From contig NZ_CZPZ01000001.1 in NCBI RefSeq assembly GCF_001458775.1, forward strand, positions 124,001-188,000: DNA of 64,000 nucleotides. The letters are read 5' to 3'. Every line of letters begins with the position of its first letter. Positions within the stretch are counted from its first letter, which is position 1. A program made the position numbers and the translations under genes. The notes below the pieces were generated by a model. That model was not told the origin of the DNA and did not search any database. It saw only the letters and a program-made list of their open reading frames with translations. This document shows, piece by piece, positions 1-64,000 of the stretch. The stretch comes from Candidatus Nitrospira nitrificans (GTDB taxonomy: Bacteria; Nitrospirota; Nitrospiria; Nitrospirales; Nitrospiraceae).

Positions 1-440
1 TGAAGCTGCTCCAAGGACGCCACGAGCCGACCGGCTTCTTCTCGCGCCGAGGTGGTCATGCGCACAAGACCGCTCTTCTTGACCGCGTCGGCCACCGCCC
101 GGCGCAGATCCGGCCAATCCACCGGCTTGATCAAATAATCCGTGAACGACAAACGAAGCGATTCAACGGCCGTTTGAACGGAGGGATAGCCCGTCACCAG
201 CACGATCGGAAGCAGGGGAAATCGGCCACGGACGTCTCGGAGAAATTCGAATTGCATGTTGCCAGGCATCCGAATGTCTGAAATGAGCGCATCGTGTTCC
301 TTTGTCAGCACCCGGCCGGCTTCCTGAGAATCCTGCGCGCAGTCACACTGATATCCCTCCTGCTCCAACAGCCTTGCCGTCGAGCGACGAAAGGTATCTT
401 CATCATCGGCCAAGAGAATCCTCGGAGCTTCAGCAACCAT
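1..440 (-). CDS. Response regulator, receiver domain (partial, runs off the left edge)
   Basis: The visible 146 residues form a CheY-type receiver. The acidic pair is D12-D13 (ILLADDED), the probable phospho-acceptor is D55 (ALISDIRMPG), and the conserved Lys lies in DYLIKPVDWPDL. It starts at ATG 438-440, preceded on the minus strand by AAGGAGGTGATCACAC, a strong ribosome binding site. Its start overlaps the 3' end of the upstream histidine kinase gene by 11 bp, so the two are almost certainly a co-translated two-component pair. The C-terminal part after about residue 125 continues outside the window, so an output domain cannot be ruled in or out; LVTGYPSVQTAVESL is typical of NtrC- or FixJ-like receivers. 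Confidence 0.9.
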   Translation of the reverse strand, partial: MVAEAPRILLADDEDTFRRSTARLLEQEGYQCDCAQDSQEAGRVLTKEHDALISDIRMPGNMQFEFLRDVRGRFPLLPIVLVTGYPSVQTAVESLRLSFTDYLIKPVDWPDLRRAVADAVKKSGLVRMTTSAREEAGRLVASLEQL

Positions 441-3400
441 GTGTGATCACCTCCTTGTTGATGTGTCTCTGATCGGGCGGACCGGCCATGACTCCGTGGC
501 CCGGCAACAGAACCGAAAAAATCGATCCTTGCCCGAGCTGCGTCTGGACGTCGATCCTCCCCCCCATCGCCGCCACCAGACTTTGAGAGATAGAAAGACC
601 CAGTCCCATGCCCTTTTGCTCGCCCTCGGTCTTCGTCGTGAAGAACGGATCGAAGATATGCGATAGAACCTCCGGGGAAATCCCTGTCCCTTGATCGGCC
701 ACCGCGATACGGATGCCCCCGGCCTCTTCACGGATGGTCATCATGATCGTCCCTCCCTCTCGGGAACAATCGATGGCGTTATTCAGCAGATTCATCAATA
801 CTTGCAGGAGGTCGCTCCTCGGCGCATCGAGTCTGTCGAACGTAGGCGCGGCCTCGACGACCAGCGTGAGTCGGCGCTGCTGCAACTGCTTGGCAAACAG
901 AGCTTCGATATCCCCGATCATCGTCCGAAGATCGACGGCCTCCACCTTGCCGGACTCCCGCCGGTAGAGCTGGTACATATTCTGCACGATCGACGAGACC
1001 CGCGCGATTTCGCGATCGATCAGACCGACGAATTCGTATTGCGCATGCGCGGGATCGACCGCCTGCTTCACCAGCTCAAACGCGTTCTTGATCCCGGCGA
1101 TCGGGTTGTTGATTTCATGGGCGACGCCGGCGGCCAAACGGCCCAGCGCCGCCAGCCGCTCCGTCTGTACCCGCTGCGATTCCAGCCTCGCGATTTCGGC
1201 GGTCCGCTCGACCACCTGACGTTCCAGCTCTTCCGTATACCGAGTCCGCTCCATTTCCAAGTGTTTTCGCTCGGTGATGTCACGGCCCGCCACCAGCCGG
1301 ACGTCCTTGCCGCGATAGCGATAGGGCCTGACCACCACCTCGCCGGGAAAGGTGGTGCCGTCCTTGCGAAGACCGATCGCTTCGTAGGGCCCTCTCACGT
1401 CATTCCGCATATTGGCGATCACCTGCTCGCGGGACTCATCGCCGACGAGATCCAAGATCGGCCGGCCGATGAGTTCGCCCGGCCCATATCTGAACATTCG
1501 CTCCAAGCCGGTATTCACTTCGAGCAAAATACCCTGATCGTGGAGAGCGATCCCGTCGAACGTCGCCTCCGTCAGCAGCTTGTACCGCAATTCACTCTCC
1601 TGCACCGCCTGTTCGGCCTGTTTACGCTCAGTGATGTCGCGCACGACGGCGTAATCGAGCTCCTGACCTTCATGAGAGAGGCAGTTCGCCACTACCTCCA
1701 CGGGGTAGATCTCGCCGGACTTGCTGCGGTGCCTGGTTTCCAGCCGAAGTTGGCCGGTCCGCTTAAACTCCTCGCACGAGCGGCCCCACAACTCGCGTGA
1801 ATAGTCCGGATCGAGGTCCGTCATGGACATGGCCAGCAACTCCTGCTTCGTGTGGCCCAGTCGGCGGCAGGCTGCTTCATTCACATCGAGCAACCGCCCA
1901 TCCGTGGCGATGAGGAAGATTTGGTCGGAGGCATGGTCGACGGCATACTGAGTCCGTTGGAGACGGTCTTCGACCTGTTTCCGTACAAGAATCTCATCCT
2001 GGAGAAGTTGGTTGGCCATGGCCAGCTCTCTCGTCCGCTCATGCACTCGCTGTTCGAGCTCGGCATGGGCTTTTAGGATCGCCTCTTCAACGTTTCTTTG
2101 CTCGGTCACATCGGAGATGGATCCGACCATGCGCACCGGTCGGCCGGCGCTGTCCCACACCGCCTGGCCTCGATCCCGGACCCAGCGATAACAGCCGTCC
2201 TTCATCCTCACCCGCGCTTCGATATCGTACGGTTCACGCGTCTCAAGATGGCGACACGTGGCTTGGTGCACCCGATCGGCGTCATCGGGATGCACCAGCC
2301 CAATCCAGGTCGCATAGGTGGGCGTGACGGCGCGTGGCTCAAGCCCGAACAGTTCAAGGTGGCGGTCGGACCAATACCGTTCTCCCGTCAGAATATTCCA
2401 ATCCCAGATGCCGTCGTTGGTGGCGCGAGCAGCCAATTCAAATCGCTCTTGACTCGCGCGCAACGCTCCGTCCAATCGCCTCTGTTCCCTGATGTCACGG
2501 ACAAAGGCGCAATGGAATTCCCTGCCGTCGTAGGCAAGGAAACTGACGCGGATCTCGATGGGAATCCGTCGTCCATCCTTCGTCAGATGGACGCCCTCCA
2601 ATGAAACGACCTTTTTCTCTTTCGTCTCCGCCCACCACTCAGGCCACGCCTCCGGCGGAACATCCGGATTCAGATCGTGAACCGTCATCCCGAGCAATTC
2701 GTCCGCGGTATAGCCCAGCATCGCCCTGGCCGCGTCGTTCGCATAAAGAATCCTGGCCTGGCGATCGATCCAATACACCGCGTCGACTGCGTGATCCATG
2801 GCAAAGCCGGCGCGCCGCAGACCATCTTCCATCTGTTTGCGGGCGGTAATGACTTCCGTAAACATGATGATGCCGCCGACCTCCCCTTCCGCCGTCCGCC
2901 AAGGATGGATCTCCCACCGGATCCAGTCGATGCGACCGTCGGCACGCACGAAGGGATCTTCCTCGCAACACTCGACCGCCCCGTCTAAACATCGACGATG
3001 AATAGTCCTCCAGCGTTCAGGAATCTCCGGAAAGATCTCATAGTGACTCCGACCGATCAGTGGTCCATCGCCGACACGATACGCCTCCCGCCACCGACGA
3101 CTGACCGCCAGATACCGCATCTCCCGGTCGAACATGGCCAACGAGACCGGGCTGTGCTCGATGAACAGCCGCAAATGCTCCTCTCGCTCGACCAACGCCG
3201 CCTCCATCTTTTTTCGGGCGGAGATGTCTTCGCAGACGATGAGCGCCACTGATTCAACTTCTCCCGCGCGCACGATCCGCAACCGCTCTCGCACCCAGAT
3301 GACTGTTCCTTCCTTTGTTCTTTTCCTGAACTCCAATGACTTGACGCCGCCCATCGCATCGGCGAAGGCCTGGGCCAGTTCCTGACGAACGAATGCCTGG

Positions 3401-5070
3401 TCCTCTTCATGCACGATGTCGGAGACCTGTCCGCCGATCAGCTCCTCCGTCTGGTACCCCAGCTGCTGAGCTCCGAAGCGGTTCACGGACAGAATACCGC
3501 CGTCCGACGTCACCGTGAAATACATGGAGGGATTGTCATCGTACAAGGCGCGTAGACGTTCCTCGCTTTCCCGTTGAGCCGCGTCCGCTCGTTTGCGCTC
3601 GGTGATGTCACGAAACGACGCGACCACGCCTGACGGCAGCTTGTTCTCGCCCACGGTGATGGGCTGCGTGTTGATTGAAACCCATACGAGCGTCCCGTCC
3701 GGCCGATGCACACCCATGATGACCTTTTCACAGGCGCGGCCGGTTCGGAGCGTCTCCGTCGCCGGATGGGTGTCCCCGGGAAACGGCGAGCCGTCTTCGT
3801 GGATCGCGCGCCACCGTGGATCGAGCGAGGTGCGGCCCACCATCTGGTCTTCGGTCAGTCCTAGAATCCGGCAGGCGCCGGCGTTGCACGAGCGTATGCG
3901 TCCATCCTGGTCCTGAATGACGATCCCTTCCGCCATCGCCGCCACGACGCTCCGATGCCGTTGTTCCCTCTCACGCAGGGCCTCGTTCATCCTGATATGT
4001 TGAATCACCATGGCCGCCAGGTGGCCGGCCCGCTCGACGACCGTCGATTCAGCGGGAGTCGGTGCGCGTGGCTCCCGATAGTACGCGGCAAAGGTCCCGA
4101 GCACCGTCCCCGTTGAACTGAGAATCGGTTGAGACCAACAGGCTCGCAAGCCATGTGCCCGCGCGAGTTGAATAGAGTCCTTCCACAGAAGATCCTCCTC
4201 GATATCCGTCACAATCGACGGCTTTCCGTAGTAGACGGCGCTGCCGCAGGAGCCGACGGTCGGTCCGATGGACATGCCGTCCACTGCGCGATTGTACTCC
4301 TCGGGCAGGCTGGGCGCGGCGACACAGCGGAGATGAGTTCCGTCCTCTGTGACCAGCATCATCGAGGTGAGCATCGGAGCCGTCTGCGCTTCGATAGTCC
4401 GGCAAATGAAGGTGAGCACCTCCTCGAGTCCGGCACCCTGCGCCACGAGTTCCAGTGCTTGTTTTTCAGCCAAAAGGAAGACGTCCTCTCTCTTTCGTTG
4501 CGTGACGTCCCTCATGAAACAAAAATGGCCATGGATTTTACCCGCCAGTCCATTGGGCTTCACAATCACGACGTGCTTATAGATCAGACTGCCGTCTTTT
4601 TTTACCGCCTGAATTTCCGCCTCCGCTCTCCCGATCGCGAGCATGTGGGCGAAGGCGTCTGACACAACTGTCCGGTCCTCCGAAGAGACCGTGATCTCCC
4701 AGGATCGTCCGATCAATTCCTCCGGACGATAGCCCAGCAGAGCGGCATATTGCGCGTTCATAAAGACATAGTGTCCCCTGTCATCGAGTTTCGAGATGCC
4801 TTCCATCGCCAACTCGATGACCGCATGTGCTTCGAGCAACGCCGCTTCGAGCTGCCGGCGTTCAGCCGTCTCCGAGCCTAGAGCTCTATTGGGTTGAGAG
4901 CCTGCAACGGCTCGCGTATAGCTCCGCTGTTTCGAGTTATTAGGCGAGCCTTTCAACACCCTTCGGCCCTTCGGTTTTTTACCAGCCACCGGTCGACTCC
5001 CCAGCGCACAACACCTGCGAAGAAAGAGCGCGCATCTGATGGATCGGACCAGGCCGGTGCATCCCGACAC
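430..5070 (-). CDS. Multi-PAS/GAF sensor histidine kinase (8 PAS domains)
   Basis: This is a soluble 1546-residue sensor kinase with no membrane segment. Visible order: PAS at about 80-195, GAF at about 205-360, then seven more PAS domains at roughly 370-495, 503-620, 630-745, 755-865, 875-995, 1040-1150 and 1160-1270. Most end in the PAC-type DITERK motif. A short coiled coil (HAELEQRVHERTREL) lies between the sixth and seventh of that series. The HisKA helix carries H1318 (GVAHEINNP), and the HATPase has N-box NLLNNAID, DQGTGIS and GMGLGLS. It lacks its own receiver, but the adjacent response regulator overlaps its stop by 11 bp. The assigned start is a GTG; the first 70 residues are Arg/Cys-rich and domainless, so the true start may lie further in, perhaps at a GTG shortly before residue 70. 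The ligand is unknown. Confidence 0.85.
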   Translation of the reverse strand: MSGCTGLVRSIRCALFLRRCCALGSRPVAGKKPKGRRVLKGSPNNSKQRSYTRAVAGSQPNRALGSETAERRQLEAALLEAHAVIELAMEGISKLDDRGHYVFMNAQYAALLGYRPEELIGRSWEITVSSEDRTVVSDAFAHMLAIGRAEAEIQAVKKDGSLIYKHVVIVKPNGLAGKIHGHFCFMRDVTQRKREDVFLLAEKQALELVAQGAGLEEVLTFICRTIEAQTAPMLTSMMLVTEDGTHLRCVAAPSLPEEYNRAVDGMSIGPTVGSCGSAVYYGKPSIVTDIEEDLLWKDSIQLARAHGLRACWSQPILSSTGTVLGTFAAYYREPRAPTPAESTVVERAGHLAAMVIQHIRMNEALREREQRHRSVVAAMAEGIVIQDQDGRIRSCNAGACRILGLTEDQMVGRTSLDPRWRAIHEDGSPFPGDTHPATETLRTGRACEKVIMGVHRPDGTLVWVSINTQPITVGENKLPSGVVASFRDITERKRADAAQRESEERLRALYDDNPSMYFTVTSDGGILSVNRFGAQQLGYQTEELIGGQVSDIVHEEDQAFVRQELAQAFADAMGGVKSLEFRKRTKEGTVIWVRERLRIVRAGEVESVALIVCEDISARKKMEAALVEREEHLRLFIEHSPVSLAMFDREMRYLAVSRRWREAYRVGDGPLIGRSHYEIFPEIPERWRTIHRRCLDGAVECCEEDPFVRADGRIDWIRWEIHPWRTAEGEVGGIIMFTEVITARKQMEDGLRRAGFAMDHAVDAVYWIDRQARILYANDAARAMLGYTADELLGMTVHDLNPDVPPEAWPEWWAETKEKKVVSLEGVHLTKDGRRIPIEIRVSFLAYDGREFHCAFVRDIREQRRLDGALRASQERFELAARATNDGIWDWNILTGERYWSDRHLELFGLEPRAVTPTYATWIGLVHPDDADRVHQATCRHLETREPYDIEARVRMKDGCYRWVRDRGQAVWDSAGRPVRMVGSISDVTEQRNVEEAILKAHAELEQRVHERTRELAMANQLLQDEILVRKQVEDRLQRTQYAVDHASDQIFLIATDGRLLDVNEAACRRLGHTKQELLAMSMTDLDPDYSRELWGRSCEEFKRTGQLRLETRHRSKSGEIYPVEVVANCLSHEGQELDYAVVRDITERKQAEQAVQESELRYKLLTEATFDGIALHDQGILLEVNTGLERMFRYGPGELIGRPILDLVGDESREQVIANMRNDVRGPYEAIGLRKDGTTFPGEVVVRPYRYRGKDVRLVAGRDITERKHLEMERTRYTEELERQVVERTAEIARLESQRVQTERLAALGRLAAGVAHEINNPIAGIKNAFELVKQAVDPAHAQYEFVGLIDREIARVSSIVQNMYQLYRRESGKVEAVDLRTMIGDIEALFAKQLQQRRLTLVVEAAPTFDRLDAPRSDLLQVLMNLLNNAIDCSREGGTIMMTIREEAGGIRIAVADQGTGISPEVLSHIFDPFFTTKTEGEQKGMGLGLSISQSLVAAMGGRIDVQTQLGQGSIFSVLLPGHGVMAGPPDQRHINKEVITHGC

Positions 5071-5752
5071 CGAGAGTCCGAGCTCGACCCTCTACCGGGA
5101 CAGGACGACACCCGTCATGACAAGTCCGCTTCGAACGCTCTGCCGCCATTCGGAAAAAACTATCGACGGGACATAGAGTGGCCGCGAGAGTAGGAAAAAC
5201 GGTGAGCCGCTGTCGATCGATGATCAACCAGGTGAGAAAAGAGGCAGCCGACCGAGCCTTGAATAGGCCAGGAATTCCTGTCCTGATTATTCAGACCCTT
5301 TCATTAAAAATTAGGCTTCCTACTAGATATACGATTTACAAAATCTTGTCTAGAATCCGAACAGCCCTACTCAAAGGCCAAAAGGTACACCAGGGAATAG
5401 ATGACCACCGCGTTCTGACTGGGTATTAAGCAATGAGCGGATCAGGCGTGAGCAGCACACAATCGTGCTCGATGGCCTGGCAGATATCGAGGAGACACCT
5501 CAGACTTTCTCGCCCTCGCACGCGTGGAGCAGGTCATCGGGAAGTGGCTCGAAAAATGACGCTGGGACGGAAAACGTCCGCCAAGACAATCGTATCTCGC
5601 TGAGCCCATCTCGTAGGCCTTCGGCGAGACTTCGCCTGCTCAACCCATATCGTTGACCTCGCGAAACGTGTATCGTTCGTTTCTTTGATCCCACTGTATT
5701 GCCGGTTTTTTCGACCACTCCCACATTTCGCTGCATCGTGTGATCCATCGAC
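5071..5752. other. Non-coding stretch between the kinase and the Uma2 gene
   Basis: No recognisable protein is encoded on either strand; the short open frames here have no ribosome binding site and no family resemblance. The part around 5285-5350 is distinctly AT-rich compared with its surroundings. On the minus strand it contains a loose TAGACA/TATATC pair that could be the promoter of the kinase gene, but the match is poor. A small hairpin (TCTCG...CGAGA) lies around 5610-5630. Confidence 0.5.
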
Positions 5753-5781
5753 TTGACCGTCTTGCCGGTGCTTGCTACAGT
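5753..5781 (+). promoter_or_regulatory. Sigma-70-type promoter for the Uma2 gene
   Basis: A -35 TTGACC (5753-5758) and a -10 TACAGT (5776-5781) are separated by exactly 17 bp, about 30 bp upstream of the ribosome binding site of the Uma2 gene. This is a near-consensus housekeeping promoter in the right orientation. Confidence 0.6.
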
Positions 5782-5817
5782 CTGATCGGTTGTGCGCTTC
5801 CCCTGAGGAGAGAGGTC

Positions 5818-6375
5818 ATGTCGCTTCCACGCAGCGTGCGGTTCAACTATGACGATTTCCTGCTCTTTACCGAGGACGGAAAACGCCATGAGATCATCGA
5901 CGGAGACCACTTCATGACCCCTTCGCCGAATACCAAACACCAACGAATCTCAGGCACCCTGTTCAACGCTCTCACGAACTTTCTCAAAGCCAGAAAGAGT
6001 GGAGAGGCCTTCGCAGCCCCTCTTGATGTCGTGCTCTCGCATGAGGATATCGTCGAGCCGGACTTGCTCTTCGTCTCCGCCGCCCGCGCAACCATCATCA
6101 CGGAGAAAAACATACAAGGGCCGCCGGATCTTGTCGTGGAAATCCTCTCCGCCGGCACCCGTAAAACCGACGAGGTCGTCAAACGTAAACTCTATGAGCG
6201 CTATGGAGTGTGCGAGTACTGGATCGTGGATCCCGAATTGGAAACCGTCAAAATCCACCGGCTGACCGACCAAGGGTATGTCCGAGCCGCGGAACTTGCG
6301 CGGGAAGCGAACGAAACCCTGCGCACCCCGCTCCTGCCGGACTTCCAGATTCCACTCACAGAGCTGTTCGAATAG
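5818..6375 (+). CDS. Uma2-family (DUF820) PD-(D/E)XK nuclease-like protein
   Basis: The 185-residue protein has the Uma2/DUF820 layout: an N-terminal Y-DFLLFTEDGKRHEIIDG segment, VEPDLLFV and LVVEILS strands carrying the acidic active-site residues, and the K-Y--GV-EYWIVDPE block with the conserved Lys and Glu. ATG 5818 is chosen because GAGGAGAGAGG stands directly before it and a good promoter lies 37 bp further upstream; a longer reading from 5740 has no ribosome binding site. It is one of the few + strand genes here and has no obvious link to motility. Proteins of this family are common and multi-copy in cyanobacteria and Nitrospirota. Their biological role is largely unknown, so the nuclease activity is assumed from the fold. 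Confidence 0.85.
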   Translation: MSLPRSVRFNYDDFLLFTEDGKRHEIIDGDHFMTPSPNTKHQRISGTLFNALTNFLKARKSGEAFAAPLDVVLSHEDIVEPDLLFVSAARATIITEKNIQGPPDLVVEILSAGTRKTDEVVKRKLYERYGVCEYWIVDPELETVKIHRLTDQGYVRAAELAREANETLRTPLLPDFQIPLTELFE

Positions 6376-6522
6376 CGCGATCGGGGTGAGTGTCCGATTC
6401 CACGTTGAAAAGGACGCGATCTATGTCAAGAGCACATGAGAAGCCTGAAACCTGAAATGCTCCGGCTCGCGCGCCCGTCTTTCAGGCCGTGGCGCGTATC
6501 TTGTGACGCGTCGTTCAGACTC

Positions 6523-6623
6523 GAAGTTTCTGGTTTCTCGTTTCAGGTTTCATGTTGATCATTTCGAACCGCTGAAATTCCGGGAGACGAACTCGAAACA
6601 AGAAACTTGAAACAAGAAACTTC
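6523..6623. repeat. Heptamer hairpin repeat (family A, copy 1)
   Basis: The left arm (about 6525-6555) is four tandem 7-bp units GTTTCTG, GTTTCTC, GTTTCAG, GTTTCAT. The right arm (about 6591-6623) is GAAACAA, GAAACTT, GAAACAA, GAAACTT. The arms are complementary in their GTTTC/GAAAC cores, with a spacer of about 35 bp. It sits just downstream of the MCP gene. A smaller GAAACCTGAAA piece is at 6446-6456. Confidence 0.8.
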
Positions 6624-6633
6624 TTCGCAACTT

Positions 6634-9303
6634 CTAAAATTCCTCGAATTCATCGCCTGAACTGCGGCGATCCTTCCCGTTGCCGGTTGCCACGCCGCTC
6701 AACTCCGCCGGCCGGAGCGTCGCTCGGCCTGGAGTTTCACGTTTCGGGTTTCGAGTTTCAGGGTGAGGATTCTTCCGGTTACTTGAAACATGAAACTTTG
6801 AACTCGAAACTGTGGGCCTCGACGCGTCACGCGTCCCGGAGATCTTGAACACTTCCACCTGCCGCATGAGTTCCCTGGCCTGCTCCTTCATCGACTGCGC
6901 CGCCGAGGTGGTCTCTTCCACCAGCGCCGCATTCTGCTGCGTGGTCCCGTCCATCGAGACGATCGCCTTGTTCACCTCATCGATCCCGCTCGCTTGCTCC
7001 TGCGAGGCCGCGCTGATCTCGGCAATGATGTCCGTGACGCGTTTGACCGAAGTGACGATCTCCTCCAACGTCTTGCCGGATTGATGCACCAGCTCGCTGC
7101 CGTCGGTGACCCGTTGGATCGACTCGTTGATCAAGCCCTTGATCTCTTTGGCGGCGGTCGCCGACCGCTGCGCCAGGTTCCGCACTTCCGCCGCCACCAC
7201 GGCGAATCCCCGCCCGTGCTCCCCCGCCCGCGCCGCTTCCACGGCCGCATTGAGCGCCAACAAGTTCGTTTGGAAGGCGATCTCATCGATTACGGTAATG
7301 ATGTCCGCGATCTTCTTGCTGCTCTGATTGATCTCTCCCATCGCCTCGACGGCTTTCTTGGTCACCGCCCCGCCCTTGTCGGCGGTGTCCCGCGCCGCGA
7401 TAGCCAACTGGTTGGCTTGCTTGGCGTTATCGGCGTTCTGCTTCACGGTGCTCGTCATCTCTTCCATCGACGCGGAGGTCTCTTCCAGCGCGGAGGCCTG
7501 TTCGCTCGTCCGCTGAGACAAGTCCTCGCTGCCCTTGGTGATCTGCTCCGATCCGGAGGAGACCGCGTCGACCGCGTCCCGCACCGAGATGATCGTTTTG
7601 TTCAAGTTGTGCACCACCGCGTTGATGCTGACCTTGATTTTTTCAAGGTCTCCGACATAGGTCTCGGTCATGTTTTGGGTCAAGTCGTTGGAGGCGAGGC
7701 GCCCCAGGACCCCCTGGGCTTCCTGTACAAGCCGTTCCATCTCCATCGCGCCTGTTTTCTGCGCGGTGATATCCGTCGCAAACTTTACGACCTTGTATGG
7801 CTTGCCCTTCAAATCGAAGATTGGATTGTACGTAGCCTGAATCCACACCTCCTTGTTGCCCTTGCCGAAACGTCTATACACCCCGTCATGAAATTCCCCG
7901 TTGTTCAACTTTTTCCAGAATTCGGTGTACTCCGCCGAGCTCGTAAACACCGGGTCGCAGAACATCCGGTGGTGCTGTCCCTTGACCTCGTTGAGCCCAT
8001 AGCCCAGCAGGTTCAAGAAGAGCCCGTTTGCGTTCCGCACGGTCCCGTCCATATTGAACTCGATCGCCGCCTGGCCACGATCGACCGCCTTGAGAAGGCC
8101 CTCCGATTCCAATGCGGCCAGCTTCTGCGCCGTGATGTCGGTCGCGTGCTCGATCACCTTGTACGTCCGCCCATTGGCATCCAATATCGGGTTGTACGAC
8201 GTCTGAAGCCACACTTCCTTCCCGTCCTTCCGCAGGCGAGGGTAGACGCCGGCGACATACTCGCCGCGCCCCAGTTTCTGCCAGAAGTCGGCGTATTCAC
8301 CGCTGTTGACATGGACGGGATCACAGAACATGCGATGGTGTCGGCCCTTGATCTCGTCGAGGCCGTAGCCCAGACACTGGAGAAAATTGTCGTTGGCCGT
8401 GATGACGGTACCGTCGAGGTTGAACTCAATGACCGCTCGCGACTTGCTGATGGCGGTCGTGATGCCCGTGATCTCCGCCGCTTGAGCGCTCAGGGCTTCG
8501 GCCTGTTTGGCCGCCGCTTGCTCCAGCGCGCCGGCCATCTGGTTGAAGGCCAGCGCCAGTTGTCCGATTTCTTCGTTGGTGTGCAGGCCGGAGCGGTGAG
8601 CCAGATTCCCTTTCTGCAATTCTTGGGTTGCCTTCAGCACATCGTTCAAACCGCCGACGATAAACCGCGTCACCTTCATGCTTCCGAATACGCCCACCGC
8701 GCCGGCGAGGAGGCAGAACACGATGACGGCCATCGTCGCGCTCCAACTGACCGTTTGACTCACTTCAAAACTGTCTTTCGCCTGCTGCTCATTCTCCTTG
8801 ATGAGGCCTTCGACGGCGTCATGGATCTTCTCCAGCTTTTCCGCCAGCTGCGTTTTCTGAAGCTCGGCCGCGGCATCCTTGCTGAAATTCTTGCTCAGCT
8901 CCAACACCTTGCCGCGAACCTCTTTGTACTCGGACAAGCCGGCCGTGAACTGTTCGACGTATTTCCGTTCCGCCTCCGACACGATCACATGATCGTAGGA
9001 CTTCACGAGTTCGGTGATTTCCTCATCGGTCTTGGCGATTGCCTCGGCTTGCTTCGTGACCGTCGCCGAGTCATAGGCCAAGATGTGCCACGACACATAG
9101 GCGCTCATCCGTTGGGTCCGTTCCCGCAAGTCGCCCAGCATTTTGATCGGGACGAGGTTGATCTTATAAATACTTTCCGTGCGATCACTGACCCACCTGA
9201 TGCCCCCGATAGAAAACACTCCCAGGACTAAGAAAAACGCAAGGATGCCGCCAAAGCCGACGAGGAGCTTCTTCCCGGTCGTGAGATTGTCGAATTTATT
9301 CAT
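6634..9303 (-). CDS. Methyl-accepting chemotaxis protein with 4-helix sensor, HAMP and two PAS domains
   Basis: The 889-residue transmembrane chemoreceptor has TM1 at about 13-35, a periplasmic four-helix-bundle region at about 40-185, and TM2 at about 188-208. HAMP follows to about 262, then two closely similar PAS domains (about 285-395 and 405-520), both with the HHRMFCDP motif. The methyl-accepting signalling hairpin carries the canonical [23 protein letters not shown] tip around 680. The two PAS domains look like a tandem duplication. The C-terminal tail is interrupted by a family A heptamer repeat, then ends in DEFEEF, which resembles an F-x-x-F version of the CheR-docking pentapeptide. 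Start ATG 9303 has a GGAGG site. It is probably a late-class receptor signalling to the cheW-cheA genes upstream; the ligand is unknown. Confidence 0.93.
6732..6812. repeat. Heptamer hairpin repeat inside the MCP reading frame (family A, copy 2)
   Basis: Arms lie at about 6733-6762 (GTTTCAC, GTTTCGG, GTTTCGA, GTTTCAG) and 6782-6811 (TGAAACA, TGAAACT..., CGAAACT). They are translated as part of the MCP C-terminal tail, giving a FHVSS...ETRNPKRET peptide. The frame stays open through both arms and continues to the DEFEEF terminus. Confidence 0.8.
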
Positions 9304-9559
9304 CGCGGTCCTCCACGAAACATGATTGACGATCCATTCAGCCTGCGATCTTCCCGGACACCATCAGTGCGAGGCACGGATACACAGACTGCGACTAGTC
9401 CACAAACTTCCTAAGCGACAAGGAAATGGGCGTGAGTTCAGCAATGCCCTGCTCATCACAAAGGCTGCGGCTATCGCGCCACGGTTGTTCGACGGCAGCC
9501 GCTCGATAGGCACATATGATTGAATCTCTTGAGGAGGGAGGGGAGCGGTCGCCGGCGGA

Positions 9560-9976
9560 AGCGCACAATGGCCTTGTTCACCTGGTCGATCCCGCTCGCC
9601 TGCCTCCTGCGAGGCCGCGCTGATCTCCCCGATGATGTCCGTCACCCGCTTGACGGTCGTGACGATCTCATCCAATCTCTTGCCGGATTGATGGACCGAC
9701 TCGCTGGACGCCCGCATCGCGCTCCCCGCGATTGAGCGTCTGCCAAAACGCTGCATAGTCCCCGCTGGTCGTGTAGGCCGGATCGCAGAACATCCGGTGG
9801 TGTTGCCCTTGATCTCCTCCAGCTGATACCTCACCGTCGCCAAAAAATTGTCGTTCGCTGTCAGCATGGTCTCGTCCGGATTGAACTCCATGACCGCCTG
9901 AGTTCGATCGATCGCTTCGATCAAACCGGCAACGATCCTTCGCATTCAAGTTATCCGATTTGAAATTGCCGAACAT
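9560..9976 (-). pseudogene. Decayed PAS-type methyl-accepting chemotaxis gene
   Basis: Translation begins normally with ATG 9976 behind a GGGAGGAAT site and encodes MFGNFKSDNLNAKD. It then shifts frame to a PAS half (AVMEFNPDE...TANDNFLATVRYQLEEIKG) and shifts back to [27 protein letters not shown], where one C is missing in GGCAACACC. It then jumps directly to the distal part of a methyl-accepting domain ([32 protein letters not shown]), and finally takes a one-base insertion before a SGIDQVNKAIV remnant. At least three frameshifts and a deletion of most of the signalling domain make this a clear pseudogene. Its parts match the intact MCP downstream, so it is a paralogue in decay. The stretch from here to 9304 holds only the leader of the next gene. 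Confidence 0.85.
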
Positions 9977-10078
9977 GATAATTCCTCCCTAAGAGAGGTC
10001 CGGCCCTTATCGCTTCTTTCAAGCGAGCGGTCCGCAACCCGTGACATATCGTCTGTATGCGCCGGCTTCGTGATCGAA

Positions 10079-10597
10079 CTATGTCGCCTGCGCCACAGCC
10101 TCTTCCGTGATCTCCCCATCGGACAACAACCGATCCATGTCCAGAAGCGCCACGAGCTTATCCCCGGATTTCCCGATCCCGTTCAAGAAACTCACATCCA
10201 CCTTGGCTCCGAACTGCGGCGGGGTTTGGATGTCCTTTTTATCGATATTCAACACATCCGAGACGGAATCCACGACCAGCCCCATGATTTTTTCCTTTAC
10301 GACCACCACGACGATCACCGTAAACATCGTGTAATCGATCGTCGGCATGCCGAACTTTGTCCGGAGTTCGACGATCGGCACGATGGTCCCTCTGAGATTC
10401 AGAACTCCCTTAATATGCGGCGGGGTATTGGGAATTTTCGTGACGGCGGTGTACCCCTTGATTTCTTGCACGCGGAGGATGTCGACGCCGTACAGCTCGC
10501 TGCCGAGCTGGAACGTCAAAAACTGGTTTTCGTCCGCGGCCAACCCGATCTGCTGCTGCGGGTCTTTTCTCGTGGATTCCAACGCTGCTGCGGCCAT
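10079..10597 (-). CDS. cheW: CheW chemotaxis coupling protein
   Basis: The 172-residue single CheW domain has the expected core: FLTFQLGSELYGVDILRVQEI, PNTPPHIKGVLNLRGTIVPIVELR and MGLVVDSVSDVL. It links MCP tips to the CheA P5 domain in receptor arrays. ATG 10597 is chosen because GGAGGACCTC precedes it; the frame is open back to 10756, but that part encodes a family A repeat. It lies between the decayed MCP gene and cheA. A sigma-28-like promoter about 220 bp upstream gives it a long leader containing a repeat, so it may be transcribed separately from cheA. The stretch VIVVVVVKEK is an unusual run of valines in an otherwise standard domain. Confidence 0.95.
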   Translation of the reverse strand: MAAAALESTRKDPQQQIGLAADENQFLTFQLGSELYGVDILRVQEIKGYTAVTKIPNTPPHIKGVLNLRGTIVPIVELRTKFGMPTIDYTMFTVIVVVVVKEKIMGLVVDSVSDVLNIDKKDIQTPPQFGAKVDVSFLNGIGKSGDKLVALLDMDRLLSDGEITEEAVAQAT

Positions 10598-10709
10598 GAG
10601 GTCCTCCGTGATGAAGCCCGCTTCGCAGGTTCCGCCCGCGTCGACGAATCCGCAAGGCGTGCGAGGCGGGCGTGACGTGTCTCTCGTGAAGAGTCGTTCG
10701 TCCGGACTC

Positions 10710-10783
10710 GAAGTTTCAAATTTCAGGTTTCGAGTTAACGGGAACCAGCTCCGCAAACATGAAACTTGCCACGCGAAACTCTA
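10710..10783. repeat. Heptamer hairpin repeat in the cheW leader (family A, copy 3)
   Basis: The left arm is GAAGTTTCAAATTTCAGGTT from about 10710; the right arm AACATGAAACTTGCC...CGAAACTC ends near 10783. By the predicted promoter it would be transcribed in the 5' leader of cheW. A GTGAAG-type piece (family B) lies just beside it at about 10671-10700. Confidence 0.7.
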
Positions 10784-10814
10784 CAGTGTCCCTGCTTCTG
10801 GGCAGTTAGGATCT

Positions 10815-10842
10815 GTATCGGCTGAACACAACATGTTCTTTA
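10815..10842 (-). promoter_or_regulatory. Sigma-28-like promoter for cheW
   Basis: Read on the minus strand: TAAAGAAC, then GCCGATAC, with 16 bp between the TAAA and GCCGAT cores. The FliA consensus is TAAAGTTT...GCCGATAA, usually with 15 bp. It points to cheW at 10597. Confidence 0.6.
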
Positions 10843-10957
10843 ACGAGAAGCCGGCTCAAGATTTGTTTGCCGGGCCGATGGTCCTGTGTCGAGAGCAGGC
10901 TGAGATGGAAAAGAAAGGAGAGCCTGCGCCGGACCTACCGCTCGGCCGGCAGCTCCG

Positions 10958-10992
10958 AAAACATGAAACTCGAAACCCGCAACTTGAAACTG
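10958..10992. repeat. One-armed heptamer repeat downstream of cheA (family A, copy 4)
   Basis: ATGAAACTCGAAACC...ACTTGAAACTG carries three right-arm heptamers with no matching left arm nearby. It lies directly after the cheA stop on the transcribed strand and looks like a partial copy. Confidence 0.65.
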
Positions 10993-11006
10993 AGGCGCAT
11001 CGCGCC

Positions 11007-13178
11007 TCACGCCGCCACCGGCTCCCCTCGGCGGGCGATTTCCAATAGTCCACGGACATCGAGAATGAATCCGACCGTGCCGTCGCCGAGTATCGTCGCG
11101 CCGGCGATGCCCTCGACCTTCCGGAAGTTCTGCTCCATGCTTTTGATCACGACCTGCTGCTGGCCGAGAATTTCGTCCACCATCACCGCCACGCGCTCCC
11201 CTTCCGTCTCAAGGATGAGCAGAATGGCTTTGCTGGGGTCGATGATCTCCGGCTGCAGGGCAAACACCTCGTACAGGCGCATCATGGGCAAATAGGTGCC
11301 GCGCACATTGATCAGTTCCCCCTTGCCGACGACGGTTTTCACATCGCCTGACTTCGGCTGGATCGATTCCAAAATGGACAACAGCGGCACGATGTACGTG
11401 TCGTGGCCGACCCGGACGGTCATGCCTTCGATAATGGCCAGCGTCAACGGGAGCTTGAGCGTGAAGATCGACCCCTGCCCCTGTGTCGTGTGAATGCTGA
11501 CGGTGCCGCCCAGCTCTTCGATATTTCGCTTGACGACGTCCATGCCGACCCCTCGCCCGGACACGTCCGTCACCTTCTCCGCCGTCGAAAACCCCGGCCT
11601 GAAAATGAGAGGCCAGATCTGGTCGTCGGTCAACTTCTCGTTTTCGCCGATCAGACCCTGTTTGACGGCTTTGGCGACGATCTTCTCGCGATTCAGTCCG
11701 CGCCCGTCGTCTTCAACGGTGATGCAGATGTTGCCCCCTTCATGATAGGCGTTGAGCTTGATCGTGCCGGTTTCCGACTTGTTGTTGTCGAGGCGTTCTT
11801 CCGGCATCTCCAAGCCATGGTCGGCCGAGTTCCTGACCAGATGCGTGAGGGGATCTCCGATGGACTCGATGACCGTCTTGTCGAGTTCGGTTTCTTCGCC
11901 GGAGAGGATCAGTTGAATTTTTTTTCCTGACTTGGCCGACAGGTCTCGGACCAGTCTGGGAAAGCGGCTGAAGGCCGTGCCGATCGGCAACATGCGGATA
12001 CTCATGACTCGTTCTTGGATTTCGCGCGTGTTCCGCTCCAATTGCGCCACCCGCTCCAGCAGCAGGTGCATGTGGCTCATCTCGAAGCGGGCGCCGAGGT
12101 CGCTTAACATCGACTGCGTAATGACCAGTTCACCGACCAGGTTGATGAGCTTGTCGATTTTATCGGTGTCCACGCGAATCGACGCGACGTCGGCTTTCTT
12201 GGTTTGCACGGCGGCTTCCTGCTGTTTCTGCTTTTGCAGCGCCTGCGCCAACTGTTGCGGCGTGACCGCCTTCTGCTCGACAAGGATTTCTCCGACTCGC
12301 CTTTGTTGCGCCAGGGCCTGATCCAGAACGGCCGGAGACACCACACCGTCCTCGACGAGGATTTGCCCAAGGGGTTTCGCCTCGCCTTCGGCGGTTTCTG
12401 GTCTCTGGTTTCGTGTTTCATGTTGAGAAGCTGAACCTGAAACTTGAAACCCGGAACTTGAAACGACGGTTTCTTCGATCGTGAGTACGCTGTCTTCTCG
12501 GACGAACTCAAATACGGCCTCGATGATCTTCTGATCCTTGCCGGTCGTGAGTGACATCTGCCAAGAGAGATAGCACTTCTCGGGATCGATCTCGTCCAGA
12601 CTCGGCAACCGGGACAGGTCGATCGTGACCTCGGTCAGACTCCCAAGATCTCTCAACTCTCTCAACACTTGCAGTGGATCGAGCCCCCGCTGGAACAGCC
12701 AGGCGGGGGGAGTCCAGGCGATTCTGTACGTCCGATCCCCCTGCCGCTCATGAGTCTGATCCGGTGTGACCGCCCTGACACCGGTATCCGACTGTTGGCT
12801 CTCCGACGCCAATTCGTCCGCGAGTCGTTGCACCGTGGCCTCATCAACCGCCGACCCCGTCTTGACCGATTCGATCAAGGTTTTCAAGCAATCGGTCGCT
12901 TTCAGGAGCAGATCCGCGATCGCCGGCGACACGGCTCGTTGCCCGTTTCTCAGCAAATCGAGCAGCGTCTCCATCTTGTGCGTGAATTGCGCAACCGCGT
13001 TGAAGCCGAACATGCCGCTCGCGCCCTTGATCGAATGGGCGGAACGAAAGATCTTATGCAGAAGGTCCCGATCTTCCGAATGTTGTTCCAGCGCCAATAG
13101 CCCGGTTTCGACCACCGCCAGATGCTCCGCCGCCTCATCGAAAAAGGCGTCTTGAAATTGCGCGAAGTCGTTGCTCAT
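11007..13178 (-). CDS. cheA: CheA chemotaxis histidine kinase
   Basis: The 723-residue protein has P1/Hpt with H48 (SAHSIKGASGMFGF), and a P2-like regulatory domain at about 150-235 (WLFQRGLDPLQVLRELRDLG). A low-complexity insert from a family A repeat lies at about 240-264. Two tandem LGxILVxxGxVxxxxLxxAL repeats (about 270-318) resemble the MshEN/GspE N-terminal fold. P3 dimerisation starts at about 333. The P4 ATPase has HLVRNSADHGLE, DDGRGLN and GRGVGMDVVKRNI, and the P5 CheW-like domain covers about 585-720. It phosphorylates the CheY proteins encoded on either side. Start ATG 13178 follows a GGGG-rich site. It is preceded by a family B repeat and cheY. The P2 region differs from the E. 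coli type, as is usual outside the enterics. Confidence 0.96.
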   Translation of the reverse strand: MSNDFAQFQDAFFDEAAEHLAVVETGLLALEQHSEDRDLLHKIFRSAHSIKGASGMFGFNAVAQFTHKMETLLDLLRNGQRAVSPAIADLLLKATDCLKTLIESVKTGSAVDEATVQRLADELASESQQSDTGVRAVTPDQTHERQGDRTYRIAWTPPAWLFQRGLDPLQVLRELRDLGSLTEVTIDLSRLPSLDEIDPEKCYLSWQMSLTTGKDQKIIEAVFEFVREDSVLTIEETVVSSSGFQVSGSASQHETRNQRPETAEGEAKPLGQILVEDGVVSPAVLDQALAQQRRVGEILVEQKAVTPQQLAQALQKQKQQEAAVQTKKADVASIRVDTDKIDKLINLVGELVITQSMLSDLGARFEMSHMHLLLERVAQLERNTREIQERVMSIRMLPIGTAFSRFPRLVRDLSAKSGKKIQLILSGEETELDKTVIESIGDPLTHLVRNSADHGLEMPEERLDNNKSETGTIKLNAYHEGGNICITVEDDGRGLNREKIVAKAVKQGLIGENEKLTDDQIWPLIFRPGFSTAEKVTDVSGRGVGMDVVKRNIEELGGTVSIHTTQGQGSIFTLKLPLTLAIIEGMTVRVGHDTYIVPLLSILESIQPKSGDVKTVVGKGELINVRGTYLPMMRLYEVFALQPEIIDPSKAILLILETEGERVAVMVDEILGQQQVVIKSMEQNFRKVEGIAGATILGDGTVGFILDVRGLLEIARRGEPVAA
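12392..12467. repeat. Heptamer hairpin repeat inside the CheA reading frame (family A, copy 5)
   Basis: The left arm at about 12392-12424 (GTTTCTG, GTCTCTG, GTTTCGT, GTTTCAT) and right arm at about 12433-12466 (CTGAAAC, TTGAAAC, CGGAAC, TTGAAAC) are translated as GFQVSGS...HETRNQRPET between the P2-like domain and the LGxILV repeats of CheA. Confidence 0.8.
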
Positions 13179-13191
13179 CTTAAACCCCGTC

Positions 13192-13254
13192 GTTCGTGAA
13201 ACGTCGGTCGTGAAGCGCTTGATGGGTTCGATTCGGACGCTTCACGCTTCACGA
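13192..13254. repeat. GCTTCAC-type hairpin repeat between cheY and cheA (family B, copy 1)
   Basis: GTTCGTGAA...GTCGTGAAGCG on the left faces GACGCTTCACGCTTCACG on the right, again a 7-bp unit (GCTTCAC) in inverted arms. It lies between the cheA start and the cheY stop. Confidence 0.65.
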
Positions 13255-13269
13255 GATACGTGCGACGCG

Positions 13270-13641
13270 TCATGCCGGCAGCACCTTGGCGATGGTTTTC
13301 AGCAAAACGTCCGGGTTGAACGGCTTGACGATCCATCCCGTTGCGCCGGCTTCTTTACCCTCTTTTTTCTTTTCTACCGTCGACTCCGTCGTCAGCATGA
13401 GAATCGGGGTGAACTTGAACGTATTCATTTTGCGAAGTTCTTTGATGAGGGTGATGCCGTCCATTTCCGGCATGTTCAGGTCCGTCACGACGATATCCAT
13501 CTTCACGCCGCCGGAAACCTTCTTGACCGCGACTTTCCCGTCCTCCGCTTCGATCACGGTAAACCCGGCGTTCGTGAGGGTAAACGCGACCATTTGCCGC
13601 ATGGTGCGTGAATCATCGACGATCAGCGCGGTCCTGTTCAT
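13270..13641 (-). CDS. cheY: CheY-type response regulator
   Basis: This single receiver domain of 123 residues has acidic residues in ALIVDDSRTMR, phospho-Asp in VVTDLNMPEMDG, a conserved Thr in LMLTTEST and Lys in GWIVKPFNPD. It starts at ATG 13641 because GTGGAGGAACAC provides the binding site; an in-frame GTG 12 bp earlier is less likely. It lies upstream of cheA and downstream of a CheZ-like gene. It is the more CheY3/PilG-like of the two CheY proteins in the window and probably carries the CheA signal to the flagellar switch. Confidence 0.92.
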   Translation of the reverse strand: MNRTALIVDDSRTMRQMVAFTLTNAGFTVIEAEDGKVAVKKVSGGVKMDIVVTDLNMPEMDGITLIKELRKMNTFKFTPILMLTTESTVEKKKEGKEAGATGWIVKPFNPDVLLKTIAKVLPA

Positions 13642-13674
13642 GTGTTCCTCCACGGCTTTGGCGATCCCGGGTGT

Positions 13675-13747
13675 CTCGTTTCGAGTTTCACGTTTTAGGT
13701 TTAAAGTTTCATGTTTGGCGAGAACTTGAAACCTGAAACGTGAAACG
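13675..13747. repeat. Heptamer hairpin repeat upstream of cheY (family A, copy 6)
   Basis: The left arm is GTCTCGTTTCGAGTTTCACG, continuing with TTTTAGG, TTTAAA, GTTTCAT to about 13717; the right arm ACTTGAAACCTGAAACGTGA ends near 13747. The loop is only a few bases, so this copy could fold into one long hairpin. Confidence 0.8.
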
Positions 13748-13756
13748 CCCTCGAAT

Positions 13757-14299
13757 TCAAAACAACGTGACGGAATCCGGCTCGTTGCTCGACGTGTCCA
13801 TGGGCACCGGCTCTCCGTAATCCAGCCCTAATGCCGCCGTATGCAGGCGACGTTCTTCCTCCATGGTGTAGTGATGCTCGACCAGTTGCAGCGCGGCGAT
13901 CTCTCTCTTGGCTTCTTCGTCACAGGGCCCTTTTAAGAGGGCCTGAAGGTGCGCCTTCAGCCGATCCAACGCCAGACCGACGTGCTCCAACTTTTGACGC
14001 GTGATGTCTTGGAACTGCATCGCCATGACGACCTTGGACAAACTTGTCGAGTCGTCCATTGAGGTCGCCGCCCCATCAGGGGATGTCAGCATTCTGAGAT
14101 GCAGCAATAACTCCATGGCCGCTCTTTCCGTCTCCTGTGTCACGGCGGTCATCTGAGCCTTCAACACCGGGATCATGTGGATGGTTTCGGTCGCGAAGGT
14201 CTCCCACGCCCGTTGATGTTCGAGAAACGCGCTGCCGGCTCGCTCATTGTCGGCAAGAGACTGCCCGAGTTTGCCGTCTTGGTTTCCCGAAGAAATCAT
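13757..14299 (-). CDS. CheZ-like chemotaxis protein (phosphatase-like helical protein)
   Basis: The all-helical 180-residue protein has a central MAMQFQDITRQKLEHVG motif. This resembles the active-site helix of CheZ (QDxTGQ-type), in which the Asp and Gln attack CheY-P. It ends in PDSVTLF, an acidic-hydrophobic tail comparable to the CheY-docking tail of CheZ. It differs from the second CheZ in the window, so the two are distant paralogues or have different CheY targets. It lies between a STAS gene and cheY. Start ATG 14299 is preceded by a modest AAGG-type site. The phosphatase role is inferred from the motif and the neighbours; it could instead be a receptor-associated helical protein. Confidence 0.6.
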   Translation of the reverse strand: MISSGNQDGKLGQSLADNERAGSAFLEHQRAWETFATETIHMIPVLKAQMTAVTQETERAAMELLLHLRMLTSPDGAATSMDDSTSLSKVVMAMQFQDITRQKLEHVGLALDRLKAHLQALLKGPCDEEAKREIAALQLVEHHYTMEEERRLHTAALGLDYGEPVPMDTSSNEPDSVTLF

Positions 14300-14367
14300 A
14301 GCCTTGCTTCACATTCCAAAGCGCCGTACTCGCCTTCAATCCCGTTTCGACCTTGGTGCCTCGTCCA

Positions 14368-14670
14368 TTACTCGCTCAGCGACCCGGTGAATCCGAGCTG
14401 GTGCAATCGTGTCTGCAAGCTCTCGGAAATCCCCGACACGAACATTCGGTTTTGTTTCTTGGCGGCCAGCAGCAGCTGAATCGCCGCCGTATCGACTCTG
14501 GCGACGGCGCTGAGATCTACCGACACCAGTCCATCGTTTGTGAACAACTTCGCCAGCGAGTCTTTGAATTCGTCCGCTTCGAAAATAGTGATGTCCCCTT
14601 TCGGAGCGAGATGTCTGGGGTTCTGATCTTCCGCCTGAGACGGTTGCGGGGATGATGATTCCGTGGTCAT
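14368..14670 (-). CDS. STAS-domain protein (anti-sigma antagonist / chemotaxis-associated)
   Basis: The 100-residue single STAS domain runs LAPKGDITIFEADEFKDSLAKLF, LVSVDLSAVARVDTAAIQLLLAA. The position usually phosphorylated in SpoIIAA-type proteins is Thr in VDTAAIQ. ATG 14670 is preferred because AGGAGGGGCTTGCGC stands before it. STAS proteins of this compact type often occur beside CheA and CheY genes, where they are thought to be input or scaffold proteins. No partner kinase or phosphatase is in the window. It lies between motB and the CheZ-like gene, all on one strand. Confidence 0.85.
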   Translation of the reverse strand: MTTESSSPQPSQAEDQNPRHLAPKGDITIFEADEFKDSLAKLFTNDGLVSVDLSAVARVDTAAIQLLLAAKKQNRMFVSGISESLQTRLHQLGFTGSLSE

Positions 14671-14764
14671 AGCGCAAGCCCCTCCTAACTGAACGCACTG
14701 AATCCTATTGTCGGCTGCCGAGGACCAAGACTTGAGTGCCGACCGCATGACACACGTGCCCCGC

Positions 14765-15604
14765 CTACGGGGTCGGCGATCGTCCCACGCCGGACAGCTC
14801 GGGAACAAACTGCGACGCGTTCACCGGCTCATCGCCCGTCGATCGTCCGAACACATCCGAATCGGTCTCCGTCTGAATCATAGGCGCGGGCGGGGCTTGT
14901 TCAAGAATGACGACCTCCACTCGACGATTCTTCGCCCGCTGTTCCGCATCCGCATTGGCCGTGATGGGCCTGGTGTCGGCATGACCCACGGCGGCAAGAC
15001 GCCCTGCCGGCACGCCATAGAGTTCGGACAACACTCTGACAACCATGACCGCCCGGGCAGCCGACAATTCCCAATTGGAAGGAAATTGCGCCGTCCTGAT
15101 CGGGACGTTATCCGTATGCCCTTCAACGCGCGTATGCCGATCGAGCTCGAGGATGGCCGCTCCGAGACCTTCGAGAAACCGCAGCGCCTCCGGACGCACG
15201 GCGGCTTCTCCGCTGTTGAAGAGAAGCTGGTCGGGAATGACAATCACGATATCCCCGTTCACTTGTTCTACGATGCGCACGAGAGACATTTGCGGAACGC
15301 CCTTGATGACCTGCACCAGATTGCGGAGCCGGCGCATGGCCACTTCCCTGCTCCCCGGAGTGTTCGGCGCCGTCAGCGCCGGTTTGTTGGCGTTGAGGCT
15401 GAACGCCGAAGGAGACGAAGGAGGCGTCACGATCGGGTTGAGGGCCGCCTTGATCGATTCACTGACCGTCCGGTACTTTCCGACATTGACCGAGGAGATC
15501 GAATACATCACCACGAAAAACGCGAACAACAAGGTGATGAAATCGGCATACGAGACCAGCCACCGCTCGTGATTTTCATGCTCTTCGTGTTTTTGCTTCG
15601 CCAT
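14765..15604 (-). CDS. motB: Flagellar stator protein MotB (OmpA-type peptidoglycan anchor)
   Basis: This 279-residue inner-membrane stator subunit has one N-terminal membrane helix (ITLLFAFFVVMYSISSV, about 22-42) with the essential Asp just before it in VSYADFITLL. A plug/linker follows, then an OmpA_C domain from about 150 (GHTDNVPI, NWELSAARAVMVV, ...RRVEVVI) that binds peptidoglycan. The N-terminus KHEEHENHERW is His/Glu-rich. It is adjacent to motA, with a composite repeat in the 185-bp gap, so the stator pair is not translationally coupled here. There is no strong binding site before ATG 15604. Confidence 0.95.
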   Translation of the reverse strand: MAKQKHEEHENHERWLVSYADFITLLFAFFVVMYSISSVNVGKYRTVSESIKAALNPIVTPPSSPSAFSLNANKPALTAPNTPGSREVAMRRLRNLVQVIKGVPQMSLVRIVEQVNGDIVIVIPDQLLFNSGEAAVRPEALRFLEGLGAAILELDRHTRVEGHTDNVPIRTAQFPSNWELSAARAVMVVRVLSELYGVPAGRLAAVGHADTRPITANADAEQRAKNRRVEVVILEQAPPAPMIQTETDSDVFGRSTGDEPVNASQFVPELSGVGRSPTP

Positions 15605-15614
15605 AACTTAGATC

Positions 15615-15790
15615 GTCGCTCGTGAAGCGTGAAGCCCGCTTCGCCCGCTCAGCGAGGCTGAGCATATCTCGTGCAAGCGTTTCGTGTTTCAAGTTTCTTG
15701 TTTCAAGTTTGTTCTCTAAATTTCATTGGTTCGAAAATGATCGACCTGAAACCTGGAACTAGAAACTTCTAGTCCGGACGCACGACGCTT
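15615..15790. repeat. Composite repeat: GCTTCAC arms enclosing a GTTTCAN hairpin (families B+A, copy 7)
   Basis: The outer arms are CGTGAAGCGTGAAGC (about 15620-15635) and GACGCTTCACTTC (about 15785). Inside lies a GTTTCGT, GTTTCAA, GTTTCTT, GTTTCAA array (15679-15711) and its complement CTGAAACCTGGAACTAGAAAC (15746-15767). It fills most of the motA-motB gap. Confidence 0.75.
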
Positions 15791-16560
15791 CACTTCTTCG
15801 CCTCCTTCGTGCGTTCGTTATGGGGAAGAAAGCTTTCCAACTTCTCCTGGAGCAATCTGGGGTTCTCCCCCTGGGCAAGTCCCACAAGCCCCATGATAAT
15901 GACGTTGCGGGACCCCGCTTCCTCCTTCAGCTTGAACTTGATCTTATTGGCCAGCGGCAGGAAGAAGAGATTGGCCGCTCCCACGCCGTAGACCGTGGCG
16001 ACGAACGCGACCGCAATACCGCCGCCCAGCTTGGAGGGATCGGCCAGATTCTCCATCACATGAATCAGCCCGAGCACCGCTCCGATAATGCCGACCGTCG
16101 GCGCGTAGCCACCCGCGGCTTCCCATACCTTAGCCGCATGGACTCCTTGCTCCTCATGGTGCTCCACCTCGATCTCGAGGATCTCATGCACGGCTTTCGG
16201 TTCGGTTCCATCGACGATCAGTTGAATCCCTTTTTTCATGAACGGGTCATGAATGTCTTTCAGTTTTCCCTCGAGCGCCAACAATCCTTGCTTTCGCGAA
16301 ATGTTCGCGAGATCCAAGATCAGCTTGATGGTGCCTTTATTGTCGATATGGGGGCTTACGATCGCCAGCGACAATGAACTGAACGCCTTCAGGACCACCG
16401 ACAGCGGATTCTGAACACAGATCGCTCCGATCGTGCCGCCGATCACGATGATGAAGGCCGTGAGCTGCATAATCGAGCCGATGTGCCCGCCCTCGAGTAT
16501 TTGGCCTCCGATAATGGAGCCCAACGCCAGCACCAGCCCGAGTATGGTTGCAATATCCAT
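15790..16560 (-). CDS. motA: Flagellar stator protein MotA
   Basis: The 256-residue MotA/PomA-type channel protein has membrane helices at about 2-22 (IATILGLVLALGSIIGG), 33-50 (LTAFIIVIGGTIGAICV), about 150-170 (APTVGIIGAVLGLIHVM) and 182-203 (GIAVAFVATVYGVGAANLFFLPLA). The cytoplasmic loop holds the charged FliG-contact region. PTVGIIGAVLGLIHVME is the MotA signature. Its relatively long second loop and short C-terminus match the non-enteric, PomA-like class. It lies upstream of motB on the same strand. Confidence 0.95.
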   Translation of the reverse strand: MDIATILGLVLALGSIIGGQILEGGHIGSIMQLTAFIIVIGGTIGAICVQNPLSVVLKAFSSLSLAIVSPHIDNKGTIKLILDLANISRKQGLLALEGKLKDIHDPFMKKGIQLIVDGTEPKAVHEILEIEVEHHEEQGVHAAKVWEAAGGYAPTVGIIGAVLGLIHVMENLADPSKLGGGIAVAFVATVYGVGAANLFFLPLANKIKFKLKEEAGSRNVIIMGLVGLAQGENPRLLQEKLESFLPHNERTKEAKK

Positions 16561-16612
16561 TCGTCATTGCCCTCATGCATGCGATCGATCCGGCGTTACT
16601 GGTTCTGATTGG

Positions 16613-16719
16613 AGTTTCGTGTTTCAAGTTTCAGGTTTCATATTTTCCGACAACATGAAACTCGAAATCATAAACACGAGACCGGCATCGCCAAATCTGA
16701 ACTTGAAACCTGAAACCAT
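16613..16719. repeat. Heptamer hairpin repeat between cheZ and motA (family A, copy 8)
   Basis: The left arm is GTTTCGT, GTTTCAA, GTTTCAG, GTTTCAT (16615-16642). There are two right-arm segments, ACATGAAACTCGAAA (16652-16666) and ACTTGAAACCTGAAACC (16700-16716). The extra segment makes this copy longer than the others. It ends 7 bp before the cheZ stop codon. Confidence 0.78.
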
Positions 16720-16725
16720 GCGGCC

Positions 16726-17313
16726 CTATTTGAATCCGAACTGAGCCAGGATATCGTCGGCGACTTTTTGTTGCATCGCCGTCGTTTTGGACTCTTCGAG
16801 CTGTTTCAGCAAGTGCCCGGCCGTCCCGGCGTCACTGGCTGCTTCGCCCTTCCCCTGCAGGCCGAACACGACGACGAGCTCCATCAACTTTCCTTGCACT
16901 TCGTCGAGAATGACGACGAGTTTTTTCACTCTCTGGGCCACCAGATCTTGAAAGGAGAGAGCCGTCATGATCTCCGTCAGATATTTATTGTCCTGCGCGA
17001 GAACGGAGCTCACATTCCCAAGACGTCCGGCAAGGGCCACGCAATCCATCGCCTGCAGAACCTCGACGACCGCGGAAAGATCCTTGGCGACCCGCTCGTG
17101 ATTGTCCTGCATTATCTCCGTCAACCGCATGACTTCGAGCGTGCCGTCCTCCGTCATCTTGCTCAGGTCGCTCAGATGGGACGTGGCGGCCGGAAGCTGC
17201 GTGTTGATGGACGTGATCTGGGGGGTGGCCGTCGAGATGGCGTTCCTCGCATTGTCGACAAAGCGGGCCAGGGCGCCGAGTTCTTCGTATAATTTATGTT
17301 CTTGGTTGTACAC
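16726..17313 (-). CDS. cheZ: Protein phosphatase CheZ
   Basis: The helical 195-residue protein has the CheZ active-site region ALSFQDLVAQRVKKL (Asp and Gln of the QDL--Q motif) and the diagnostic C-terminal CheY-binding tail VADDILAQFGFK. Long N-terminal helices contain TSHLSDLSKMTEDGTLEVMRLTE, typical of CheZ. It dephosphorylates CheY-P to reset motor switching. The start is GTG 17313 with GAGAGGGACT in front. It lies directly downstream of a cheY gene (47 bp gap), the classical cheY-cheZ pairing. Confidence 0.92.
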   Translation of the reverse strand: MYNQEHKLYEELGALARFVDNARNAISTATPQITSINTQLPAATSHLSDLSKMTEDGTLEVMRLTEIMQDNHERVAKDLSAVVEVLQAMDCVALAGRLGNVSSVLAQDNKYLTEIMTALSFQDLVAQRVKKLVVILDEVQGKLMELVVVFGLQGKGEAASDAGTAGHLLKQLEESKTTAMQQKVADDILAQFGFK

Positions 17314-17359
17314 AGTCCCTCTCTCTGCTCGTGTGAGGACGGATCTGCTTGATCACGGA

Positions 17360-17740
17360 CTATTTGAAAATCTTCCCGATCTTCTCCTGCAGGGTCTCAG
17401 CGGTGAAGGGCTTGACGATGTAGTTGCTGACGCCTGCCTGCACCGCTTCAATCAAATTTGTTTGTTGCGCCTCGGCCGTCACCATCAGCACGGGAATGGC
17501 TTTGAGCTTTTCATCCGCCCGAATGGCCCGGAGCATGTCGATGCCCGTCATGACCGGCATGTTCCAGTCGGACACCACGAATCCGAAGGTGTCGGCCCGC
17601 AGCTTCTGCAGAGCTTCTTGCCCGTTTTCCGCTTCGTCTACATTCCCGAATCCCAACTGCTTCAGAATATTTTTGACGATTCTTCTCATCGTCACCATAT
17701 CATCGACCACCAGGATCTTCATGCTTTGATCGGCCGGCAT
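17360..17740 (-). CDS. cheY: CheY chemotaxis response regulator (motor type)
   Basis: This 126-residue receiver is very close to classical flagellar Che[33 protein letters not shown], phospho-Asp in [22 protein letters not shown] and [12 protein letters not shown]. DWNMPxMxGxDML is the enteric-type signature, so this is the best candidate for the FliM-binding CheY. ATG 17740 is selected for the AGAAAGGAGGCGTT site. It is followed by cheZ. A sigma-28-like -10 element (GCCGATAT, 17844-17851) lies about 100 bp upstream. Confidence 0.95.
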
Positions 17741-17783
17741 AACGCCTCCTTTCTCTCGCTCGACAGGCACAGCGTGCGACAAC

Positions 17784-17987
17784 TCATGGTCTGTCCACGG
17801 CGGGATGGTCGGACCGTTCCGCAATCTCTCGATGCTTCGTCAGATATCGGCACATTCGCCCAATGACCTGAGCCGGAACGGCCCGCATCGACTTGACTTG
17901 ATTGCATGGGTGGAACAGGATCGACGTGCGTTGGATGAAGACGTTTTCTCGAGCGGCGATCTTCGGTTGGATCATGCCGCCACTCAT
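17784..17987 (-). CDS. Possible small ORF, unknown
   Basis: A 67-codon frame lies in the 321-bp gap between cheY and the HTH gene. Its product would contain [19 protein letters not shown] and end in HPAVDRP. No family is recognised. There is no good ribosome binding site at either possible ATG (17987 or 17975), and a sigma-28-like element overlaps it, which argues that it is leader DNA of cheY. The rest of the gap shows nothing else. Confidence 0.25.
17844..17871 (-). promoter_or_regulatory. Weak sigma-28-like promoter upstream of cheY
   Basis: The -10-like GCCGATAT matches seven of eight consensus positions, but the -35 side at 16-bp spacing is only TCAGGTCA. It reads toward cheY (17740). 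Confidence 0.3.
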
Positions 17988-18061
17988 GACCGCGGCGCCT
18001 TGCCGTCCGAGAGAGGGAAAGTCGAGTCCTTCTGCAGATCAACCAGGCAGCCACTCTCAGA

Positions 18062-18295
18062 TCACGAGCCTTGCCGGGACCGACCATGCATCCAGTCATG
18101 GATGTCACGGCGCAGGAACCGCCAGTGCTTTCCGATTTTCGATGCCGGCAATTCACCGACTCGGGCGAGTTTATAGACCGTGGACTTCGGCACTCGGAGA
18201 AACCGAGCCACCTCCATTACCGTGAGGATTTCTCCCTCCCGCACGGTGACTTCCTCGGTCTGAATCGCTGTTGCTGTAGATACTTCATTATTCAT
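18062..18295 (-). CDS. Excisionase-type helix-turn-helix protein
   Basis: The 77-residue protein is almost entirely one MerR/excisionase-like HTH_17 domain: ILTVMEVARFLRVPKSTVYKLARVGELPASKIGKHWRFLRRDIHDWM. Such proteins bind DNA as small regulators; this one has no phage or integron neighbours. It is oriented away from the flhG-like gene. ATG 18295 has no clear binding site and would be nearly leaderless if the sigma-28-like promoter just upstream (18306-18333) is real. A GTG at residue 18 (18244), behind GAGGAAGTCACC, fits the promoter better and still keeps the whole HTH domain. Confidence 0.85.
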   Translation of the reverse strand: MNNEVSTATAIQTEEVTVREGEILTVMEVARFLRVPKSTVYKLARVGELPASKIGKHWRFLRRDIHDWMHGRSRQGS

Positions 18296-18305
18296 GACAA
18301 CTGAG

Positions 18306-18333
18306 GTATCGGCGTGGCGGTTTGAAAACTTAA
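18306..18333 (-). promoter_or_regulatory. Sigma-28-like promoter for the HTH gene
   Basis: Read on the minus strand: TTAAGTTT and GCCGATAC with 16 bp between the four-base core TTAA and GCC. It matches the FliA consensus at 7 of 8 positions on each side. Confidence 0.6.
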
Positions 18334-18474
18334 GCACCCAATGGAAGCGAATCTCGGCCTACACCCTGCGCTTCGCGCCCGTTCCACTCGGATGCCTGAC
18401 TCCCATTCATGTTTCTCCACGACCGACCGACAAAGAAGCTGCGACTGGGCCCAAACCAATAGGAACCGAACACA

Positions 18475-19374
18475 ATGGCGCGCGTGATTTCAGTCGCGTC
18501 GGGAAAAGGCGGGGTCGGCAAAAGTGTGGTGGCGGCCAACCTGGCTCTCGTCTTGGCACAGAAGGGCAAGCAGGTAGTGCTCGCGGATCTCGACGTGGGC
18601 GGCGCCGACGCGCATGTCCTGGTCGGCCTCCTCAACCCGCCGCTCACCTTGACCGACTTCCTCAACCATCGCATCGAGCAGCTGGACGATCTGGCTCAAC
18701 GTCTTCCCCTTCATCCGAACTTGCGGATTATTCCCGGCACCGGCGACACCTTGGCGACGGCCAACATGTCCTATTCACAAAAGCGACGCCTGATCCGGAA
18801 TTTTCAAGATATCCGCGCGGACGTGATCGTCGTCGATATCGGAGCGGGAGCGAGCTATCATACTCTCGACTTTTTTCTCATGGCCGATCATCACGTCGCC
18901 GTCGCGACGCCGGACCCCACCTCCGTCCTGGATCTCTACCGGTTTCTTAAGCTCGCGGCGATTCGTCGTGTTTTATCGATGTTCGTGATGCGGGATGTGA
19001 TGACGGATGGTCTTGCGAACCGGGATTACAGCAGCGTGGAAGAGGTGTTGGATGTCGCGGGCAAGACGGATGAGTCCGGCCGCGCGATCGCCGAAACCAC
19101 CCTGCGAGCGTTTCAGCCGACCCTCATCCTCAATCGCGTATCGGGACGCGCGCGCGTCAACGTGCTCCAGCTGAGGAAACTGCTCAAGGAGTATGTCGGC
19201 GGCGACTTGACCCTGCTGGGTGAGATTCCGGACGACCCTGCGATGGAACAAGCGGTGCGCGCCTACATCCCCGTGGTTCAGCACACTCCTTCTTCTCCGT
19301 CCGCCGCCGCCCTGGTAAAGACGGGCGAGACGCTGCTCCAGCTCCTCACACGCCCTGCCGTCCAAGCGGCATAG
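18475..19374 (+). CDS. FlhG/MinD-type ParA-family ATPase
   Basis: This 299-residue P-loop ATPase of the MinD/ParA class has deviant Walker A SGKGGVGKS (K11 and K16), switch region LADLDVGGADAH and Walker B VIVVDIGAGAS. A FlhG-like subfamily is suggested by the surrounding flagellar genes. The characteristic N-terminal DQA motif of FlhG is absent, as is a MinD-like amphipathic C-terminal helix. It may set flagellar number or position, or act in chemoreceptor-array partitioning like ParC. It is divergent from the HTH gene, and PilZ, GGDEF and fli genes converge on it. ATG 18475 has only a weak AGGA site. Confidence 0.85.
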   Translation: MARVISVASGKGGVGKSVVAANLALVLAQKGKQVVLADLDVGGADAHVLVGLLNPPLTLTDFLNHRIEQLDDLAQRLPLHPNLRIIPGTGDTLATANMSYSQKRRLIRNFQDIRADVIVVDIGAGASYHTLDFFLMADHHVAVATPDPTSVLDLYRFLKLAAIRRVLSMFVMRDVMTDGLANRDYSSVEEVLDVAGKTDESGRAIAETTLRAFQPTLILNRVSGRARVNVLQLRKLLKEYVGGDLTLLGEIPDDPAMEQAVRAYIPVVQHTPSSPSAAALVKTGETLLQLLTRPAVQAA

Positions 19375-19398
19375 CCGCGTTCTCACGATTGCCTGTTT

Positions 19399-20004
19399 TT
19401 ACGCGGTTGCGGCCCGGCGAGCTCTCAGCCGTTCGGCTTGTGTATGGAGGATGTGGCGGATCAGATATTCTTGATCGTCGGGCTTCAGATCCACGAATTC
19501 GGTGGCGACGACAAACGCGAGTCCGTTCGCCTGGGGGACGGAACGAATGACTTGTACCACCGCTTGGATGAGCCTGAACGGCGGAAGGATCATCTTGATC
19601 GCGAGTTGGTCACCGGCCGTGAACTCCCGAGGGGAGACGAACCCCACCCCCCCCCCGCTCAGATTGACATCTGTCGGTCGCGCCATAGTGACACTTGCCG
19701 GATGAGTCATCGCCAAAGAATTGAGGATGACTTCAAGTATGTAATCGACTTTCATGATCCAGGGAAGCACCGGTGAGCCGATCAATGACTCTCCCGTGCG
19801 CGCGAGCAAATCCGCGGTCGGTTGGGTGACGACCGCGGAGATGATCTCCGGGGTGGCGCTGGTTGCTTCGACAGGAACAGCCGTGCCTGTCTCGGCCAGC
19901 ACCCGATATTCCATCAGCACCCGATCATCGATTCTGATCCATTCTCGCCGTTCATCGGCGGCGCTCGTGGGTGGGGTGGACGGTGTCATGACAGGAGACG
20001 CCAT
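19399..20004 (-). CDS. PilZ-domain c-di-GMP-binding protein
   Basis: The 201-residue protein has the PilZ signature: ERREWIRIDDRVLMEYRVL supplies the arginine-rich N-terminal motif and DVNLSGGGVGF the [DN]xSxxG motif. Between these lies an insertion of about 80 residues, longer than a minimal PilZ domain, with no recognised fold. It is the last gene of the fliC-flaG-fliD-fliS-fliT-GGDEF block, 19 bp after the GGDEF gene. This suggests that a c-di-GMP signal is read out near filament assembly or the motor. ATG 20004 has an AAGGGACC site. Confidence 0.85.
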   Translation of the reverse strand: MASPVMTPSTPPTSAADERREWIRIDDRVLMEYRVLAETGTAVPVEATSATPEIISAVVTQPTADLLARTGESLIGSPVLPWIMKVDYILEVILNSLAMTHPASVTMARPTDVNLSGGGVGFVSPREFTAGDQLAIKMILPPFRLIQAVVQVIRSVPQANGLAFVVATEFVDLKPDDQEYLIRHILHTQAERLRARRAATA

Positions 20005-20023
20005 GGTCAGGTCCCTTTCACGG

Positions 20024-21178
20024 TTAGGCGGCGCAACTCAGGGCCACGGCGCACGCGACTCCCGGCGGTTTCGGAGCATGAAGGACCACACGATTCCGCC
20101 CTTGAGTCTTCGCGTCATTCAGAGCGGTATCGCCGACCATCATCCACTCCGCAATGGACACCACGGTGGCGTCCGGAACCGCGGCCAAACCGATACTGGC
20201 CGTGGTGCGGACGTGCCCGTCCTCGACCGTAAAGGGGTGTCGCTCAACCTTCTCTCGCAACCGCTCCGCGAGCGCACGCGCCTGTTGCCGGTCGGCATGA
20301 GGCAATACGACCGCGAAGGTGTTGCCTTTGCATCGCCCGACGATATCGCTGTCGCGCACCGTCCCTCGCATCAGATCGGCTGCCTCCTTGAGCACCTGAT
20401 CCCCAGCCGTATGGCCAAGACGGTCATTGACGATCTTGAAGAAATCCAAGTCCAGCAGCAACAGGCACGCCGGCACCCCGTAACGAAGCCCGACGCTCAA
20501 CTCCCGCATCAACGCGCGCTCGAATGCGTGCGTGTTGAACAGGCCCGTGAGCGGATCGTGAAGAGCCATCGCTCTCGCGCGTTGTTGCGTCTGGGCATGA
20601 CGGAGGGCGAGAGACAGCGCTGCGCCGACCGTATCGAGCACTTCCCGATCGCGCGGAGTAAACCGATCAGGATCCTTCAGCTGCACAAGAAGAAGACCTG
20701 TTTCGTCCGACCCGAGAGCAAGCGACACCTCCTCTCCGAAGGTGGCATCCTGTTCTTGTATGGCCTGTTGCGGCGCCGACGGTGGAATGAGTCGAAGGTG
20801 ACGCGGACGCCCGCGCCGAAGAGGAGCGTTCGACTCAGTCTCGTGAGAAGGAGATGGACCGAGTCTACGTAGCAAATACCGGCGCGCTTGCGCCTCCCGT
20901 TCCCGATTCTGGGAGTCCGACCATACCCAGGCTCGGTTGCGATTCGCCCTGGCAACCCCGATCATGGCAGGGTCGATCAGGGGAGGCAATCCTTTCGTCA
21001 GAACCTTAATAATTTCTTCTTCGTCCGGCGAGGACGCGAGTGCATCCGTGAGACGATACAACGAGGTCAGTCGTTGGTGGGAATGTTGCAATTCACCCTG
21101 AGCGTGCTCCAACTCCCGCGTAACCCTGGCCAATTCATCGGATAACCTGCTTGCATCGGAGACTGTCTGCTTGGCCAT
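20024..21178 (-). CDS. GAF-GGDEF protein with degenerate active site and intact I-site
   Basis: The 384-residue protein has an N-terminal coiled coil (about 5-45), a GAF-like region (about 45-195) and a GGDEF domain (about 205-365). The domain keeps LHDPLTGLFN, LLDLDFFKIVND and ASIGLA, but the signature is KGNTF (284-288) instead of GG[DE]EF, so cyclase activity is very unlikely. The inhibitory-site motif RxxD is preserved as R275-D278 with the correct five-residue spacing. The protein therefore probably binds c-di-GMP as a receptor. It lies between fliT and a PilZ gene, all co-directional. Confidence 0.85.
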   Translation of the reverse strand: MAKQTVSDASRLSDELARVTRELEHAQGELQHSHQRLTSLYRLTDALASSPDEEEIIKVLTKGLPPLIDPAMIGVARANRNRAWVWSDSQNREREAQARRYLLRRLGPSPSHETESNAPLRRGRPRHLRLIPPSAPQQAIQEQDATFGEEVSLALGSDETGLLLVQLKDPDRFTPRDREVLDTVGAALSLALRHAQTQQRARAMALHDPLTGLFNTHAFERALMRELSVGLRYGVPACLLLLDLDFFKIVNDRLGHTAGDQVLKEAADLMRGTVRDSDIVGRCKGNTFAVVLPHADRQQARALAERLREKVERHPFTVEDGHVRTTASIGLAAVPDATVVSIAEWMMVGDTALNDAKTQGRNRVVLHAPKPPGVACAVALSCAA

Positions 21179-21197
21179 TGTCTGTTCCTGCCCTCTG

Positions 21198-21524
21198 CTA
21201 CGCCTTCATGGATACGGTCACAACGGTCGACGGCTGCCCCCCTAATCGTTGATGGAGGCCTTGAAGACGTTGCCTGGTCGCCGCCGCCTCTCCCAGTAAC
21301 GTCGCCAACACAGCGTGCACGGTACGCACACGGTCGCGGATCTGTTCATCGAGTTTCAACAGATGGCTCGCCTTTTGAACCGGCGTCTGCATGGTGGCCA
21401 AGAGAGCGCCACGCTCGTCATAGCACTGGGCAACGGCGTCCCACTGTCCAAGCGCGGCCGCTTCTGCCGCAGTCTGCGTAAGCCGCAGGATATCTTCCTG
21501 GGCGTTCGCTCCTGTGGAGTTCAT
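21198..21524 (-). CDS. fliT: FliT-like flagellar export chaperone
   Basis: The helical 108-residue protein begins within the last codons of fliS (ATGA overlap of 4 bp). Its position after fliD-fliS and helical pattern (DAVAQCYDERGALLATM, LKLDEQIRDRVRTVHAVLATLL) fit the FliT family, which chaperones FliD. Sequence identity to enteric FliT is low, so the assignment rests mostly on position, size and helical make-up. Confidence 0.65.
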   Translation of the reverse strand: MNSTGANAQEDILRLTQTAAEAAALGQWDAVAQCYDERGALLATMQTPVQKASHLLKLDEQIRDRVRTVHAVLATLLGEAAATRQRLQGLHQRLGGQPSTVVTVSMKA

Positions 21525-21913
21525 CGTACACCAGCCGGATGCGTCTGTTGCGCCGCGATCTCACGCCACCCCTCGCGAAGCGTCGTCAGGCAACGGTGCG
21601 GACCATCGAGCCGACGCACATCGTTACGGGCATTGGCCATGACCAGTTCGCTGAGCATGTACTCGTAGAGACGATGCAAGGACCGCGCGATCTCACCGCC
21701 CTGTTCGAAATCGAGGACGCTGTTGAGCTCTCCGATGATGGAAATGGCCCGACCAAGGAACCGGCCTTTTTCCTTTGGATCATTGGACTCGATCCCCGTC
21801 CGGGCGAGTTCGATCGATTGGATGGCCGCGTCGTACAGCAGCACGACGATCTGAACTCTGGACGACGTCATCACCTGTGTCTGCTTATACTGGTTGGTGT
21901 ATTGAGTGAGCAT
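21521..21913 (-). CDS. fliS: Flagellin export chaperone FliS
   Basis: The 130-residue protein has the FliS signature at its N-terminus (YTNQYKQTQVMTSSRVQIVVLLYDAAIQSIELA) followed by RAISIIGELNSVLDFEQGGEIARSLHRLYEYM. It binds the C-terminus of unexported flagellin and keeps it unpolymerised. Start ATG 21913 has a GGAAAGGACCT site. It lies 21 bp after fliD and overlaps fliT by 4 bp, so the three genes are translationally linked. Confidence 0.95.
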   Translation of the reverse strand: MLTQYTNQYKQTQVMTSSRVQIVVLLYDAAIQSIELARTGIESNDPKEKGRFLGRAISIIGELNSVLDFEQGGEIARSLHRLYEYMLSELVMANARNDVRRLDGPHRCLTTLREGWREIAAQQTHPAGVR

Positions 21914-21934
21914 AGGTCCTTTCCGTGGACACTC

Positions 21935-23341
21935 CTAGGTTTTTTTCGTGAGCGAGGAATTGTTCTGGAGAAAGCTGATCTGACTCTGGAGTTGTCCGAG
22001 CAGCCCGTCGAGCGCGGCATACTGCAGGCGAAGCCGCGCCTCATATTGCGCGATGAGGTCTTCTTTTCGAGCGATCTCATCGGTCATCTCCTCAATCTGA
22101 TCGGTAAGCCCCTTCTTCCTGAGAGTGAGCGCCCCGGATTGAATATCCGAAAGCGAATCCACCGCGACATTGACAAGTTGCGCCACCCCGACGCTGCCGG
22201 TTTGAGTCACGAACACATTTTTGACCGCGGCGTAATTCGAACTCAGCGCCGCGCTCAGCTTGGTATCTTCGACGGTCACCGTACCGTCACGCTCTGTCTT
22301 GAACCCGATGTCACCCGCCGACGCATACGTGGTCAATCCCGGCACGACGGAGGAGAGGGCGCTCTTCATTTGGCTGAGCACCGTCCGCACCGTCGGCTCG
22401 TTGAAAAAGATTCCACCCTCCTTGGAGGCGACGTCGTAGGTATTTCGCTCGTTGATGAACGTGACCACCTCGTTGTAGGCCGTCGCCAGATTCTTGATGC
22501 CGGTTTGGACGGCCGTCACATCCCGCGAGACATTGACCGAGACGGTGTCCGAACCGGCGGTCTTCTTATTCAGCGTCAAAACCACCCCGGTAATCGCATC
22601 CGTCAGGGTGTTGCTGCTGCGTTGGAATGTCATCGGGTTGAGCGCAGGGTCACCCACGACGATCACGGCGTCTTGAGCCGCTTGCAGTATATCGGGCCCT
22701 CCGGTTCCGCTGGCGTTCAGAAAGTCGAGATCGGTGTCGTCCGCCACGATCGTGATCCCGTTACTGGCGCCGGTACTGACGGCGGTCAATGCCAAGCGGT
22801 AGGCCGGAGTCGATTCGCTCCCCGTGTTGACCACCGAAGCCGTCACGCCGGCGCCGAGATCATTGATGGCGGTTTTGAGATCTTCGATCGTTGCCGTGGC
22901 GCTCAGACTGACGGTTTGATTCGTGCCGCTGCCGACGCGAAAGGTGAACGTCCCCGAGCCTCCGCTCACGATGTCAGTCGTCATGGACGCGACCGCCTTG
23001 GCCGCCTTATTCGTGATCTGGTGCGCTTGCGCCAGTTGCGTGACCTTGACGGTGTAGCTTCCCTGCACGGCCGACGGCGATCCCGTCGCGGTCAGCACGG
23101 TTGAGTCGCTGACCGACACGCTGGAACGATCAAAATTTGAGGGCAAACGCAATTTGTCGGCCGCGCTTTGGAGGGCGATCAACTTGGTGCTCAGCGTGGC
23201 GTAGTCAGTCGACTTCGAATTGAGCGTGCTCTTCTTGGCTGTGAGTCGCTCGACAGGGATGCGTGACGCCTTCACCAATTGGTCGACCACCTGACCGAAG
23301 TCCAGTCCGTTTCCCAGGCCGCCGAAACTTATCGTCGCCAT
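21935..23341 (-). CDS. fliD: Flagellar cap protein FliD
   Basis: This 468-residue hook-associated protein 2 has an N-terminal coiled region ISFGGLGNGLDFGQVVDQLVKASRIPVERL, FliD_N up to about 110, a flagellin-IN-type repeat (GSGTFTFRVGSGTNQTVSLS...), FliD_C from about 220 and a C-terminal coiled coil ending in SSLTKKT. It caps the growing filament and folds flagellin. ATG 23341 has a GCGAGGAGC site. It sits between flaG and fliS in the standard order flaG-fliD-fliS. It is shorter than many FliDs, with only modest outer domains. Confidence 0.95.
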   Translation of the reverse strand: MATISFGGLGNGLDFGQVVDQLVKASRIPVERLTAKKSTLNSKSTDYATLSTKLIALQSAADKLRLPSNFDRSSVSVSDSTVLTATGSPSAVQGSYTVKVTQLAQAHQITNKAAKAVASMTTDIVSGGSGTFTFRVGSGTNQTVSLSATATIEDLKTAINDLGAGVTASVVNTGSESTPAYRLALTAVSTGASNGITIVADDTDLDFLNASGTGGPDILQAAQDAVIVVGDPALNPMTFQRSSNTLTDAITGVVLTLNKKTAGSDTVSVNVSRDVTAVQTGIKNLATAYNEVVTFINERNTYDVASKEGGIFFNEPTVRTVLSQMKSALSSVVPGLTTYASAGDIGFKTERDGTVTVEDTKLSAALSSNYAAVKNVFVTQTGSVGVAQLVNVAVDSLSDIQSGALTLRKKGLTDQIEEMTDEIARKEDLIAQYEARLRLQYAALDGLLGQLQSQISFLQNNSSLTKKT

Positions 23342-23360
23342 ACGCGCTCCTCGCGATCAC

Positions 23361-23723
23361 TTATCCCTGCTCTTGCAGCAGCAGCCCTTTCGGGCTCGAC
23401 AAGTACTTTTCCAACTCCAACAACTCTTCGGGTGGAATCTGGCGGATCACCTCGCCGGACTCCTGCTCGACCACCTTCACGACGACTCGTTCGGTTTCAT
23501 CATCCACTCTGATCCTGAGCTGCGGGTTCGCCAGACTCAGAACCTCGTTGACCCTCGTAGCCGCCTCTTCGATTCTGGACCGTTCAGCTGATGCCCGGGG
23601 AGTTGAGCGCGCTTCTGCATCCTCTTTTCTTGCCTTCGGTTTTTGCTCTACCGCACCCGATGGTTCGCCCCCACGATTGCGTTCGACTCGAAGATCTGCC
23701 TTTGGTGTAACGCTGTATATCAC
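23361..23723 (-). CDS. flaG: FlaG family flagellar protein
   Basis: The 120-residue protein has a variable charged N-terminal half and the conserved FlaG core LRIRVDDETERVVVKVVEQESGEVIRQIPPEELLELEKYL. FlaG affects filament length in several bacteria, by a mechanism that is unclear. The start chosen is GTG 23723, preceded by GGAGGCTGCC; the frame extends four codons further to another GTG (23735). It follows fliC after a hairpin and precedes fliD by 19 bp. Confidence 0.88.
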   Translation of the reverse strand: MIYSVTPKADLRVERNRGGEPSGAVEQKPKARKEDAEARSTPRASAERSRIEEAATRVNEVLSLANPQLRIRVDDETERVVVKVVEQESGEVIRQIPPEELLELEKYLSSPKGLLLQEQG

Positions 23724-23742
23724 GGCAGCCTCCACATAAATT

Positions 23743-23785
23743 CATCGGGGCCGCGCCCTCATGAAAAGGAGGCGCGGCCCCGATG
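23743..23785 (-). terminator. GC-rich hairpin after fliC (attenuator or terminator)
   Basis: A perfect 15-bp stem (CATCGGGGCCGCGCC at 23743-23757 against 23771-23785) with a 13-base loop begins 8 bp after the fliC stop. Only a weak AATTTAT stretch follows on the transcribed strand. It is therefore probably a partial terminator or an mRNA-stabilising 3' hairpin that keeps fliC message above that of flaG-fliD. Confidence 0.75.
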
Positions 23786-23793
23786 GCCAGTGA

Positions 23794-24618
23794 TTACTGG
23801 AGCAATGCCAGCGCCTGTTGCGGCAATGTATTCGCCTGCGCGAGCACGGCGATACCTGCTTGCACCAGAACCTGGTTTTTGGTGAATTGTGATGTTTCAT
23901 AGGCGATGTCCGCGTCGCGGATCCGCGACTCGGCTGCCGTCAAATTCTCGCTCGACACCTCCAAATTCGCGATCGTCGCTTCAAACCGATTCTGGAGTGA
24001 CCCGTACTCGGCGCGAGCGGTTGCCACAGAGCTGATCGCGCTGTCGATGTTGCTCAGCGCGCTCTGCGCATTGGCTGCCGAGGACACGTTCACGCTGCTG
24101 ATCCCCAGCGCGGAAATCGTCAGCTGGTTCAGATCCATCGACAACGTGTTGCCCGATCCGCTCTTGAACCCGACCTGGATGCTGAAGCTGATCGAGCTCC
24201 CGCTGGTCAAGGCTTGCCCGTTGAATTCCGTCACCTGCGCAATGCGGTCGATTTCCGAACGTAGCGCTAAGAACTCCTGATCGATGTATGACCGTTCAGT
24301 GGCGCCCACCGTGCCGCTGGATGACTGCGACGCCAGTTCCCGGAGCCGGCCCAATAAGTTGCCGACCGTGGCGGCCGCGCCGTCGGCGATCTGCGTCAAA
24401 CTGATGCCGTCCGATGAATTTCTCACGGCTTGGTTGATGCTGCGAATGTGCGCCCGCAAGGTTTCGGATAACCCGAGACCGGCCGCGTCATCGGCGGCGC
24501 GGGTAATGCGAAGGCCGGACGAGAGACGCTCAACCGAGCGACCCAAGCTCGCCGTGCTCACACCCAAATTGCGCTGGGCCGAGATGGATGCGGGGTTGTT
24601 GTTGACGATAATTGCCAT
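23794..24618 (-). CDS. fliC: Flagellin (short type)
   Basis: The 274-residue flagellin has conserved D0/D1 ends: MAIIVNNNPASISAQRNLG, ...RLSSGLRITRAADDAAGLGLSE, and a C-terminal VSSENLTAAESRIRDADIAYE...VLAQANTLPQQALALLQ. The centre is short and Ser/Thr-rich (SSGTVGATERS, TSGSSISFS, SSVNVSSAANAQSA), so the outer D2/D3 domains are missing. Surface bulk may instead come from O-glycans made by the large locus directly upstream. It has a CAAGGAGGAATGGGCT ribosome site, a sigma-28-like promoter about 100 bp upstream and GGA motifs in the leader that could bind CsrA. Confidence 0.97.
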   Translation of the reverse strand: MAIIVNNNPASISAQRNLGVSTASLGRSVERLSSGLRITRAADDAAGLGLSETLRAHIRSINQAVRNSSDGISLTQIADGAAATVGNLLGRLRELASQSSSGTVGATERSYIDQEFLALRSEIDRIAQVTEFNGQALTSGSSISFSIQVGFKSGSGNTLSMDLNQLTISALGISSVNVSSAANAQSALSNIDSAISSVATARAEYGSLQNRFEATIANLEVSSENLTAAESRIRDADIAYETSQFTKNQVLVQAGIAVLAQANTLPQQALALLQ

Positions 24619-24625
24619 AGCCCAT

Positions 24626-24674
24626 TCCTCCTTGAGACAAAAACTTGACCAGCCTGTTCGCTTCCGGCATCCGT
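24626..24674 (-). promoter_or_regulatory. GGA motifs in the fliC leader (possible CsrA sites)
   Basis: Transcribed-strand ACGGATG (24668-24674) resembles the CsrA core A-GGAUG. AAGGAGGA (24626-24633), which also contains GGA, is the Shine-Dalgarno sequence itself. Because csrA and fliW are both present, CsrA could block flagellin translation here until FliW sequesters it, as known for Bacillus hag. The site assignment is inference from short motifs. Confidence 0.4.
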
Positions 24675-24720
24675 GCAGAAGCGCGTGCCCGACTCATCAC
24701 TTTGAGCGGGTCTGGTTGCC

Positions 24721-24747
24721 TTATCGGCTGAATCAAGACGGACTTGA
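24721..24747 (-). promoter_or_regulatory. Sigma-28 promoter of fliC
   Basis: On the minus strand TCAAGTCC and a perfect GCCGATAA are separated by the standard 15 bp between the core motifs TCAA and GCCGATAA. This is the best FliA-type promoter in the window, about 100 bp upstream of the flagellin start codon. Confidence 0.8.
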
Positions 24748-24809
24748 GCACCGCACCAATCGAGGACGAAGAGGCTGAGCCGCTGCTAACGGACACCAAT
24801 CTGCCGTCA

Positions 24810-25340
24810 TCATCGGACATCCAACCGCGGGAAAATTTCGTATTCCAAGAGATCCGCCACACGAACGAGGTCTGAGACCGCTCGCGCCTCCAGCAGCTGT
24901 TGCACCCAAGGTGCCAAGGCCGAGCCCCCGGCCCCCCCCTCCATCGTGGTCGAAGCCCCCTCGACGAATTCGAGGTAATCGGCCAACTGCCCCAGCCAGC
25001 CGTCGAGCCTGGACAGCGACCACGGTCCGAATCGCAACGTCGAAAGCAAGGCCGTCCCCTCCGTGCGCAGCGTAGCCGCATATTTCCTGATGGACCCTTC
25101 GGCAGCCTGTATAAGCTCCGGCATCGGCTGCGACACCGCCGTCAACTGCTGGAAGCGCCCGACCGATTCGGCGAGAAATGCAGGGTCCAAGTCGCGATCC
25201 GTAATCGTGCGCTGGTCGAGCTGCAATCTGGTGACGATACGAGCTCGGGCATGGGCGCGTTCGCTGACCTCCGTCAGGACATGTTCCATCGTCAGCGGCG
25301 CGTCGACTTCCCAGTGGTCTTGATCGAGCATGATCTGCAT
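24810..25340 (-). CDS. Hypothetical protein at the end of the glycan operon
   Basis: This 176-residue protein belongs to no family I recognise. It is mostly helical and acidic, with SERAHARARIVTRLQLDQRTIT, a RFGPWSLSRLDGWLGQLADYLEFVEG segment and a C-terminal LVRVADLLEYEIFPRLDVR. There is no signal peptide or membrane helix. ATG 25340 is used because GAGGAG precedes it by 8 bases; an ATG at 25358 would overlap the upstream glycosyltransferase stop (ATGA). It is the last gene before fliC and could be a chaperone or regulator linking glycosylation and flagellin, but nothing in the sequence proves it. Confidence 0.65.
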   Translation of the reverse strand: MQIMLDQDHWEVDAPLTMEHVLTEVSERAHARARIVTRLQLDQRTITDRDLDPAFLAESVGRFQQLTAVSQPMPELIQAAEGSIRKYAATLRTEGTALLSTLRFGPWSLSRLDGWLGQLADYLEFVEGASTTMEGGAGGSALAPWVQQLLEARAVSDLVRVADLLEYEIFPRLDVR

Positions 25341-25354
25341 GGGTCGGTCTCCTC

Positions 25355-27019
25355 TCATTCGATACCGGCATACAATATAGGCATGTGTGACATCGGAGCG
25401 TCCGCCTCCGGCGCGGATGCGAGATGGGAGGCCACGAATTCCGTCTCCCGGCGCCACCGCTGATATGCCGCCGCATGATGTCTCGCCATTCGCTCCAGCC
25501 CTTGCACATTGTCCTGATGCAAAAGGCGAAGCGCCGCCGTGGTGAGCGGTTTGGTGGCCCACGTCGACGTGCCGGCCTGAGCAACCTTCTGCCGCTCCTC
25601 CGTTTGTGCCCGCTGCAGCGCTTGAATCGCCTGAACGGGAATCGGTGTTTGTCCGGTGAGCCGAACAATATGGTCGGCCCGTCGGCAGAGGCTGTGAAGC
25701 AGCGGCATCATTGTCCGAATACAGGACACTCCCTCGTCGTGGTTCGGAGCGGGGCGGTCGAAAGCCGGGAGTCGGCTCGGTCGGCCGGTGAACGACTCGT
25801 ACCAGCGGCGACGCCAGAAGGCCGCATACCAGGCGACCGCTGCATCTTCGTGGCCGGAGACGAGTTCAAAACTCCCCAACTGATCCGCATCGATGCCCGA
25901 TCGATATAAACGATAGCCCGGCACCGCCGCAGGCGGCGAACCCTGTCCCACCACATGCTGCATGACGGCGGCAACGGCATCGATTGGGATTCGTTCTTTA
26001 CAGGCATGGTGCGAACAGACCTGCTCAAACCCGCAGGGCGCGCACTCCAGATCCGGCTGCATCACCCAATGCCCCGGCCCATACGGACCGGTCTCTTGAA
26101 AATCAACATGGCCGACCGATAGATCAATGACCGGAGTCTGCACGCCCACGGCCAAATGCATCGGTCCCGTGTCGTTCGTGAGCAACAACCGACAGTCCGC
26201 CAACAGCGCGACGAGCTGCGCCAGCGTCGTGTGCCCGGCGGCATTCTTCATCACGCTGCGCCCACCTGCCTCTCGATACGTCCGAATGACCTGGGCGATC
26301 GTGTCCTGTTCCGAGGAGGATCCGATGAACAGAATGCCGCCGTCCCACTGTTTGCTGAACCGGGCCAACGTCATGCCGAAATGCTGCGGCCGCCAGGCTT
26401 TCATGACGTCACTTGCCCCCGCCTGCACCGCGATCCATTCCCGCTCCGGCCCAGCCTGGCTCGACAGAAAACGCTTCGCCCAGTCCGTGCTTTCAGCCGG
26501 TGCCGCCACATGCAGCGGCGCAAACGCGCCCGGTCTGCTCCCGCCCATGGCATAGACATCGACGAGATTGAATCGGTTGATCCGGCGAATCTGATGGATA
26601 TCCGTAAAGTACGCCATCCAGGGATTGTCGATGACCGTCCCGCCGTCCCACGCGCTCCGTGCGCCTCGGATATCAGGGGCGCCGACATACTCAGCCAACA
26701 GGGCGCTGGGCCGGTTGAATGTCAGATTGACGATGCGGTCGTAGCGGCGCTGACTCAAATCTCCGGCCCATGTCGCGACCTCTCGATACAACACCACGGT
26801 ATCTTTGACGCAGGCGCGGCTCTCATCGATCAATGCATGAAAATCATACGCCATGATGTCACGCAAGCCGCTCAGCATGGAGGCGACGGGGGCAAATTGC
26901 CGATCGACCACGAGGTCCACCGCCACGTCCGGCCATTCTTCACGGAGCCGTGCCAACAGCGTGCCCATCTGCACGAGATCGCCCATGCGGGTGATGTTCA
27001 CAATCAATACTTGTTTCAT
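25355..27019 (-). CDS. GT9-type (heptosyltransferase-like) glycosyltransferase
   Basis: Residues 1-355 form a heptosyltransferase-like GT-B enzyme: VLIVNITRMGDLVQMGTLLARLREEWP at the N-terminus, VQAGASDVMKAWRPQHFG, and the nucleotide-sugar region TLAQLVALLADCRLLLTNDTGPMHLAVGVQTPVIDL. A further 200 residues, helical and unassigned, extend beyond the usual family length of about 350. The segment CAPCGFEQVCSHHACKERI has four Cys and looks structural, common in GT9 enzymes near ADP/GDP-heptose loci. It probably transfers a heptose to the flagellin glycan. The start is taken as ATG 27019 (MKQVLIVN). Confidence 0.85.
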   Translation of the reverse strand: MKQVLIVNITRMGDLVQMGTLLARLREEWPDVAVDLVVDRQFAPVASMLSGLRDIMAYDFHALIDESRACVKDTVVLYREVATWAGDLSQRRYDRIVNLTFNRPSALLAEYVGAPDIRGARSAWDGGTVIDNPWMAYFTDIHQIRRINRFNLVDVYAMGGSRPGAFAPLHVAAPAESTDWAKRFLSSQAGPEREWIAVQAGASDVMKAWRPQHFGMTLARFSKQWDGGILFIGSSSEQDTIAQVIRTYREAGGRSVMKNAAGHTTLAQLVALLADCRLLLTNDTGPMHLAVGVQTPVIDLSVGHVDFQETGPYGPGHWVMQPDLECAPCGFEQVCSHHACKERIPIDAVAAVMQHVVGQGSPPAAVPGYRLYRSGIDADQLGSFELVSGHEDAAVAWYAAFWRRRWYESFTGRPSRLPAFDRPAPNHDEGVSCIRTMMPLLHSLCRRADHIVRLTGQTPIPVQAIQALQRAQTEERQKVAQAGTSTWATKPLTTAALRLLHQDNVQGLERMARHHAAAYQRWRRETEFVASHLASAPEADAPMSHMPILYAGIE

Positions 27020-27040
27020 ATCCAATCTGTAACGGGCGCG

Positions 27041-27109
27041 TGTTTCACGTTTCGAGTTTCAGGTTTCAAGTTCAACGAGAACCATGACACGTGCAACTTG
27101 AAACTTGCT
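27041..27109. repeat. Heptamer hairpin repeat between two glycosyltransferase genes (family A, copy 9)
   Basis: GTTTCAC, GTTTCGA, GTTTCAG, GTTTCAA (27042-27069) face ACGTGCAACTTGAAACTTGC (about 27089-27108). It lies in the only sizeable gap inside the otherwise overlapping glycan operon. Confidence 0.75.
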
Positions 27110-27110
27110 T

Positions 27111-28928
27111 TCATACGAGATCCCTCGTTTCCGTGCGATAACTGTCCAGCATCAAGATCAGCAATTCTTCTCGCGCCAGTTCCCGACCGGCGCCGTTCGC
27201 CTTGATCCGGGCTGCCACATCTTTGAGCTCCACGCGTTGGTTGGGCGGAAATCCCCGGAGCAGCGCCGCAAGCTCGGGGGGCGAGTCGGCGCGCTGAGCC
27301 AGGGCGCCGGCGTTGCGATCGCCCCGCACCATGGCTCCTATTCGATCCGGCTGGTGCATGCCGATCACCGCCAGCAGCTCGCTCATGCGATGCGCGTACG
27401 TATGCTGCTCCAGCACACGGCGGCGCGCGGCGGCGGCGATTTCACGCCGTCCGGATGGATCGGCAAGCCAGGCACGGATGAGTGACGGAACATCGGCCGC
27501 CGCGGTGAAGCGGACCATCTCCTTGGAATTGAACAGATCGGGGAAGAGCGCTCGCTCGTCGACCAGCTGAAACGCGCCGCACGCAGCCAATTCAAACGTC
27601 CGAGGATTGACGAAGTCCGCCTCTGGGTCGAGTCCGTCACCGGCACAGGAATGAAGATTCAGATTGACGGCCGTGGCGTTGAAGACTTTGATGCAGGTCT
27701 CCGTATCGATGCGGGCGCCGCCGCGCTGAAGCACCGAGAGAAGAGCATCCGCGCCTTCCCATTCATTGCCCCACAGTTTGAATGACCAGTCCTTCGACAA
27801 CCATGCCGGGAGCACCGTGCGCCGGTTGGCGTAGCCGGCTCCGACGAACGACACATCGGCGCCATATTCGGTCTGTTCAGACTCGGTGAGCTCCAGGGGG
27901 CGATGCAAGGCGGGATCGGCGGCCATCGGCAGATAGTTGACCCGGCGAGCGCCCGCTCGCATGAGCGCGTCGACGCACGACGCTTGCTGGATGACGAACC
28001 AATAGTCGTACCCACCCGCCAACTGCTGCCAATAGGTCAGATGCCGGTAGTTTTCGACAAACCATATCGCGGTCAAAAATTTCTTCTTGCGCAGATGCTC
28101 GAGCACCGCGAGATTCAGCGGCGCCTGCGCGAGCGCCAACACAAGATCCGGAGGGTCTTCGGCGAGATGCGTCACCACACCCAAACTCAGCAAATCGGCA
28201 AACCGGCTTTGCATGGTCAGGCGATGCCTTGGTTCCCGGCCGGAGGCAAACAGATCGTAACTCGCCCGATGCGGACTCTGATCCAACCAGCTGACCCGAT
28301 GGCCCAGCGACTCCAGCGCCGCGACCGCATAACGTGCGATCGGAAGCGAACCGCCGTAGATGGGTCCGACGACTGCGACATGAAGCCGGCCGCTCTGCTT
28401 GGCCAGAACGATCCGACGAACTTCCGTCTCCAAATCACGATGGGCCTCGCCGTGCAGACACGCAGCCGGCTTATACGTCATGAATCGGAGCGGCCCCGAC
28501 TGCGCGGCCAGTTGCTCGGCCATGGCCACCGATGTTCCCCAGACCCATTCAACCCTGGTGATCCAGGCCTCCATCGACCTGGTCGATGCGGCATCGTTGA
28601 ACTCGGCCACATTGGGCACGACGACCGCCAGCATCGCTCCCTGCGGCTTCAGCGCGACCAAGGCTTCGACGTGATAGAGCAAACCGACACCGAGCACGAC
28701 CCCGAGTTCGCCCGCTTTCCACTCGAGCAATTGCGCTTCGGCCCACGCCCGGGCTTCTTTACGCGGATCGTATCCGCTGTGAACCCATCGACCTTCATGC
28801 GTCGCCGATGGACTCCCCTCCCGGGAAGGCACGACGGTCAGCAGACCGCCCGAGTTCTCCCGCGTGGCCTGAACAAGGGCCGGAAACCGCGTGCGAAGGC
28901 CTTCGAGATTCTGCACGAGATAGTTCAT
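27111..28928 (-). CDS. CgeB/Maf-like glycosyltransferase (putative flagellin glycosyltransferase)
   Basis: The N-terminal 180 residues resemble the motility-associated Maf/FlaX-type region (NLEGLRTRFPALVQA, HSGYDPRKEARAWAEAQ, VVLGVGLLYHVEAL). The C-terminal half (about 185-540) is a CgeB-type GT-B domain (VAVVGPIYGGSLPIARY, VSFVGAGYANRRTVLP, INLHS-like VNLNLHS, TFELAACGAFQLVDER). The last 60 residues are helical. The whole fits an enzyme that puts sugars on flagellin Ser/Thr. It overlaps the upstream GT9 gene by 4 bp (ATGA), so it is translationally coupled. The sugar donor is not known. Confidence 0.8.
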   Translation of the reverse strand: MNYLVQNLEGLRTRFPALVQATRENSGGLLTVVPSREGSPSATHEGRWVHSGYDPRKEARAWAEAQLLEWKAGELGVVLGVGLLYHVEALVALKPQGAMLAVVVPNVAEFNDAASTRSMEAWITRVEWVWGTSVAMAEQLAAQSGPLRFMTYKPAACLHGEAHRDLETEVRRIVLAKQSGRLHVAVVGPIYGGSLPIARYAVAALESLGHRVSWLDQSPHRASYDLFASGREPRHRLTMQSRFADLLSLGVVTHLAEDPPDLVLALAQAPLNLAVLEHLRKKKFLTAIWFVENYRHLTYWQQLAGGYDYWFVIQQASCVDALMRAGARRVNYLPMAADPALHRPLELTESEQTEYGADVSFVGAGYANRRTVLPAWLSKDWSFKLWGNEWEGADALLSVLQRGGARIDTETCIKVFNATAVNLNLHSCAGDGLDPEADFVNPRTFELAACGAFQLVDERALFPDLFNSKEMVRFTAAADVPSLIRAWLADPSGRREIAAAARRRVLEQHTYAHRMSELLAVIGMHQPDRIGAMVRGDRNAGALAQRADSPPELAALLRGFPPNQRVELKDVAARIKANGAGRELAREELLILMLDSYRTETRDLV

Positions 28929-30151
28929 GAAAGGGCCGGCTCCAGTTCATGCCAGAGCGCTTCCCGTTCGCGCGGGGGGATGGCTGCTTGACCGACCGGC
29001 GAATAATAAGCCCCCCACGTATCACAGTGGCTTGTCCATACAGTCCAGCCGATCGGCGCCTGATATCCCTGTTCGCATATCGCGGCAATGGTTTCGTCGA
29101 CCGGCCAATAAGAGGGTGAAGCGTGAAAGGCAGAGGGTGAGGCGACAGGCTTCGATTCTTCATTTCTAGGGTTCACGTCGAACGCTTCACGTCGAACGTC
29201 CTCGGCCTGCCACACCACATGATGGAAACCATACGGCCCCGTTTCATGAACCCGTGCCCGCGCAAAATACCACCCGATCACCGGCCTGCCGAGCGCCGCC
29301 GCGAGATGCAGAGGACCTGTGTCCGAGCCGACCACGCGATGGCAACGAGCGAGAATGGCGGCGAGCTGCGACAGCGAGGTGCGACCCGTCGTATCCCAAA
29401 TTCGACCCAGCGCCGAGAGAGGCACCGACGCTTGAATCTCGGCGGCTCGTTCACGCTCTGCTCCGACAAGCACAACACGGCCCTGCGACGAAGACGCAAG
29501 AAATGCGTTGATCCACCGGCGCCAGACCTCTGCGGGCACACACCGCTCGGCCTCCCCTGCTCCCACGATGAGCGCGATCCACGGAGCGCCTCGTTTGCCG
29601 ATCGGCTCCAAATCGTCAGGCAATCGGACAACCGGAGGATCGAGCGTGACGACATATCCCGGCGGAGAGACTCCACAGAGCCCGCAAAAAGCATCGGCCA
29701 GATGCACACGTTGCCCCAGCCGCCGCTGCGCCACGGCGCGTACGTAGGCGGCCCAGGGTGTCAATGCCTCGCCCAGCGGCCCATGCAACAATGGTCCTTT
29801 CATCTCTCGAGCCAATAAGGAGCCTGTCACCAGCGCCCGGCGATGTTGATTGAGAACATAGGCGCAGTCATACCGGTCCGGCGCCAATGCCGCCAGCGCG
29901 GTCTCGATTTCCATAAGATGATCGGCTCGCAAATCCTCCTGGACGGCCATCGCACGTCGCTGCCAGGCCGCTCCATCCCACTCAAGAACCTTCCCAAGGC
30001 CCGGCAATAGCCGTCCCACCTCAGCGAGATGTGAGGGACAGAGAAGATCGAACTGCGTCTCGGGATGACGCGCGCGGAGTTGCGTCATCGCCGGCAACGA
30101 TTGCACCAGATCTCCCAATCGGGCCAGTTGTATGACGAGTGCGCGTGACAT
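28925..30151 (-). CDS. GT9-type glycosyltransferase (heptosyltransferase-like)
   Basis: The 408-residue GT9 enzyme has N-terminal ALVIQLARLGDLVQSLPAMTQLRARHPETQF, central PWIALIVGAGEAERCVPAEVWRRW, and donor-site SLSQLAAILARCHRVVGSDTGPLHLAAALGRPVIGWYFARARVHETGPYG. Between about 315 and 345 the protein contains an odd Pro/Ser/Asn-rich stretch (EAFDVNPRNEESKPV, AFHASPSYW) that corresponds to an inserted GCTTCAC-type repeat. It follows the 2139-residue glycosyltransferase gene by 57 bp and overlaps the next gene by 4 bp. It is the likely second heptosyltransferase of the flagellin-glycan pathway. Confidence 0.85.
   Translation of the reverse strand: MSRALVIQLARLGDLVQSLPAMTQLRARHPETQFDLLCPSHLAEVGRLLPGLGKVLEWDGAAWQRRAMAVQEDLRADHLMEIETALAALAPDRYDCAYVLNQHRRALVTGSLLAREMKGPLLHGPLGEALTPWAAYVRAVAQRRLGQRVHLADAFCGLCGVSPPGYVVTLDPPVVRLPDDLEPIGKRGAPWIALIVGAGEAERCVPAEVWRRWINAFLASSSQGRVVLVGAERERAAEIQASVPLSALGRIWDTTGRTSLSQLAAILARCHRVVGSDTGPLHLAAALGRPVIGWYFARARVHETGPYGFHHVVWQAEDVRREAFDVNPRNEESKPVASPSAFHASPSYWPVDETIAAICEQGYQAPIGWTVWTSHCDTWGAYYSPVGQAAIPPREREALWHELEPALS
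29113..29201. repeat. GCTTCAC-type repeat inside a GT9 reading frame (family B, copy 2)
   Basis: GGGTGAAGCGTGAAAGG (about 29113-29130) and GTTCACGTCGAACGCTTCACG (about 29170-29190) form loosely inverted arms. They are read in frame in the GT9 gene, adding about 30 residues near its C-terminus. Confidence 0.55.
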
Positions 30152-30208
30152 TCTTCCTGTCTTTGGTTCGCCCTTAAGCCGATAGCGGACAGGGCACAGT
30201 GCCGCGCA

Positions 30209-33200
30209 TCACGAATGCGCGGCTTCCATGGTGGATACGGCTTGTTTTCTAGAGATCGCTTGCCCGAGTTCACTCAAGCCGTCATACGTGGGCGCCAGTG
30301 CGCGCAGGATGTCGTATTCTTTCTGCGCAGCTTCGATTTCCTCTCCTCGAACCAGCACACCGGCCAGCGCAAAACGAACCGCCAAGTCGGCCGGGTTGCG
30401 CAACAGGTACTTGCGCAAATACCGGCTCACCTCATCCCACCGGTTTTGTGCCGTACCGGCGCGCAAGAGCCAATGAACGGCCTCGGCATCATCCGGATAT
30501 TCCTCCAGCACTTGCAGAAACCGTTCCCAAGCTCCCTGCGTATAGGCGCGGCCCAACGAGGCCATCCCCATCCCCATCAGACATTTTTTACGATTGGCCC
30601 CGCCACGTAATGCTGAATCGAATGCGGTCTCGGCTGCCTCGTATTGTTCCCGCTGCATGCATAGGACGCCGTTCAGCAACTGTCCTTCCGCATGACTCGG
30701 GGAGGACGAGAGCAAGATCCGGAGCTGTTCCTCTGCTCCCGGCACGTTCTTCTGCTCCAGCAAGGTCCGGATCAGCGCGAGCCGCTCTGCAGGCGCCTCG
30801 ACCAACTCCAAATAGCGCGAGAGAAACTTGGTTCGACTGATCGGTTCTTGGAGACGCTCGGCCACCTTCGCGCCCCAGGACAGCACAAACTGGTCGTTCG
30901 GCCAATCGTCCGCCGACCGTAGTTCACGTTTGACGGATTCCCAATCCTGCTTCAGCGCGGCGGTTTGCGCCGCCGCCACATGCGCCCAAACGGCTCCATC
31001 CTTCACATCTTCCAACGGCACGATATCGCCGCCCAGTTGCCCATTACGAAAGATGCGTTGTAATTTGCACCCACCGACGTAGAAATGCAGGTCTTCATCG
31101 GCCGCCCACCATTGCCCCTCCCACCGCTCCAAAAAGCGCATCGCGTTTGCGTCGTCGTGAATCTTCCTTCCCGCAGTTTGGCTTTCGAGATGAAGCACGA
31201 CGCTTCGGGGTTGATAGACGACCGCGTAGCCGCGCTCCCGCACTTTCAGGCACAGATCCGCATCTTCGAATCCGTTCACGTATCCTTCGTCGAACCCGCC
31301 CACTTCCTCGAACAACGATCTCCGGATCAGCAAACACGCGGCCGTGACGATTTGGAATTCACGCCGTTGATTGACGGCCGGATGGTCGCCGGGGAAGGAT
31401 TTGCAGAAATGATAGGGCAGGCGCTGCTCCAGGTCCCGAACGACGCCGGCATGTTGCACCGTGCCATCGGGATACAAGAGCTTGCTGCCGACGATGCCCA
31501 CCTCCGACTGGGCCTCCGCTTCGGACACCAGCGAGGAAAGCCAGCCCGGCTGTGGAATCGTGTCATTGTTCAAGAACACCAGGTATCGGCCGCGCGCGGC
31601 TCGCGCTCCTTGGTTGCAGGCCTTTGCAAATCCCTCATTCTTCTCATTTCTGATAATTTGCACGTCACCGTTGAGTTCGGCAAGAAACTCCTTGGTTCCA
31701 TCAGTTGATCCATTGTCCACGACGAGGACTTCATATTCCGGCTGATCCTTGATCCGCGCCAAAGCCGTCAGGCAATCTTTCGTCAATTCCAGACGATTCC
31801 ACACGGGCATGATGATAGAGCAGACGTAGGACTTCTCGGACGCGTCGGCATGGAATCGTCGGAGATGCCGCTGCTGGCTTTCCCGCACACCGGCAATGAG
31901 CTCCGCATAGGGCGCATACTTGCGGTAGATGATCTCGGTTGTGCGCCGATAGGTCTCTCTGGTCGCGCTCGTCATGGAACTCCCGTCGTCGCGCCAGGTG
32001 AACTCCGCCGTCGTCACAGGCAGGTGCTTGAACGGAAACCGGGTGGCCATTCTGATCCAAAGATCCCAATCCTCGTGCGCGAACAGCGATTCGTCGAAGC
32101 CCCCCACCTCGTCCAAACATTGCCGCGCATGCATGACACACAATACGGGGAAATAGTTGCTGACCAGAAGATCGGCCGGACTAAACTCATTCGAGTACGG
32201 CACGTCTCGCGCGATCTCGACATACCGGCCGTCGATCTGTCGTTCATGCACGCGCCACGCATCGGTGTAGGCGATACGGCATTCGTGGCGATCGAGATAC
32301 GCGACCAGCGTTTCCAGATGATTCGGGAGATACCGATCATCATCGTCAAGATAGGCCACGTACGCGCCCTTCGCCGCGCGCAATCCGCTGTTGCGCGCCG
32401 CCGCCAACCCCCGGTTTCGATCATGGCAGATCGTCGTGATGCGGGATCGATCGGCGCAGGTGGCGACGACGGACTCCACCTCGCAGCCCGCGTCGTTCAC
32501 CACGATAATTTCGAAGTCCTGATAGGTTTGCGCGACCAGACTGGCGAGCGCCGTCTTCAGACGCTCCGGTCGATTGTATGTCGGCACGATGACGGACACT
32601 TTTGGAATGCGTGTAAAAGGAATGGGCGCTGAGTCGGCGGTCCGCTGGCAGGCCCACACTTGATAGATCGGGATCAGATTCATGGAACGCGCGTCGGCCG
32701 GGGTCGGAGCCGGTATGTATCGAAGATTCGGCACTTCGACATGAATGCGCTCGAGCCCCAATTCCGCGAACCCTTCGCTTGTCAGCAAGGCGCGGAGTTG
32801 CTCTTCGGTGACCCAGTCTTCGACCGGCTGATTCGGCGGCGCGATCGTCTTCCACCGCTCCCACATTTCGCCCCGCGGAGTCGTGAGGATGAGATAGCCC
32901 TCGGGCTTGAGGAGCTGGGCCAGCTGCGCCAGAAACTGTTCCTTTTGTCCATGCGGGACATGCTCGATTACCTCCGAAGTCAGGACGACATCGTAGGGCG
33001 CAAAGTCGGGCCGACTCAGCACACTCTCCGCCATCCCCGCTTCAAACCGCAGATGGGGAAACAGCGCGCGCGCGTGCTCGACGACGCCGGCGACCGGCTC
33101 GACGCCTTCACAGGTCCCGTACATCGTGGCAAGCTGGGTCAGCCAGCCGCGCCCGCAGCCGATGTCCAACATTCTCAACCGCTTGTTCGGCTCCTGCCGG

Positions 33201-36200
33201 CGTACGCGGCGAAGGATGTACTCCAGGAAGGCCGCGATCTTGCTCCACCGCGCCGCTTCGTCGGCGTTCGGATGGGGCGTAGACCAGGCCGGAGCATTGA
33301 CGAACAGATTCACATAAAACGCGTCTGAATTCATGACCACTCCGTTGGCCTGCTTCGCCGCATCTCGTATCGGCGGCCCGCCGAATTCGGGCTCGACTCG
33401 GCCTAATCGTCTCGCGAATGCCTTCCGTTGCGCAGTCGTACGCTCAACCAGGTCTGGGGGCATCCTATACGATCTGGTCATGTGCCCCGTTTCAATCAGT
33501 TCTATCCATCCCTCCAACACAGCAGCCCATTGACGACACGCGTCCCAATGCGCGTAGCCCGCTTCACCGAGCGCTCGGCTCAATGCCGGTTCTCGCATCA
33601 GCAATTCGACGGCCCGTCGGAAGTCGACTAAGGGAATCACCACACCGCCGGCATGTTCCTGCGCGGCGTCGCATTCGGGTGTTGCCATCCACGGCAATCG
33701 ATGGCTCATCGCTTCAAGGATGCACAGCGGAGAAGCCTCCGCATGCGAGGGCACCACCAGGACATCCGCCGCTCGCATGGCCGCGGCGACGCCCTCGGAC
33801 GAAAGCCCTGGAATAGAGAGCACCTCCGGCCGGCCTGCCAGCACCCGCCGGACGCGGGCGACATACTCCACGTCGTCCGTCTGGTGGCCGACCAAAACGA
33901 GTTTCGCCCCTTGCGGCACGGACGCAAACACCTCAAGCAACCCCACGTGGTTTTTGACCGGATAGAGGTTCGCGACATGGAGGACGACGAAGGCGTCGGG
34001 CGCAATGCCGTACTCCTTGCGAAACTCCGTGTGGGACTGCTGGGCCGGGACACCGTTCGGTAAATAGATCGTCTTGAGACCATGTTGACTGAAGAATGAC
34101 GCATCACAGCCTTGCTCCGACAACACCACGAGATGATGGGCGCGAGCCGCCAGCCGAACCACAAGGTCTGTGGCCTGTTTCATGCCGGGCAATAAGTCAC
34201 AGATTTGTTTATTCAACGTCGGCTGAAAGATCAGCCGGGTCTTCTTCGGCAACAATCCCGTCATGGCTCCATAGAACAGACCATTGACCGGTGCGCCCAC
34301 CATCACGCAGGCATCGTATTCTCCTAAACTGATGAGCCGCTCCACTTCCAGAGCACAGACGTGAATCGTCCCTTCTTGGCGATCATGAGGCGACAGGGTC
34401 ATGATCGAGAGCCCTCTGTGGGTCGTGAGGTGACGATCGGGATTCGGGTAAGTCGCAATATCGACGCGATACCCACGACCTACCAATCCGACTCCAAGCT
34501 CTTCCGCGACGCGCTCCACACCTCCGATTGACGGCCAAAAATGCGGCGTCACGATCAACGCCGATTTGGTCGGCGCTCCGTTCTGTTTTTTCGTGACGCG
34601 GTCCGCGACCATGGGTGTTGAATGCCGATCGCGTTCGCCCTTCCACTTGACCTGTTCAATCGGGATTGGCCCGTGCACAGGCAGCGCCTGTCGCGCAGCG
34701 CTATAGGGTTGCGTCAACGGGGGATCCGTCAACAACAGCCGTCTGAACACGTCCAGTTCGTGAAGACCGTAGACGCGGGCATCCTTCTCGCGATCAGCCG
34801 CCAGCGGCGCGTTGATGATCCCATGCGCGGCCCCCAACAAGGCAAAGAGCTGGAGTGGATCGCCGCTTTGGCGATAGGCATCCGCCTTGCGACGGATGTC
34901 GGAGGTCAGGACATTCCATTGCCGAACGTCTTTTTCATACATCGTCTTGTAGCGCCGGTAGATGCTGTCAACCGTGTAGGCCGTGCCATGACGACCCTTC
35001 ACATCCGGATGGAGGATCCAGTGAATGCCGCGACGGCCCATCTGCTCCAGAAGATCCATCTCGCTGGCCTTGACATCTTGAAACGCCAGCGACCTCATGA
35101 GCGCCGTTCGATAGATCTTGACTCCCTGGATCGGCAAATCGCGATCGTCGTCGAACAGGTGGAAGCAAATCATGCCCACATCGTCGGGCGCGGCCGCCAT
35201 GACCGCCTCCATTGAGGCGACGGCATCCGGCTGTAAAATCATGTCTTCGTCCACTTGGATGAAGTAATCGGTCCGACAATCCGTAATCATCCGTTGAGCC
35301 GCGGCGCTGAAGGGGCAGACGTTTCGAATGATCTCTAACCCGAACCTCGTGCCCCGCTGCGCATCCAACGCCGCTTTGCATGAGGAAAAGACAGGATCGT
35401 CTACCGTCAAGACAAACACCGTTGTCTTTGATTCCATCATGCCGGCTGGACGAGGAATCGGGACCGCCCCGCCCCTCGATTCTGATGATTGCGCGATGCC
35501 GTAGTCCGGTTGTTCCCCCGATTCGATCCAGCGGAGGGTGTCCGCCAATCGCCTCTCACTCGTATGGTATCGTTGCATCTTGCGTCGAGCATTCGCCGCG
35601 ATGCGTCCGGCTAAAGCGCGGTCGTTCAGCACTCTCTCGAGACAGGCATCGAGCGATACTGCATCGTTCGGCGAGAAACACAGGATCTCCTCCCCTTCAA
35701 TGAACAGTGAGTTATTGAGCGGACGACCAGCTACCTGATAGGTCAGCACAGGACGGCCGGCCGCCATACCTTCATAGACTCGACCTCCGTAGAATTTCGC
35801 TAAGCTCGGCAGATTCACGATGGCGGCCCACTGCGGGAGCTGCGCCATCCATTCCCTGAACTCACCTTCACGCACCTCCTGCAACATCGCGACATAGTCT
35901 GCCATCCGCTGGCCCGTCATAGGCGCCGGGTCGGCTACGCGTTTGAGTGCCGCCGCTTGCAGCTGGTCGAACGAGGTCTGATATTGGCTCTGTGGCATGC
36001 CCGGCCCCACGAAGGTCATGTGGGCTCGCAACCGTTCGTGCTCAAGCCACGTTCGACGAGGCCCATACGGATGGCCGTGGAACACGCCTGTGGAGAAACG
36101 AGGCTCCGACTCAGCCGGGACGATGAACCGCTCGGGCACCATCGTCGGCCACCATAAAGAGCGAATGCCGGCACGCCGCGCCAAGGGTTCGGTGTCCCGC

Positions 36201-36628
36201 TCATCGGGTACCAGCACATGCGTGAAGGCTCGGGATTGTTCGGCCACCGTCTGCATCCTGGTCCGAAGATGTCCGGCCCATGCATAATCGGTTTCATCGT
36301 AAGTCAGCGACTCCATGACGATCCCGACACGAACCGGCGTCAGGCCCGAGATCCACTCGAGCACGGGTGCGGTCAAAGGGGAATGAACAAGCCAAACCCA
36401 AACTTGATCGAAACGTCGGCAGCCGGTGACGGCCCTGGCCTGTTCCAGCCATCGATCCGGAGACAGAGACGTATTCGCAAACAATGGGATCGTCGTACAG
36501 GTTGCGCCGGCTGCCCGTAATCCTTCGGCAACACCGAAACAGGCTGGATAGGTCCAAGCCCTGGCCTGAGTCCATGTCGGAAACTCCAACTGCAGCAACA
36601 AAATCTGCGGTGATGATCGATGATTCAT
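30209..36628 (-). CDS. Giant multidomain glycosyltransferase/methyltransferase (2139 aa)
   Basis: One uninterrupted frame fuses seven modules: a CgeB-like GT (1-380, KFYGGRVYEGMAAGRPVLTYQ), a GT-A-like domain (400-560, FIQVDEDM), a GT4 GT-B domain (688-1050, PHFWPSIGGVERVAEELG, LPNGV, EASPLCILEAMS), a SAM methyltransferase (1103-1330, LDIGCGRGWLTQLA, LTSEVIEHV), two GT2 domains (1343-1570, VSVIVPTYNRPERLKTAL, YLDDDD; and 1602-1850, SIIMPVWNRLELTKDCL, FLNNDT, GGFDEGYVNGFEDADLCLK) and a TPR tail (about 1880-2125). It could build and cap a whole oligosaccharide on one chain. There is no membrane helix. The upstream radical SAM gene ends 21 bp before it. Its substrate is unknown; flagellin is likely from context. 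Confidence 0.9.
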   Translation of the reverse strand: MNHRSSPQILLLQLEFPTWTQARAWTYPACFGVAEGLRAAGATCTTIPLFANTSLSPDRWLEQARAVTGCRRFDQVWVWLVHSPLTAPVLEWISGLTPVRVGIVMESLTYDETDYAWAGHLRTRMQTVAEQSRAFTHVLVPDERDTEPLARRAGIRSLWWPTMVPERFIVPAESEPRFSTGVFHGHPYGPRRTWLEHERLRAHMTFVGPGMPQSQYQTSFDQLQAAALKRVADPAPMTGQRMADYVAMLQEVREGEFREWMAQLPQWAAIVNLPSLAKFYGGRVYEGMAAGRPVLTYQVAGRPLNNSLFIEGEEILCFSPNDAVSLDACLERVLNDRALAGRIAANARRKMQRYHTSERRLADTLRWIESGEQPDYGIAQSSESRGGAVPIPRPAGMMESKTTVFVLTVDDPVFSSCKAALDAQRGTRFGLEIIRNVCPFSAAAQRMITDCRTDYFIQVDEDMILQPDAVASMEAVMAAAPDDVGMICFHLFDDDRDLPIQGVKIYRTALMRSLAFQDVKASEMDLLEQMGRRGIHWILHPDVKGRHGTAYTVDSIYRRYKTMYEKDVRQWNVLTSDIRRKADAYRQSGDPLQLFALLGAAHGIINAPLAADREKDARVYGLHELDVFRRLLLTDPPLTQPYSAARQALPVHGPIPIEQVKWKGERDRHSTPMVADRVTKKQNGAPTKSALIVTPHFWPSIGGVERVAEELGVGLVGRGYRVDIATYPNPDRHLTTHRGLSIMTLSPHDRQEGTIHVCALEVERLISLGEYDACVMVGAPVNGLFYGAMTGLLPKKTRLIFQPTLNKQICDLLPGMKQATDLVVRLAARAHHLVVLSEQGCDASFFSQHGLKTIYLPNGVPAQQSHTEFRKEYGIAPDAFVVLHVANLYPVKNHVGLLEVFASVPQGAKLVLVGHQTDDVEYVARVRRVLAGRPEVLSIPGLSSEGVAAAMRAADVLVVPSHAEASPLCILEAMSHRLPWMATPECDAAQEHAGGVVIPLVDFRRAVELLMREPALSRALGEAGYAHWDACRQWAAVLEGWIELIETGHMTRSYRMPPDLVERTTAQRKAFARRLGRVEPEFGGPPIRDAAKQANGVVMNSDAFYVNLFVNAPAWSTPHPNADEAARWSKIAAFLEYILRRVRRQEPNKRLRMLDIGCGRGWLTQLATMYGTCEGVEPVAGVVEHARALFPHLRFEAGMAESVLSRPDFAPYDVVLTSEVIEHVPHGQKEQFLAQLAQLLKPEGYLILTTPRGEMWERWKTIAPPNQPVEDWVTEEQLRALLTSEGFAELGLERIHVEVPNLRYIPAPTPADARSMNLIPIYQVWACQRTADSAPIPFTRIPKVSVIVPTYNRPERLKTALASLVAQTYQDFEIIVVNDAGCEVESVVATCADRSRITTICHDRNRGLAAARNSGLRAAKGAYVAYLDDDDRYLPNHLETLVAYLDRHECRIAYTDAWRVHERQIDGRYVEIARDVPYSNEFSPADLLVSNYFPVLCVMHARQCLDEVGGFDESLFAHEDWDLWIRMATRFPFKHLPVTTAEFTWRDDGSSMTSATRETYRRTTEIIYRKYAPYAELIAGVRESQQRHLRRFHADASEKSYVCSIIMPVWNRLELTKDCLTALARIKDQPEYEVLVVDNGSTDGTKEFLAELNGDVQIIRNEKNEGFAKACNQGARAARGRYLVFLNNDTIPQPGWLSSLVSEAEAQSEVGIVGSKLLYPDGTVQHAGVVRDLEQRLPYHFCKSFPGDHPAVNQRREFQIVTAACLLIRRSLFEEVGGFDEGYVNGFEDADLCLKVRERGYAVVYQPRSVVLHLESQTAGRKIHDDANAMRFLERWEGQWWAADEDLHFYVGGCKLQRIFRNGQLGGDIVPLEDVKDGAVWAHVAAAQTAALKQDWESVKRELRSADDWPNDQFVLSWGAKVAERLQEPISRTKFLSRYLELVEAPAERLALIRTLLEQKNVPGAEEQLRILLSSSPSHAEGQLLNGVLCMQREQYEAAETAFDSALRGGANRKKCLMGMGMASLGRAYTQGAWERFLQVLEEYPDDAEAVHWLLRAGTAQNRWDEVSRYLRKYLLRNPADLAVRFALAGVLVRGEEIEAAQKEYDILRALAPTYDGLSELGQAISRKQAVSTMEAAHS

Positions 36629-36649
36629 GGGTGCTTGTCTTTTCCGGGT

Positions 36650-38266
36650 TTAACCATTGGGCCGCGTCGGCGAACCGTAATGACCGGCCGGAGCCACCAG
36701 TTCTCTGTCGAGTGGCTCGATCTGCACCAGATCCGGTGACTTGACTGCTTGGCCCGAGTCTGCCGCGATTGCAACAGGCATATCCGTGACGCTCCCAAAT
36801 CCGCCGTCGCCGAGACTGACCAGCTGCTCATCCGACCGTCGTCCGGATAATTGGAACAACTTCTTCGAGAGGAGCCGCGCAACCCGTATCAGCATAAGCG
36901 ATCCACCGATGACCCCATGCTTTTGCAGCATGGGAATCCAGCGCCAAGGCGCGCTATAGATGCTGACGAAGCCTTCGTTTTGTAGATCGATCAGATCTTG
37001 GGGCTTCAGATCGCCGACGATCGTGACGGCGGAACCGTAACGCCGATATTCGGAAAAATCCTTCGTCATCAACTTGACACCCTTGTCGCCGTTCACGGCC
37101 AGTTCGTGAAATTCGGTTCCGGGATACGGTACCGCAATGGCGAAGTTTGCCTGTTTGACTTCCCGCGCGTTGCGCAGAAACTTCAGCGTGGCGCGGACTG
37201 TTTCCCGCGTCTCACCCGGCAGCCCGATCATCACGCTGTTCAGCGCTTCGACGCCGTGCTTATTACAGATGCCGTTAGCTCGCACATAGTGCTCCAAGGG
37301 CACCTGCTTCTTCATCGTTCTTCGGATTTCAGGATCCACGGTTTCCAGTCCGAACGACAGACGGATCAGGCCGCTGCGGACCAAACGGGCGATAACCTCG
37401 TCCTCCACCAAGTTGGCTCTGGTGCTACCCTCGAACGTGATATTCAATTTTTCCTGATCTATACAGTCCGCAATTTCCAGAATGTGGTCCTTCCACAAGG
37501 TCATGACGTCGTCGACAATGTAGAAGTGCCGCGTGCCGAATTTCTCCACGACGGACTTCATCTCGTCGACCACCGTGCGGGGGGACCGTACCCGCATTTC
37601 GGTCGTCTTGAGCGCTTCCGACGCGCAGAAAATGCATTTCCAAGGACAGCCCCGCATCGTCTGAATCGACGTAAAGGGCAGCCGGCCTCGGAGCGTGCCC
37701 AGCTTGTAAAGCGGCATCTTCAGCTGATGCCGAGCCGGAAACGGCAGTGCGTCCAGATCCGTGATGTCGGCCGGTGGCCCGGTGGAGACCGCGCAACCGT
37801 TCTTCCAGTAGATAATTCCCGCGACAGAGGCAATGTCTTGGCCCCGCTCATACCGGTCGAGAAATTGCGGCCACGATTCTTCCGCCTCCCCGATGAACGC
37901 GTAGTCGAAGGCGGGAAGCAGCGCCCGCTCTTTCATAATCGTAATGTGCGGGCCGCCCACGGCGATCGGTATGTGGGGAGCGAGGCGCTTGATTCCCTCG
38001 GCAACCGCCTTGCTGAGATGGAAAAAAGGGCTGGTCGCCGTAAACCCTACGACGTCCGGCTGGAGCGCCACGGCTCGCTGTGCCATATCTTCCAGCGTCA
38101 TTTGCTCCGCCTCACCGTCCATGACGGTCACATCGTGACCGTGCCGTTCGGCAATGGCGGCCAACAGCGCCAGATTCAGCGGAGGCCAGGTGGAGTTGCG
38201 TCTCGCAAAGTGGCCAAAGAGACCGTACGCTCCCGTCCAACTCGGATACAGCAAAAGCACTTTCAT
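36650..38266 (-). CDS. B12-binding-domain radical SAM protein
   Basis: The 538-residue protein has an N-terminal cobalamin-binding-like Rossmann domain (about 1-145: PPLNLALLAAIAERHGHDVTVMDGEA, DVVGFTATSPFFHLSKAVAEGIK, GGPHITIM). A radical SAM core follows with Cys207, Cys211 and Cys214 (TMRGCPWKCIFCASE), and a C-terminal region holds LSFGLETVDPEIRRTMKK and VMIGLPGETRETVRATLKFL. The DxHxxG motif of cobalamin-dependent methyltransferases is not evident, so the B12 domain may be cofactor-free. In this operon it probably acts on a nucleotide sugar or glycan. ATG 38266 has a CGGAGG site. Confidence 0.85.
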   Translation of the reverse strand: MKVLLLYPSWTGAYGLFGHFARRNSTWPPLNLALLAAIAERHGHDVTVMDGEAEQMTLEDMAQRAVALQPDVVGFTATSPFFHLSKAVAEGIKRLAPHIPIAVGGPHITIMKERALLPAFDYAFIGEAEESWPQFLDRYERGQDIASVAGIIYWKNGCAVSTGPPADITDLDALPFPARHQLKMPLYKLGTLRGRLPFTSIQTMRGCPWKCIFCASEALKTTEMRVRSPRTVVDEMKSVVEKFGTRHFYIVDDVMTLWKDHILEIADCIDQEKLNITFEGSTRANLVEDEVIARLVRSGLIRLSFGLETVDPEIRRTMKKQVPLEHYVRANGICNKHGVEALNSVMIGLPGETRETVRATLKFLRNAREVKQANFAIAVPYPGTEFHELAVNGDKGVKLMTKDFSEYRRYGSAVTIVGDLKPQDLIDLQNEGFVSIYSAPWRWIPMLQKHGVIGGSLMLIRVARLLSKKLFQLSGRRSDEQLVSLGDGGFGSVTDMPVAIAADSGQAVKSPDLVQIEPLDRELVAPAGHYGSPTRPNG

Positions 38267-38312
38267 CGCAAACCTCCGGTCCGGTCCGATCGCATGATCA
38301 CAAGCCCCATCC

Positions 38313-40142
38313 TCATGGTTGCATCGACTTCACGACGTCCGGGTACTCCGGACTCATCCATCCCTCTGCCGGGTCAATCAGCATATTCTCCTTGAACTCC
38401 TCACGAGGCAGATAGGGATACATGTCTTCGATCGGCGTCTTCCATCCGAAGATTCTGGGTTCGTAGGTGTGATACTCGTCCATGTCGACGTCGCACACGA
38501 CAGGCCCGTCGTAACGCAGCACTTCCTCGATCTTGACGTCCATCTCCGCGTGATTGATGATGGTCACGGTTTTGATCCCATAGGCCTGTGCCAACTTGAC
38601 GAAGTTGGGAGGGCGATAGCCCTTCGGCCCACATGCCTCCGCCCGGCCCTGGAAGTTTGTTTCTTGATAGGCCTTCGTGATCCCATAGATATGATTGTTC
38701 AGTATGAACGTCTTGACCTTGACGCCATAGTTCACGAAAGTCTGCATTTCTTGAGGGTTCATGTTGAATCCGCCGTCTCCGATCGTACACACCACCTGCC
38801 TCGATGGATCGGCGAACCAAGCCCCCATGGCACCCGCAAATGAAAACCCCATGGGAGAATTGCCGTTGTTCGTCAGATTCCGCTGGCCATACTTCGTCTC
38901 GAACGCGTGGTTGCTGACGACGATATTGCCGCCGCAATCGCCGACCAGAATATCGCTCGCACCCATCTTGTCCGACAGGCGCCGCATGAAGGCGTAGGGA
39001 TGCACCCGTTCTTTTTGCGCGAAGAACTCCGGCCTGACAGGATCGTACTTGCATTTCCACTCCATCACCCGTTCCGTCCATCCCGCACGCACCGGCATCG
39101 GCTTTGAGGACCGTTCCAACGCCACCATAAGTCGATGCGCGAAGACTTTGGCGTCGCAGAGAATATTGACGTCGAAAGGGACTTGCTGGAACTTCCGCTG
39201 CACCATGGCCGGATCAATCTCGACGAGATATTTTTTAGCCGTCCGCGCAAAGCTCCGGACATTGCCGCCGGTAATGCGTCCTGATATCCGGCTTCCGATC
39301 GACAGGAGCAGATCGCTGTTTTGAATGCCGAAGTTGCGCCCGGCTCCCCCGTAAGTCCCGACACGGCCTCCATACCATTCATAGTCGGAGGTGATCACGT
39401 CCAGGGCATTCCAGGTCGGGAAACAGGGAATCTTCAGCCGGCGTCCCAACTCCCGCACATCGTCCTGCGCGTCAGCGAGGCGCACACCCCCGCCCACGAG
39501 GATGACAGGTCGCTCCGCCGACCGCAGATCGTCGAGTAACCGTTCGATCTGCGCGTCGACCACGCCCAGATCGAACGGGGCCATCGCCGGAATATCGAAT
39601 CCGATGAGCTGCTTGGCGTCGACCGTCGCCTTCTGAACGTCGAGCGGAATATCGAGCAACACCGGCCCCGGTCTCCCGCTCTGACACAGCCAGAGAGCCT
39701 TTTCCAACTCGTAGCGGATATCTTCAGGCTGCACAATCATCTTGGCGTACTTCGTCACGGGAGCCGCCATCGCCACAATATCCGTTTCTTGAAATCCGAC
39801 CTGTCTGATCGATGGATCCGGACGCAGAAACCTCGAGTTGATCTGTCCGGTGAGAAAAACGCACGGAATCGAATCGTAGAAACAGTTCCCCATCGAGGTG
39901 AGGAGGTTCATCCCTCCGGGACCGCTGGTCGCAATGGCCACCCCAGGAAGGCCTTTCACCTTGGCGTAGCCTTCGGCGGCAAATCCACCGGCCTGCTCGT
40001 GCATAACCGCAACGTATTCAGTTGCAGCGGTGCGGGTAAACGCATCAACGAGATCGCCGTTAGCCGCGCCGTAGACGACGAACATCTTGTCGATGCCCCG
40101 CTCGGCTAAGCTATGAATGAGAAAATCCGCGACTTTGACCAT
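38313..40142 (-). CDS. TPP-dependent enzyme, acetolactate-synthase-like
   Basis: The 609-residue protein has all three domains of the acetolactate synthase/pyruvate oxidase fold. The PYR domain carries catalytic Glu49 (VMHEQAGGFAAEGYAKVKG, ATSGPGGMNLLTSMGN). The central domain is at about 195-330. The PP domain has the TPP/Mg motif TIGDGGFNMNPQEMQTFVNYGVKVKTFILNNHIYGI. The surface loops (GDCGGNIVVSNHAFETKYGQRNL) are unlike housekeeping IlvB/IlvI. In a sugar locus it resembles in kind YerE-type enzymes, which attach a two-carbon unit to a keto sugar. That is inference; a 2-oxo-acid decarboxylase is also possible. ATG 40142 has an AGAAGGAGAACAGC site. Confidence 0.85.
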   Translation of the reverse strand: MVKVADFLIHSLAERGIDKMFVVYGAANGDLVDAFTRTAATEYVAVMHEQAGGFAAEGYAKVKGLPGVAIATSGPGGMNLLTSMGNCFYDSIPCVFLTGQINSRFLRPDPSIRQVGFQETDIVAMAAPVTKYAKMIVQPEDIRYELEKALWLCQSGRPGPVLLDIPLDVQKATVDAKQLIGFDIPAMAPFDLGVVDAQIERLLDDLRSAERPVILVGGGVRLADAQDDVRELGRRLKIPCFPTWNALDVITSDYEWYGGRVGTYGGAGRNFGIQNSDLLLSIGSRISGRITGGNVRSFARTAKKYLVEIDPAMVQRKFQQVPFDVNILCDAKVFAHRLMVALERSSKPMPVRAGWTERVMEWKCKYDPVRPEFFAQKERVHPYAFMRRLSDKMGASDILVGDCGGNIVVSNHAFETKYGQRNLTNNGNSPMGFSFAGAMGAWFADPSRQVVCTIGDGGFNMNPQEMQTFVNYGVKVKTFILNNHIYGITKAYQETNFQGRAEACGPKGYRPPNFVKLAQAYGIKTVTIINHAEMDVKIEEVLRYDGPVVCDVDMDEYHTYEPRIFGWKTPIEDMYPYLPREEFKENMLIDPAEGWMSPEYPDVVKSMQP

Positions 40143-40160
40143 GCTGTTCTCCTTCTCAAA

Positions 40161-41669
40161 TCATGAGACCGCCGGAGCGACCGACTCATGGTGACGACGC
40201 CCGATCTTACGGGTGCACATGTCGCGCACGTGCCGGACCGCCGTGGAACCGAAGGTGCGTTGCATCATCGCCAGGTACCCGTCATTCGTGAAGTACTCCT
40301 GGAAAGCCCTATCCCGAAAATCCAAAACTTGCGTGGCCTGAAGCGTCTCTGTCGGCAACGGCAGACAGTCGTACGCGTGCTGTGAATAGCCGATCCAGCC
40401 CGGTCCTCCGATATCGTCCGGCAACGGCCACTGTCGCTGTTTGGCCAGGTCGTAGAGCGGCGAGCCCGGGTACGCCATCGCGCAATAAAAGTTGGCCCAC
40501 TCCGTGTTCAATTCGAGCGCCAGATTGAGCGTGGCGCGCATACTGTCCAGATCGTCGTCCGGCAAACCGAAGATGTAATTGGCGGCCACATGGATTCCGT
40601 GCGACTGAATCTTCCTGATGGTCGAAAAAATTTCCCGCTCGCCGAACCGGCCCTTTTCGACGCCGTCTCGCACATGCTGGCTGCCGGACTCAATACCCAA
40701 CCCGAGCCAGTTGAAACCCGCAGCTTTGAGCCGTTCGAGCACCTCGTCCTGTACGGTATCCACTCGGGCATAGGCCCAAAGATTGAGGCTATACCGGCGG
40801 TCAATGATCCGGTCGCAGATGCCGAGCACATGCCGGCGATTCAAGACGAACATCTCGTCCGGAATTTTGATGTTCGTGACGCCGAACTCGTTCACCAGAC
40901 GGTCGATCTGCCCGATCACGTTATCCGGACTCCAGGTCCGCAGCATCGGCTGCTCGAAGGGCGCATTGATGCAACAGAATGAACACTTGAACGGACAGCC
41001 CAGGCTCGTCTGTAACGACGCGTAGGGGCTGCGGGAATCCAACTGATGAAAACAATGCCAGTTGTGGGCCCGGTACCGCCCCATGTCCAGAATCTCCCAG
41101 GCTTGGCCCGGGAGCGTGGCGTCAAGATCCATGATGAGCGGCACGGGAGGATTGGAAGTCGGTCGGCCTCCATCGAAATACCATAATCCAGGCACCTCTC
41201 TCAGCCGCCGGCCCTTCCCGATTAGGACCTCGAACAATCCAAGGACCGTCTGCGGCCCCTCACCTTGGCAGACATAGGTATAGGGCTCTTCCTCTAACGT
41301 CCGTTTCGGGAGCGCCGAGGGATGCGTGCCGATGACCAACGTTGGAATGTCGGCGAGCTCGTTGAGTCGTTCACAGACCAGCCGACCCGCCGGCATACAT
41401 TGCGTGGAAGCAGACGGTTGTTGTCCATACATCACGAACACCGCGAGAGCGGGATCCGCCGCGACGATCGCCTCCGCGGTCTGCTGATGATCGAAGCCGG
41501 AGGCTTCCGCATCCACAATCGCGACCTCATAGCCCTGCCTGCGCATGAAGGCGGCCAGGAGTCCGGCCCAGACCGGTGGCTCGATTGCGGCCAAGTCCTT
41601 GCCGAGATCTTGATAGACCTGGATTCGGCTCGGAGGGGCCACGAACAACACGCTACGCGGCTTTGACAC
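40161..41669 (-). CDS. B12-binding-domain radical SAM protein (second copy)
   Basis: The 502-residue protein has an N-terminal Rossmann/B12-like half (SVLFVAPPSRIQVYQ, PVWAGLLAAFMRRQGYEVAIVDAEA, LVIGTHPSAL), then a radical SAM core with Cys225, Cys229 and Cys232 (QTSLGCPFKCSFCCINAP), GLGIESGSQHVRDGVEKG and NYIFGLPDDDLDSMRATL. It resembles BchE-like and other oxygen-independent methyl/cyclising enzymes. The start is GTG 41669, behind GGGAGGCTATC; it overlaps the upstream aminotransferase end by 17 bp, so the two are co-translated. It follows the same layout as the 538-residue protein but is clearly a different subfamily. Confidence 0.85.
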   Translation of the reverse strand: MSKPRSVLFVAPPSRIQVYQDLGKDLAAIEPPVWAGLLAAFMRRQGYEVAIVDAEASGFDHQQTAEAIVAADPALAVFVMYGQQPSASTQCMPAGRLVCERLNELADIPTLVIGTHPSALPKRTLEEEPYTYVCQGEGPQTVLGLFEVLIGKGRRLREVPGLWYFDGGRPTSNPPVPLIMDLDATLPGQAWEILDMGRYRAHNWHCFHQLDSRSPYASLQTSLGCPFKCSFCCINAPFEQPMLRTWSPDNVIGQIDRLVNEFGVTNIKIPDEMFVLNRRHVLGICDRIIDRRYSLNLWAYARVDTVQDEVLERLKAAGFNWLGLGIESGSQHVRDGVEKGRFGEREIFSTIRKIQSHGIHVAANYIFGLPDDDLDSMRATLNLALELNTEWANFYCAMAYPGSPLYDLAKQRQWPLPDDIGGPGWIGYSQHAYDCLPLPTETLQATQVLDFRDRAFQEYFTNDGYLAMMQRTFGSTAVRHVRDMCTRKIGRRHHESVAPAVS

Positions 41670-42858
41670 GATAGCCTCCCAACTCGCCGGCCAATTCCAC
41701 GATCCGGCGCGTGCCTTCCATGACATCGTCTTCCGATCCGCACGTCGCGATGCGCACGTGCGAATCGCAGCCGACTCCGAAACTACGGCCCGGTGTCACG
41801 GCGGTATGCCGTTCTTCGAGAAGACGTTTGCAAAACGCGACGTCATCGAGACCTGTAGCGCGGATATCGATGAACAGGTAAAAGCCCGATTCCGGCGTTG
41901 CGCAACGGACAGCGCTCGAACGATTGATCCACTCGGCGCACAGGCTCGTCACGCGACGGTATTGCGCTCTGACGCGCTCGGCATACTGATCGAACACCGA
42001 CAGCCCGGCGACGCATCCCAACTGACTGAAAATGGGCAGGCACGAGATGAGCGTGGACGTCGAGAGCGCGAATTTTTCCGCGACAGCCGGATGCGCCAGA
42101 GCGTAGCCGACTCGATATCCTGGAATGGAAAGCACTTTCGAAAAGGAAGACATGACCACGAGTTGTGGCGACTCGCAAGACGCGAGACTGAAAAAGGTCC
42201 GCCCAAACGACAGGTCGGCGTACGTCTCATCGCTCAACAGCCAGATGCCTGCGTCTTCGCAACGTCGGACCAGCAACCTCAGCATGGATTGTGTATAGAC
42301 CGCACCGGTTGGATTGTTTGCGGAGTTCACGATGATCGCCTTTGGACAGGCAGCCACGGCAGCCTCGATCCGCGCTTCATCCAAATGAAATCCGTTCTCT
42401 TGAGACAGAGGGATCGCCGTCACAGTCAGACCGCTATGGGCAGCCGCAGCCCAGTAGGACGGAAACGCAGGGGTGAACAACACCACCCGATCCCCGGAAT
42501 TGCAGGTGAGGTCGAGAAATTGACTGATGAGAAGATTGGCGGGGCTGATGACCACGGAACCGCCGTCGATTCGACGGCCAGTTCTTCGCGCGATGCGATC
42601 CCCCACCGCATCCCGCAACTCTCGAATCCCCGCCATGGGCGCGTACCCAAGCTGTCCGGCACGAATGGCCTCCATGGTCGCATCGATGATTTCACGAGGC
42701 GGCGCGATCCGAGGATTGCCGAGTTCGAGATGGTAGATCGTTCGGCCCTCTCGTTCGAGCGCTTGAGCGCGATCCATCACTTTGAACATTTCTTGGCCGA
42801 TGAGTCGTTCGGCGCGGGTTGAAAATGGAAACATGGTCATTCGTTCTGTCGTTACCAT
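41653..42858 (-). CDS. PLP-dependent class I/II aminotransferase
   Basis: The 401-residue fold-type I enzyme carries NNPTG at about 180-185, DETYADLSF at about 210-218, the Schiff-base lysine K241 in SSFSKVLSIPGYRVGY, and a C-terminal SHVRIATCGSE arginine. These are the marks of an aspartate-aminotransferase-like enzyme acting on small amino or keto acids, not on nucleotide sugars. It could generate an amino acid or a keto acid for the TPP enzyme or for glycan decoration. ATG 42858 lies 6 bp after the end of the nucleotidyltransferase gene and behind GTGAGGACA. Confidence 0.85.
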   Translation of the reverse strand: MVTTERMTMFPFSTRAERLIGQEMFKVMDRAQALEREGRTIYHLELGNPRIAPPREIIDATMEAIRAGQLGYAPMAGIRELRDAVGDRIARRTGRRIDGGSVVISPANLLISQFLDLTCNSGDRVVLFTPAFPSYWAAAAHSGLTVTAIPLSQENGFHLDEARIEAAVAACPKAIIVNSANNPTGAVYTQSMLRLLVRRCEDAGIWLLSDETYADLSFGRTFFSLASCESPQLVVMSSFSKVLSIPGYRVGYALAHPAVAEKFALSTSTLISCLPIFSQLGCVAGLSVFDQYAERVRAQYRRVTSLCAEWINRSSAVRCATPESGFYLFIDIRATGLDDVAFCKRLLEERHTAVTPGRSFGVGCDSHVRIATCGSEDDVMEGTRRIVELAGELGGYRVKAA

Positions 42859-42863
42859 TGTCC

Positions 42864-43628
42864 TCACCCGCACGAGGCCGACCTGTTGGACGCACAACCT
42901 TCTCGTAGAGAATCGGCGGAACCGACGATCGATCGGAATTCGGAAAGACGTTCCGGTGTGCCGATGTCATACAAGGGCGCCTGACTGACGAATCCATAGA
43001 CACCCAATGGAAGCAGCGTCGGAAGCCAATCGGCCTCAAGCGAATAGGGTCGGGAGGCGGGAATCGATGCAATCGCCGATCGATTGAATACATAAATGCC
43101 GGCATTGCAAAACCCGGTCCGTTGCGCCGGCATTTTTTCAGAGAACCGGGTGATGCGCTGCCGGGCATCCATCGCGACGAAGCCGACGTCACTCCGATGA
43201 TCGGCATGAATCAATGCGACGGTCGCGCAGGCCCGCCTTTCGACATGAGCCGCCAGCAGCGAAGGCAGATCGATCCCGCACAGAGAATCGCCGTTGGCCA
43301 CTATGAAGAAATCGCCCCTGATCCACATGCCGGCATGGCGTATCGCTCCGGCCGTTCCCAATGGCGTTGTTTCCCGCGCAAATACCAGCTCGATCTCGCA
43401 GGGATGCTCCGCATACCAGGATTCAAACTGATCACCCAGATGCCCAGTGCACAAAACGGCCCGCCTGACGCCCTGCCGCACGAACGGATCAAGCACGAAA
43501 TCCATGAATGGGCGCGAACCGATCATCGCCAGCGGCTTGGGTCGATCGATCAGGACCGAGCGTAATCGCGTCCCCTGGCCTCCGCAGAGGACAAGGAGGT
43601 CCGGAGGGGTTGACGGGACGACCTTCAT
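42864..43628 (-). CDS. hddC: Nucleotidyltransferase, HddC-like (heptose 1-phosphate guanylyltransferase)
   Basis: The 254-residue NTP-transferase has the nucleotide-binding signature LVLCGGQGTRLRSVLIDRPKPLAMIGSRPFMDFVL, and catalytic residues around TTPLGTAGAIRHAG and IVANGDSLCGID. It is close in size and motifs to HddC, which makes GDP-D-glycero-alpha-D-manno-heptose. The 4-bp overlap with the heptose kinase-like gene upstream supports the pathway. The nucleotide specificity (GDP over CDP or UDP) cannot be read from sequence alone. Confidence 0.8.
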   Translation of the reverse strand: MKVVPSTPPDLLVLCGGQGTRLRSVLIDRPKPLAMIGSRPFMDFVLDPFVRQGVRRAVLCTGHLGDQFESWYAEHPCEIELVFARETTPLGTAGAIRHAGMWIRGDFFIVANGDSLCGIDLPSLLAAHVERRACATVALIHADHRSDVGFVAMDARQRITRFSEKMPAQRTGFCNAGIYVFNRSAIASIPASRPYSLEADWLPTLLPLGVYGFVSQAPLYDIGTPERLSEFRSIVGSADSLREGCASNRSASCG

Positions 43629-44695
43629 GCCGCCTTACCTACCGGCGTTAACCGGGAAGAGAGCAACGTGTGCCGCTCATTCGGCCACAATGCATCCCGC
43701 TGGATGGGAATCTCCTGCTGATAAAATACGATTTGGCTGCCTAATCCCTCAAAACGGAACGGGACCTCCAGTAATCCGGGCAAGGCCGCCCTGATCTGCG
43801 GGTGAATCTCCGGCTTCGCAAACAGCAGCATGAAGCCGCCCCCACCGGCACCCAATAGTTTTCCACCCAGCGCACCGGCGCGCCTGGCCGCATCGTAAAT
43901 ATCATCGATCATCGGCGTGGCGATTTTCGATGTCAGGCTTCGCTTGACCATCCACCCTTCGTGCAATAACTCTCCAAACTCGGAAAGATCACGGTCTCCC
44001 GTCAGAAGGGACACTCCCTCTTGCACCATCTGCAACATCGCGAAGAGTTCCACGCGCCGTTGCTTGGTACGTTCGATCTGCTCTTTGGCGATTTCCGAGG
44101 CGGTTCGCGAGAACCCCGTGAAGTACAGCAGGAGATGGTCCTGAAACAGGGTGAGCCGCTCCGGTTTCATGACGATGGGGGTGTACCCGATCTCCCCGCC
44201 TTGGAAAAAATCAATGCGGCACAACCCTCCGTGCGCGGCCATGACCTGATCCTGGCACCCGACGGCTTCTTGCAGGACGTCCTGCTCGATATGAATGGCC
44301 GTGTGGGCCAGCTCGGCCTTGCTCGGCATCGTATGTTGCAGCGCATACAACGAATGCAGCAGCCCGACCGTAAACGACGAACTCGACCCCAAACCGGTAC
44401 GCGCCGGCAAATCTCCGTCGTGGTGAATTTCGAGGCCTTCCGAAATGCGCATATGCTGGAGCACGCCTCGGACGGCCGGATGTTCGATCTCGTCGTTGTT
44501 CTTGGCCTGTTCGATGCGGGAATACGCAATCCGCGTCCTATGCTCAAAGAACGGCGGCAAGTATCGACAGCTGATATAGCAATATTTGTCGATGGTTGTA
44601 GCCAATACGGCGCCGCCGTGCTCTTTGAACCACACAGGATAATCGGTGCCCCCACCGAAGAACGAAATCCGGAACGGCGTGCGGCTGATGATCAT
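43625..44695 (-). CDS. hddA: D-glycero-alpha-D-manno-heptose 7-phosphate kinase (GHMP family)
   Basis: This 356-residue GHMP kinase starts IISRTPFRISFFGGGTDYPVWFKEHGGAVLATTIDKYCYI, has the GHMP loop ARTGLGSSSSFTVGLLHSLYALQ and the C-terminal GGKLLGAGGGGFMLLFA. These are diagnostic of HddA-type sugar kinases. Together with the HddC-like partner it points to GDP-D,D-heptose formation; GmhA and GmhB, which supply the substrate, are not in this window. ATG 44695 has a GGGAAGGAGCAGC site. Confidence 0.88.
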   Translation of the reverse strand: MIISRTPFRISFFGGGTDYPVWFKEHGGAVLATTIDKYCYISCRYLPPFFEHRTRIAYSRIEQAKNNDEIEHPAVRGVLQHMRISEGLEIHHDGDLPARTGLGSSSSFTVGLLHSLYALQHTMPSKAELAHTAIHIEQDVLQEAVGCQDQVMAAHGGLCRIDFFQGGEIGYTPIVMKPERLTLFQDHLLLYFTGFSRTASEIAKEQIERTKQRRVELFAMLQMVQEGVSLLTGDRDLSEFGELLHEGWMVKRSLTSKIATPMIDDIYDAARRAGALGGKLLGAGGGGFMLLFAKPEIHPQIRAALPGLLEVPFRFEGLGSQIVFYQQEIPIQRDALWPNERHTLLSSRLTPVGKAA

Positions 44696-44728
44696 GCTGC
44701 TCCTTCCCGTGCCCGTCCACGGATGGCG

Positions 44729-45676
44729 CTACACATTCCCGTACCCGGTTCCACGAACGATGGTGTAGCACTTCGTCAGTTCCCGTATTCCTCGTTCAAG
44801 CGACCAGTCCGGACAAAATCCGGTTGAGAGAATCCGCTCATTCGACACGATGTAATCTCGCTTGTCCGGGTCTTCCCCGATGGGAGCTTCAAAAAACACC
44901 ATGTGCGGCACGATGCGCTGAATTTCCCGACAGAGTTCGAGCTTGGATAGATTGGCATCATCCAATCCGATGTTGTATGCCCGGTCTTTCATCGCCTCAA
45001 ATCGATCCATGGAATGAAGAAACACCCGCACCACGTCACGAATATGGATGTAGTTGCGCTTGCAGTGCCCCTCGAACACGACCACGGCGCGATCGGAGAC
45101 GGCGCGCCACACGAAATCGTTGACCAGCAGATCCATCCGCATCCGAGGCGATACACCGAAGACTGTCGCCAGCCGCAAGGTAATGGCGTTGCCGCGGTCC
45201 AGAACGACCCGTTCCGCTTTGACTTTTGTTTCTCCGTACAGACTGATCGGGCGGAGCGGAGATTCCTCCGTACAGGGAACACCCGCCTGCCCGATCCCAT
45301 AGCCGCTGTTGGTGACGGGAAACACAATACGTTGGCTCGGCGACGACAGCTTGCAAAGCAGCTGGACCGCCTCAAAGTTGACGGTATAGGCGCCGATTCG
45401 GTCTCGATCACAGAGCGGCGCGCCGACCAACGCCGCGAGGGGAATAATGATGTCGGCGTCGCGCAACAGATCCGTCATGATGCGCTCATCGCGACAATCG
45501 CCGCGTACGACGCGAAACGCATGGGAAAAACAGCAATCCAGCAGACTGTTCTGTCGATACATGAAATTATCCAGCACGGTAACGCGATACCCTCGGTCAA
45601 GGAGCTGTCGAGAGAGAACCGACCCGATGTAGCCGGCGCCTCCGGTGACAAGCACATGTACGGATGCGGTGGTCAT
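44729..45676 (-). CDS. NAD(P)-dependent sugar epimerase/dehydratase (extended SDR)
   Basis: The 315-residue extended SDR has NAD motif VLVTGGAGYIGSVLSRQLLDRG, PLAALVGAPLCDRD, and the catalytic Tyr/Lys pair in SLYGETKVKAE with Ser from TNSGYG. The C-terminus has RNYIHIRDVVRVF. It acts on a nucleotide sugar, as an epimerase or 4,6-dehydratase; the exact reaction cannot be read. ATG 45676 is used behind GGAGATGAATTACCG. The preceding gene ends 8 bp inside the longer possible frame. Confidence 0.85.
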   Translation of the reverse strand: MTTASVHVLVTGGAGYIGSVLSRQLLDRGYRVTVLDNFMYRQNSLLDCCFSHAFRVVRGDCRDERIMTDLLRDADIIIPLAALVGAPLCDRDRIGAYTVNFEAVQLLCKLSSPSQRIVFPVTNSGYGIGQAGVPCTEESPLRPISLYGETKVKAERVVLDRGNAITLRLATVFGVSPRMRMDLLVNDFVWRAVSDRAVVVFEGHCKRNYIHIRDVVRVFLHSMDRFEAMKDRAYNIGLDDANLSKLELCREIQRIVPHMVFFEAPIGEDPDKRDYIVSNERILSTGFCPDWSLERGIRELTKCYTIVRGTGYGNV

Positions 45677-45683
45677 CGGTAAT

Positions 45684-46646
45684 TCATCTCCTATCGACAT
45701 GCGCATCACACACCGGCGTCGCTCCCACTGTCTCGGCCAAGGACGTCTGTTGCGCGAACCAGCGTACGGTCTCCGCCAACCCGTTTCTGAGAGCGGTAAA
45801 CTGAAATGCCGGAAATCGGGACGTGAAACACGTGCTCTGTAACCGCTTGATCAACATCCCCTCCGGCTGACTGCGATCGAAGTGGATCGGTCCTGTGTAG
45901 TCCATGGCAGCCGCGATGGTCTCGGCGAGGGATCGGATCGTTATGCCTTGGTCCGGGGCGATAATCGTGGTCCCGGGGTCAAGATCGCGCTCGGTGGCAT
46001 CCAGCGCCACGCGCGCGACATCCCGCGCAAAGACGAATTGCCGCACCGCCCGGCCGCTCCCCCACACCACGTACTGAGTTCCCGTCGTCTTGGCCTTCCA
46101 ACAGCGCTGAATCAACGATCCGACGACATGCGAATGCTCGGCATCAAAAGAATCGTGAGGTCCGTACATGGTAACCGGTGTCACTGTCGTCCAGGCCAAC
46201 CCTTCGTCCTTCACCGCCAGTCGCGTATGGAAATCCAGCATGCGTTTGGCATGGCCATACCCTGCATTCCCGTCATAGAGGAAGCCGAGCTGGAGGTCTT
46301 CTTCGCTTGTGGCCCGATCGGAAAACATCGGAAAGGCACAGCTTGAGAGAATGCTCACCAACCTTGGGATCCGAAGCGCCCGGGCGGCAGACAACACGGA
46401 CAGATTGATGAGCGCATTGTCTTCGAAAAATCGGCTGTTTTCCTCGGCGTTGGCTTTCACGCCCCCAACCAGACCCGCGAGATGCAGGATCTTGCTCGGG
46501 CGGACTTCATCGAACAACGCCTTCGCCACATCCGGGCGGCGCAGATCGCCATCCGCGCTGGTCACAAACACCGCCTGTGGGTGCAACTCCCTCACAGCCG
46601 ATCCCAACAGACCCGAGCCTCCGGTCACCAACAACGGGCCCGTCAT
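45684..46646 (-). CDS. GDP-L-fucose-synthase-like (Fcl/ColC-type) epimerase-reductase
   Basis: The 320-residue SDR resembles GDP-4-keto-6-deoxy-D-mannose epimerase/reductase. It starts GPLLVTGGSGLLGSAV, then has HLAGLVGGVKANAEENSRFFEDNALINLSVL, SILSSCAFP (catalytic Ser/Cys), and GYGHAKRMLDFHTRL with the Tyr-x3-Lys pair. GDP-fucose synthase and GDP-colitose synthase (ColC) share these features and cannot be told apart here. It overlaps the ColD-like gene by 4 bp, so a ColD-ColC-like pair is plausible. Confidence 0.8.
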   Translation of the reverse strand: MTGPLLVTGGSGLLGSAVRELHPQAVFVTSADGDLRRPDVAKALFDEVRPSKILHLAGLVGGVKANAEENSRFFEDNALINLSVLSAARALRIPRLVSILSSCAFPMFSDRATSEEDLQLGFLYDGNAGYGHAKRMLDFHTRLAVKDEGLAWTTVTPVTMYGPHDSFDAEHSHVVGSLIQRCWKAKTTGTQYVVWGSGRAVRQFVFARDVARVALDATERDLDPGTTIIAPDQGITIRSLAETIAAAMDYTGPIHFDRSQPEGMLIKRLQSTCFTSRFPAFQFTALRNGLAETVRWFAQQTSLAETVGATPVCDAHVDRR

Positions 46647-47839
46647 GCAACCTCCATGACCGCGCGGGAGATGGCGGCGATGTCATCTGCGGTCAACCCG
46701 GCGTGGTTAGGCAGGAAAAACCCGCAATGATGGATCCGGTCGGCGACAGGAAAACTGGTCACGCCATACCGTCTGACCCAGAAGGGATGGAGCCCTAGAT
46801 TGCCGGCCGAGAAAATACGGGTCTCAATGCCGTGCTGGGCGAGATTTTTCACAATACGCCGCCGCTGTTCTCGTGAATCGGCGATCAACCCCACGGAAAT
46901 ACTCGCCACCTGACTGCCCACCGGAGGCCGCTGCACATAGAAGTGTGAGCCCAGACGGTCGAGATACTGCGCATGGTTGCGTCGCCGTTGCTCCGTCATC
47001 CAATCCAGCTTTTCGAGTTGGCCGACTCCGATAAAGGCGTTGAGGTCGGTCGAACGAAGATTGAACCCGGGCTCGTAAAACACAAAAGGAGAATGAAAAT
47101 CATCGATCATGTGCTGCGTGACCAGGGCACCATGGGTCTGAGAATCCAAATCCTTGCTCCAACCATGGCTGCGGAGCATGAGCAGAAGGTCCGCGAACGC
47201 CTTCTCATCCGTGGAGACCATGCCGCCTTCAACCGTCGACATCTGATGGCCGAAATAGAAGGAAAAACTGGCCAGATCCCCGAATGATCCGATCTTACGG
47301 CCTTCGTAGCTGGCTCCGATGGCTGCGCAGGCATCTTCCATCAAGATAAATTCATACCGATCCTTCAACGCCAGCACCTCCCGCATCTTGTGCGGAACGC
47401 CCAGCACTTGAACGAGCATGACCGTCTGAGCCTGATGCTGTTTCAGAAGCGCTTCAAGATGGTTCAAATCCAGACCGAACGTCTCGGGATCGGCCTCGCA
47501 CATGATGGGCTCAAAGCCGAATTGGATGGCCGGCGCAATCGAGGTGACCCATCCCACGCTGGGAACAATCACCTTCTTGTTGCGCAAGCGGCCGGAGGCG
47601 AGCAGTGCGTAGTACATCAGGAGATTGGCCGACGATCCCGAGTTACAGAATAGAGAATGCGATCGGGTCAGCCAGGTCGACCAACGCGACTCAAAGTCGA
47701 GGGTGATCGTCCCTTTGGTGAGGCGTGGATAGGTCTGAAGCCACTCGATCAAGCGGTCGATATCGTGACGGTCGATCGTGTCGTAGGCAAGACACCATCG
47801 CGGATTGAGCATTGGGTGCGTTGAGCTGAGGCCATCCAT
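46643..47839 (-). CDS. DegT/DnrJ-family PLP enzyme with His in place of the Lys (ColD-like 3-dehydratase)
   Basis: The 398-residue protein has the fold of sugar aminotransferases (CNSGSSANLLMYYAL, VPSVGWVTSIAPAIQFG, LMEDACAAIGASYEGRKIGSFGDLASFSFYFGH). In the position of the Schiff-base Lys it has His198 (FYFGHQMSTVEGGM). In ColD (GDP-4-keto-6-deoxymannose 3-dehydratase) and related E1 enzymes the same Lys-to-His swap turns transamination into C3 deoxygenation. So it is probably a dehydratase, not an aminotransferase. ATG 47839 (TTGGAGTGAACGCC) is preferred to GTG 47848. It is the first gene of the glycan operon. Confidence 0.85.
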   Translation of the reverse strand: MDGLSSTHPMLNPRWCLAYDTIDRHDIDRLIEWLQTYPRLTKGTITLDFESRWSTWLTRSHSLFCNSGSSANLLMYYALLASGRLRNKKVIVPSVGWVTSIAPAIQFGFEPIMCEADPETFGLDLNHLEALLKQHQAQTVMLVQVLGVPHKMREVLALKDRYEFILMEDACAAIGASYEGRKIGSFGDLASFSFYFGHQMSTVEGGMVSTDEKAFADLLLMLRSHGWSKDLDSQTHGALVTQHMIDDFHSPFVFYEPGFNLRSTDLNAFIGVGQLEKLDWMTEQRRRNHAQYLDRLGSHFYVQRPPVGSQVASISVGLIADSREQRRRIVKNLAQHGIETRIFSAGNLGLHPFWVRRYGVTSFPVADRIHHCGFFLPNHAGLTADDIAAISRAVMEVA

Positions 47840-48024
47840 GGCGTTCACTCCAACTTTGTTGGTTTCGAGCGGCTGAAGCGACTATGTTCAAGATACATGC
47901 CACTGCAATCGTCTGGATTTCCGGTATAAAGCCAGGATTGCGATCCTCACATAAGGAAGGAGTAGGAAGAATTTACCGATCGGTATGGAAAGAAAGTGCT
48001 TGGGAAGGATGGGAGTGCCGGTCG

Positions 48025-48744
48025 TCACAAGGGCGGTAAGCCGATCGATTTCTGTGTCCATTGTTCGATGGCGTTTCGGACTGATCCGCCCCACCCGCGG
48101 TATTCGATGTACTCCATGCGGTTGAATTGAAACTCGATACCGATGATGTCCTCACCCTGCCGCGTGTCGACATTCTTCACGATACCCGTCAGGTTGGTAA
48201 TATGTCCCAAGCCCGACAATTCGAACTCCAGATGCACCGTCGTTCCTGGACGCAGCCAGGTCGGAGTTCGAGCCATGAGCACACTGCATCCTCCCTCACT
48301 GAGATCTTTCAACAGACCGCCGAAATAGTCGTTGGTCGGCAGCGCGGATCCGGAGAAACTGTCGCGAGCGGCCCGCATCAGCAACGTTGGTTCGTTGGCG
48401 GAGACACGGAGGTGTTTCCGCAAATGCATCTCTTCCACCGATGTGGGATACGCAACGAAGAGCAACGGAACCGGCACAGCCATCAGCTCCCGTATTTCAC
48501 TGCGGTACCCGACCAATTTCCCGTCATGAAAATAACTGATCGTGCACGGGGTGTCGTTGTCGATCCGCTGGTCATGGCCGAGCTGAAGCGGCCATTCGCA
48601 GACAAGCCACGCATGATCCTTCCATCCAAGGAGCGTCGTGCCGTACATGACCTTCTGCTGATCACGCGCGAAGGACAGTTTCAGCGCGAGGCCGACCGAT
48701 AAAAACGATGCCGCGGGGGGGACGGATACTACGATGTCGTTCAT
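48025..48744 (-). CDS. YcgR-like PilZ flagellar brake protein
   Basis: The 239-residue protein has an N-terminal YcgR-type domain (about 1-105: ALKLSFARDQQKVMYGTTLLGWKDHAWLVCEWP, ISYFHDGKLVGYRSEI) and a C-terminal PilZ domain (LRKHLRVSAN with the arginine motif, LKDLSEGGCSV with the DxSxxG motif). In E. coli YcgR binds c-di-GMP and slows the motor. ATG 48744 has an AAGGAAT site; the upstream sigma-28-like promoter fits a late flagellar gene. It is divergent from the HD-GYP/hybrid-kinase genes. Confidence 0.85.
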   Translation of the reverse strand: MNDIVVSVPPAASFLSVGLALKLSFARDQQKVMYGTTLLGWKDHAWLVCEWPLQLGHDQRIDNDTPCTISYFHDGKLVGYRSEIRELMAVPVPLLFVAYPTSVEEMHLRKHLRVSANEPTLLMRAARDSFSGSALPTNDYFGGLLKDLSEGGCSVLMARTPTWLRPGTTVHLEFELSGLGHITNLTGIVKNVDTRQGEDIIGIEFQFNRMEYIEYRGWGGSVRNAIEQWTQKSIGLPPL

Positions 48745-48793
48745 ATTCCTTGCTCCGACACAATCACCCGACACCAACCGACTCTGATGACCT

Positions 48794-48821
48794 CTATCGG
48801 AACGTCATCGGTCAATCTTGA
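48794..48821 (-). promoter_or_regulatory. Sigma-28-like promoter for the ycgR-like gene
   Basis: On the minus strand TCAAGATT and TCCGATAG are separated by 16 bp between core motifs. Two mismatches on each side make it weaker than the others, but spacing and position (about 45 bp upstream of the start codon) fit. Confidence 0.5.
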
Positions 48822-48987
48822 GCGTCAGCGCGGTCGGCCGCCGGCCGTGACTTCAAGCCGATCACTGCGCGTCATGATGCGCAAACCACGATCAAGTCCG
48901 AGGCCTGGTCCGCCGATAACGGCCATGGAATCTTGCTTCCGTCGGCGCGTCCGACCGGAGCTCCTTCTGACCCGGAGTCCTAAGACT

Positions 48988-50247
48988 ATGGCGACAAAAC
49001 GTATCCCGATCGAGCAGGTCATTCCCGGCATGTTCATCACGGAAATGGATATCCCATGGTACCAAAGCCCCTTTCTCTCCCATAAACGTCTGATCAAGGA
49101 CCTGCAGACCATCCAACTCATGAAGCAACATGGGATCAGGACGGTAACCATCGATACCGACAAAGGAACAGATCTCCCGCCGGAAGCCTCAACAACCATG
49201 CGGCACGCGGCAAACCGACAATCGCCCGACTCAGACGCGCCCGTTCTTCCGGATCCCGCTCCCAAACGCGCGCCTGAGGCCAAATCTGATGATCCTTCCG
49301 TCGCCGTGATCTATACACAAGCCCAAGAGACGGTTGAGCGCATCTTCGAGGATCTTGAGCGAGGCATTCCTCCGTCTCCCGAAGCGACCAAAGCCATCGT
49401 GTCGAACGTGTTGAGCCAAGTTCTGAGCAACCGCGCGGCAATGGCCACCCAGATCGCCATTCAGAAAATCAAGCAGTTCGACCGCTCCCTGACGACTCAC
49501 GCGTTGGACACCTGCATTTTGTCGCTCGTGGTGGCCATTGAGAGCGAGTTGGATCAGCCGGCGCAAGAACTGGTCGGGATGGGCGCGTTGCTTCACGACG
49601 CGGGATATGTCCGTCTCCCGCGCAATCTCGTTCGTAAGCGAGAGGAATGCAGCAAGCAAGACAAGACACTACTCGAACAGCATTGCAAGCTCGGCGTCGC
49701 GCTCCTCTCCGAGCATCCCGGCATGCACGAAGATGTCATGCGCATCGTCAGAGAGCATCACGAGCGAGCCGATGGAAGTGGGTTTCCAGCCGGTCTAGGC
49801 AACGGTCAGATTTCGCGTCTCGCGCAGATTGTCGGCATCGTGGATTTTTACGACGGCATGGTCACGCGGCGCGGGACGCGTCCGGCCATGATTCCGCACG
49901 ATGCCGTGCGGCAACTCTTTTTGGCTGGGGAACAGGGACTGTTTGAAAAATCTCTCGTGGAGCTCATGATTCGGAGCATCGGAGTCTACCCGGTCGGAAG
50001 CCTCGTCAGACTCAATACCGGCGAACAGGCGGTCGTCGTCGGAGTCAACCCTCAACAACGCCTCAAACCCCTGATCAGAGTCACGACCGACCCGCAGGGA
50101 GGCGTTTATGCAACGCCGATCGACATAGACCTGGCTACGCCGTCCTCCGGCCACACAGTCCGAACCGTGCTGCGCGTCCTAGACCCGGCCCGAGAACGTG
50201 TCAACATCGGCATACACCTGGACCAAGACCTCTCACGAGCCGCATGA
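48988..50247 (+). CDS. HD-GYP domain c-di-GMP phosphodiesterase-like protein
   Basis: The 419-residue protein has an N-terminal DUF3391 region (RIPIEQVIPGMFITEMDIPWYQSPF, QTIQLMKQHGIRTVTIDTDKG) and an HD-GYP domain from about 165 to 370. Conserved residues: LTTHALDTC, LLHDAGY, EQHCKLG, REHHERADGSGFP and VDFYDGM. The usual HDIGK is HDAGY and GYP is GFP, so the metal ligands remain but substrate contacts are altered. It probably hydrolyses c-di-GMP, or binds it. ATG 48988 is selected by GGAGTCC and family start MATKRIPIEQ. It overlaps the hybrid kinase by 4 bp. Confidence 0.88.
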   Translation: MATKRIPIEQVIPGMFITEMDIPWYQSPFLSHKRLIKDLQTIQLMKQHGIRTVTIDTDKGTDLPPEASTTMRHAANRQSPDSDAPVLPDPAPKRAPEAKSDDPSVAVIYTQAQETVERIFEDLERGIPPSPEATKAIVSNVLSQVLSNRAAMATQIAIQKIKQFDRSLTTHALDTCILSLVVAIESELDQPAQELVGMGALLHDAGYVRLPRNLVRKREECSKQDKTLLEQHCKLGVALLSEHPGMHEDVMRIVREHHERADGSGFPAGLGNGQISRLAQIVGIVDFYDGMVTRRGTRPAMIPHDAVRQLFLAGEQGLFEKSLVELMIRSIGVYPVGSLVRLNTGEQAVVVGVNPQQRLKPLIRVTTDPQGGVYATPIDIDLATPSSGHTVRTVLRVLDPARERVNIGIHLDQDLSRAA

Positions 50248-53165
50248 TGAAGCCTTCACGTCGGAAACGCAACCTCTTGGAACACCGTCTCACCGCCTCG
50301 CGTCCTGCTTCCACGAACCTCGATCTTCTTGAAGGGCTTCCGCTGGCCACCGTCATTCTCGATACCGATCTCACCGTATTGGCCGTTAATCGGGAGACTC
50401 TTCGGTTACTGGGCCCACGCTTCCCTTCCTCCACTGTCCGCTCCTTTCCATCCCTGTGGTCGATCCGCACTCAATCCGACACCGCCGCCATCGAGGCGCA
50501 ACTGAACGGAGTGCTGAAAAGCCGCCGTCCGACGTCTGTGACGCAACCGCTTCTCTTGCGGAAGGCCGCTCGCCCCGTCCCGGTAGAATGGACCTGCGCG
50601 CCCAGCACGTTCAATGGGAAGACCGTACTGATTATCAGCATTCGCGACTTGTCACATGAGCTGGAATTGGAGCAGGACCGCAATCGGTTGGCTGCGATCG
50701 CCGAGGAAAGTCCCTTATCGATGATCGAATTGGACCGGCATATGAGCCTGCTGTATGCCAATCCGGCGATGATCTCCCTGCTCTCTCGTTTTGGATACAA
50801 CCTCGAAGGACTTCCCAAGGTCGTCCCGGACCGCCTTCCAGACATCGTGCGCCACTGCCTCACTACAGGCCATGTCGTTCATGATGAAGCCGTGGTGCTA
50901 CCGGAAGCCAGTTTTTCATGGACGTTCTGCCCGGTTCTCACGCATGGCGTCGTGCGAGGCTATGCGACCGATATGACGAGCATCCATAAGACGCAGCAGG
51001 CGCTCGAACTCTCCACCGACCAACTGCTCCGGAGCAATATATGCCTGGACCAAGCCCTCGAGGTGGCGAAGGAATCGGTGCGCGTCAAGACGGCCTTTCT
51101 CGCAACTGTCAGTCATGAACTACGCACCCCCATGAATGGGGTGATCGGGATGACGAGCCTGTTGATGGAGACATCCCTGACATCGGAACAACAGTCCTAT
51201 GCGGAAACCATTCGGCACTCCGGCGAAGCGCTGTTGCAGCTGATCAACGACGTACTCGAATGCAGCAAGATCGAGGCCGGCAAACTGGAACTGGAATGCC
51301 TCGACTTCAATCTGAGAACCACGGTGGAGCAGGTGTTGGCGCAATTCGCCGAGCGGGCGGAGACAAAAGGGCTGGAACTGACCGGACTGGTGCATGCTGC
51401 GGTTCCGACGGGAGTTAAAGGCGACCCAGGCCGACTCCGCCAGGTCCTCACTAATCTGGTGGCCAACGCCGTGAAGTTTACGGATAAGGGCGAGGTGACC
51501 CTGCAGGCCTATCTCGAAACAGACCTGCCCGACACCGCCGTGATCCGCTTTGAAGTCACGGACAGCGGCATCGGAATCAATCCCGCTATTCAAGCCAAGC
51601 TATTCAATCCGTTCGTGCAAGCTGATAGCTCCACGACAAGAAAATACGGCGGCACCGGCCTTGGCCTATCCATTTCCAAGCAGCTCGTGGAATTGATGGG
51701 AGGACAGATCGGCGTACGCAGCACCGAGGGACAGGGCAGCACCTTCTGGTGTACCGCGCGTCTCCAGAAACAGACTGGTTCGCCACGGGCGATTCTTCCG
51801 ACCGGAGACCTTTCCGGAAAGCGTGTGTTGATCGTCGATGACAATGAATCGAATCGTGTCATTCTCCATCATTTGGTATCCGGGTGGGGGATGATCGACG
51901 ACCTTGCGGAAGACGCCGAATCGGCTTTGCACCGGATCGCGGAGGCGAGGCAGGGCGGAGTGCCGTACGATCTTGCGATCTTGGACGTCATCATGCCGGG
52001 AAAGGACGGGTTGCAACTCGCGCGAGAGCTGCAAAGTCATCCGGCCGGATCCGGCATTCGTCTTGTCGTCATGACCTCGATGCTGCAACGGGGCCATGCG
52101 GAACAAGCCCGCCAGGCCGGCGCGATGGGCTATCTGCCGAAACCCGTCCGTCACGATGAATTACGCGACTGCCTACGAACCGTGCTCGGCTTGACCGAAG
52201 GCCCTGCGCCGAAGGATGCCCCGACAGGCTCTGTCGTGGCTCAACTCGTCACCAGGCATATGGTCGCGGAGAATGTGCAACACCGGCGCGTGTTGGTCGT
52301 GGAAGACAACATCGTCAACCAGAAGCTCGCCGTGCGGATGGTGGAAAAACTGGGCTACCAGCCCGATGTCGTTGAGAACGGCCAAGAAGCTCTGACCGCG
52401 CTCGCCAAGGGAGACTATGCCGCCATCCTGATGGATTGTCAGATGCCCGTGATGGATGGGTTCGAGACCACCCGAAACATTCGGGAACGTGAAGCGTCCG
52501 GAACTGTTTCAAGTTTCGGGTCTCAGGTTTCAGGTTCAAACCAGGAGAATTCAATCGACCAACACGAAACCAGCGACTCAAAACTTGAAACTCGCCGGCA
52601 TATTCCCATCATCGCCGTCACCGCCAATGCGATGCAGGGCGATCGCGAGCGCTGTTTGGCGACCGGGATGGACGATTATCTCGCCAAACCGATCAAACTC
52701 GACGAACTGCGGAGCGCCCTGGCTCGTTGGGTATCCGCGCCACCGGATGCGACGGCGGCCGACAACCAGAAGCCGATTCCGACCAGGGCCGACCCGACCA
52801 GAGGGATCTTTGATCCTGCAAAAATGTATCAGAACATCGGCGGCGACAGTGAGTTGTTCGCGCAACTCGTCTGCCTGTTTCTTGATCGTTACCACGCGAT
52901 GCTCACTGACATTCGAACAGCCCTGGCCGATGCGGATTCGACCACCGTTGAACGACTGGCACACACCTTCAAAGGCACCGCCGGAAATCTTTGCGCCTCG
53001 GAGGTCGCACTGACCGCCGGTCGCCTCGAGGCAGTCGGCCGCCTCAATACGCTCCACGACGCCCCTTCCGTCTACGCGCAACTCGAACTCGAAGTCGCGC
53101 GGCTCGTGCGTGTCCTTGAATCCTACCGGCAGGGCTATCAGCCGATCACCCAGGCAGCGGCCTGA
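50244..53165 (+). CDS. Hybrid histidine kinase with two receivers and an Hpt domain
   Basis: The 973-residue protein has PAS-like regions (about 25-135 and 150-245), HisKA with H291 (VSHELRTPMNGVIG), HATPase to about 505 (NLVANAVKFT, SGIGINP, GTGLGLS), receiver 1 (523-645, phospho-Asp D581), receiver 2 (682-830, D731, LMDCQMPVMDG) and Hpt with H907 (LAHTFKGTAGNL). Receiver 2 has about 30 extra residues (about 752-784, SSFGSQVSGSNQ ... ETSDSKLET) in the loop after RNIREREA. These come from a family A repeat read in frame. It starts in the stop of the HD-GYP gene (ATGA), so the two are coupled. It is a BarA-like phosphorelay sensor; no cognate regulator is in the window. Confidence 0.93.
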   Translation: MMKPSRRKRNLLEHRLTASRPASTNLDLLEGLPLATVILDTDLTVLAVNRETLRLLGPRFPSSTVRSFPSLWSIRTQSDTAAIEAQLNGVLKSRRPTSVTQPLLLRKAARPVPVEWTCAPSTFNGKTVLIISIRDLSHELELEQDRNRLAAIAEESPLSMIELDRHMSLLYANPAMISLLSRFGYNLEGLPKVVPDRLPDIVRHCLTTGHVVHDEAVVLPEASFSWTFCPVLTHGVVRGYATDMTSIHKTQQALELSTDQLLRSNICLDQALEVAKESVRVKTAFLATVSHELRTPMNGVIGMTSLLMETSLTSEQQSYAETIRHSGEALLQLINDVLECSKIEAGKLELECLDFNLRTTVEQVLAQFAERAETKGLELTGLVHAAVPTGVKGDPGRLRQVLTNLVANAVKFTDKGEVTLQAYLETDLPDTAVIRFEVTDSGIGINPAIQAKLFNPFVQADSSTTRKYGGTGLGLSISKQLVELMGGQIGVRSTEGQGSTFWCTARLQKQTGSPRAILPTGDLSGKRVLIVDDNESNRVILHHLVSGWGMIDDLAEDAESALHRIAEARQGGVPYDLAILDVIMPGKDGLQLARELQSHPAGSGIRLVVMTSMLQRGHAEQARQAGAMGYLPKPVRHDELRDCLRTVLGLTEGPAPKDAPTGSVVAQLVTRHMVAENVQHRRVLVVEDNIVNQKLAVRMVEKLGYQPDVVENGQEALTALAKGDYAAILMDCQMPVMDGFETTRNIREREASGTVSSFGSQVSGSNQENSIDQHETSDSKLETRRHIPIIAVTANAMQGDRERCLATGMDDYLAKPIKLDELRSALARWVSAPPDATAADNQKPIPTRADPTRGIFDPAKMYQNIGGDSELFAQLVCLFLDRYHAMLTDIRTALADADSTTVERLAHTFKGTAGNLCASEVALTAGRLEAVGRLNTLHDAPSVYAQLELEVARLVRVLESYRQGYQPITQAAA
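52505..52593. repeat. Heptamer hairpin repeat inside the hybrid-kinase frame (family A, copy 10)
   Basis: The left arm at about 52505-52538 is GTTTCAA, GTTTCGG, GTCTCAG, GTTTCAG. The right arm at about 52562-52593 is ACACGAAACC...ACTTGAAACTCG. It is read in frame in receiver 2. Confidence 0.8.
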
Positions 53166-53305
53166 TTGATGTCGGCGCAATAGCTTCCCTATTTTTTCGA
53201 GGATCGCTCAGGTCTGCGGCAGGCAGGCTCCGTCGGCTCGAACGGTCGGTATCACAAGGTCGGCGAACCATCCGGAGCACCGGAACCGTCGCAACAATGT
53301 CTTGG

Positions 53306-53788
53306 CTAAAGTTGACATTCTGCCGGATGAGACGCCTGCGCCGGTGTCGACGATGAGGACTCGAAGACAGGAAACAACGGGTGCCTGGTAGGAAAATCCT
53401 CGGAAAGGACCATCTGCTTGCCCAGTTTGGTCTGGTGGCTGATCACCAGCGGCCCTCGCAAATTGGCGGTGATCCGACCAGGATCATCCGATGGAATGGT
53501 CAAGATCACGACCAGTGCCAGCTCTTCTCTCTCTTCCGCTCGAATTTCCGCCAAGGCATCGGCAGGAACGTCGACCTGATAGCCAGGATGAATCATGGCC
53601 GGATCCAGAATGACAAATGCCAGGGACGGTTCTTCGACGGATTGCAGCCACTTGAACGGAGCCTCGGTGTCATGATCGAGGATGACGTACCGTTGCTGTT
53701 CAGGGAAACCGAGCAACCCGGAAGGGAACGTCAAGATGCTTTCGTCGCGGACTTCGAATGACCCAAACCTGGTCGATAGACTCTTCAC
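53306..53788 (-). CDS. fliW: Flagellar assembly factor FliW
   Basis: The 160-residue protein has the FliW fold: STRFGSFEVRDESILTFPSGLLGFPEQQRYVILD, FKWLQSVEEPSLAFVILDP, VVILTIP, NLRGPLVIS. FliW binds both flagellin and CsrA, which frees flagellin mRNA for translation when flagellin is exported. Start GTG 53788 follows GTGAGGGCACC and reads the standard N-terminus; a TTG at 53809 would overlap csrA. It is 10 bp downstream of csrA. Confidence 0.95.
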   Translation of the reverse strand: MKSLSTRFGSFEVRDESILTFPSGLLGFPEQQRYVILDHDTEAPFKWLQSVEEPSLAFVILDPAMIHPGYQVDVPADALAEIRAEEREELALVVILTIPSDDPGRITANLRGPLVISHQTKLGKQMVLSEDFPTRHPLFPVFESSSSTPAQASHPAECQL

Positions 53789-53798
53789 GATGGTGCCC

Positions 53799-54044
53799 TC
53801 ACGAAGCAATCCGAGGTTTCGCGGCGATCAAGCGACGCAATGCGTCTATGGGAACCACCTGCGTTTTCGCAGCCAACCGGTTCTCCTCTTGAATCCTCAC
53901 ATAGACTTCTTCCCGATGGACCGCAACCACCGGCGGCGCTTCGATTCCCAGCCGGACTTGGCCACTCTTTATCCCAAGCACGACCACCCGGATATCCGGA
54001 CCGATCGTGACACTTTCTCCACATCGACGGCTGAGTACCAACAT
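53799..54044 (-). CDS. csrA: Carbon storage regulator CsrA
   Basis: The 81-residue CsrA begins [56 protein letters not shown]44 equivalents are in the VHREEVY strand, and the family length is about 60, so the C-terminal extension (about 20 residues, [25 protein letters not shown]) is longer than usual. It lies directly upstream of fliW, the typical csrA-fliW pair, behind AGGAAGGCCGGT and a sigma-28-like promoter. Confidence 0.97.
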
Positions 54045-54080
54045 ACCGGCCTTCCTTGGCGAGAGGCACGAGCCTCACCC

Positions 54081-54108
54081 TTTTCGGCCTACTCGGCCGG
54101 AAACTTTA
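54081..54108 (-). promoter_or_regulatory. Sigma-28-like promoter for csrA-fliW
   Basis: On the minus strand a perfect TAAAGTTT -35 is followed after 16 bp (core to core) by GCCGAAAA. It is about 40 bp upstream of csrA, between csrA and flgL. Confidence 0.6.
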
Positions 54109-54183
54109 CACGGCAATCGGACTGACTCTATCAACCGGAACAACCAGAAACGCGCGACGCGCTATCAACGCCCCCACCTGTTC

Positions 54184-55947
54184 TCATATGTAATTCAACA
54201 GCGAGTTTTCAAACACCTTGGTCAACGTCCTGCTGGCCGCTTCGATCGCATATTGCTGCAAGGTCAGATCGGAGATCGCTTTGGCCAAATCGACGTCTTC
54301 CGTTTCGGAAAGCGTCTTAATGAAAAAGCTTTTCGCTTCTTCGAGCTGTGCCGCGCTCGCCGTCAGTCGGTTCGATGTCGCGCCTACCTCTCCCTGAATG
54401 GCGGCAATCTGCGACACCCCCTGATTCAATTGTCCCAACGCGCCGCTGATGCCGAGTCGATAATTCCCACGCAGCGCGGAAACCAGTTGTTTGACCTCGG
54501 CGAAGATATCGACTCCGCCTTCGATGAAAGCCCGGCTCCCGGCAACGTTGGTCGGCACAGTCTGGCCTGTCCCGACTTCGATGGCATGAACGCCCGCGTC
54601 TCCCTGGTACTGCAGCCCTGAAACGACGGAAAAGAGATCGCCGGTCGCCGGCCCGCCGCTCCCGTTGGCCAACGTCATGCGAATCCCCTCGAAGCTGATC
54701 TCACTCCCCGGCGCATAGGTTTGGTTGGTGAGAACATTCCTGGGCGACAGGCTGACGGAAAAGGTATCCCCGGTTTGTGGCCCTCCCTGTTGACCGTTCG
54801 CCAACACCACACGCAAGCCGGCGAACGAAATCGCCTCGCCCGTCACGTAGGTATTGCCTGACGACAACGTCGTGCTGGTCGTCTGGTCCACCACCGAATA
54901 CTGCGTCGGAGAGGTGAACTGGATTTGATAGTTGTGCAACGTGAGCTGCGCCGCATCCACCATGCCGGCGTCCCGTACGGCCACGCCGCCGGTGTTGGAT
55001 GCCCCGCGGGACGTCGTGACAGGAGCCGTCACGTTCATCACGTCGTAAGTGCCGGGAGAGGTGAAACGAATCACGTAGTCGTCCAACGTCGCCGCATTGT
55101 CGTCGACGACTCGACCCTGTCCGGCCAGCGCTCCTCCTGTGTTGCCGAGAGCGGACGTCACCGTCGCGGTAAGGGCAAACGGCGCGCCACCGGTCGTCTC
55201 ACTGCCGCCCGCGAATCCGACCGCTGCGTGAGCCAGACCTCCAGTGACACGCACCGTGGACTGCGAGCCGTTCAAATCGGACGTGATGCTCAAACGATTG
55301 TCTTCAAATGTGACCGTCACACTCTTTCCGGCATTGGTCAGGGCCGTATCGGCGTTGATGCGGCTTTGGACGCGCGCGGCCAGCTGGGCGCCGGTCAAGG
55401 ACTCTGTCCCGGCTGTCAAATCGATCGTTCCCGACGTGGTTCCATCGACCATCACGGTGAGGGTATCATTGCTGCCGTTTGTCAATGTCAACGGTGTCGT
55501 GATCGCAAGTCCCGTCGCCCGCCCATGTGTGCTGGTGCCGGTGAAGATGGGCTGATTGTTCAATTCCATATTGGCCGTTTGTTGGAGCTGCGCGAACAGT
55601 TGGCGTACTTCCTTCGCCCCGATCACCCGATCCGCCGCGCTGTTCGTGTCGTTACGAAACTGTACGGCAAGCTGTTGCACGCGGGACAACGACGTCATCG
55701 CGTTGCTCAGCGCCGTATCCGAAAGATCCAGCCTTGTCTGCCCGAATACAATATTGCGCTTCCGTTGCTCAATCGCGGCAAGCGAGGCCTTGTCCAATGC
55801 AATATGGTTGAAGGCGCTGGGATCGTCGGACGGCTGACGCACCAATTTTCCGGTCGACACCTGTTGCTGGAATTCCAAACCCCGCGCGCGCGCGCGGGCC
55901 AGATTATTCGTCAACACACCGAAGGTCTGTAACTCTGTCACCCGCAT
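54184..55947 (-). CDS. flgL: Flagellar hook-associated protein FlgL (HAP3), long form
   Basis: The 587-residue protein is nearly twice the usual length of FlgL. The ends are conserved (MRVTELQTFGVLTNNLARAR...EFQQQVSTGKLVRQPSDDP and the C-terminal AKAISDLTLQQYAIEAASRTLTKVFENSLLNYI). The middle holds a module of about 100 residues (152-250, NDTLTVMVDG...INADTAL) shared with FlgK, then a DYVIRFTSPGTYDV/HNYQIQFTSPTQYSV pair of repeats. ATG 55947 has a GAGG site. It follows flgK by 13 bp. The inserts probably lie outside the filament core. Confidence 0.93.
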   Translation of the reverse strand: MRVTELQTFGVLTNNLARARARGLEFQQQVSTGKLVRQPSDDPSAFNHIALDKASLAAIEQRKRNIVFGQTRLDLSDTALSNAMTSLSRVQQLAVQFRNDTNSAADRVIGAKEVRQLFAQLQQTANMELNNQPIFTGTSTHGRATGLAITTPLTLTNGSNDTLTVMVDGTTSGTIDLTAGTESLTGAQLAARVQSRINADTALTNAGKSVTVTFEDNRLSITSDLNGSQSTVRVTGGLAHAAVGFAGGSETTGGAPFALTATVTSALGNTGGALAGQGRVVDDNAATLDDYVIRFTSPGTYDVMNVTAPVTTSRGASNTGGVAVRDAGMVDAAQLTLHNYQIQFTSPTQYSVVDQTTSTTLSSGNTYVTGEAISFAGLRVVLANGQQGGPQTGDTFSVSLSPRNVLTNQTYAPGSEISFEGIRMTLANGSGGPATGDLFSVVSGLQYQGDAGVHAIEVGTGQTVPTNVAGSRAFIEGGVDIFAEVKQLVSALRGNYRLGISGALGQLNQGVSQIAAIQGEVGATSNRLTASAAQLEEAKSFFIKTLSETEDVDLAKAISDLTLQQYAIEAASRTLTKVFENSLLNYI

Positions 55948-55960
55948 AGAGACCTCGACG

Positions 55961-57988
55961 CTAAGGTTTGATCGACAACAGCGTTTGGAACATTTCGTCA
56001 GTGAGGCGCACCAGCCGCGAGGCGGCTTCGAATCCTCGTTGGAACTTGATCAGATTCACCAGTTCCTCGTCCATCGAGACGCCGGACACTTGAGCGCGCA
56101 ATGTCTCGATCTGGTCCTTCAAAATCTCCTTCGCTTCTTTTTCACGGTCAGCCGTTTGCGCAGCGACACCGAGCTCTGCCGCGACAGACCGATAGGCATC
56201 CTGCAAGCTCCCGTTTTCCAGACTCGCAAATCGCTGGTGCTGGAGCGCAACCAGCGAGAGCAGGTTGGTATTGTTGCCGGGAGTCCCCGTTCGCGTGGAT
56301 GAAGCCGCAACAGACGACGGATTGGTGAGCGTGACCGCCAGATCGCGCGCGGCATGACTGTACGAATCCACCTCGAAGACGTCCCCGGCCGCAGCCGCGC
56401 CGGTCAACGTCACACTGAGACCGTCAAACGTCAACGTCGCCGGGCCTGCGTACGTGCCTGAGGCCGCCGTACTGAGACCGGCGCTCAAGCCAAGCGATGC
56501 TCGAGCTGTCCCTCCGGTCATGTCGACCGCCGATGCCGCGGTCGTGTCATTCGATGTCATGACCAATCGGTTGGTTGTGGCGTCATAGGTGACCGCCACG
56601 GTTTTACCCGCCGCTTGCAACGCTCCATCGGCATTGATTTTTGCTTGCACTTCCTGCGCGAGGGCCGAGCCGGAAGTATACGACAAGCCTGGACTCGCAG
56701 TGCCTGCGAGTGTGATGGTGCCGGAAGCCACCCCATCGACGGTCACGGTAAGTGTGTCATTCACACCCGTTACAATGGACAAGGGCGCATCGGTGGACGG
56801 TGCCGTGATCGCTGTGCCGGTATAGTTACCGCGAATTGTCGCGCCCGTCGTGGCATCCACGATGGAATAGGCCGTTGCGGAGGAAAAGCGGATCTCGTAA
56901 TCGTGAAACGTGAGCAGACTGTTTGCGGCAATCGCACCGCCATTGATCGCGGCAACTCCCTGGTTGGCAGTCACGGCCCGCGCAGACACCGCCGCGGGAT
57001 TAAAGAAGTCGAGCCCGGTTGATCCGTCGAGTCCATACCCTCGCCGATGAATCATATTCACGGCGTTCGCCAGTGTCGCCGAGAGCCGGTCGAATGAGGC
57101 GTTCAGATCGCGAACGGTGGTATCACGGACATCCAAGAGGCTGCGTAAGCGGCCGTTCGAGATCAGAGCATCGATGCTCAAGGGACGTGTACCCCCTGTG
57201 GAATACCCGATGGAAAACAGCCCCTCGTTGTCCGAATCCTCGATGGCATTCAACTGCCGAATGGTGGTTCCTTCCACCAATACCTGCCCGCGCGCCGCAA
57301 AAACCGTCAGCGCGCCCGTGCCGGACTCGACGGTCGTGATATCGATCCGCACCGCCAACTCATTCAGTGCGAGCTCGCGCTGATCACGGAGGTCATTGGC
57401 GTTCTGACCCGTCACCTCGGCCGTAACAATCTGGTTATTCAGCTCGGCGATTTGTTTCGACAGGCTGTTGATTTCCATGACCGTCTGCTGGACCTGAAAG
57501 TTCAATGATTGTCGCGCGGCGACCAGATCGGAAGATACCTGATTCAGACTCGAGGCCAACTGTCTCGCGTTGGCCAACAGCACCGAACGAGCCGCCAACC
57601 CTCCCGGATTGGTCGACACATCTTGCAAACCACGAAAAAAATCATTCATTCGCGCGGCAACACCTTGATTGTTACTGTCTCCAAACAAGTTTTGGAGTCG
57701 GAACAACTCCTCTCTCGACACCGATAGTCGTCCGAGATTCTGCTGGACGGTCGTAAGCTGCCGGTTGATGAATTGGTCTGTATAGCGCCTGATGGACGTG
57801 GCCTGCACGCCGGTCCCCACCATGCCAGGTTGGCCGTTCAGCGGCGGACGTTCGGTAAGCACGGCTTCCTGCCGGGAATAGCCGGGTGTATTCACGTTGG
57901 CGATGTTCTGTCCGGTCACCGTGAGGGCTTGCTGCGAGGTGACCAGTGCGCTTCTGGCGATATCGAAGAGAGACGAGAGACCAATCAT
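55961..57988 (-). CDS. flgK: Flagellar hook-associated protein FlgK (HAP1)
   Basis: The 675-residue protein has conserved D0 ends (SSLFDIARSALVTSQQALTVTGQNIANVNTPGYSRQEAVL, C-terminal SGVSMDEELVNLIKFQRGFEAASRLVRLTDEMFQTLLSIKP) and a middle with the flagellin-IN-like module (403-505, NDTLTVTVDGVASGTITL...INADGALQAAGKTV). The same module occurs in FlgL. ATG 57988 is preferred over a longer frame to 58075, because the latter has no FlgK-like start. It is co-directional with flgN, 2 bp apart. Confidence 0.95.
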   Translation of the reverse strand: MIGLSSLFDIARSALVTSQQALTVTGQNIANVNTPGYSRQEAVLTERPPLNGQPGMVGTGVQATSIRRYTDQFINRQLTTVQQNLGRLSVSREELFRLQNLFGDSNNQGVAARMNDFFRGLQDVSTNPGGLAARSVLLANARQLASSLNQVSSDLVAARQSLNFQVQQTVMEINSLSKQIAELNNQIVTAEVTGQNANDLRDQRELALNELAVRIDITTVESGTGALTVFAARGQVLVEGTTIRQLNAIEDSDNEGLFSIGYSTGGTRPLSIDALISNGRLRSLLDVRDTTVRDLNASFDRLSATLANAVNMIHRRGYGLDGSTGLDFFNPAAVSARAVTANQGVAAINGGAIAANSLLTFHDYEIRFSSATAYSIVDATTGATIRGNYTGTAITAPSTDAPLSIVTGVNDTLTVTVDGVASGTITLAGTASPGLSYTSGSALAQEVQAKINADGALQAAGKTVAVTYDATTNRLVMTSNDTTAASAVDMTGGTARASLGLSAGLSTAASGTYAGPATLTFDGLSVTLTGAAAAGDVFEVDSYSHAARDLAVTLTNPSSVAASSTRTGTPGNNTNLLSLVALQHQRFASLENGSLQDAYRSVAAELGVAAQTADREKEAKEILKDQIETLRAQVSGVSMDEELVNLIKFQRGFEAASRLVRLTDEMFQTLLSIKP

Positions 57989-57990
57989 GC

Positions 57991-58500
57991 TTAGCCTTGC
58001 TGATGAATGAGCACGTTGACGCGGCCTGTGCCGATCGCTTGTCCATCGGCTGCATACAGATCCTTGGCCGGGCACACAGGAGCACCGGTCGACAGCGCTT
58101 GATCCACCACGCCGCGAATCCCCTCGATGAGCACCACGTTCTGTCCGATCTCGTCACGGACGGTCTTGGCCACCGTCATGTAACTTCGGTAGACGGCTCG
58201 CACGTCGTCTGATGAGGGGTCTTGGACATGGTCGATGAGTTCATGAATCGAGACGGTTCCCGGATGCAGACCATAGCGCCTCGCTAGGTCTTGAACGAGC
58301 TGCTGTCGTTCATCGGCAAGAGATTGCAACGATTCTAGAATCGACAGTCGACGGCAATTGATGGCATGAAACTCCGTAATCGCAAGCGTTCGAATAGCGG
58401 CTCGTTCAGTGTGGACCGTTTCAAGCAGCTGACGGCACGTGGCCTCTTCTTGGCGCAACAAGCGGCATAGTTGGGTGATCGCTGGGGGGAACGTGGACAT
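57991..58500 (-). CDS. flgN: FlgN-type export chaperone
   Basis: The helical 169-residue protein lies between flgM and flgK. It shows STFPPAITQLCRLLRQEEATCRQLLETVHTERAAI, the FlgN-like N-terminal helix pair, and a TVAKTVRDEIGQNVVLIEGIRGVVDQAL C-terminal helix. FlgN chaperones FlgK and FlgL. ATG 58500 is used because AGAAGGAGTCTGT precedes it. Confidence 0.85.
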   Translation of the reverse strand: MSTFPPAITQLCRLLRQEEATCRQLLETVHTERAAIRTLAITEFHAINCRRLSILESLQSLADERQQLVQDLARRYGLHPGTVSIHELIDHVQDPSSDDVRAVYRSYMTVAKTVRDEIGQNVVLIEGIRGVVDQALSTGAPVCPAKDLYAADGQAIGTGRVNVLIHQQG

Positions 58501-58625
58501 ACAGACTCCTTCTGACCGTACACATGCGCTGCGTTCCGCCATCCATCCCTTGCCCTCTTTCCCGAAGGGACCAGGACAAAAGGGACCACGGCGAGTGAAG
58601 ATTCAGGAGCCTGAGCAGATGGATC

Positions 58626-58931
58626 TTACAGTATGGCGTCGGTTAGAACTTGCTTGACGATGGCATCTCCGACGGCGCGACCGCTGACGTCATACGTGCC
58701 GCTGTCAAGGGCACGCCTCACACGCTCCACCTGTTCAGCCCGTCCAGGATCAGGCTGATTGGCCAACTCCCGAATCCGATGAAGTTCCTTCGCTTGGGCC
58801 GAAATCTGAACCTCATCCTTACCCACCGGGGTGCGGGCAGCCGCCTGTCGACCGCCGGTCCCCTCGGTTTCCTGAACCCCAAGCAACAGCTTGGCAAGAT
58901 GATCGACCTTCCCATGACCTGAAATCTGCAT
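58626..58931 (-). CDS. flgM: Anti-sigma-28 factor FlgM
   Basis: The 101-residue FlgM has a flexible N-terminal half and the conserved C-terminal sigma-binding segment (LHRIRELANQPDPGRAEQVERVRRALDSGTYDVSGRAVGDAIVKQVL). It inhibits FliA until the hook is finished, then is exported. ATG 58931 has a GAAGGAGCGGCAAC site. It follows flgJ by 89 bp, and a sigma-28-like promoter (59011-59038) lies upstream, so it can be autoregulated. The fliA gene is not in the window. Confidence 0.93.
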   Translation of the reverse strand: MQISGHGKVDHLAKLLLGVQETEGTGGRQAAARTPVGKDEVQISAQAKELHRIRELANQPDPGRAEQVERVRRALDSGTYDVSGRAVGDAIVKQVLTDAIL

Positions 58932-59010
58932 GTTGCCGCTCCTTCTCCCGGCTTCTCCTCTCCCAGCGACCAGGCTGAGAGAATTATGGACTTTACCCCG
59001 GTCGAGCCTC

Positions 59011-59038
59011 TTATCGGTTTTTACTCAGAAGAACTTGA
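59011..59038 (-). promoter_or_regulatory. Sigma-28-like promoter for flgM-flgN-flgK-flgL
   Basis: On the minus strand TCAAGTTC is followed after 16 bp (core to core) by ACCGATAA. It overlaps the last codons of flgJ and stands about 80 bp upstream of flgM. It probably also drives flgN, flgK and flgL. Confidence 0.6.
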
Positions 59039-59410
59039 GTGTTCCAAGGGAGATGATGAAAAATATTGTTGCGCATACTCCTGCACCATCTTGGCAATGC
59101 CTATCCCCCCAGATTCAGCCGCCCGTTTCCCGATCTCCTCGTCATAAAATGAGTAAAAATACGCCCCTTGCTTATTGGTGACGGTGCCCTCTGGAACCGT
59201 CTCCCTCATAACCTTCAGTAAATACGAGACAAAGTAGGCTTCGAACTGCCGCCCAGCTTGGACCATTTGTTGACGCGCCTCGGCAGGGTCCTGCGATTTC
59301 GAAGCAGTCGCCTGAGAAACAAGATGACCAACGCGCCCGGTCAATCCAGGATCCACATATCCTGGCGCAGATAACCCGGAATGGATTCCGTATGGTTCAG
59401 TAGTTTTCAT
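59021..59410 (-). CDS. flgJ: FlgJ-type rod-binding protein without muramidase domain
   Basis: The 129-residue protein has only the N-terminal rod-capping half of FlgJ (QQMVQAGRQFEAYFVSYLLKVMRETVP, GAYFYSFYDEEIGKRAAESGGIGIAKMV). The peptidoglycan hydrolase half of the enteric protein is missing; such single-domain FlgJ proteins are common outside the gamma-proteobacteria, where another enzyme cuts the wall. It starts at ATG 59410, 11 bp after flgI. The stop codon overlaps the promoter of flgM. Confidence 0.9.
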   Translation of the reverse strand: MKTTEPYGIHSGLSAPGYVDPGLTGRVGHLVSQATASKSQDPAEARQQMVQAGRQFEAYFVSYLLKVMRETVPEGTVTNKQGAYFYSFYDEEIGKRAAESGGIGIAKMVQEYAQQYFSSSPLEHSSSSE

Positions 59411-59421
59411 ATCTCGTGCAT

Positions 59422-60561
59422 CTAAATGATTTCGAGGTTTGCTTGCAGCGCTCCTGCCGACCGCAGAGCCGAGAGGATTGCGACAAGGTCGCGCGGCGTC
59501 ACCCCCACTGCATTGAGAGCCCGCACGACCTCTCCCAATGTCACCGTCTCATCCACGACCAAAAGCCGCGATTCTTGCTCCTTGACCTCCGTCTGCACAT
59601 CGGGGGTCACGGTCGTCTGGCCTGCGGACGAACCGATAAGCGGCGCCGGCGGCTGCGACACGTTCAACGTGTTTTTCACTGAGATCGTGAGATTGCCATG
59701 AGAAATCGCGCACGTGGAGATCCGCACATGTTCTCCCAGCACGACTGTGCCGGTCCGTTCATTGACGACGACCTTGGCGATTGAATCGACGGTCACGTCA
59801 AGCCCCTCGATCGAGGCGATATATTCGACGACACGGCCTTGAAACACCTGAGGAATCGTCGCCTTCACAGATCCGGCATTCACGGCCGACGCGCTGCCTT
59901 TCCCGAACGCGCTCTCGATGGCCTCGGCGGTCCGGATGGCGGTCGTAAAATCAGGTTGCCGGAGAAGGACGGAGACTGTTTCCCATGAGTCGATATTGAC
60001 GGGAAGCTCCTTTTCGATGATGGCCCCCCCGGGAATCACGCCGGCCGATTGATGATTCTTCACCACCGTCGCTCCGCCGGCCCCTCCCGTCCCGCCGAGA
60101 AAACCACCGATCGAGACGGGTCCCTGCGCGACGGCAAAGACCTGCTGGTTGGCCGCCTTTAACGGTGTGAGCAAGAGCGTCCCGCCTTGCAGGCTTTTGG
60201 CGTTCGCCATCGACGAGACCACGGCGTCCAGCGTCATCCCCGGTTTCGAGAACGGAGGAAGCTTGGCGGTCACCATCACCGAAGCGATGTTTCTCGTCAA
60301 TAACTGGATGGGATCGATCACCAGATTGACGCCCATCTTGTTCAACATGGACATCATCGCCTGAATCGTGAACTGTCCACCGATGACTCGGTCCCCGGTG
60401 CTGTCCAGCCCGACCACCAAACCGTACCCGAGCAACTGGTTTTCTCGCACTCCTTCGATCACACCGATGTCCTTGATCCTCACCGCATCGGCGCCGGAGG
60501 GCATCAAGAGACCACCCGTCAGTATCAGTGCACTGACTATGGAGATACTTCGTTTGACCAT
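59422..60561 (-). CDS. flgI: Flagellar P-ring protein FlgI
   Basis: The 379-residue protein has an N-terminal signal peptide (VKRSISIVSALILTGGLLMPSGADA, cut before VRIKDIG) and the family motifs GVRENQLLGYGLVVGLDSTGDRV, NVLNKMGVNL-like MLNKMGVNL, GTLLLTPLKAANQQVFAVAQGPV, VVNERTGTVVLGEHVRIS and the C-terminal LNAVGVTPRDLVAILSALRSAGALQANLEII. It forms the P ring around the rod in peptidoglycan. ATG 60561 gives a normal signal peptide; the frame is open further upstream without one. Confidence 0.95.
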   Translation of the reverse strand: MVKRSISIVSALILTGGLLMPSGADAVRIKDIGVIEGVRENQLLGYGLVVGLDSTGDRVIGGQFTIQAMMSMLNKMGVNLVIDPIQLLTRNIASVMVTAKLPPFSKPGMTLDAVVSSMANAKSLQGGTLLLTPLKAANQQVFAVAQGPVSIGGFLGGTGGAGGATVVKNHQSAGVIPGGAIIEKELPVNIDSWETVSVLLRQPDFTTAIRTAEAIESAFGKGSASAVNAGSVKATIPQVFQGRVVEYIASIEGLDVTVDSIAKVVVNERTGTVVLGEHVRISTCAISHGNLTISVKNTLNVSQPPAPLIGSSAGQTTVTPDVQTEVKEQESRLLVVDETVTLGEVVRALNAVGVTPRDLVAILSALRSAGALQANLEII

Positions 60562-60572
60562 GCGCGGGACAC

Positions 60573-60848
60573 CTATCCTCTCCACAAACGTTTGGGAACG
60601 GAAACCGGCGACCGGCGACCAAGTATGATGCGCGACAGCCATCCTTGCGTAGAGGCGACTTCATTGTTCGAGTCGTGAGCCGCCTCTTCAAGCGCGTGGA
60701 ATCGTGCCCTGCTCCCGAAGGTGGGAGGATCGAAGTCAGCGCGCCGCACCACCCCGCTCTGCACCATCATCTGCAGCGTACGCAGATTCATGGGGCGCCG
60801 CTTGAGCATGCTCCGCTGAATCGGTTTACGTCTCGTCGCAACCGTCAT
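60573..60848 (-). CDS. Small basic protein between flgH and flgI, unknown
   Basis: The 91-residue, Arg/Lys-rich protein has a GGAGGGTT ribosome site at exactly the right spacing for ATG 60848. It is wedged between flgH (11 bp gap) and flgI (11 bp gap), so expression as part of the operon is very likely. It shows ATRRKPIQRSMLKRRPMNLRTLQMMVQSG and a C-terminal STQGWLSRIILGRRSP. There is no signal peptide and no recognised family. It may be a short flagellar accessory protein of this lineage. Confidence 0.7.
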   Translation of the reverse strand: MTVATRRKPIQRSMLKRRPMNLRTLQMMVQSGVVRRADFDPPTFGSRARFHALEEAAHDSNNEVASTQGWLSRIILGRRSPVSVPKRLWRG

Positions 60849-60859
60849 AACCCTCCTTC

Positions 60860-61687
60860 TCAGAACGGATAGACCCAATCGAGAATGCGAATGAACCACC
60901 CGGGGCGCTGCACATCGTCGAGCACCCCGAGACCTGAATATTCGATTCTGGCGTCGGCGATGGCGGATGACAGCACCGTATTCTTGGTGTCGACATCGAC
61001 TCGACGCACGATGCCACCGATGCTCATCAACTGTTTTTCACTGTTGACCGTCACTTCACGACGTCCTTCGATGCGAAGATCGCCGTTCGGAAGCACTTCC
61101 GTCACGATCGTGGAGATGGTCCCCGTCAACGTCCCTTCGCGGCTGGTCGCGCCCTTTCCGCTGAATTTATTGGTGGCGCTTGCGTCGATCCCCATCCCTC
61201 GTCTCGTTTCATCGCTGAATCGTATGCCCGGTATTCCGATGTAGCCCATCGCGCTGCCGACCAGACTGTTTTTAATCGATGACTCACGCTGAGCCGCGGT
61301 ATCGGCGGACTTCGACCCTTTATGGTTTTCGATGATCTTGACGGTGAGAATGTCGCCGATGCGCATCGCGCGAAGATCCTCATAGAGATAGGATCGCCCA
61401 TTGTCTTCCTGCCACAGCGATCCGACCGTCTTGGGTGGAGGCAATGGGGGCACGACGATCTTGCTTGAAACATTCGGCGGACTCGAACATGCCTGAAGCA
61501 GCAGCACGACACCAACTAGCTGCACAGGATATGCAAAAAGGCTCCTGATCTCACTCGCCCAGCCCCGGCGCGCCAAGACGCGCCGTTCCGCGGGCAAGGC
61601 CGCAGCGAAAGAAGGGGCGCGGCGTACGCTTCGGTACGTTGAGCCTCTGAGCGATGCGAGAACGCCGCTGGCAGGCTTTTTCAGCAT
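60860..61687 (-). CDS. flgH: Flagellar L-ring lipoprotein FlgH with a repeat-derived N-terminal extension
   Basis: The FlgH core is clear: SLWQEDNGRSYLYEDLRAMRIGDILTVKIIENHKGSKSADT, GTISTIVTEVLPNGDLRIEGRREVTVNSEKQLMSIGGIVRRVDVD and C-terminal ARIEYSGLGVLDDVQRPGWFIRILDWVYPF. The lipobox is LLLQAC, with Cys67 in the reading from ATG 61687. About 50 residues precede the hydrophobic segment (LKKPASGVLASLRGSTYRS, ALPAERRVLARRGW); they come from an inserted repeat-like element. The ATG lies 4 bp after flgA behind GGTGGAG. The real secretion signal may start at an internal non-ATG codon close to residue 53. Confidence 0.92.
   Translation of the reverse strand: MLKKPASGVLASLRGSTYRSVRRAPSFAAALPAERRVLARRGWASEIRSLFAYPVQLVGVVLLLQACSSPPNVSSKIVVPPLPPPKTVGSLWQEDNGRSYLYEDLRAMRIGDILTVKIIENHKGSKSADTAAQRESSIKNSLVGSAMGYIGIPGIRFSDETRRGMGIDASATNKFSGKGATSREGTLTGTISTIVTEVLPNGDLRIEGRREVTVNSEKQLMSIGGIVRRVDVDTKNTVLSSAIADARIEYSGLGVLDDVQRPGWFIRILDWVYPF
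61531..61687. repeat. Repeat-like element at the 5' end of flgH (family C)
   Basis: The segment begins ATGCAAAAAGGCTCCTG and ends GGCAGGCTTTTTCAGCA, imperfectly complementary termini (GGCAGGC-TTTTTCAGCA against TGCAAAAAGGCTCCTG). Inside are further GC-rich palindromes, such as GGCGCGCCAAGACGCGCC (about 61566-61583). The stretch is read as the FlgH N-terminal extension on the minus strand. Confidence 0.55.
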
Positions 61688-61691
61688 CGTG

Positions 61692-62489
61692 TTAGAACTC
61701 CACCTCAACGAGACTCGGAGCCACCACTTTGGCTCTCAGCTCCCTTCCGGAATCCAGATTGGCGACCATGACGGTCTGTCCGACCTGTCCGCTCGCCTTC
61801 GTCACGCCATAGGCTCGAATCGACAGCCCCCCGCGCCGCGCTTCGATCAGGACTCGATCACCCTTTTTGACCACCAACGGAAGCTTCACAAAGGCTGGGC
61901 GCAGCGGGGTATCCGGCGGAAGAGGCCGTGAGGCGCTCTTCCCGATGACCTCTGCCGGATCAGTCATGAAGGGATGGTTCAGCTGATGAACCCGCAGTCC
62001 GATGGTCTTGAGATCGCCCATGTCAATCAGTTCATCGGTCTTCAGAAAGCGGGTGACGACGACCGCGTCGATCATCGCCGCGATATCGGCCACAACCCGG
62101 ATCGTTTTCCGAGCTTTCCCATGTGCCACTGCCTCCACATGAAACATCCGCCGTCCTAGACCTTCTTCCATGGAGTTGGGAGCGACGTGCAACTCCACCG
62201 TCCCGCCGGGGATCATCACCGGCTCAGCGGGCTCCAACACTGTCACCTGCACCGTCTTCACCTTGCGACCCCACTCGTCCGTCAAGTATGTCTGAACGGC
62301 CTTTCGAATCAGATCGGGAGTGACCTCGCTGACAGTCGCTCGATCCGCAACGGTGTCGGCTGCCCGATGGATTGAGCCTCGGGGCGACGACGCGATCGAC
62401 CGGGACTCGCTCGACCCCGCGCTTGACGTCATGACATCGAAGCCTCCGGGTGAAAGGAGCACGATCAGCATCAGCCAGAATCTGGACAT
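61692..62489 (-). CDS. flgA: Flagellar P-ring assembly chaperone FlgA
   Basis: The 265-residue FlgA has an N-terminal hydrophobic secretion signal (SRFWLMLIVLLSPGGFDVMTSSA). An SAF-type domain lies from about 145 (VVVTRFLKTDELIDMGDLKTIGLRVHQLNHPFMTDPAEVIGKSASRPLPPDTPLRPAFVKLPLVVKKGDRVLI) with the C-terminal VGQTVMVANLDSGRELRAKVVAPSLVEVEF. It helps FlgI form the P ring. ATG 62489 has AAGGAGCGTCTC. It lies between flgG and flgH. Confidence 0.93.
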   Translation of the reverse strand: MSRFWLMLIVLLSPGGFDVMTSSAGSSESRSIASSPRGSIHRAADTVADRATVSEVTPDLIRKAVQTYLTDEWGRKVKTVQVTVLEPAEPVMIPGGTVELHVAPNSMEEGLGRRMFHVEAVAHGKARKTIRVVADIAAMIDAVVVTRFLKTDELIDMGDLKTIGLRVHQLNHPFMTDPAEVIGKSASRPLPPDTPLRPAFVKLPLVVKKGDRVLIEARRGGLSIRAYGVTKASGQVGQTVMVANLDSGRELRAKVVAPSLVEVEF

Positions 62490-62499
62490 GAGACGCTCC

Positions 62500-63291
62500 T
62501 TATCGTCTGAGATTGTTCGCAATGGCCATCATTTCGTCGGAAGCCTGAATCGTCTTGGAGTTGATCTCGTAACTCCGCTGCGCAATGATCATGTTGACCA
62601 TTTCTTCAGCGAGGTTGACATTCGAACTCTCCAAGAAACCCTGCTGGATCGTTCCGAATCCGGTCGTGAAGCCGCCTGTCCCTTGCGTCGGAGGCCCGGA
62701 TGCAAAACTGTCGATAAAGAGATTGCCTCCCATCGCGACCAAGCCGGAAGGATTGTCGAACCGTGTCAATTGGATTTGCCCCACTTGCGACGCCTGTGTG
62801 ACGCCCGGCAGCAACACCGAGACCGTGCCGTCCTGCCCGATATCCATCTTGAGCGCGCCGGACGGGATCGTAATCACGGGATTGAGGAGATCGCCGTCGC
62901 CGGTCACGAGATTACCCACATTGTCACGCTTAAACGAGCCGTTTCGGGTATACATGATCGTCCCATCGGGGCGGGACACTTGGAAAAATCCAGGCCCATC
63001 GATCGCCAGGTCTGTTTCGTTGTTCGTTTGACGCATGTTCCCTTGCAACCATTCTTTAGCGACCGTCGTCGGTCGAACCCCGGCTCCTACCTGGATGCCG
63101 ACCGGAAACACTCCCACGTTGGATGCGTTCGTGCCCGGGAGTCGTTGAATCTGATACAGCAGGTCCGCAAACTCAGCCCGGCTGCGTTTGAAGGAGTTGG
63201 TGTTGACGTTGGCAAGGTTGTGCGCGACGGTGTCGACGTTGATCTGCTGAGCCGTCATTCCGGTCGCCGCGGTCCACATGGCTCTGATCAT
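62500..63291 (-). CDS. flgG: Distal rod protein FlgG
   Basis: The 263-residue FlgG has the canonical ends MIRAMWTAATGMTAQQINVDTVAHNLANVNTNSFKRSRAEFADLLYQ and SNVNLAEEMVNMIIAQRSYEINSKTIQASDEMMAIANNLRR, and the middle GPGFFQVSRPDGTIMYTRNGSFKRDNVGNLVTGDGDLL. FlgG forms the distal rod. ATG 63291 has an AGGAGGATTTCC site. It is followed by flgA. Confidence 0.97.
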   Translation of the reverse strand: MIRAMWTAATGMTAQQINVDTVAHNLANVNTNSFKRSRAEFADLLYQIQRLPGTNASNVGVFPVGIQVGAGVRPTTVAKEWLQGNMRQTNNETDLAIDGPGFFQVSRPDGTIMYTRNGSFKRDNVGNLVTGDGDLLNPVITIPSGALKMDIGQDGTVSVLLPGVTQASQVGQIQLTRFDNPSGLVAMGGNLFIDSFASGPPTQGTGGFTTGFGTIQQGFLESSNVNLAEEMVNMIIAQRSYEINSKTIQASDEMMAIANNLRR

Positions 63292-63310
63292 GGAAATCCT
63301 CCTACATATC

Positions 63311-63372
63311 TCGTCGTTCGTGAAGCGTATCTCGTCCTGACTTCGGACGCTTCACGCTAAACGCTTCACACT
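63311..63372. repeat. GCTTCAC-type hairpin repeat between flgG and flgF (family B, copy 3)
   Basis: GTCGTTCGTGAAGCGTATCTCG faces GGACGCTTCACGCTAAACGCTTCACA, in the gap between flgF and flgG on the transcribed strand. Confidence 0.65.
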
Positions 63373-63373
63373 C

Positions 63374-64000
63374 TTAGAGCACCCGCCCTACGTCTTGAAT
63401 CGCAACCTCGGCCATGCGATCAAGCGTTTGAATCAGCTTTTGCGTCGATTCATAGTTGCGCATTCCCTGAAGCATCTTCACCATCTCGCCGATCGAATTG
63501 ACGTTGGACTCTTCGATGTGTCCGACCTGAATTTGCGGGTTCTTGTCGATGGTGCCTTTTTCCGAGAAGAACAACCCTTCCGATGATTTCTGCGGCATAT
63601 TGTCATCCTGGAATTCCATGACTTTGATCGTCGCCACAGCCTTATCGTCGACTCTGATCTCGCCCTGTGCCGTAATATCGAGTTTTCCTGGAGGAATCTT
63701 GATCTCGCCCTTCGTCCCCATCAGCGGATAGCCAAGGCCTGTCACCAAGCGACGTTGATTATCCAACGACAGCATGCCGTTACGGGTATATCGAGGTCCT
63801 TGTGGCGTCTGTACCTCAAAAAACCCTCGTCCTTGAATTGCGACATCCAGCGGATTGCCGGTCAAGCGGATGCGACCCGGCTCAAAAGTGGTCTTGAGCT
63901 GATGCGGCGCGACAAAGGCGCGCTCGGATGGTCCGGATGGTCTGGCCATGATCTGTTGAGCCAATCCCCCGGTTCGGCTTCCGGTGGGAACGCCCGCTTG
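63374..64000 (-). CDS. flgF: Proximal rod protein FlgF (partial, runs off the right edge)
   Basis: The visible 208 residues are the C-terminal part of a FlgF-type rod protein: NPLDVAIQGRGFFEVQTPQGPRYTRNGMLSLDNQRRLVTGLGYPLMG and C-terminal EESNVNSIGEMVKMLQGMRNYESTQKLIQTLDRMAEVAIQDVGRV. The N-terminus lies beyond the window. It is in the standard flgF-flgG order, separated from flgG by a family B repeat. Confidence 0.92.
   Translation of the reverse strand, partial: QAGVPTGSRTGGLAQQIMARPSGPSERAFVAPHQLKTTFEPGRIRLTGNPLDVAIQGRGFFEVQTPQGPRYTRNGMLSLDNQRRLVTGLGYPLMGTKGEIKIPPGKLDITAQGEIRVDDKAVATIKVMEFQDDNMPQKSSEGLFFSEKGTIDKNPQIQVGHIEESNVNSIGEMVKMLQGMRNYESTQKLIQTLDRMAEVAIQDVGRVL

Follow-up and report, generated by a model that had tools for sequence, protein, structure and literature searches.

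A shuffled multi-module glycosyltransferase/methyltransferase gene upstream of fliC in Nitrospira very likely builds a strain-specific sugar coat on the flagellum

Flagellin glycosyltransferases in which a GT2 domain is followed by C-terminal TPRs, encoded within the flagellar locus, have been described as the FGTs of Clostridium islands and as GmaR of Listeria, which moves GlcNAc onto flagellin (PMC13317340, PMC9638930). In C. difficile type B, the product of one gene, GT1, adds the first sugar of flagellin and that of another, GT2, adds two rhamnoses, which its methyltransferase domain is proposed to methylate (PMC5207246). Pseudomonas syringae carries the glycosyltransferase genes fgt1 and fgt2 upstream of fliC (Fgt1 links rhamnose to serine), and a viosamine island encoding a large transferase, VioT (1173 aa), and a methyltransferase, VioM (PMC3927599). 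The portion of the work on enterobacterial flagellin islands available to us describes GT41/GT2 proteins with methyltransferase domains in variable islands near fliC; we found in that portion no constant GT2-TPR tail behind front modules that are exchanged (PMC4875605).

The locus analysed here lies in a window (the whole stretch of DNA studied, 64,000 nucleotides) of a Nitrospira genome, and centers on one large gene for which we use the name MEGA. The gene and its modules, in order from the amino terminus to the carboxyl terminus, are as follows.

30209..36628 (-): MEGA, multi-module glycosyltransferase/methyltransferase, 2139 aa, ATG start
35444..36628 (-): module 1, CgeB-like glycosyltransferase (PF13524), aa 1-395; swapped among strains; supported by Pfam, tree, identity step and model
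34559..35443 (-): module 2, GT-A-like, aa 396-690; invariant DED at aa 460-462; no family above the Pfam cut-off
33434..34558 (-): module 3, GT4 glycosyltransferase, aa 691-1065; E-x7-E at 964/972
32654..33337 (-): module 4, SAM-dependent methyltransferase, aa 1098-1325; DIGCGRG motif
31859..32653 (-): module 5, GT2a, aa 1326-1590; GT2 with DDDD and ED motifs; structure like that of sugar-acceptor glycosyltransferases
31079..31858 (-): module 6, GT2b, aa 1591-1850; GT2 with NND and ED motifs; structure like that of polypeptide GalNAc-transferases
30212..31078 (-): module 7, TPR superhelix, aa 1851-2139; constant in the family; putative flagellin dock

MEGA is like the Clostridium FGTs and GmaR in having a GT2 domain directly 5' of the TPRs (in both Pfam and the structural model) and in lying within a flagellar locus; it differs in that this unit ends a fusion of 1000-3500 residues with up to five more catalytic modules. 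The GT1 and GT2 genes of C. difficile type B are separate, whereas MEGA is one polypeptide that also contains CgeB-like, GT-A-like and GT4 modules and whose modules are swapped from strain to strain. The position upstream of fliC is shared with fgt1/fgt2 of P. syringae, in whose viosamine island, unlike MEGA, the methyltransferase and the sugar-specific transferase are on separate genes; fusion of glycosyltransferase and methyltransferase near fliC is shared with the enterobacterial islands, as far as the portion of that work goes.

The sequence-only reading of this DNA had described a single open reading frame with a CgeB-like glycosyltransferase, GT4, a methyltransferase, two GT2 domains and TPRs; coordinates and Pfam agree (PF13524 at aa 271-364, E 3.5e-13; PF00534 at aa 866-1024; PF13489 at aa 1137-1287; PF00535 twice; TPRs at aa 1949-2082). 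The GT-A domain that it also named is probable rather than proven, because an invariant DED is joined by a PF00535 match over residues 400-660 that is only sub-threshold (E 0.03). Pfam places no PF01973 (MptE-like/Maf) domain in MEGA, and no antirepressor domain was found in it. By its substitution pattern the gene is under purifying selection (dN/dS 0.07-0.21 in every module with unsaturated dS), and copies in relatives, at 54-70% identity, lack internal stops across nearly the full length; these two results rule out a chance reading frame or an annotation artefact. The catalytic motifs of GT2b are kept, with NN (A2 622-623) and ED (723-724) invariant and D624 present in at least 90%.

The neighboring genes comprise a block leading to fliC on one side and a variable sugar cassette on the other.

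28925..30151 (-): GT9a, GT9 (heptosyltransferase-like) gene; constant block member
27111..28928 (-): CgeB2, DUF3880/PF13524 CgeB-like glycosyltransferase gene; constant block member
25355..27025 (-): GT9b, second GT9 gene; constant block member
23794..24618 (-): fliC, short flagellin of 274 aa, Flagellin_N and Flagellin_C with little between; presumed acceptor
36650..38266 (-): rSAM1, B12-binding radical SAM gene
38313..40142 (-): TPP-dependent acetolactate-synthase-like enzyme, variable sugar cassette
40161..41726 (-): rSAM2, B12-binding radical SAM gene, sugar cassette
41653..47848 (-): remaining sugar cassette, six genes, as listed below
41653-42897 (-): aminotransferase
42864-43628 (-): nucleotidyltransferase
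43625-44695 (-): GHMP kinase
44729-45709 and 45684-46646 (-): two epimerase/dehydratase genes
46643-47848 (-): DegT aminotransferase

MEGA had been placed in front of fliC, which is true of its position but not as direct adjacency: three glycosyltransferase genes (GT9, CgeB-like, GT9) lie between, and fliC starts about 5.6 kb downstream. The order MEGA-GT9a-CgeB2-GT9b-fliC holds in every one of the 74 regions of sufficient length (the window included), and fliC is 274-275 aa long in 66 of the 74 loci.

We surveyed 147 sampled genomes of the family; these are a part of the family, drawn evenly, and are mutually related, so that the frequencies are those of the sample and the counts are not independent. 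MEGA together with a full flagellin match occurs in 85 genomes, all with short fliC (about 275 aa), and in three more with short flagellin (G144, G165 and G169) MEGA is cut by contig ends; these three are therefore rejected as exceptions to the rule that short flagellin implies MEGA. Long flagellin (626-787) occurs in 13 genomes, all with Maf and none with MEGA. Maf is present in 16 of the 147, never alongside MEGA, and PF01973 has no match in MEGA-bearing genomes and none anywhere in genome G000. Like MEGA, Maf is a TPR-bearing glycosyltransferase beside fliC, and it holds the corresponding place in Maf-bearing Nitrospiraceae, but Maf systems differ by the PF01973 domain, nonulosonic acid genes and long flagellin. 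In the one such genome mapped in the window's own genus (G084), Maf and NeuB/nonulosonate genes stand in MEGA's place before a long fliC, with the same fliS-GGDEF side 3' of it as in MEGA loci. If our reading is true, the pairing of MEGA with short and of Maf with long flagellin is a natural contrast of two exclusive flagellin-coating systems within one family and even within single genera. The single genome with MEGA and no flagellin match (G089) is a contig-end case in which the region stops before fliC.

Comparison across strains shows no single fixed machine: as judged from 81 loci, MEGA is one of many shuffled forms. GT2b (with its TPRs) is present in 81/81 loci, always last, and is the sole constant part, whereas the CgeB module is found in 55 and GTA-GT4 in 23. 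Modules upstream of GT2-TPR differ by gain, loss or exchange with breakpoints in the linkers, and about a dozen architectures of 1010-2309 aa result. The window type, for example, has GT2b-TPR in common with the L099 and L100 types and differs from them in its front modules. Ten relatives have GT2b with no GT2a-type match, and a sister family has giant open reading frames of up to 3496 aa in which the GT2-TPR unit is multiplied as a unit, up to three times. Identity changes in steps at module joints, one of them near aa 395, and synonymous divergence differs between modules of the same pair of genes (pS 0.80 in CgeB, 0.66 in GTA and 0.29 in GT4 versus L100; 0.29 in GT2a and 0.77 in GT2b versus L105). 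These data support modularity and swapping. The clade of the CgeB module matches the type of sugar cassette in 48 of 51 loci; among independent pairs, five of six change in the same direction and none in the opposite one (p 0.06), which is not significant once descent is allowed for, so the tendency of the N-terminal module to track the neighboring sugar genes is suggestive. GTA-GT4 presence showed no association with CgeB clade.

Structure prediction was performed on MEGA as two halves, in both of which inter-domain placement is unreliable (pTM 0.44-0.48). The TPR superhelix is modelled at a pLDDT of about 90, module 2 is partly of low confidence, and GT4 is best matched by 6kih (Z 33.0, rmsd 2.8, 349 aligned). 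GT2a matches chondroitin polymerase, WrtF and AvpGT. GT2b resembles the polypeptide GalNAc-transferase 6nqt (Z 23.7, rmsd 3.2, 237 aligned), but a sugar-acceptor enzyme, GlfT2, is matched at a similar Z (21.6), and a protein acceptor for GT2b is therefore not established. A profile of the C-terminal half matches GmaR (22ao, E 1.1e-5).

The earlier proposal of a role in flagellin glycosylation is well supported by the genomic comparison (position before fliC, short flagellin, no co-occurrence with Maf). MEGA very likely builds a strain-specific sugar coat on the flagellum, because the tail is the same in all relatives and the front is swapped among strains in the manner of a cassette. We consider it probable that MEGA acts as the core enzyme in O-glycosylation of flagellin by this locus, with GT2b-TPR docking and priming and the upstream modules extending and methylating. 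The acceptor role of GT2b-TPR, the order of action and the glycan chemistry are what we infer in the following scheme. Before export, the TPR superhelix of the constant unit would most likely capture flagellin, and GT2b would most likely put the first sugar on a serine or threonine; by conservation, S139, S142, S144, S153 and S179 in the middle of flagellin are candidate sites. With the chain held there, GT2a, the methyltransferase, GT4 and the GT-A-like and CgeB-like modules would lengthen this sugar and add methyl groups to it, and more residues would come from the enzymes encoded separately (GT9, CgeB-like and GT9). The N-terminal modules would be exchanged together with neighboring nucleotide-sugar genes, changing the glycan while flagellin stays constant; they could be exchangeable since a fit to the constant flagellin would be needed only at the end that docks and primes. 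Docking by the TPRs is plausible, since published flagellin glycosyltransferases pair a catalytic domain with TPRs and GT2-TPR is the sole constant part here.

A locus for some surface glycan (LPS, capsule or exopolysaccharide) that adjoins flagellar genes by chance is the least credible alternative, and an LPS or capsule role is largely refuted. LPS and spore-coat glycans are a known setting for GT9 and CgeB-like enzymes, and the cassette enzymes resemble those of NDP-heptose pathways, but against this stand the constant place before fliC, the mutual exclusion with Maf and the presence of MEGA in just one of 36 genomes without a flagellin match, a contig-end case; in none of the regions read does the gene lie away from flagellar genes. 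Polymerization of a repeat chain on flagellin, with GT2a and GT2b alternating like the GT2 pairs of chondroitin and heparosan synthases, is very unlikely. When the whole model is searched with Foldseek, K4CP (K4 chondroitin polymerase) and heparosan synthase 2 rank highest over the two GT2 domains, and they share with MEGA two GT2-fold domains per chain, yet they fit domain by domain (rmsd about 20-30 A when both domains are superposed together, in a model of pTM 0.48), GT2b occurs without GT2a in the ten relatives noted above, and it is GT2b, not GT2a, that resembles polypeptide GalNAc-transferases. These polymerases act on sugar chains and have no TPR, methyltransferase or flagellar link.

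A stronger competitor, though still unlikely, is that fusion merely sets a fixed ratio of independent flagellin glycosyltransferases with no ordered hand-over, the TPRs serving FliS, secretion or oligomerization rather than acceptor docking. In two loci from other lineages (L052 and L056) the same modules are split between neighboring genes, CgeB-GTA-GT4 and MT-GT2-GT2-TPR, and the full fusion is therefore not essential; the linkers, moreover, are long stretches modelled with low confidence (aa 380-398 and about 605-686). The invariably terminal position of GT2b-TPR and its multiplication as a unit in the giant reading frames favor docking without proving it. Slightly more doubtful again is an extension of our preferred reading to a true assembly line, in which the order of the modules would set that of the sugars, with the C-terminal GT2b-TPR acting next to the protein and the N-terminal modules outermost, evolution would proceed by cassette exchange with matching sugar-supply genes, and the glycan would stand in for the outer domains that the short flagellin lacks.

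Nitrospira are known as nitrite oxidisers. Literature searches on Nitrospira flagellin glycosylation, on CgeB with flagellin and on multidomain flagellin glycosyltransferases returned nothing relevant, and our reading, if true, would offer a first look at how flagellin is glycosylated in this group. It would also mean that about a dozen natural module combinations act on a nearly constant acceptor, so that the ordering of glycosyltransferases on a protein becomes directly testable. Among the 25 loci with the TPP-dependent enzyme, rSAM1 and an N-terminal Methyltransf_24 module of MEGA take each other's place: 14 have rSAM1 without the module and 11 have the module without rSAM1.

The gene at the centre of this analysis, MEGA, is borne out exactly as the sequence-only reading delimited it:

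30209-36628, minus strand: MEGA, one open reading frame of 2139 residues with an ATG start

MEGA is a real gene. The CgeB-like glycosyltransferase (GT), GT4, methyltransferase, two GT2 (GT2a and GT2b) and TPR modules ascribed to it are all backed by Pfam; the claimed GT-A domain (GTA, residues 400-660) gives a sub-threshold GT2 match only, and its DED motif is invariant in relatives. Catalytic motifs are kept in alignments of the GT4, methyltransferase and both GT2 modules, and dN/dS values of 0.07-0.21 indicate purifying selection on each module where dS is unsaturated. In AlphaFold models of the two halves (mean pLDDT 79.2 and 82.5), the C-terminal TPRs form a long superhelix; linkers joining the modules of the N-terminal half are of low confidence, and mutual module placement is unreliable (pTM 0.44-0.48). 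Two draft genomes (L156 and L106) carry MEGA as two overlapping open reading frames, a frameshift or an assembly error.

The locus is of a known type, a flagellin glycosylation island. In the window, chemotaxis and motor genes are followed by fliS, fliD, flaG, fliC, MEGA, a sugar cassette and a YcgR-type PilZ gene, and then by fliW, flgL, flgK and flgI, with GT9, CgeB-like and GT9 genes (GT9a, CgeB2 and GT9b) separating MEGA from fliC. For 80 same-family relatives, the surroundings of MEGA were examined over at most 20 kb, and the order MEGA-GT9a-CgeB2-GT9b-fliC was found in 74/74 regions reaching fliC on the same strand, window included (spacing 5.2-6.4 kb; CgeB2 appears as two open reading frames in 2 of the 74). 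Six of the remaining seven regions end too early, and one (G145) has no fliC within 7.4 kb. A sister family within the order to which the window's genome belongs has the same block. The full-length GT2b-TPR pair was found within that order only; farther out in the phylum, matches covered the GT2b domain alone. Matches to the N-terminal query are filed under Nitrospira, Nitrospiraceae, Nitrospirae, Nitrospirales or Nitrospirota, except for two short contigs that bear other names. A contig filed as Bacteroidota GS28 (L068), with a 1208-residue partial frame of three GT2 domains plus a GTA module, is probably misbinned.

The best support for MEGA acting as a flagellin glycosylation system is that it and Maf (PF01973) exclude each other among the genomes of the family. 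Of the 147 family genomes sampled, 90 have MEGA by a first search, and 111 have a flagellin-family match. A short flagellin frame (239-341 codons) is present in all 85 MEGA-positive genomes with a full flagellin match, and the 16 flagellin genomes without a MEGA match comprise 13 with long flagellins (626-787) and three with short ones, in which MEGA is present, cut off at a contig end. Maf occurs in 16/147 genomes, including all 13 with long flagellin, and by PF01973 search never with MEGA in any of the 147 (Fisher p 2e-8, uncorrected for descent). Both systems occur within each of two genera (g1 and g17). The window's own genus includes G084, where a long fliC is directly preceded by Maf, NeuB and other nonulosonate genes, and where the further-downstream neighbours (fliS remnant, GGDEF and PilZ genes) share 79-91% identity with their counterparts in the window. 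The flagellar role proposed from sequence is thus well supported, by the fixed place before fliC and the exclusivity with Maf in the sampled family. Among the Maf flagellin loci of the family are L183 (in G084), L186 (G049) and L187 (G057); the Maf protein of the latter two carries a fused N-terminal methyltransferase.

The novelty lies in one modular gene whose front can be exchanged and whose constant end putatively faces the acceptor; in the sampled family, this gene and Maf exclude each other. With module HMMs built in this analysis (GT2a counted at 200 bits or more), GT2b with a TPR tail behind it is present in 81/81 loci, compared with 63 for GT2a, 59 for the methyltransferase, 55 for CgeB and 23 for GTA-GT4; further front modules include Methyltransf_24, an FkbM methyltransferase, a B12-type radical SAM domain and extra GT2s. 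Lengths range from 1010 to 2309 residues, reaching 3496 in the sister family; G207 and G215 have two GT2b-TPR units in 2964-3028 residues, and the longest frame has three:

2618-13108 of L212 (G210, sister family): open reading frame of 3496 residues with three tandem GT2b-TPR units

L099 and L100, the two nearest relatives of the window by GT2b-TPR, differ from it and from each other in how CgeB clade and GTA-GT4 are combined. In pairwise comparison, both protein identity and synonymous divergence change abruptly at domain joints: window versus L100, CgeB 39% identity (pS 0.80), GTA 74% (0.66) and GT4 86% (0.29); window versus L105, GT2a 91% (0.29) and GT2b 63% (0.77). Such steps would be expected of recombination at module borders, not of uniform divergence.

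The CgeB tree splits largely by presence or absence of the upstream sugar cassette, and clade agrees with cassette in 48/51 loci; on the GT2b-TPR tree, this co-variation comes down to six independent pairs, of which five point in one direction and none in the other (p 0.06), and is no more than suggestive. Of the 25 loci that carry the cassette's TPP enzyme, 14 have a separate B12-binding radical SAM gene (rSAM1) but lack an N-terminal Methyltransf_24 module, and the other 11 show the reverse. On a simple reading, rSAM1 and the module may be two different means of modifying one sugar; the alternation spans two genera, with 10 of the 11 module-bearing loci in one genus. YerE attaches a two-carbon branch to a sugar, and the window's TPP enzyme (38313-40142), which is acetolactate-synthase-like but scores below the curated threshold for genuine acetolactate synthases, may act similarly.

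The best structural matches of GT2b are polypeptide GalNAc-transferases (6nqt, Z 23.7, rmsd 3.2, 237 aligned), which start O-glycans on Ser/Thr, and its profile matches GmaR; matches of GT2a act on sugar acceptors. The fold alone leaves the GT2b acceptor unsettled, because GlfT2 scores almost as high. We take GT2b-TPR as a putative docking and priming unit on flagellin because it matches GalNAc-transferases and GmaR, because it stays constant and so does the flagellin, and because flagellin glycosyltransferases of the GT2-TPR type (PMC13317340) and GmaR (PMC9638930) offer a precedent. For steps after priming, the nearest tested precedent is C. difficile, in which GT1 primes and extension falls to GT2, to which a methyltransferase domain is fused (PMC5207246). 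Ordered assembly-line action and the glycan chemistry are proposals.

A YcgR-like PilZ gene, an HD-type phosphodiesterase and a hybrid histidine kinase adjoin the island (48025-53165); the group is kept at the same place in many relatives and suggests c-di-GMP control. At 430-5070 of the window lies a histidine kinase of 1546 residues with many PAS domains.

Follow-up and report, generated by a model that had tools for sequence, protein, structure and literature searches.

How FlgH of Candidatus Nitrospira nitrificans obtained its start codon and its N-terminus was the question raised by the flgA–flgH junction of the window, the whole stretch of 64,000 nucleotides that was analysed. The gene was identified by a domain search (PF02107, E 3.5e-57, residues 87–274) and contained a lipobox cysteine, Cys67, behind a hydrophobic segment; export, lipidation, and assembly into the L ring are predicted from these features. 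One in-frame ATG (61687–61685) was located upstream of the lipobox, 66 codons from Cys67, as the first-pass annotation had noticed. The other in-frame starts were a TTG at 61708, two TTG codons 36 and 29 codons from the cysteine, and two GTG codons 12 and 6 codons from it. The junction was composed of the following features.

61692–62522, minus strand: flgA (PF13144, PF08666), the gene upstream of flgH, with the insertion at its stop codon
61698–61705, minus strand: AGGTGGAG, candidate ribosome-binding site for the ATG at 61687, in the last flgA codons, with AGGTG 13 nt before the ATG
61692–61694, minus strand: flgA stop codon TAA, inside the CTAR target; the element runs from the next base on
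61506–61691, minus strand: all element-derived DNA (head and tail remnant), FlgH residues 1–60, delimited by matches to dispersed copies
61525–61691, minus strand: element head, long form, left and right arms, 167 bp
61676–61691, minus strand: left terminal repeat CACGATGCTGAAAAAG (consensus CAGGATGCTGAAAAAG), containing the ATG at 61687–61685
61574–61576, minus strand: internal TTG in the element, rival start, 29 codons before the cysteine, with a weak GGA match 10 nt ahead
61525–61540, minus strand: right end of the head, CTTTTTGCATATCCTG
61506–61524, minus strand: tail remnant of 19 nt, TGCAGCTAGTTGGTGTCGT, which begins the hydrophobic segment and matches the tails of L042 and L191
61489–61487, minus strand: Cys67 of the FlgH lipobox LLLQAC
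60860–61687, minus strand: flgH, flagellar L-ring lipoprotein (open reading frame and PF02107), read from the ATG within the terminal repeat of the element
59422–60642: FlgI, the other neighbour of FlgH

The N-terminus of FlgH had been attributed by the first-pass annotation to an inserted repeat, and the attribution was borne out: of the 66 residues that precede the lipobox cysteine, residues 1–60 (MLKKPASGVL...AYPVQLVGV) were element-derived. The repeat had been described as a palindromic element of 157 bp. The repeat itself was real, but it covered about 186 bp (61506–61691), and the palindrome was decayed in the window copy, whose predicted RNA fold was no better than those of shuffled sequences (z −0.69). 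Likewise, the extension had been placed at about 50 residues before the hydrophobic segment and in fact reached about 60, including QLVGV, the first residues of that segment. The 19-nt tail remnant was 92% identical over 25 nt to the tail of L042 and matched that of L191 at 14 of 14 nt, both in the same genome. VLLLQA, ahead of Cys67, is the sole stretch there that looks like old flgH sequence. When compared with complete copies, the window copy had a longer right half and lacked the tail end. It was not bordered by a clean duplication; CTAA was present on the left, and the CTAG on the right was within tail sequence common to L042.

The annotation had also called for a genome-wide search, with absence elsewhere to count against its reading, and the element was abundant elsewhere in the genome (4.12 Mb, 36 contigs; G000). 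A 201-bp junction query gave at least 48 matches at E ≤ 1e-3, with 40 of the 94 first-look candidates scored, and the terminal 16-mer gave 100 matches at no more than one mismatch, whereas the reversed control gave 2. A complete copy on contig C2 (L042, 2465–2662) was 198 bp long with CTAT on both sides, and was composed of a hairpin head and a tail closing with the second terminal repeat. The element was bounded by terminal inverted repeats, CAGGATGCTGAAAAAG on the left and CAGnCTGCnGAAAAA where the tail ends. In an intact copy, the head folded as one long hairpin (z −6.15 against shuffled sequences), and pairs of element ends, read from the positions of the terminal 16-mer, were 76–254 bp apart. 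The target duplication was the 4-bp CTAN. An ATG was located inside the terminal repeat, four bases in, and the consensus head was stop-free in the frame of this ATG. The head peptide was present in 69 of 76 genomes of the genus (E ≤ 1e-7), and the head DNA in 74 of 245 genomes sampled across the phylum (E ≤ 1e-10); counted from the list of matches, 27 of these 74 belonged to the genus, 34 to the family outside the genus, 11 more to the order, and 2 more to the class. When searched against Rfam, the window gave no match. Copies in the same genome (L049, L052, L058, L067, and others) carried different tails and also different inner inserts, such as CGCCTTGCCGAAGCGGCTTCGCGAGGCAGG, and the element family is therefore a mosaic. 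In a selection test on ungapped copies (n = 40), 86 synonymous, 140 non-synonymous, and 2 stop changes were counted against 72.0, 151.3, and 4.7 expected, an excess of synonymous changes that was weak and non-decisive in copies taken partly from protein searches, which biases toward such an excess; no claim is therefore made that the element peptide is kept for function.

Complete copies look like a MITE, being shorter than about 300 bp, free of a transposase frame, bounded by terminal inverted repeats and a target duplication, and dispersed in many copies. G018 contained an insertion sequence of the IS5 family (L247; PF05598, PF01609) that ended in CAGTCTGCTGAAAAAC and was flanked by CTAG on each side; its ends were related to those of the element, and the two had the target in common. 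Relatives of the L247 transposase were found in 18 of 76 genomes at E ≤ 1e-40, and none was found in the genome of the window at this threshold. Mobilisation of the element by an IS5-type transposase is likely but unproven. The element was not filed as an IS5 member because the 198-bp unit carried no IS5-type transposase frame; in further contrast to the IS5 family, its head was unrelated to the body of L247 as far as the two were compared. Insertion sequences with a DUF4096 domain were considered as parents and rejected, their loci being without these ends save for a small element nearby in L242. At two places in G018 (L243 and L244), a transposase-like frame, which we take to resemble IS110 types, lay within a small element ended by CAGGCTGCGGAAAAA, with about 1.33 kb between the ends.

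A position directly after a stop triplet recurred at other copies. Searched with no more than two mismatches, stretches of the same genome contained 127 element ends (58 left, 53 right, and 16 other). A stop triplet was immediately outside 28 of the 58 left ends, TAA or TAG in 25 and TGA in 3. In 20 of the 28, this stop closed an open frame 60 or more codons long, compared with 22% of the 1177 YTAR sites of that DNA, figures that describe the neighbourhood of the element and not the genome, since the stretches were picked around element matches. A YTAR target, together with the survival of insertions that spared the upstream gene, would explain the stop-codon position.

When the junction was compared among relatives, the window and up to 124 loci yielded 74 distinct junctions that were kept. 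The element was matched at E ≤ 1e-5 in 13 of the 74 loci, at 14 places in 365,489 bp, nine of them in the flgA–flgH junction and five elsewhere, and all 14 were oriented along the direction of transcription. In the window and in relatives, the element began at the base after the flgA stop. The insert of L143 was bordered by CTAG on each side, and its relative L034 had a single CTAG. In the outer group (CG24 and kin), element sequence was present in L159, L160, and L164, only its ends in L162 and L165, and none in the junctions of L158, L161, L163, and L152. L162 and L165 contained an extra element copy on the side toward flgI, close to where flgH ends, at +640 relative to the start of the FlgH core.

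The end variant CACGATG was common to the copies of the window, G001, G010, and G077 at the same place and was rare, with 7 occurrences of this pattern in 76 genomes; the pairing right end CATCGTG was present in three of the four. The four copies therefore probably descend from one insertion, to judge from these shared ends, and the idea that each junction copy was a separate insertion was withdrawn. The G001 copy was 96% identical to the consensus, and a single insertion would need either repair of this copy from others or slow change. At least three junction insertions would then be needed (the window clade, L143, and the outer group), and perhaps a fourth in N. moscoviensis (L033). In a tree of flgH sites (66 rows), the state of the element changed at least nine times and a single clade was rejected (p-AU 1.3e-59), with gain and loss of the element indistinguishable. 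L166, L155, L172, L171, L165, L169, L027, and L117 were left out of this tree as short, gapped, or on very long branches; a first tree that included L165 and L169 was distorted.

The start of FlgH was examined at the same junctions, of which 72 of 74 were scored for an ATG after the flgA stop. Such an ATG, 4 or 5 nt past the stop, was present in 20 of the 72. It was in frame with FlgH and followed by a stop-free frame in 18 of the 20, namely 8 of 10 rows with the element and all ten others, the latter being six distinct lengths and not ten independent cases. Relatives without the repeat had FlgH leaders of 34 to 71 residues starting 4–5 nt past the flgA stop, and long FlgH leaders are therefore ordinary here. 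Of 19 rows scanned, 10, including that of the window, had AGGTG or GGAG 10–13 nt ahead of this ATG. In close relatives, substitutions in the leader at the three codon positions numbered 12, 9, and 8 (L022/L088) and 19, 16, and 21 (L091/L096), respectively, whereas those in the FlgH core were mostly at the third position (4, 4, and 39; 8, 4, and 57). This even spread means that the leader is without amino-acid constraint that would back its translation. An almost free sequence in a frame that stays open fits a disposable signal-peptide n-region. Judged from the sequence comparisons, the start is most likely the ATG at 61687, coupled to flgA. In L094 and L143, the ATG past the flgA stop was out of frame or followed by a stop, and the element is therefore not always the supplier of the flgH start. 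In L158, L159, and L161, of outer Nitrospira lineages, an in-frame GTG that may serve as an overlapping start of flgH was located in the last flgA codons, 6 nt downstream of GGAG or AGGAG.

The first-pass annotation had left two choices, a tolerated extension or an internal start, and the 18 junctions and the leader lengths of the relatives lean to the former. It had further supposed that an extension conserved as protein in relatives would speak against insertion. FlgH of L010 (G001) and L013 (G010) did share the start of the window, MLKK(S/P)ASGVLASL, but as shared repeat DNA at the same site and not as a conserved protein. Three points had escaped the annotation: the placement of the repeat directly at the flgA stop codon, the ATG within the terminal repeat, and the like cases in other genes of the genus.

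Similar fusions were also found in other genes, where a cytochrome, a NuoM-like protein, and an HlyD-type lipoprotein each look to have lost the native start to element sequence. In a cytochrome c554-like protein (PF13435) of G012 and G018 (L075 and L076), the element ran directly into the signal-peptide core, and there was no ATG between the two apart from the one inside the element. In G032 (L274), the native start MKPRPVM persisted downstream of the element, and L077 and L279 retained native-region sequence with internal ATGs. The NuoM-like protein (PF00361) of G019 (L253, C12, around 2473) had about 36 native residues swapped for element residues by an in-frame fusion at IDF, with the upstream stop TGA unchanged ahead of the fusion; five relatives at 95–96% identity began with MALWLLILIPILAAP or near it. 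Its function is doubtful because the first membrane segment was lost. The HlyD-type lipoprotein (PF13437) at L042, in the same genome as the window, contained the intact 198-bp element within its signal-peptide codons, between CTAT duplications. Its flanks joined across the element gave MQILYVVLALTVGSVLPGC, compared with NTILYLTLALTVSGVLTGC in the relative L305. The right end of this element read AGGAG-TAAA-ATG, which placed MNFSAVC ahead of YVVLALTV. Two cases were weaker: a PHP-like protein of G030 (L271), with PF02811 below the cut-off and no ATG between the element and a signal-like segment, and a peptidase S58 of G044 (L270), with an internal ATG. CorA (L272) and several other frames were dropped as fusions, the frame having an internal ATG or not being a recognised gene.

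We consider it probable that a MITE-like element was inserted at the flgA stop and that FlgH is made from the element ATG with an element-encoded leader. A palindromic MITE-like element, probably moved once by an IS5-type transposase, would have entered the CTAR of the flgA stop codon, and its left terminal repeat would have set an ATG 4 nt past this stop. Ribosomes ending flgA, together with the purine-rich end of flgA, may start translation at this ATG, from which the head is stop-free in frame. A later deletion would have removed what remained of the element tail together with most of the former leader of flgH, and would have fused the element frame to the last signal-peptide residues. As a result, FlgH would now carry an arginine-rich leader of about 60 element-encoded residues. 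A long leader may be tolerated because it is cut off at Cys67 and because its sequence is nearly unconstrained in relatives.

Most of the other genomes were draft or metagenome assemblies, which was counted against this explanation, as was the internal TTG at 61576, which would yield a textbook signal peptide. Translation from this TTG, giving a short signal peptide (MARRGWASEIRSLFAYPVQLVGVVLLLQAC), or from the GTG at 61525 is the foremost alternative, though an unlikely one. The TTG has its GGA match 10 nt upstream, the GTG is 12 codons from the cysteine, L143, L164, L160, L162, and L165 retain the old start downstream of element sequence, and the absence of amino-acid constraint on the leader also suits an internal start. 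However, the ribosome-binding match is weak or missing at these two codons, and the ATG at 61687 is placed like that of the element-free relatives. With an internal start, the 5′ part of the element would be an mRNA leader only, and the N-terminus would still be element-made.

Insertion of the element might instead have wrecked the export signal and left the gene decaying, in keeping with the loss of the native leader and with the unusual length and arginine richness of the present one (11 Lys or Arg and 2 Asp or Glu in residues 1–50). We regard this as improbable, since the frame, lipobox, and core are intact, with the core 95% identical to that of L106, since L010 and L013 likewise keep the element-derived start in frame, and since the adjoining flgA and flgI frames are open. 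A repeat collapsed onto the junction during assembly would be conceivable in a genome of 36 contigs with a repeated element, but is very improbable: the copy is interior to a 476-kb contig and has its own variants, and the assemblies of G001, G010, and G077 contain element sequence with the rare CACGATG end at the same place.

The preferred reading, insertion with use of the element ATG, was compared with known systems, as described in excerpts of the cited papers. Rickettsia palindromic elements (RPE) measure about 105–150 bp and have an open frame that is joined in frame to conserved genes (PMC2229807, PMC10969869). Like them in behaviour, the Nitrospira element is palindromic, and its open frame is joined in frame to several genes that are unrelated to one another; in those excerpts, RPE fusions are within Rickettsia genes, whereas the Nitrospira element is at the stop codon and gives a start codon and a leader. 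Frames of the YPAL and ERIC MITEs are also fused to genes, and the signal peptide of Yersinia YPO1552 is partly element-made (PMC2229807). YPO1552 is described there as a putative new exported protein, whereas the Nitrospira proteins are conserved ones, among them a core lipoprotein of the flagellum. Unlike YPAL and ERIC as excerpted, the Nitrospira element has its ATG within the terminal repeat and a target that overlaps stop codons. QMITE2 of Coxiella, with about 50 copies, supplies residues at protein ends, for example 33 C-terminal residues of EnhC (PMC5896051); the cases given in the excerpt are C-terminal or internal, in contrast to the N-terminal Nitrospira element. The IS5 duplication is given as the 4-bp YTAR (PMC10359306). 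REP/RAYT systems combine REPs of 20–40 bp, tagged by GTAG or CGTC, with a RAYT transposase (PMC3733652); the Nitrospira unit is 198 bp long and has other ends.

Among open-licence papers, a full-text search for the 16-mer and a search of titles and abstract beginnings for Nitrospira with MITE or repeat topics gave no paper on the Nitrospira element. Fusions of MITEs with genes are already known, and the capture of a start at stop codons is new. The stop-codon address, the terminal-repeat ATG, the second start at the end of one tail, and the repeated use of a flagellar junction were not met in the open-licence literature, as far as its excerpts go.

A tentative and more general suggestion, which we hold to be possible rather than likely, is that the element is a mobile translation-start cassette, with a YTAR/stop-codon target, an ATG four bases on, a stop-free head, and a tail type with AGGAG-N4-ATG. 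If so, insertions in operons would keep translation going with little polarity, and small deletions would then give the next gene new N-termini, chiefly signal-peptide leaders. In Nitrospira, proteins would regularly change through element-made N-termini. As a natural system open to testing, the junction shows a mobile repeat that would provide a conserved bacterial protein with its start codon and export leader, and the unfilled, filled, and fused stages can be seen across related species. Such repeats can mislead the calling of start sites and the prediction of signal peptides in Nitrospira. Furthermore, a stop-codon target with a built-in ATG suggests a route by which MITEs may reshape N-termini repeatedly.
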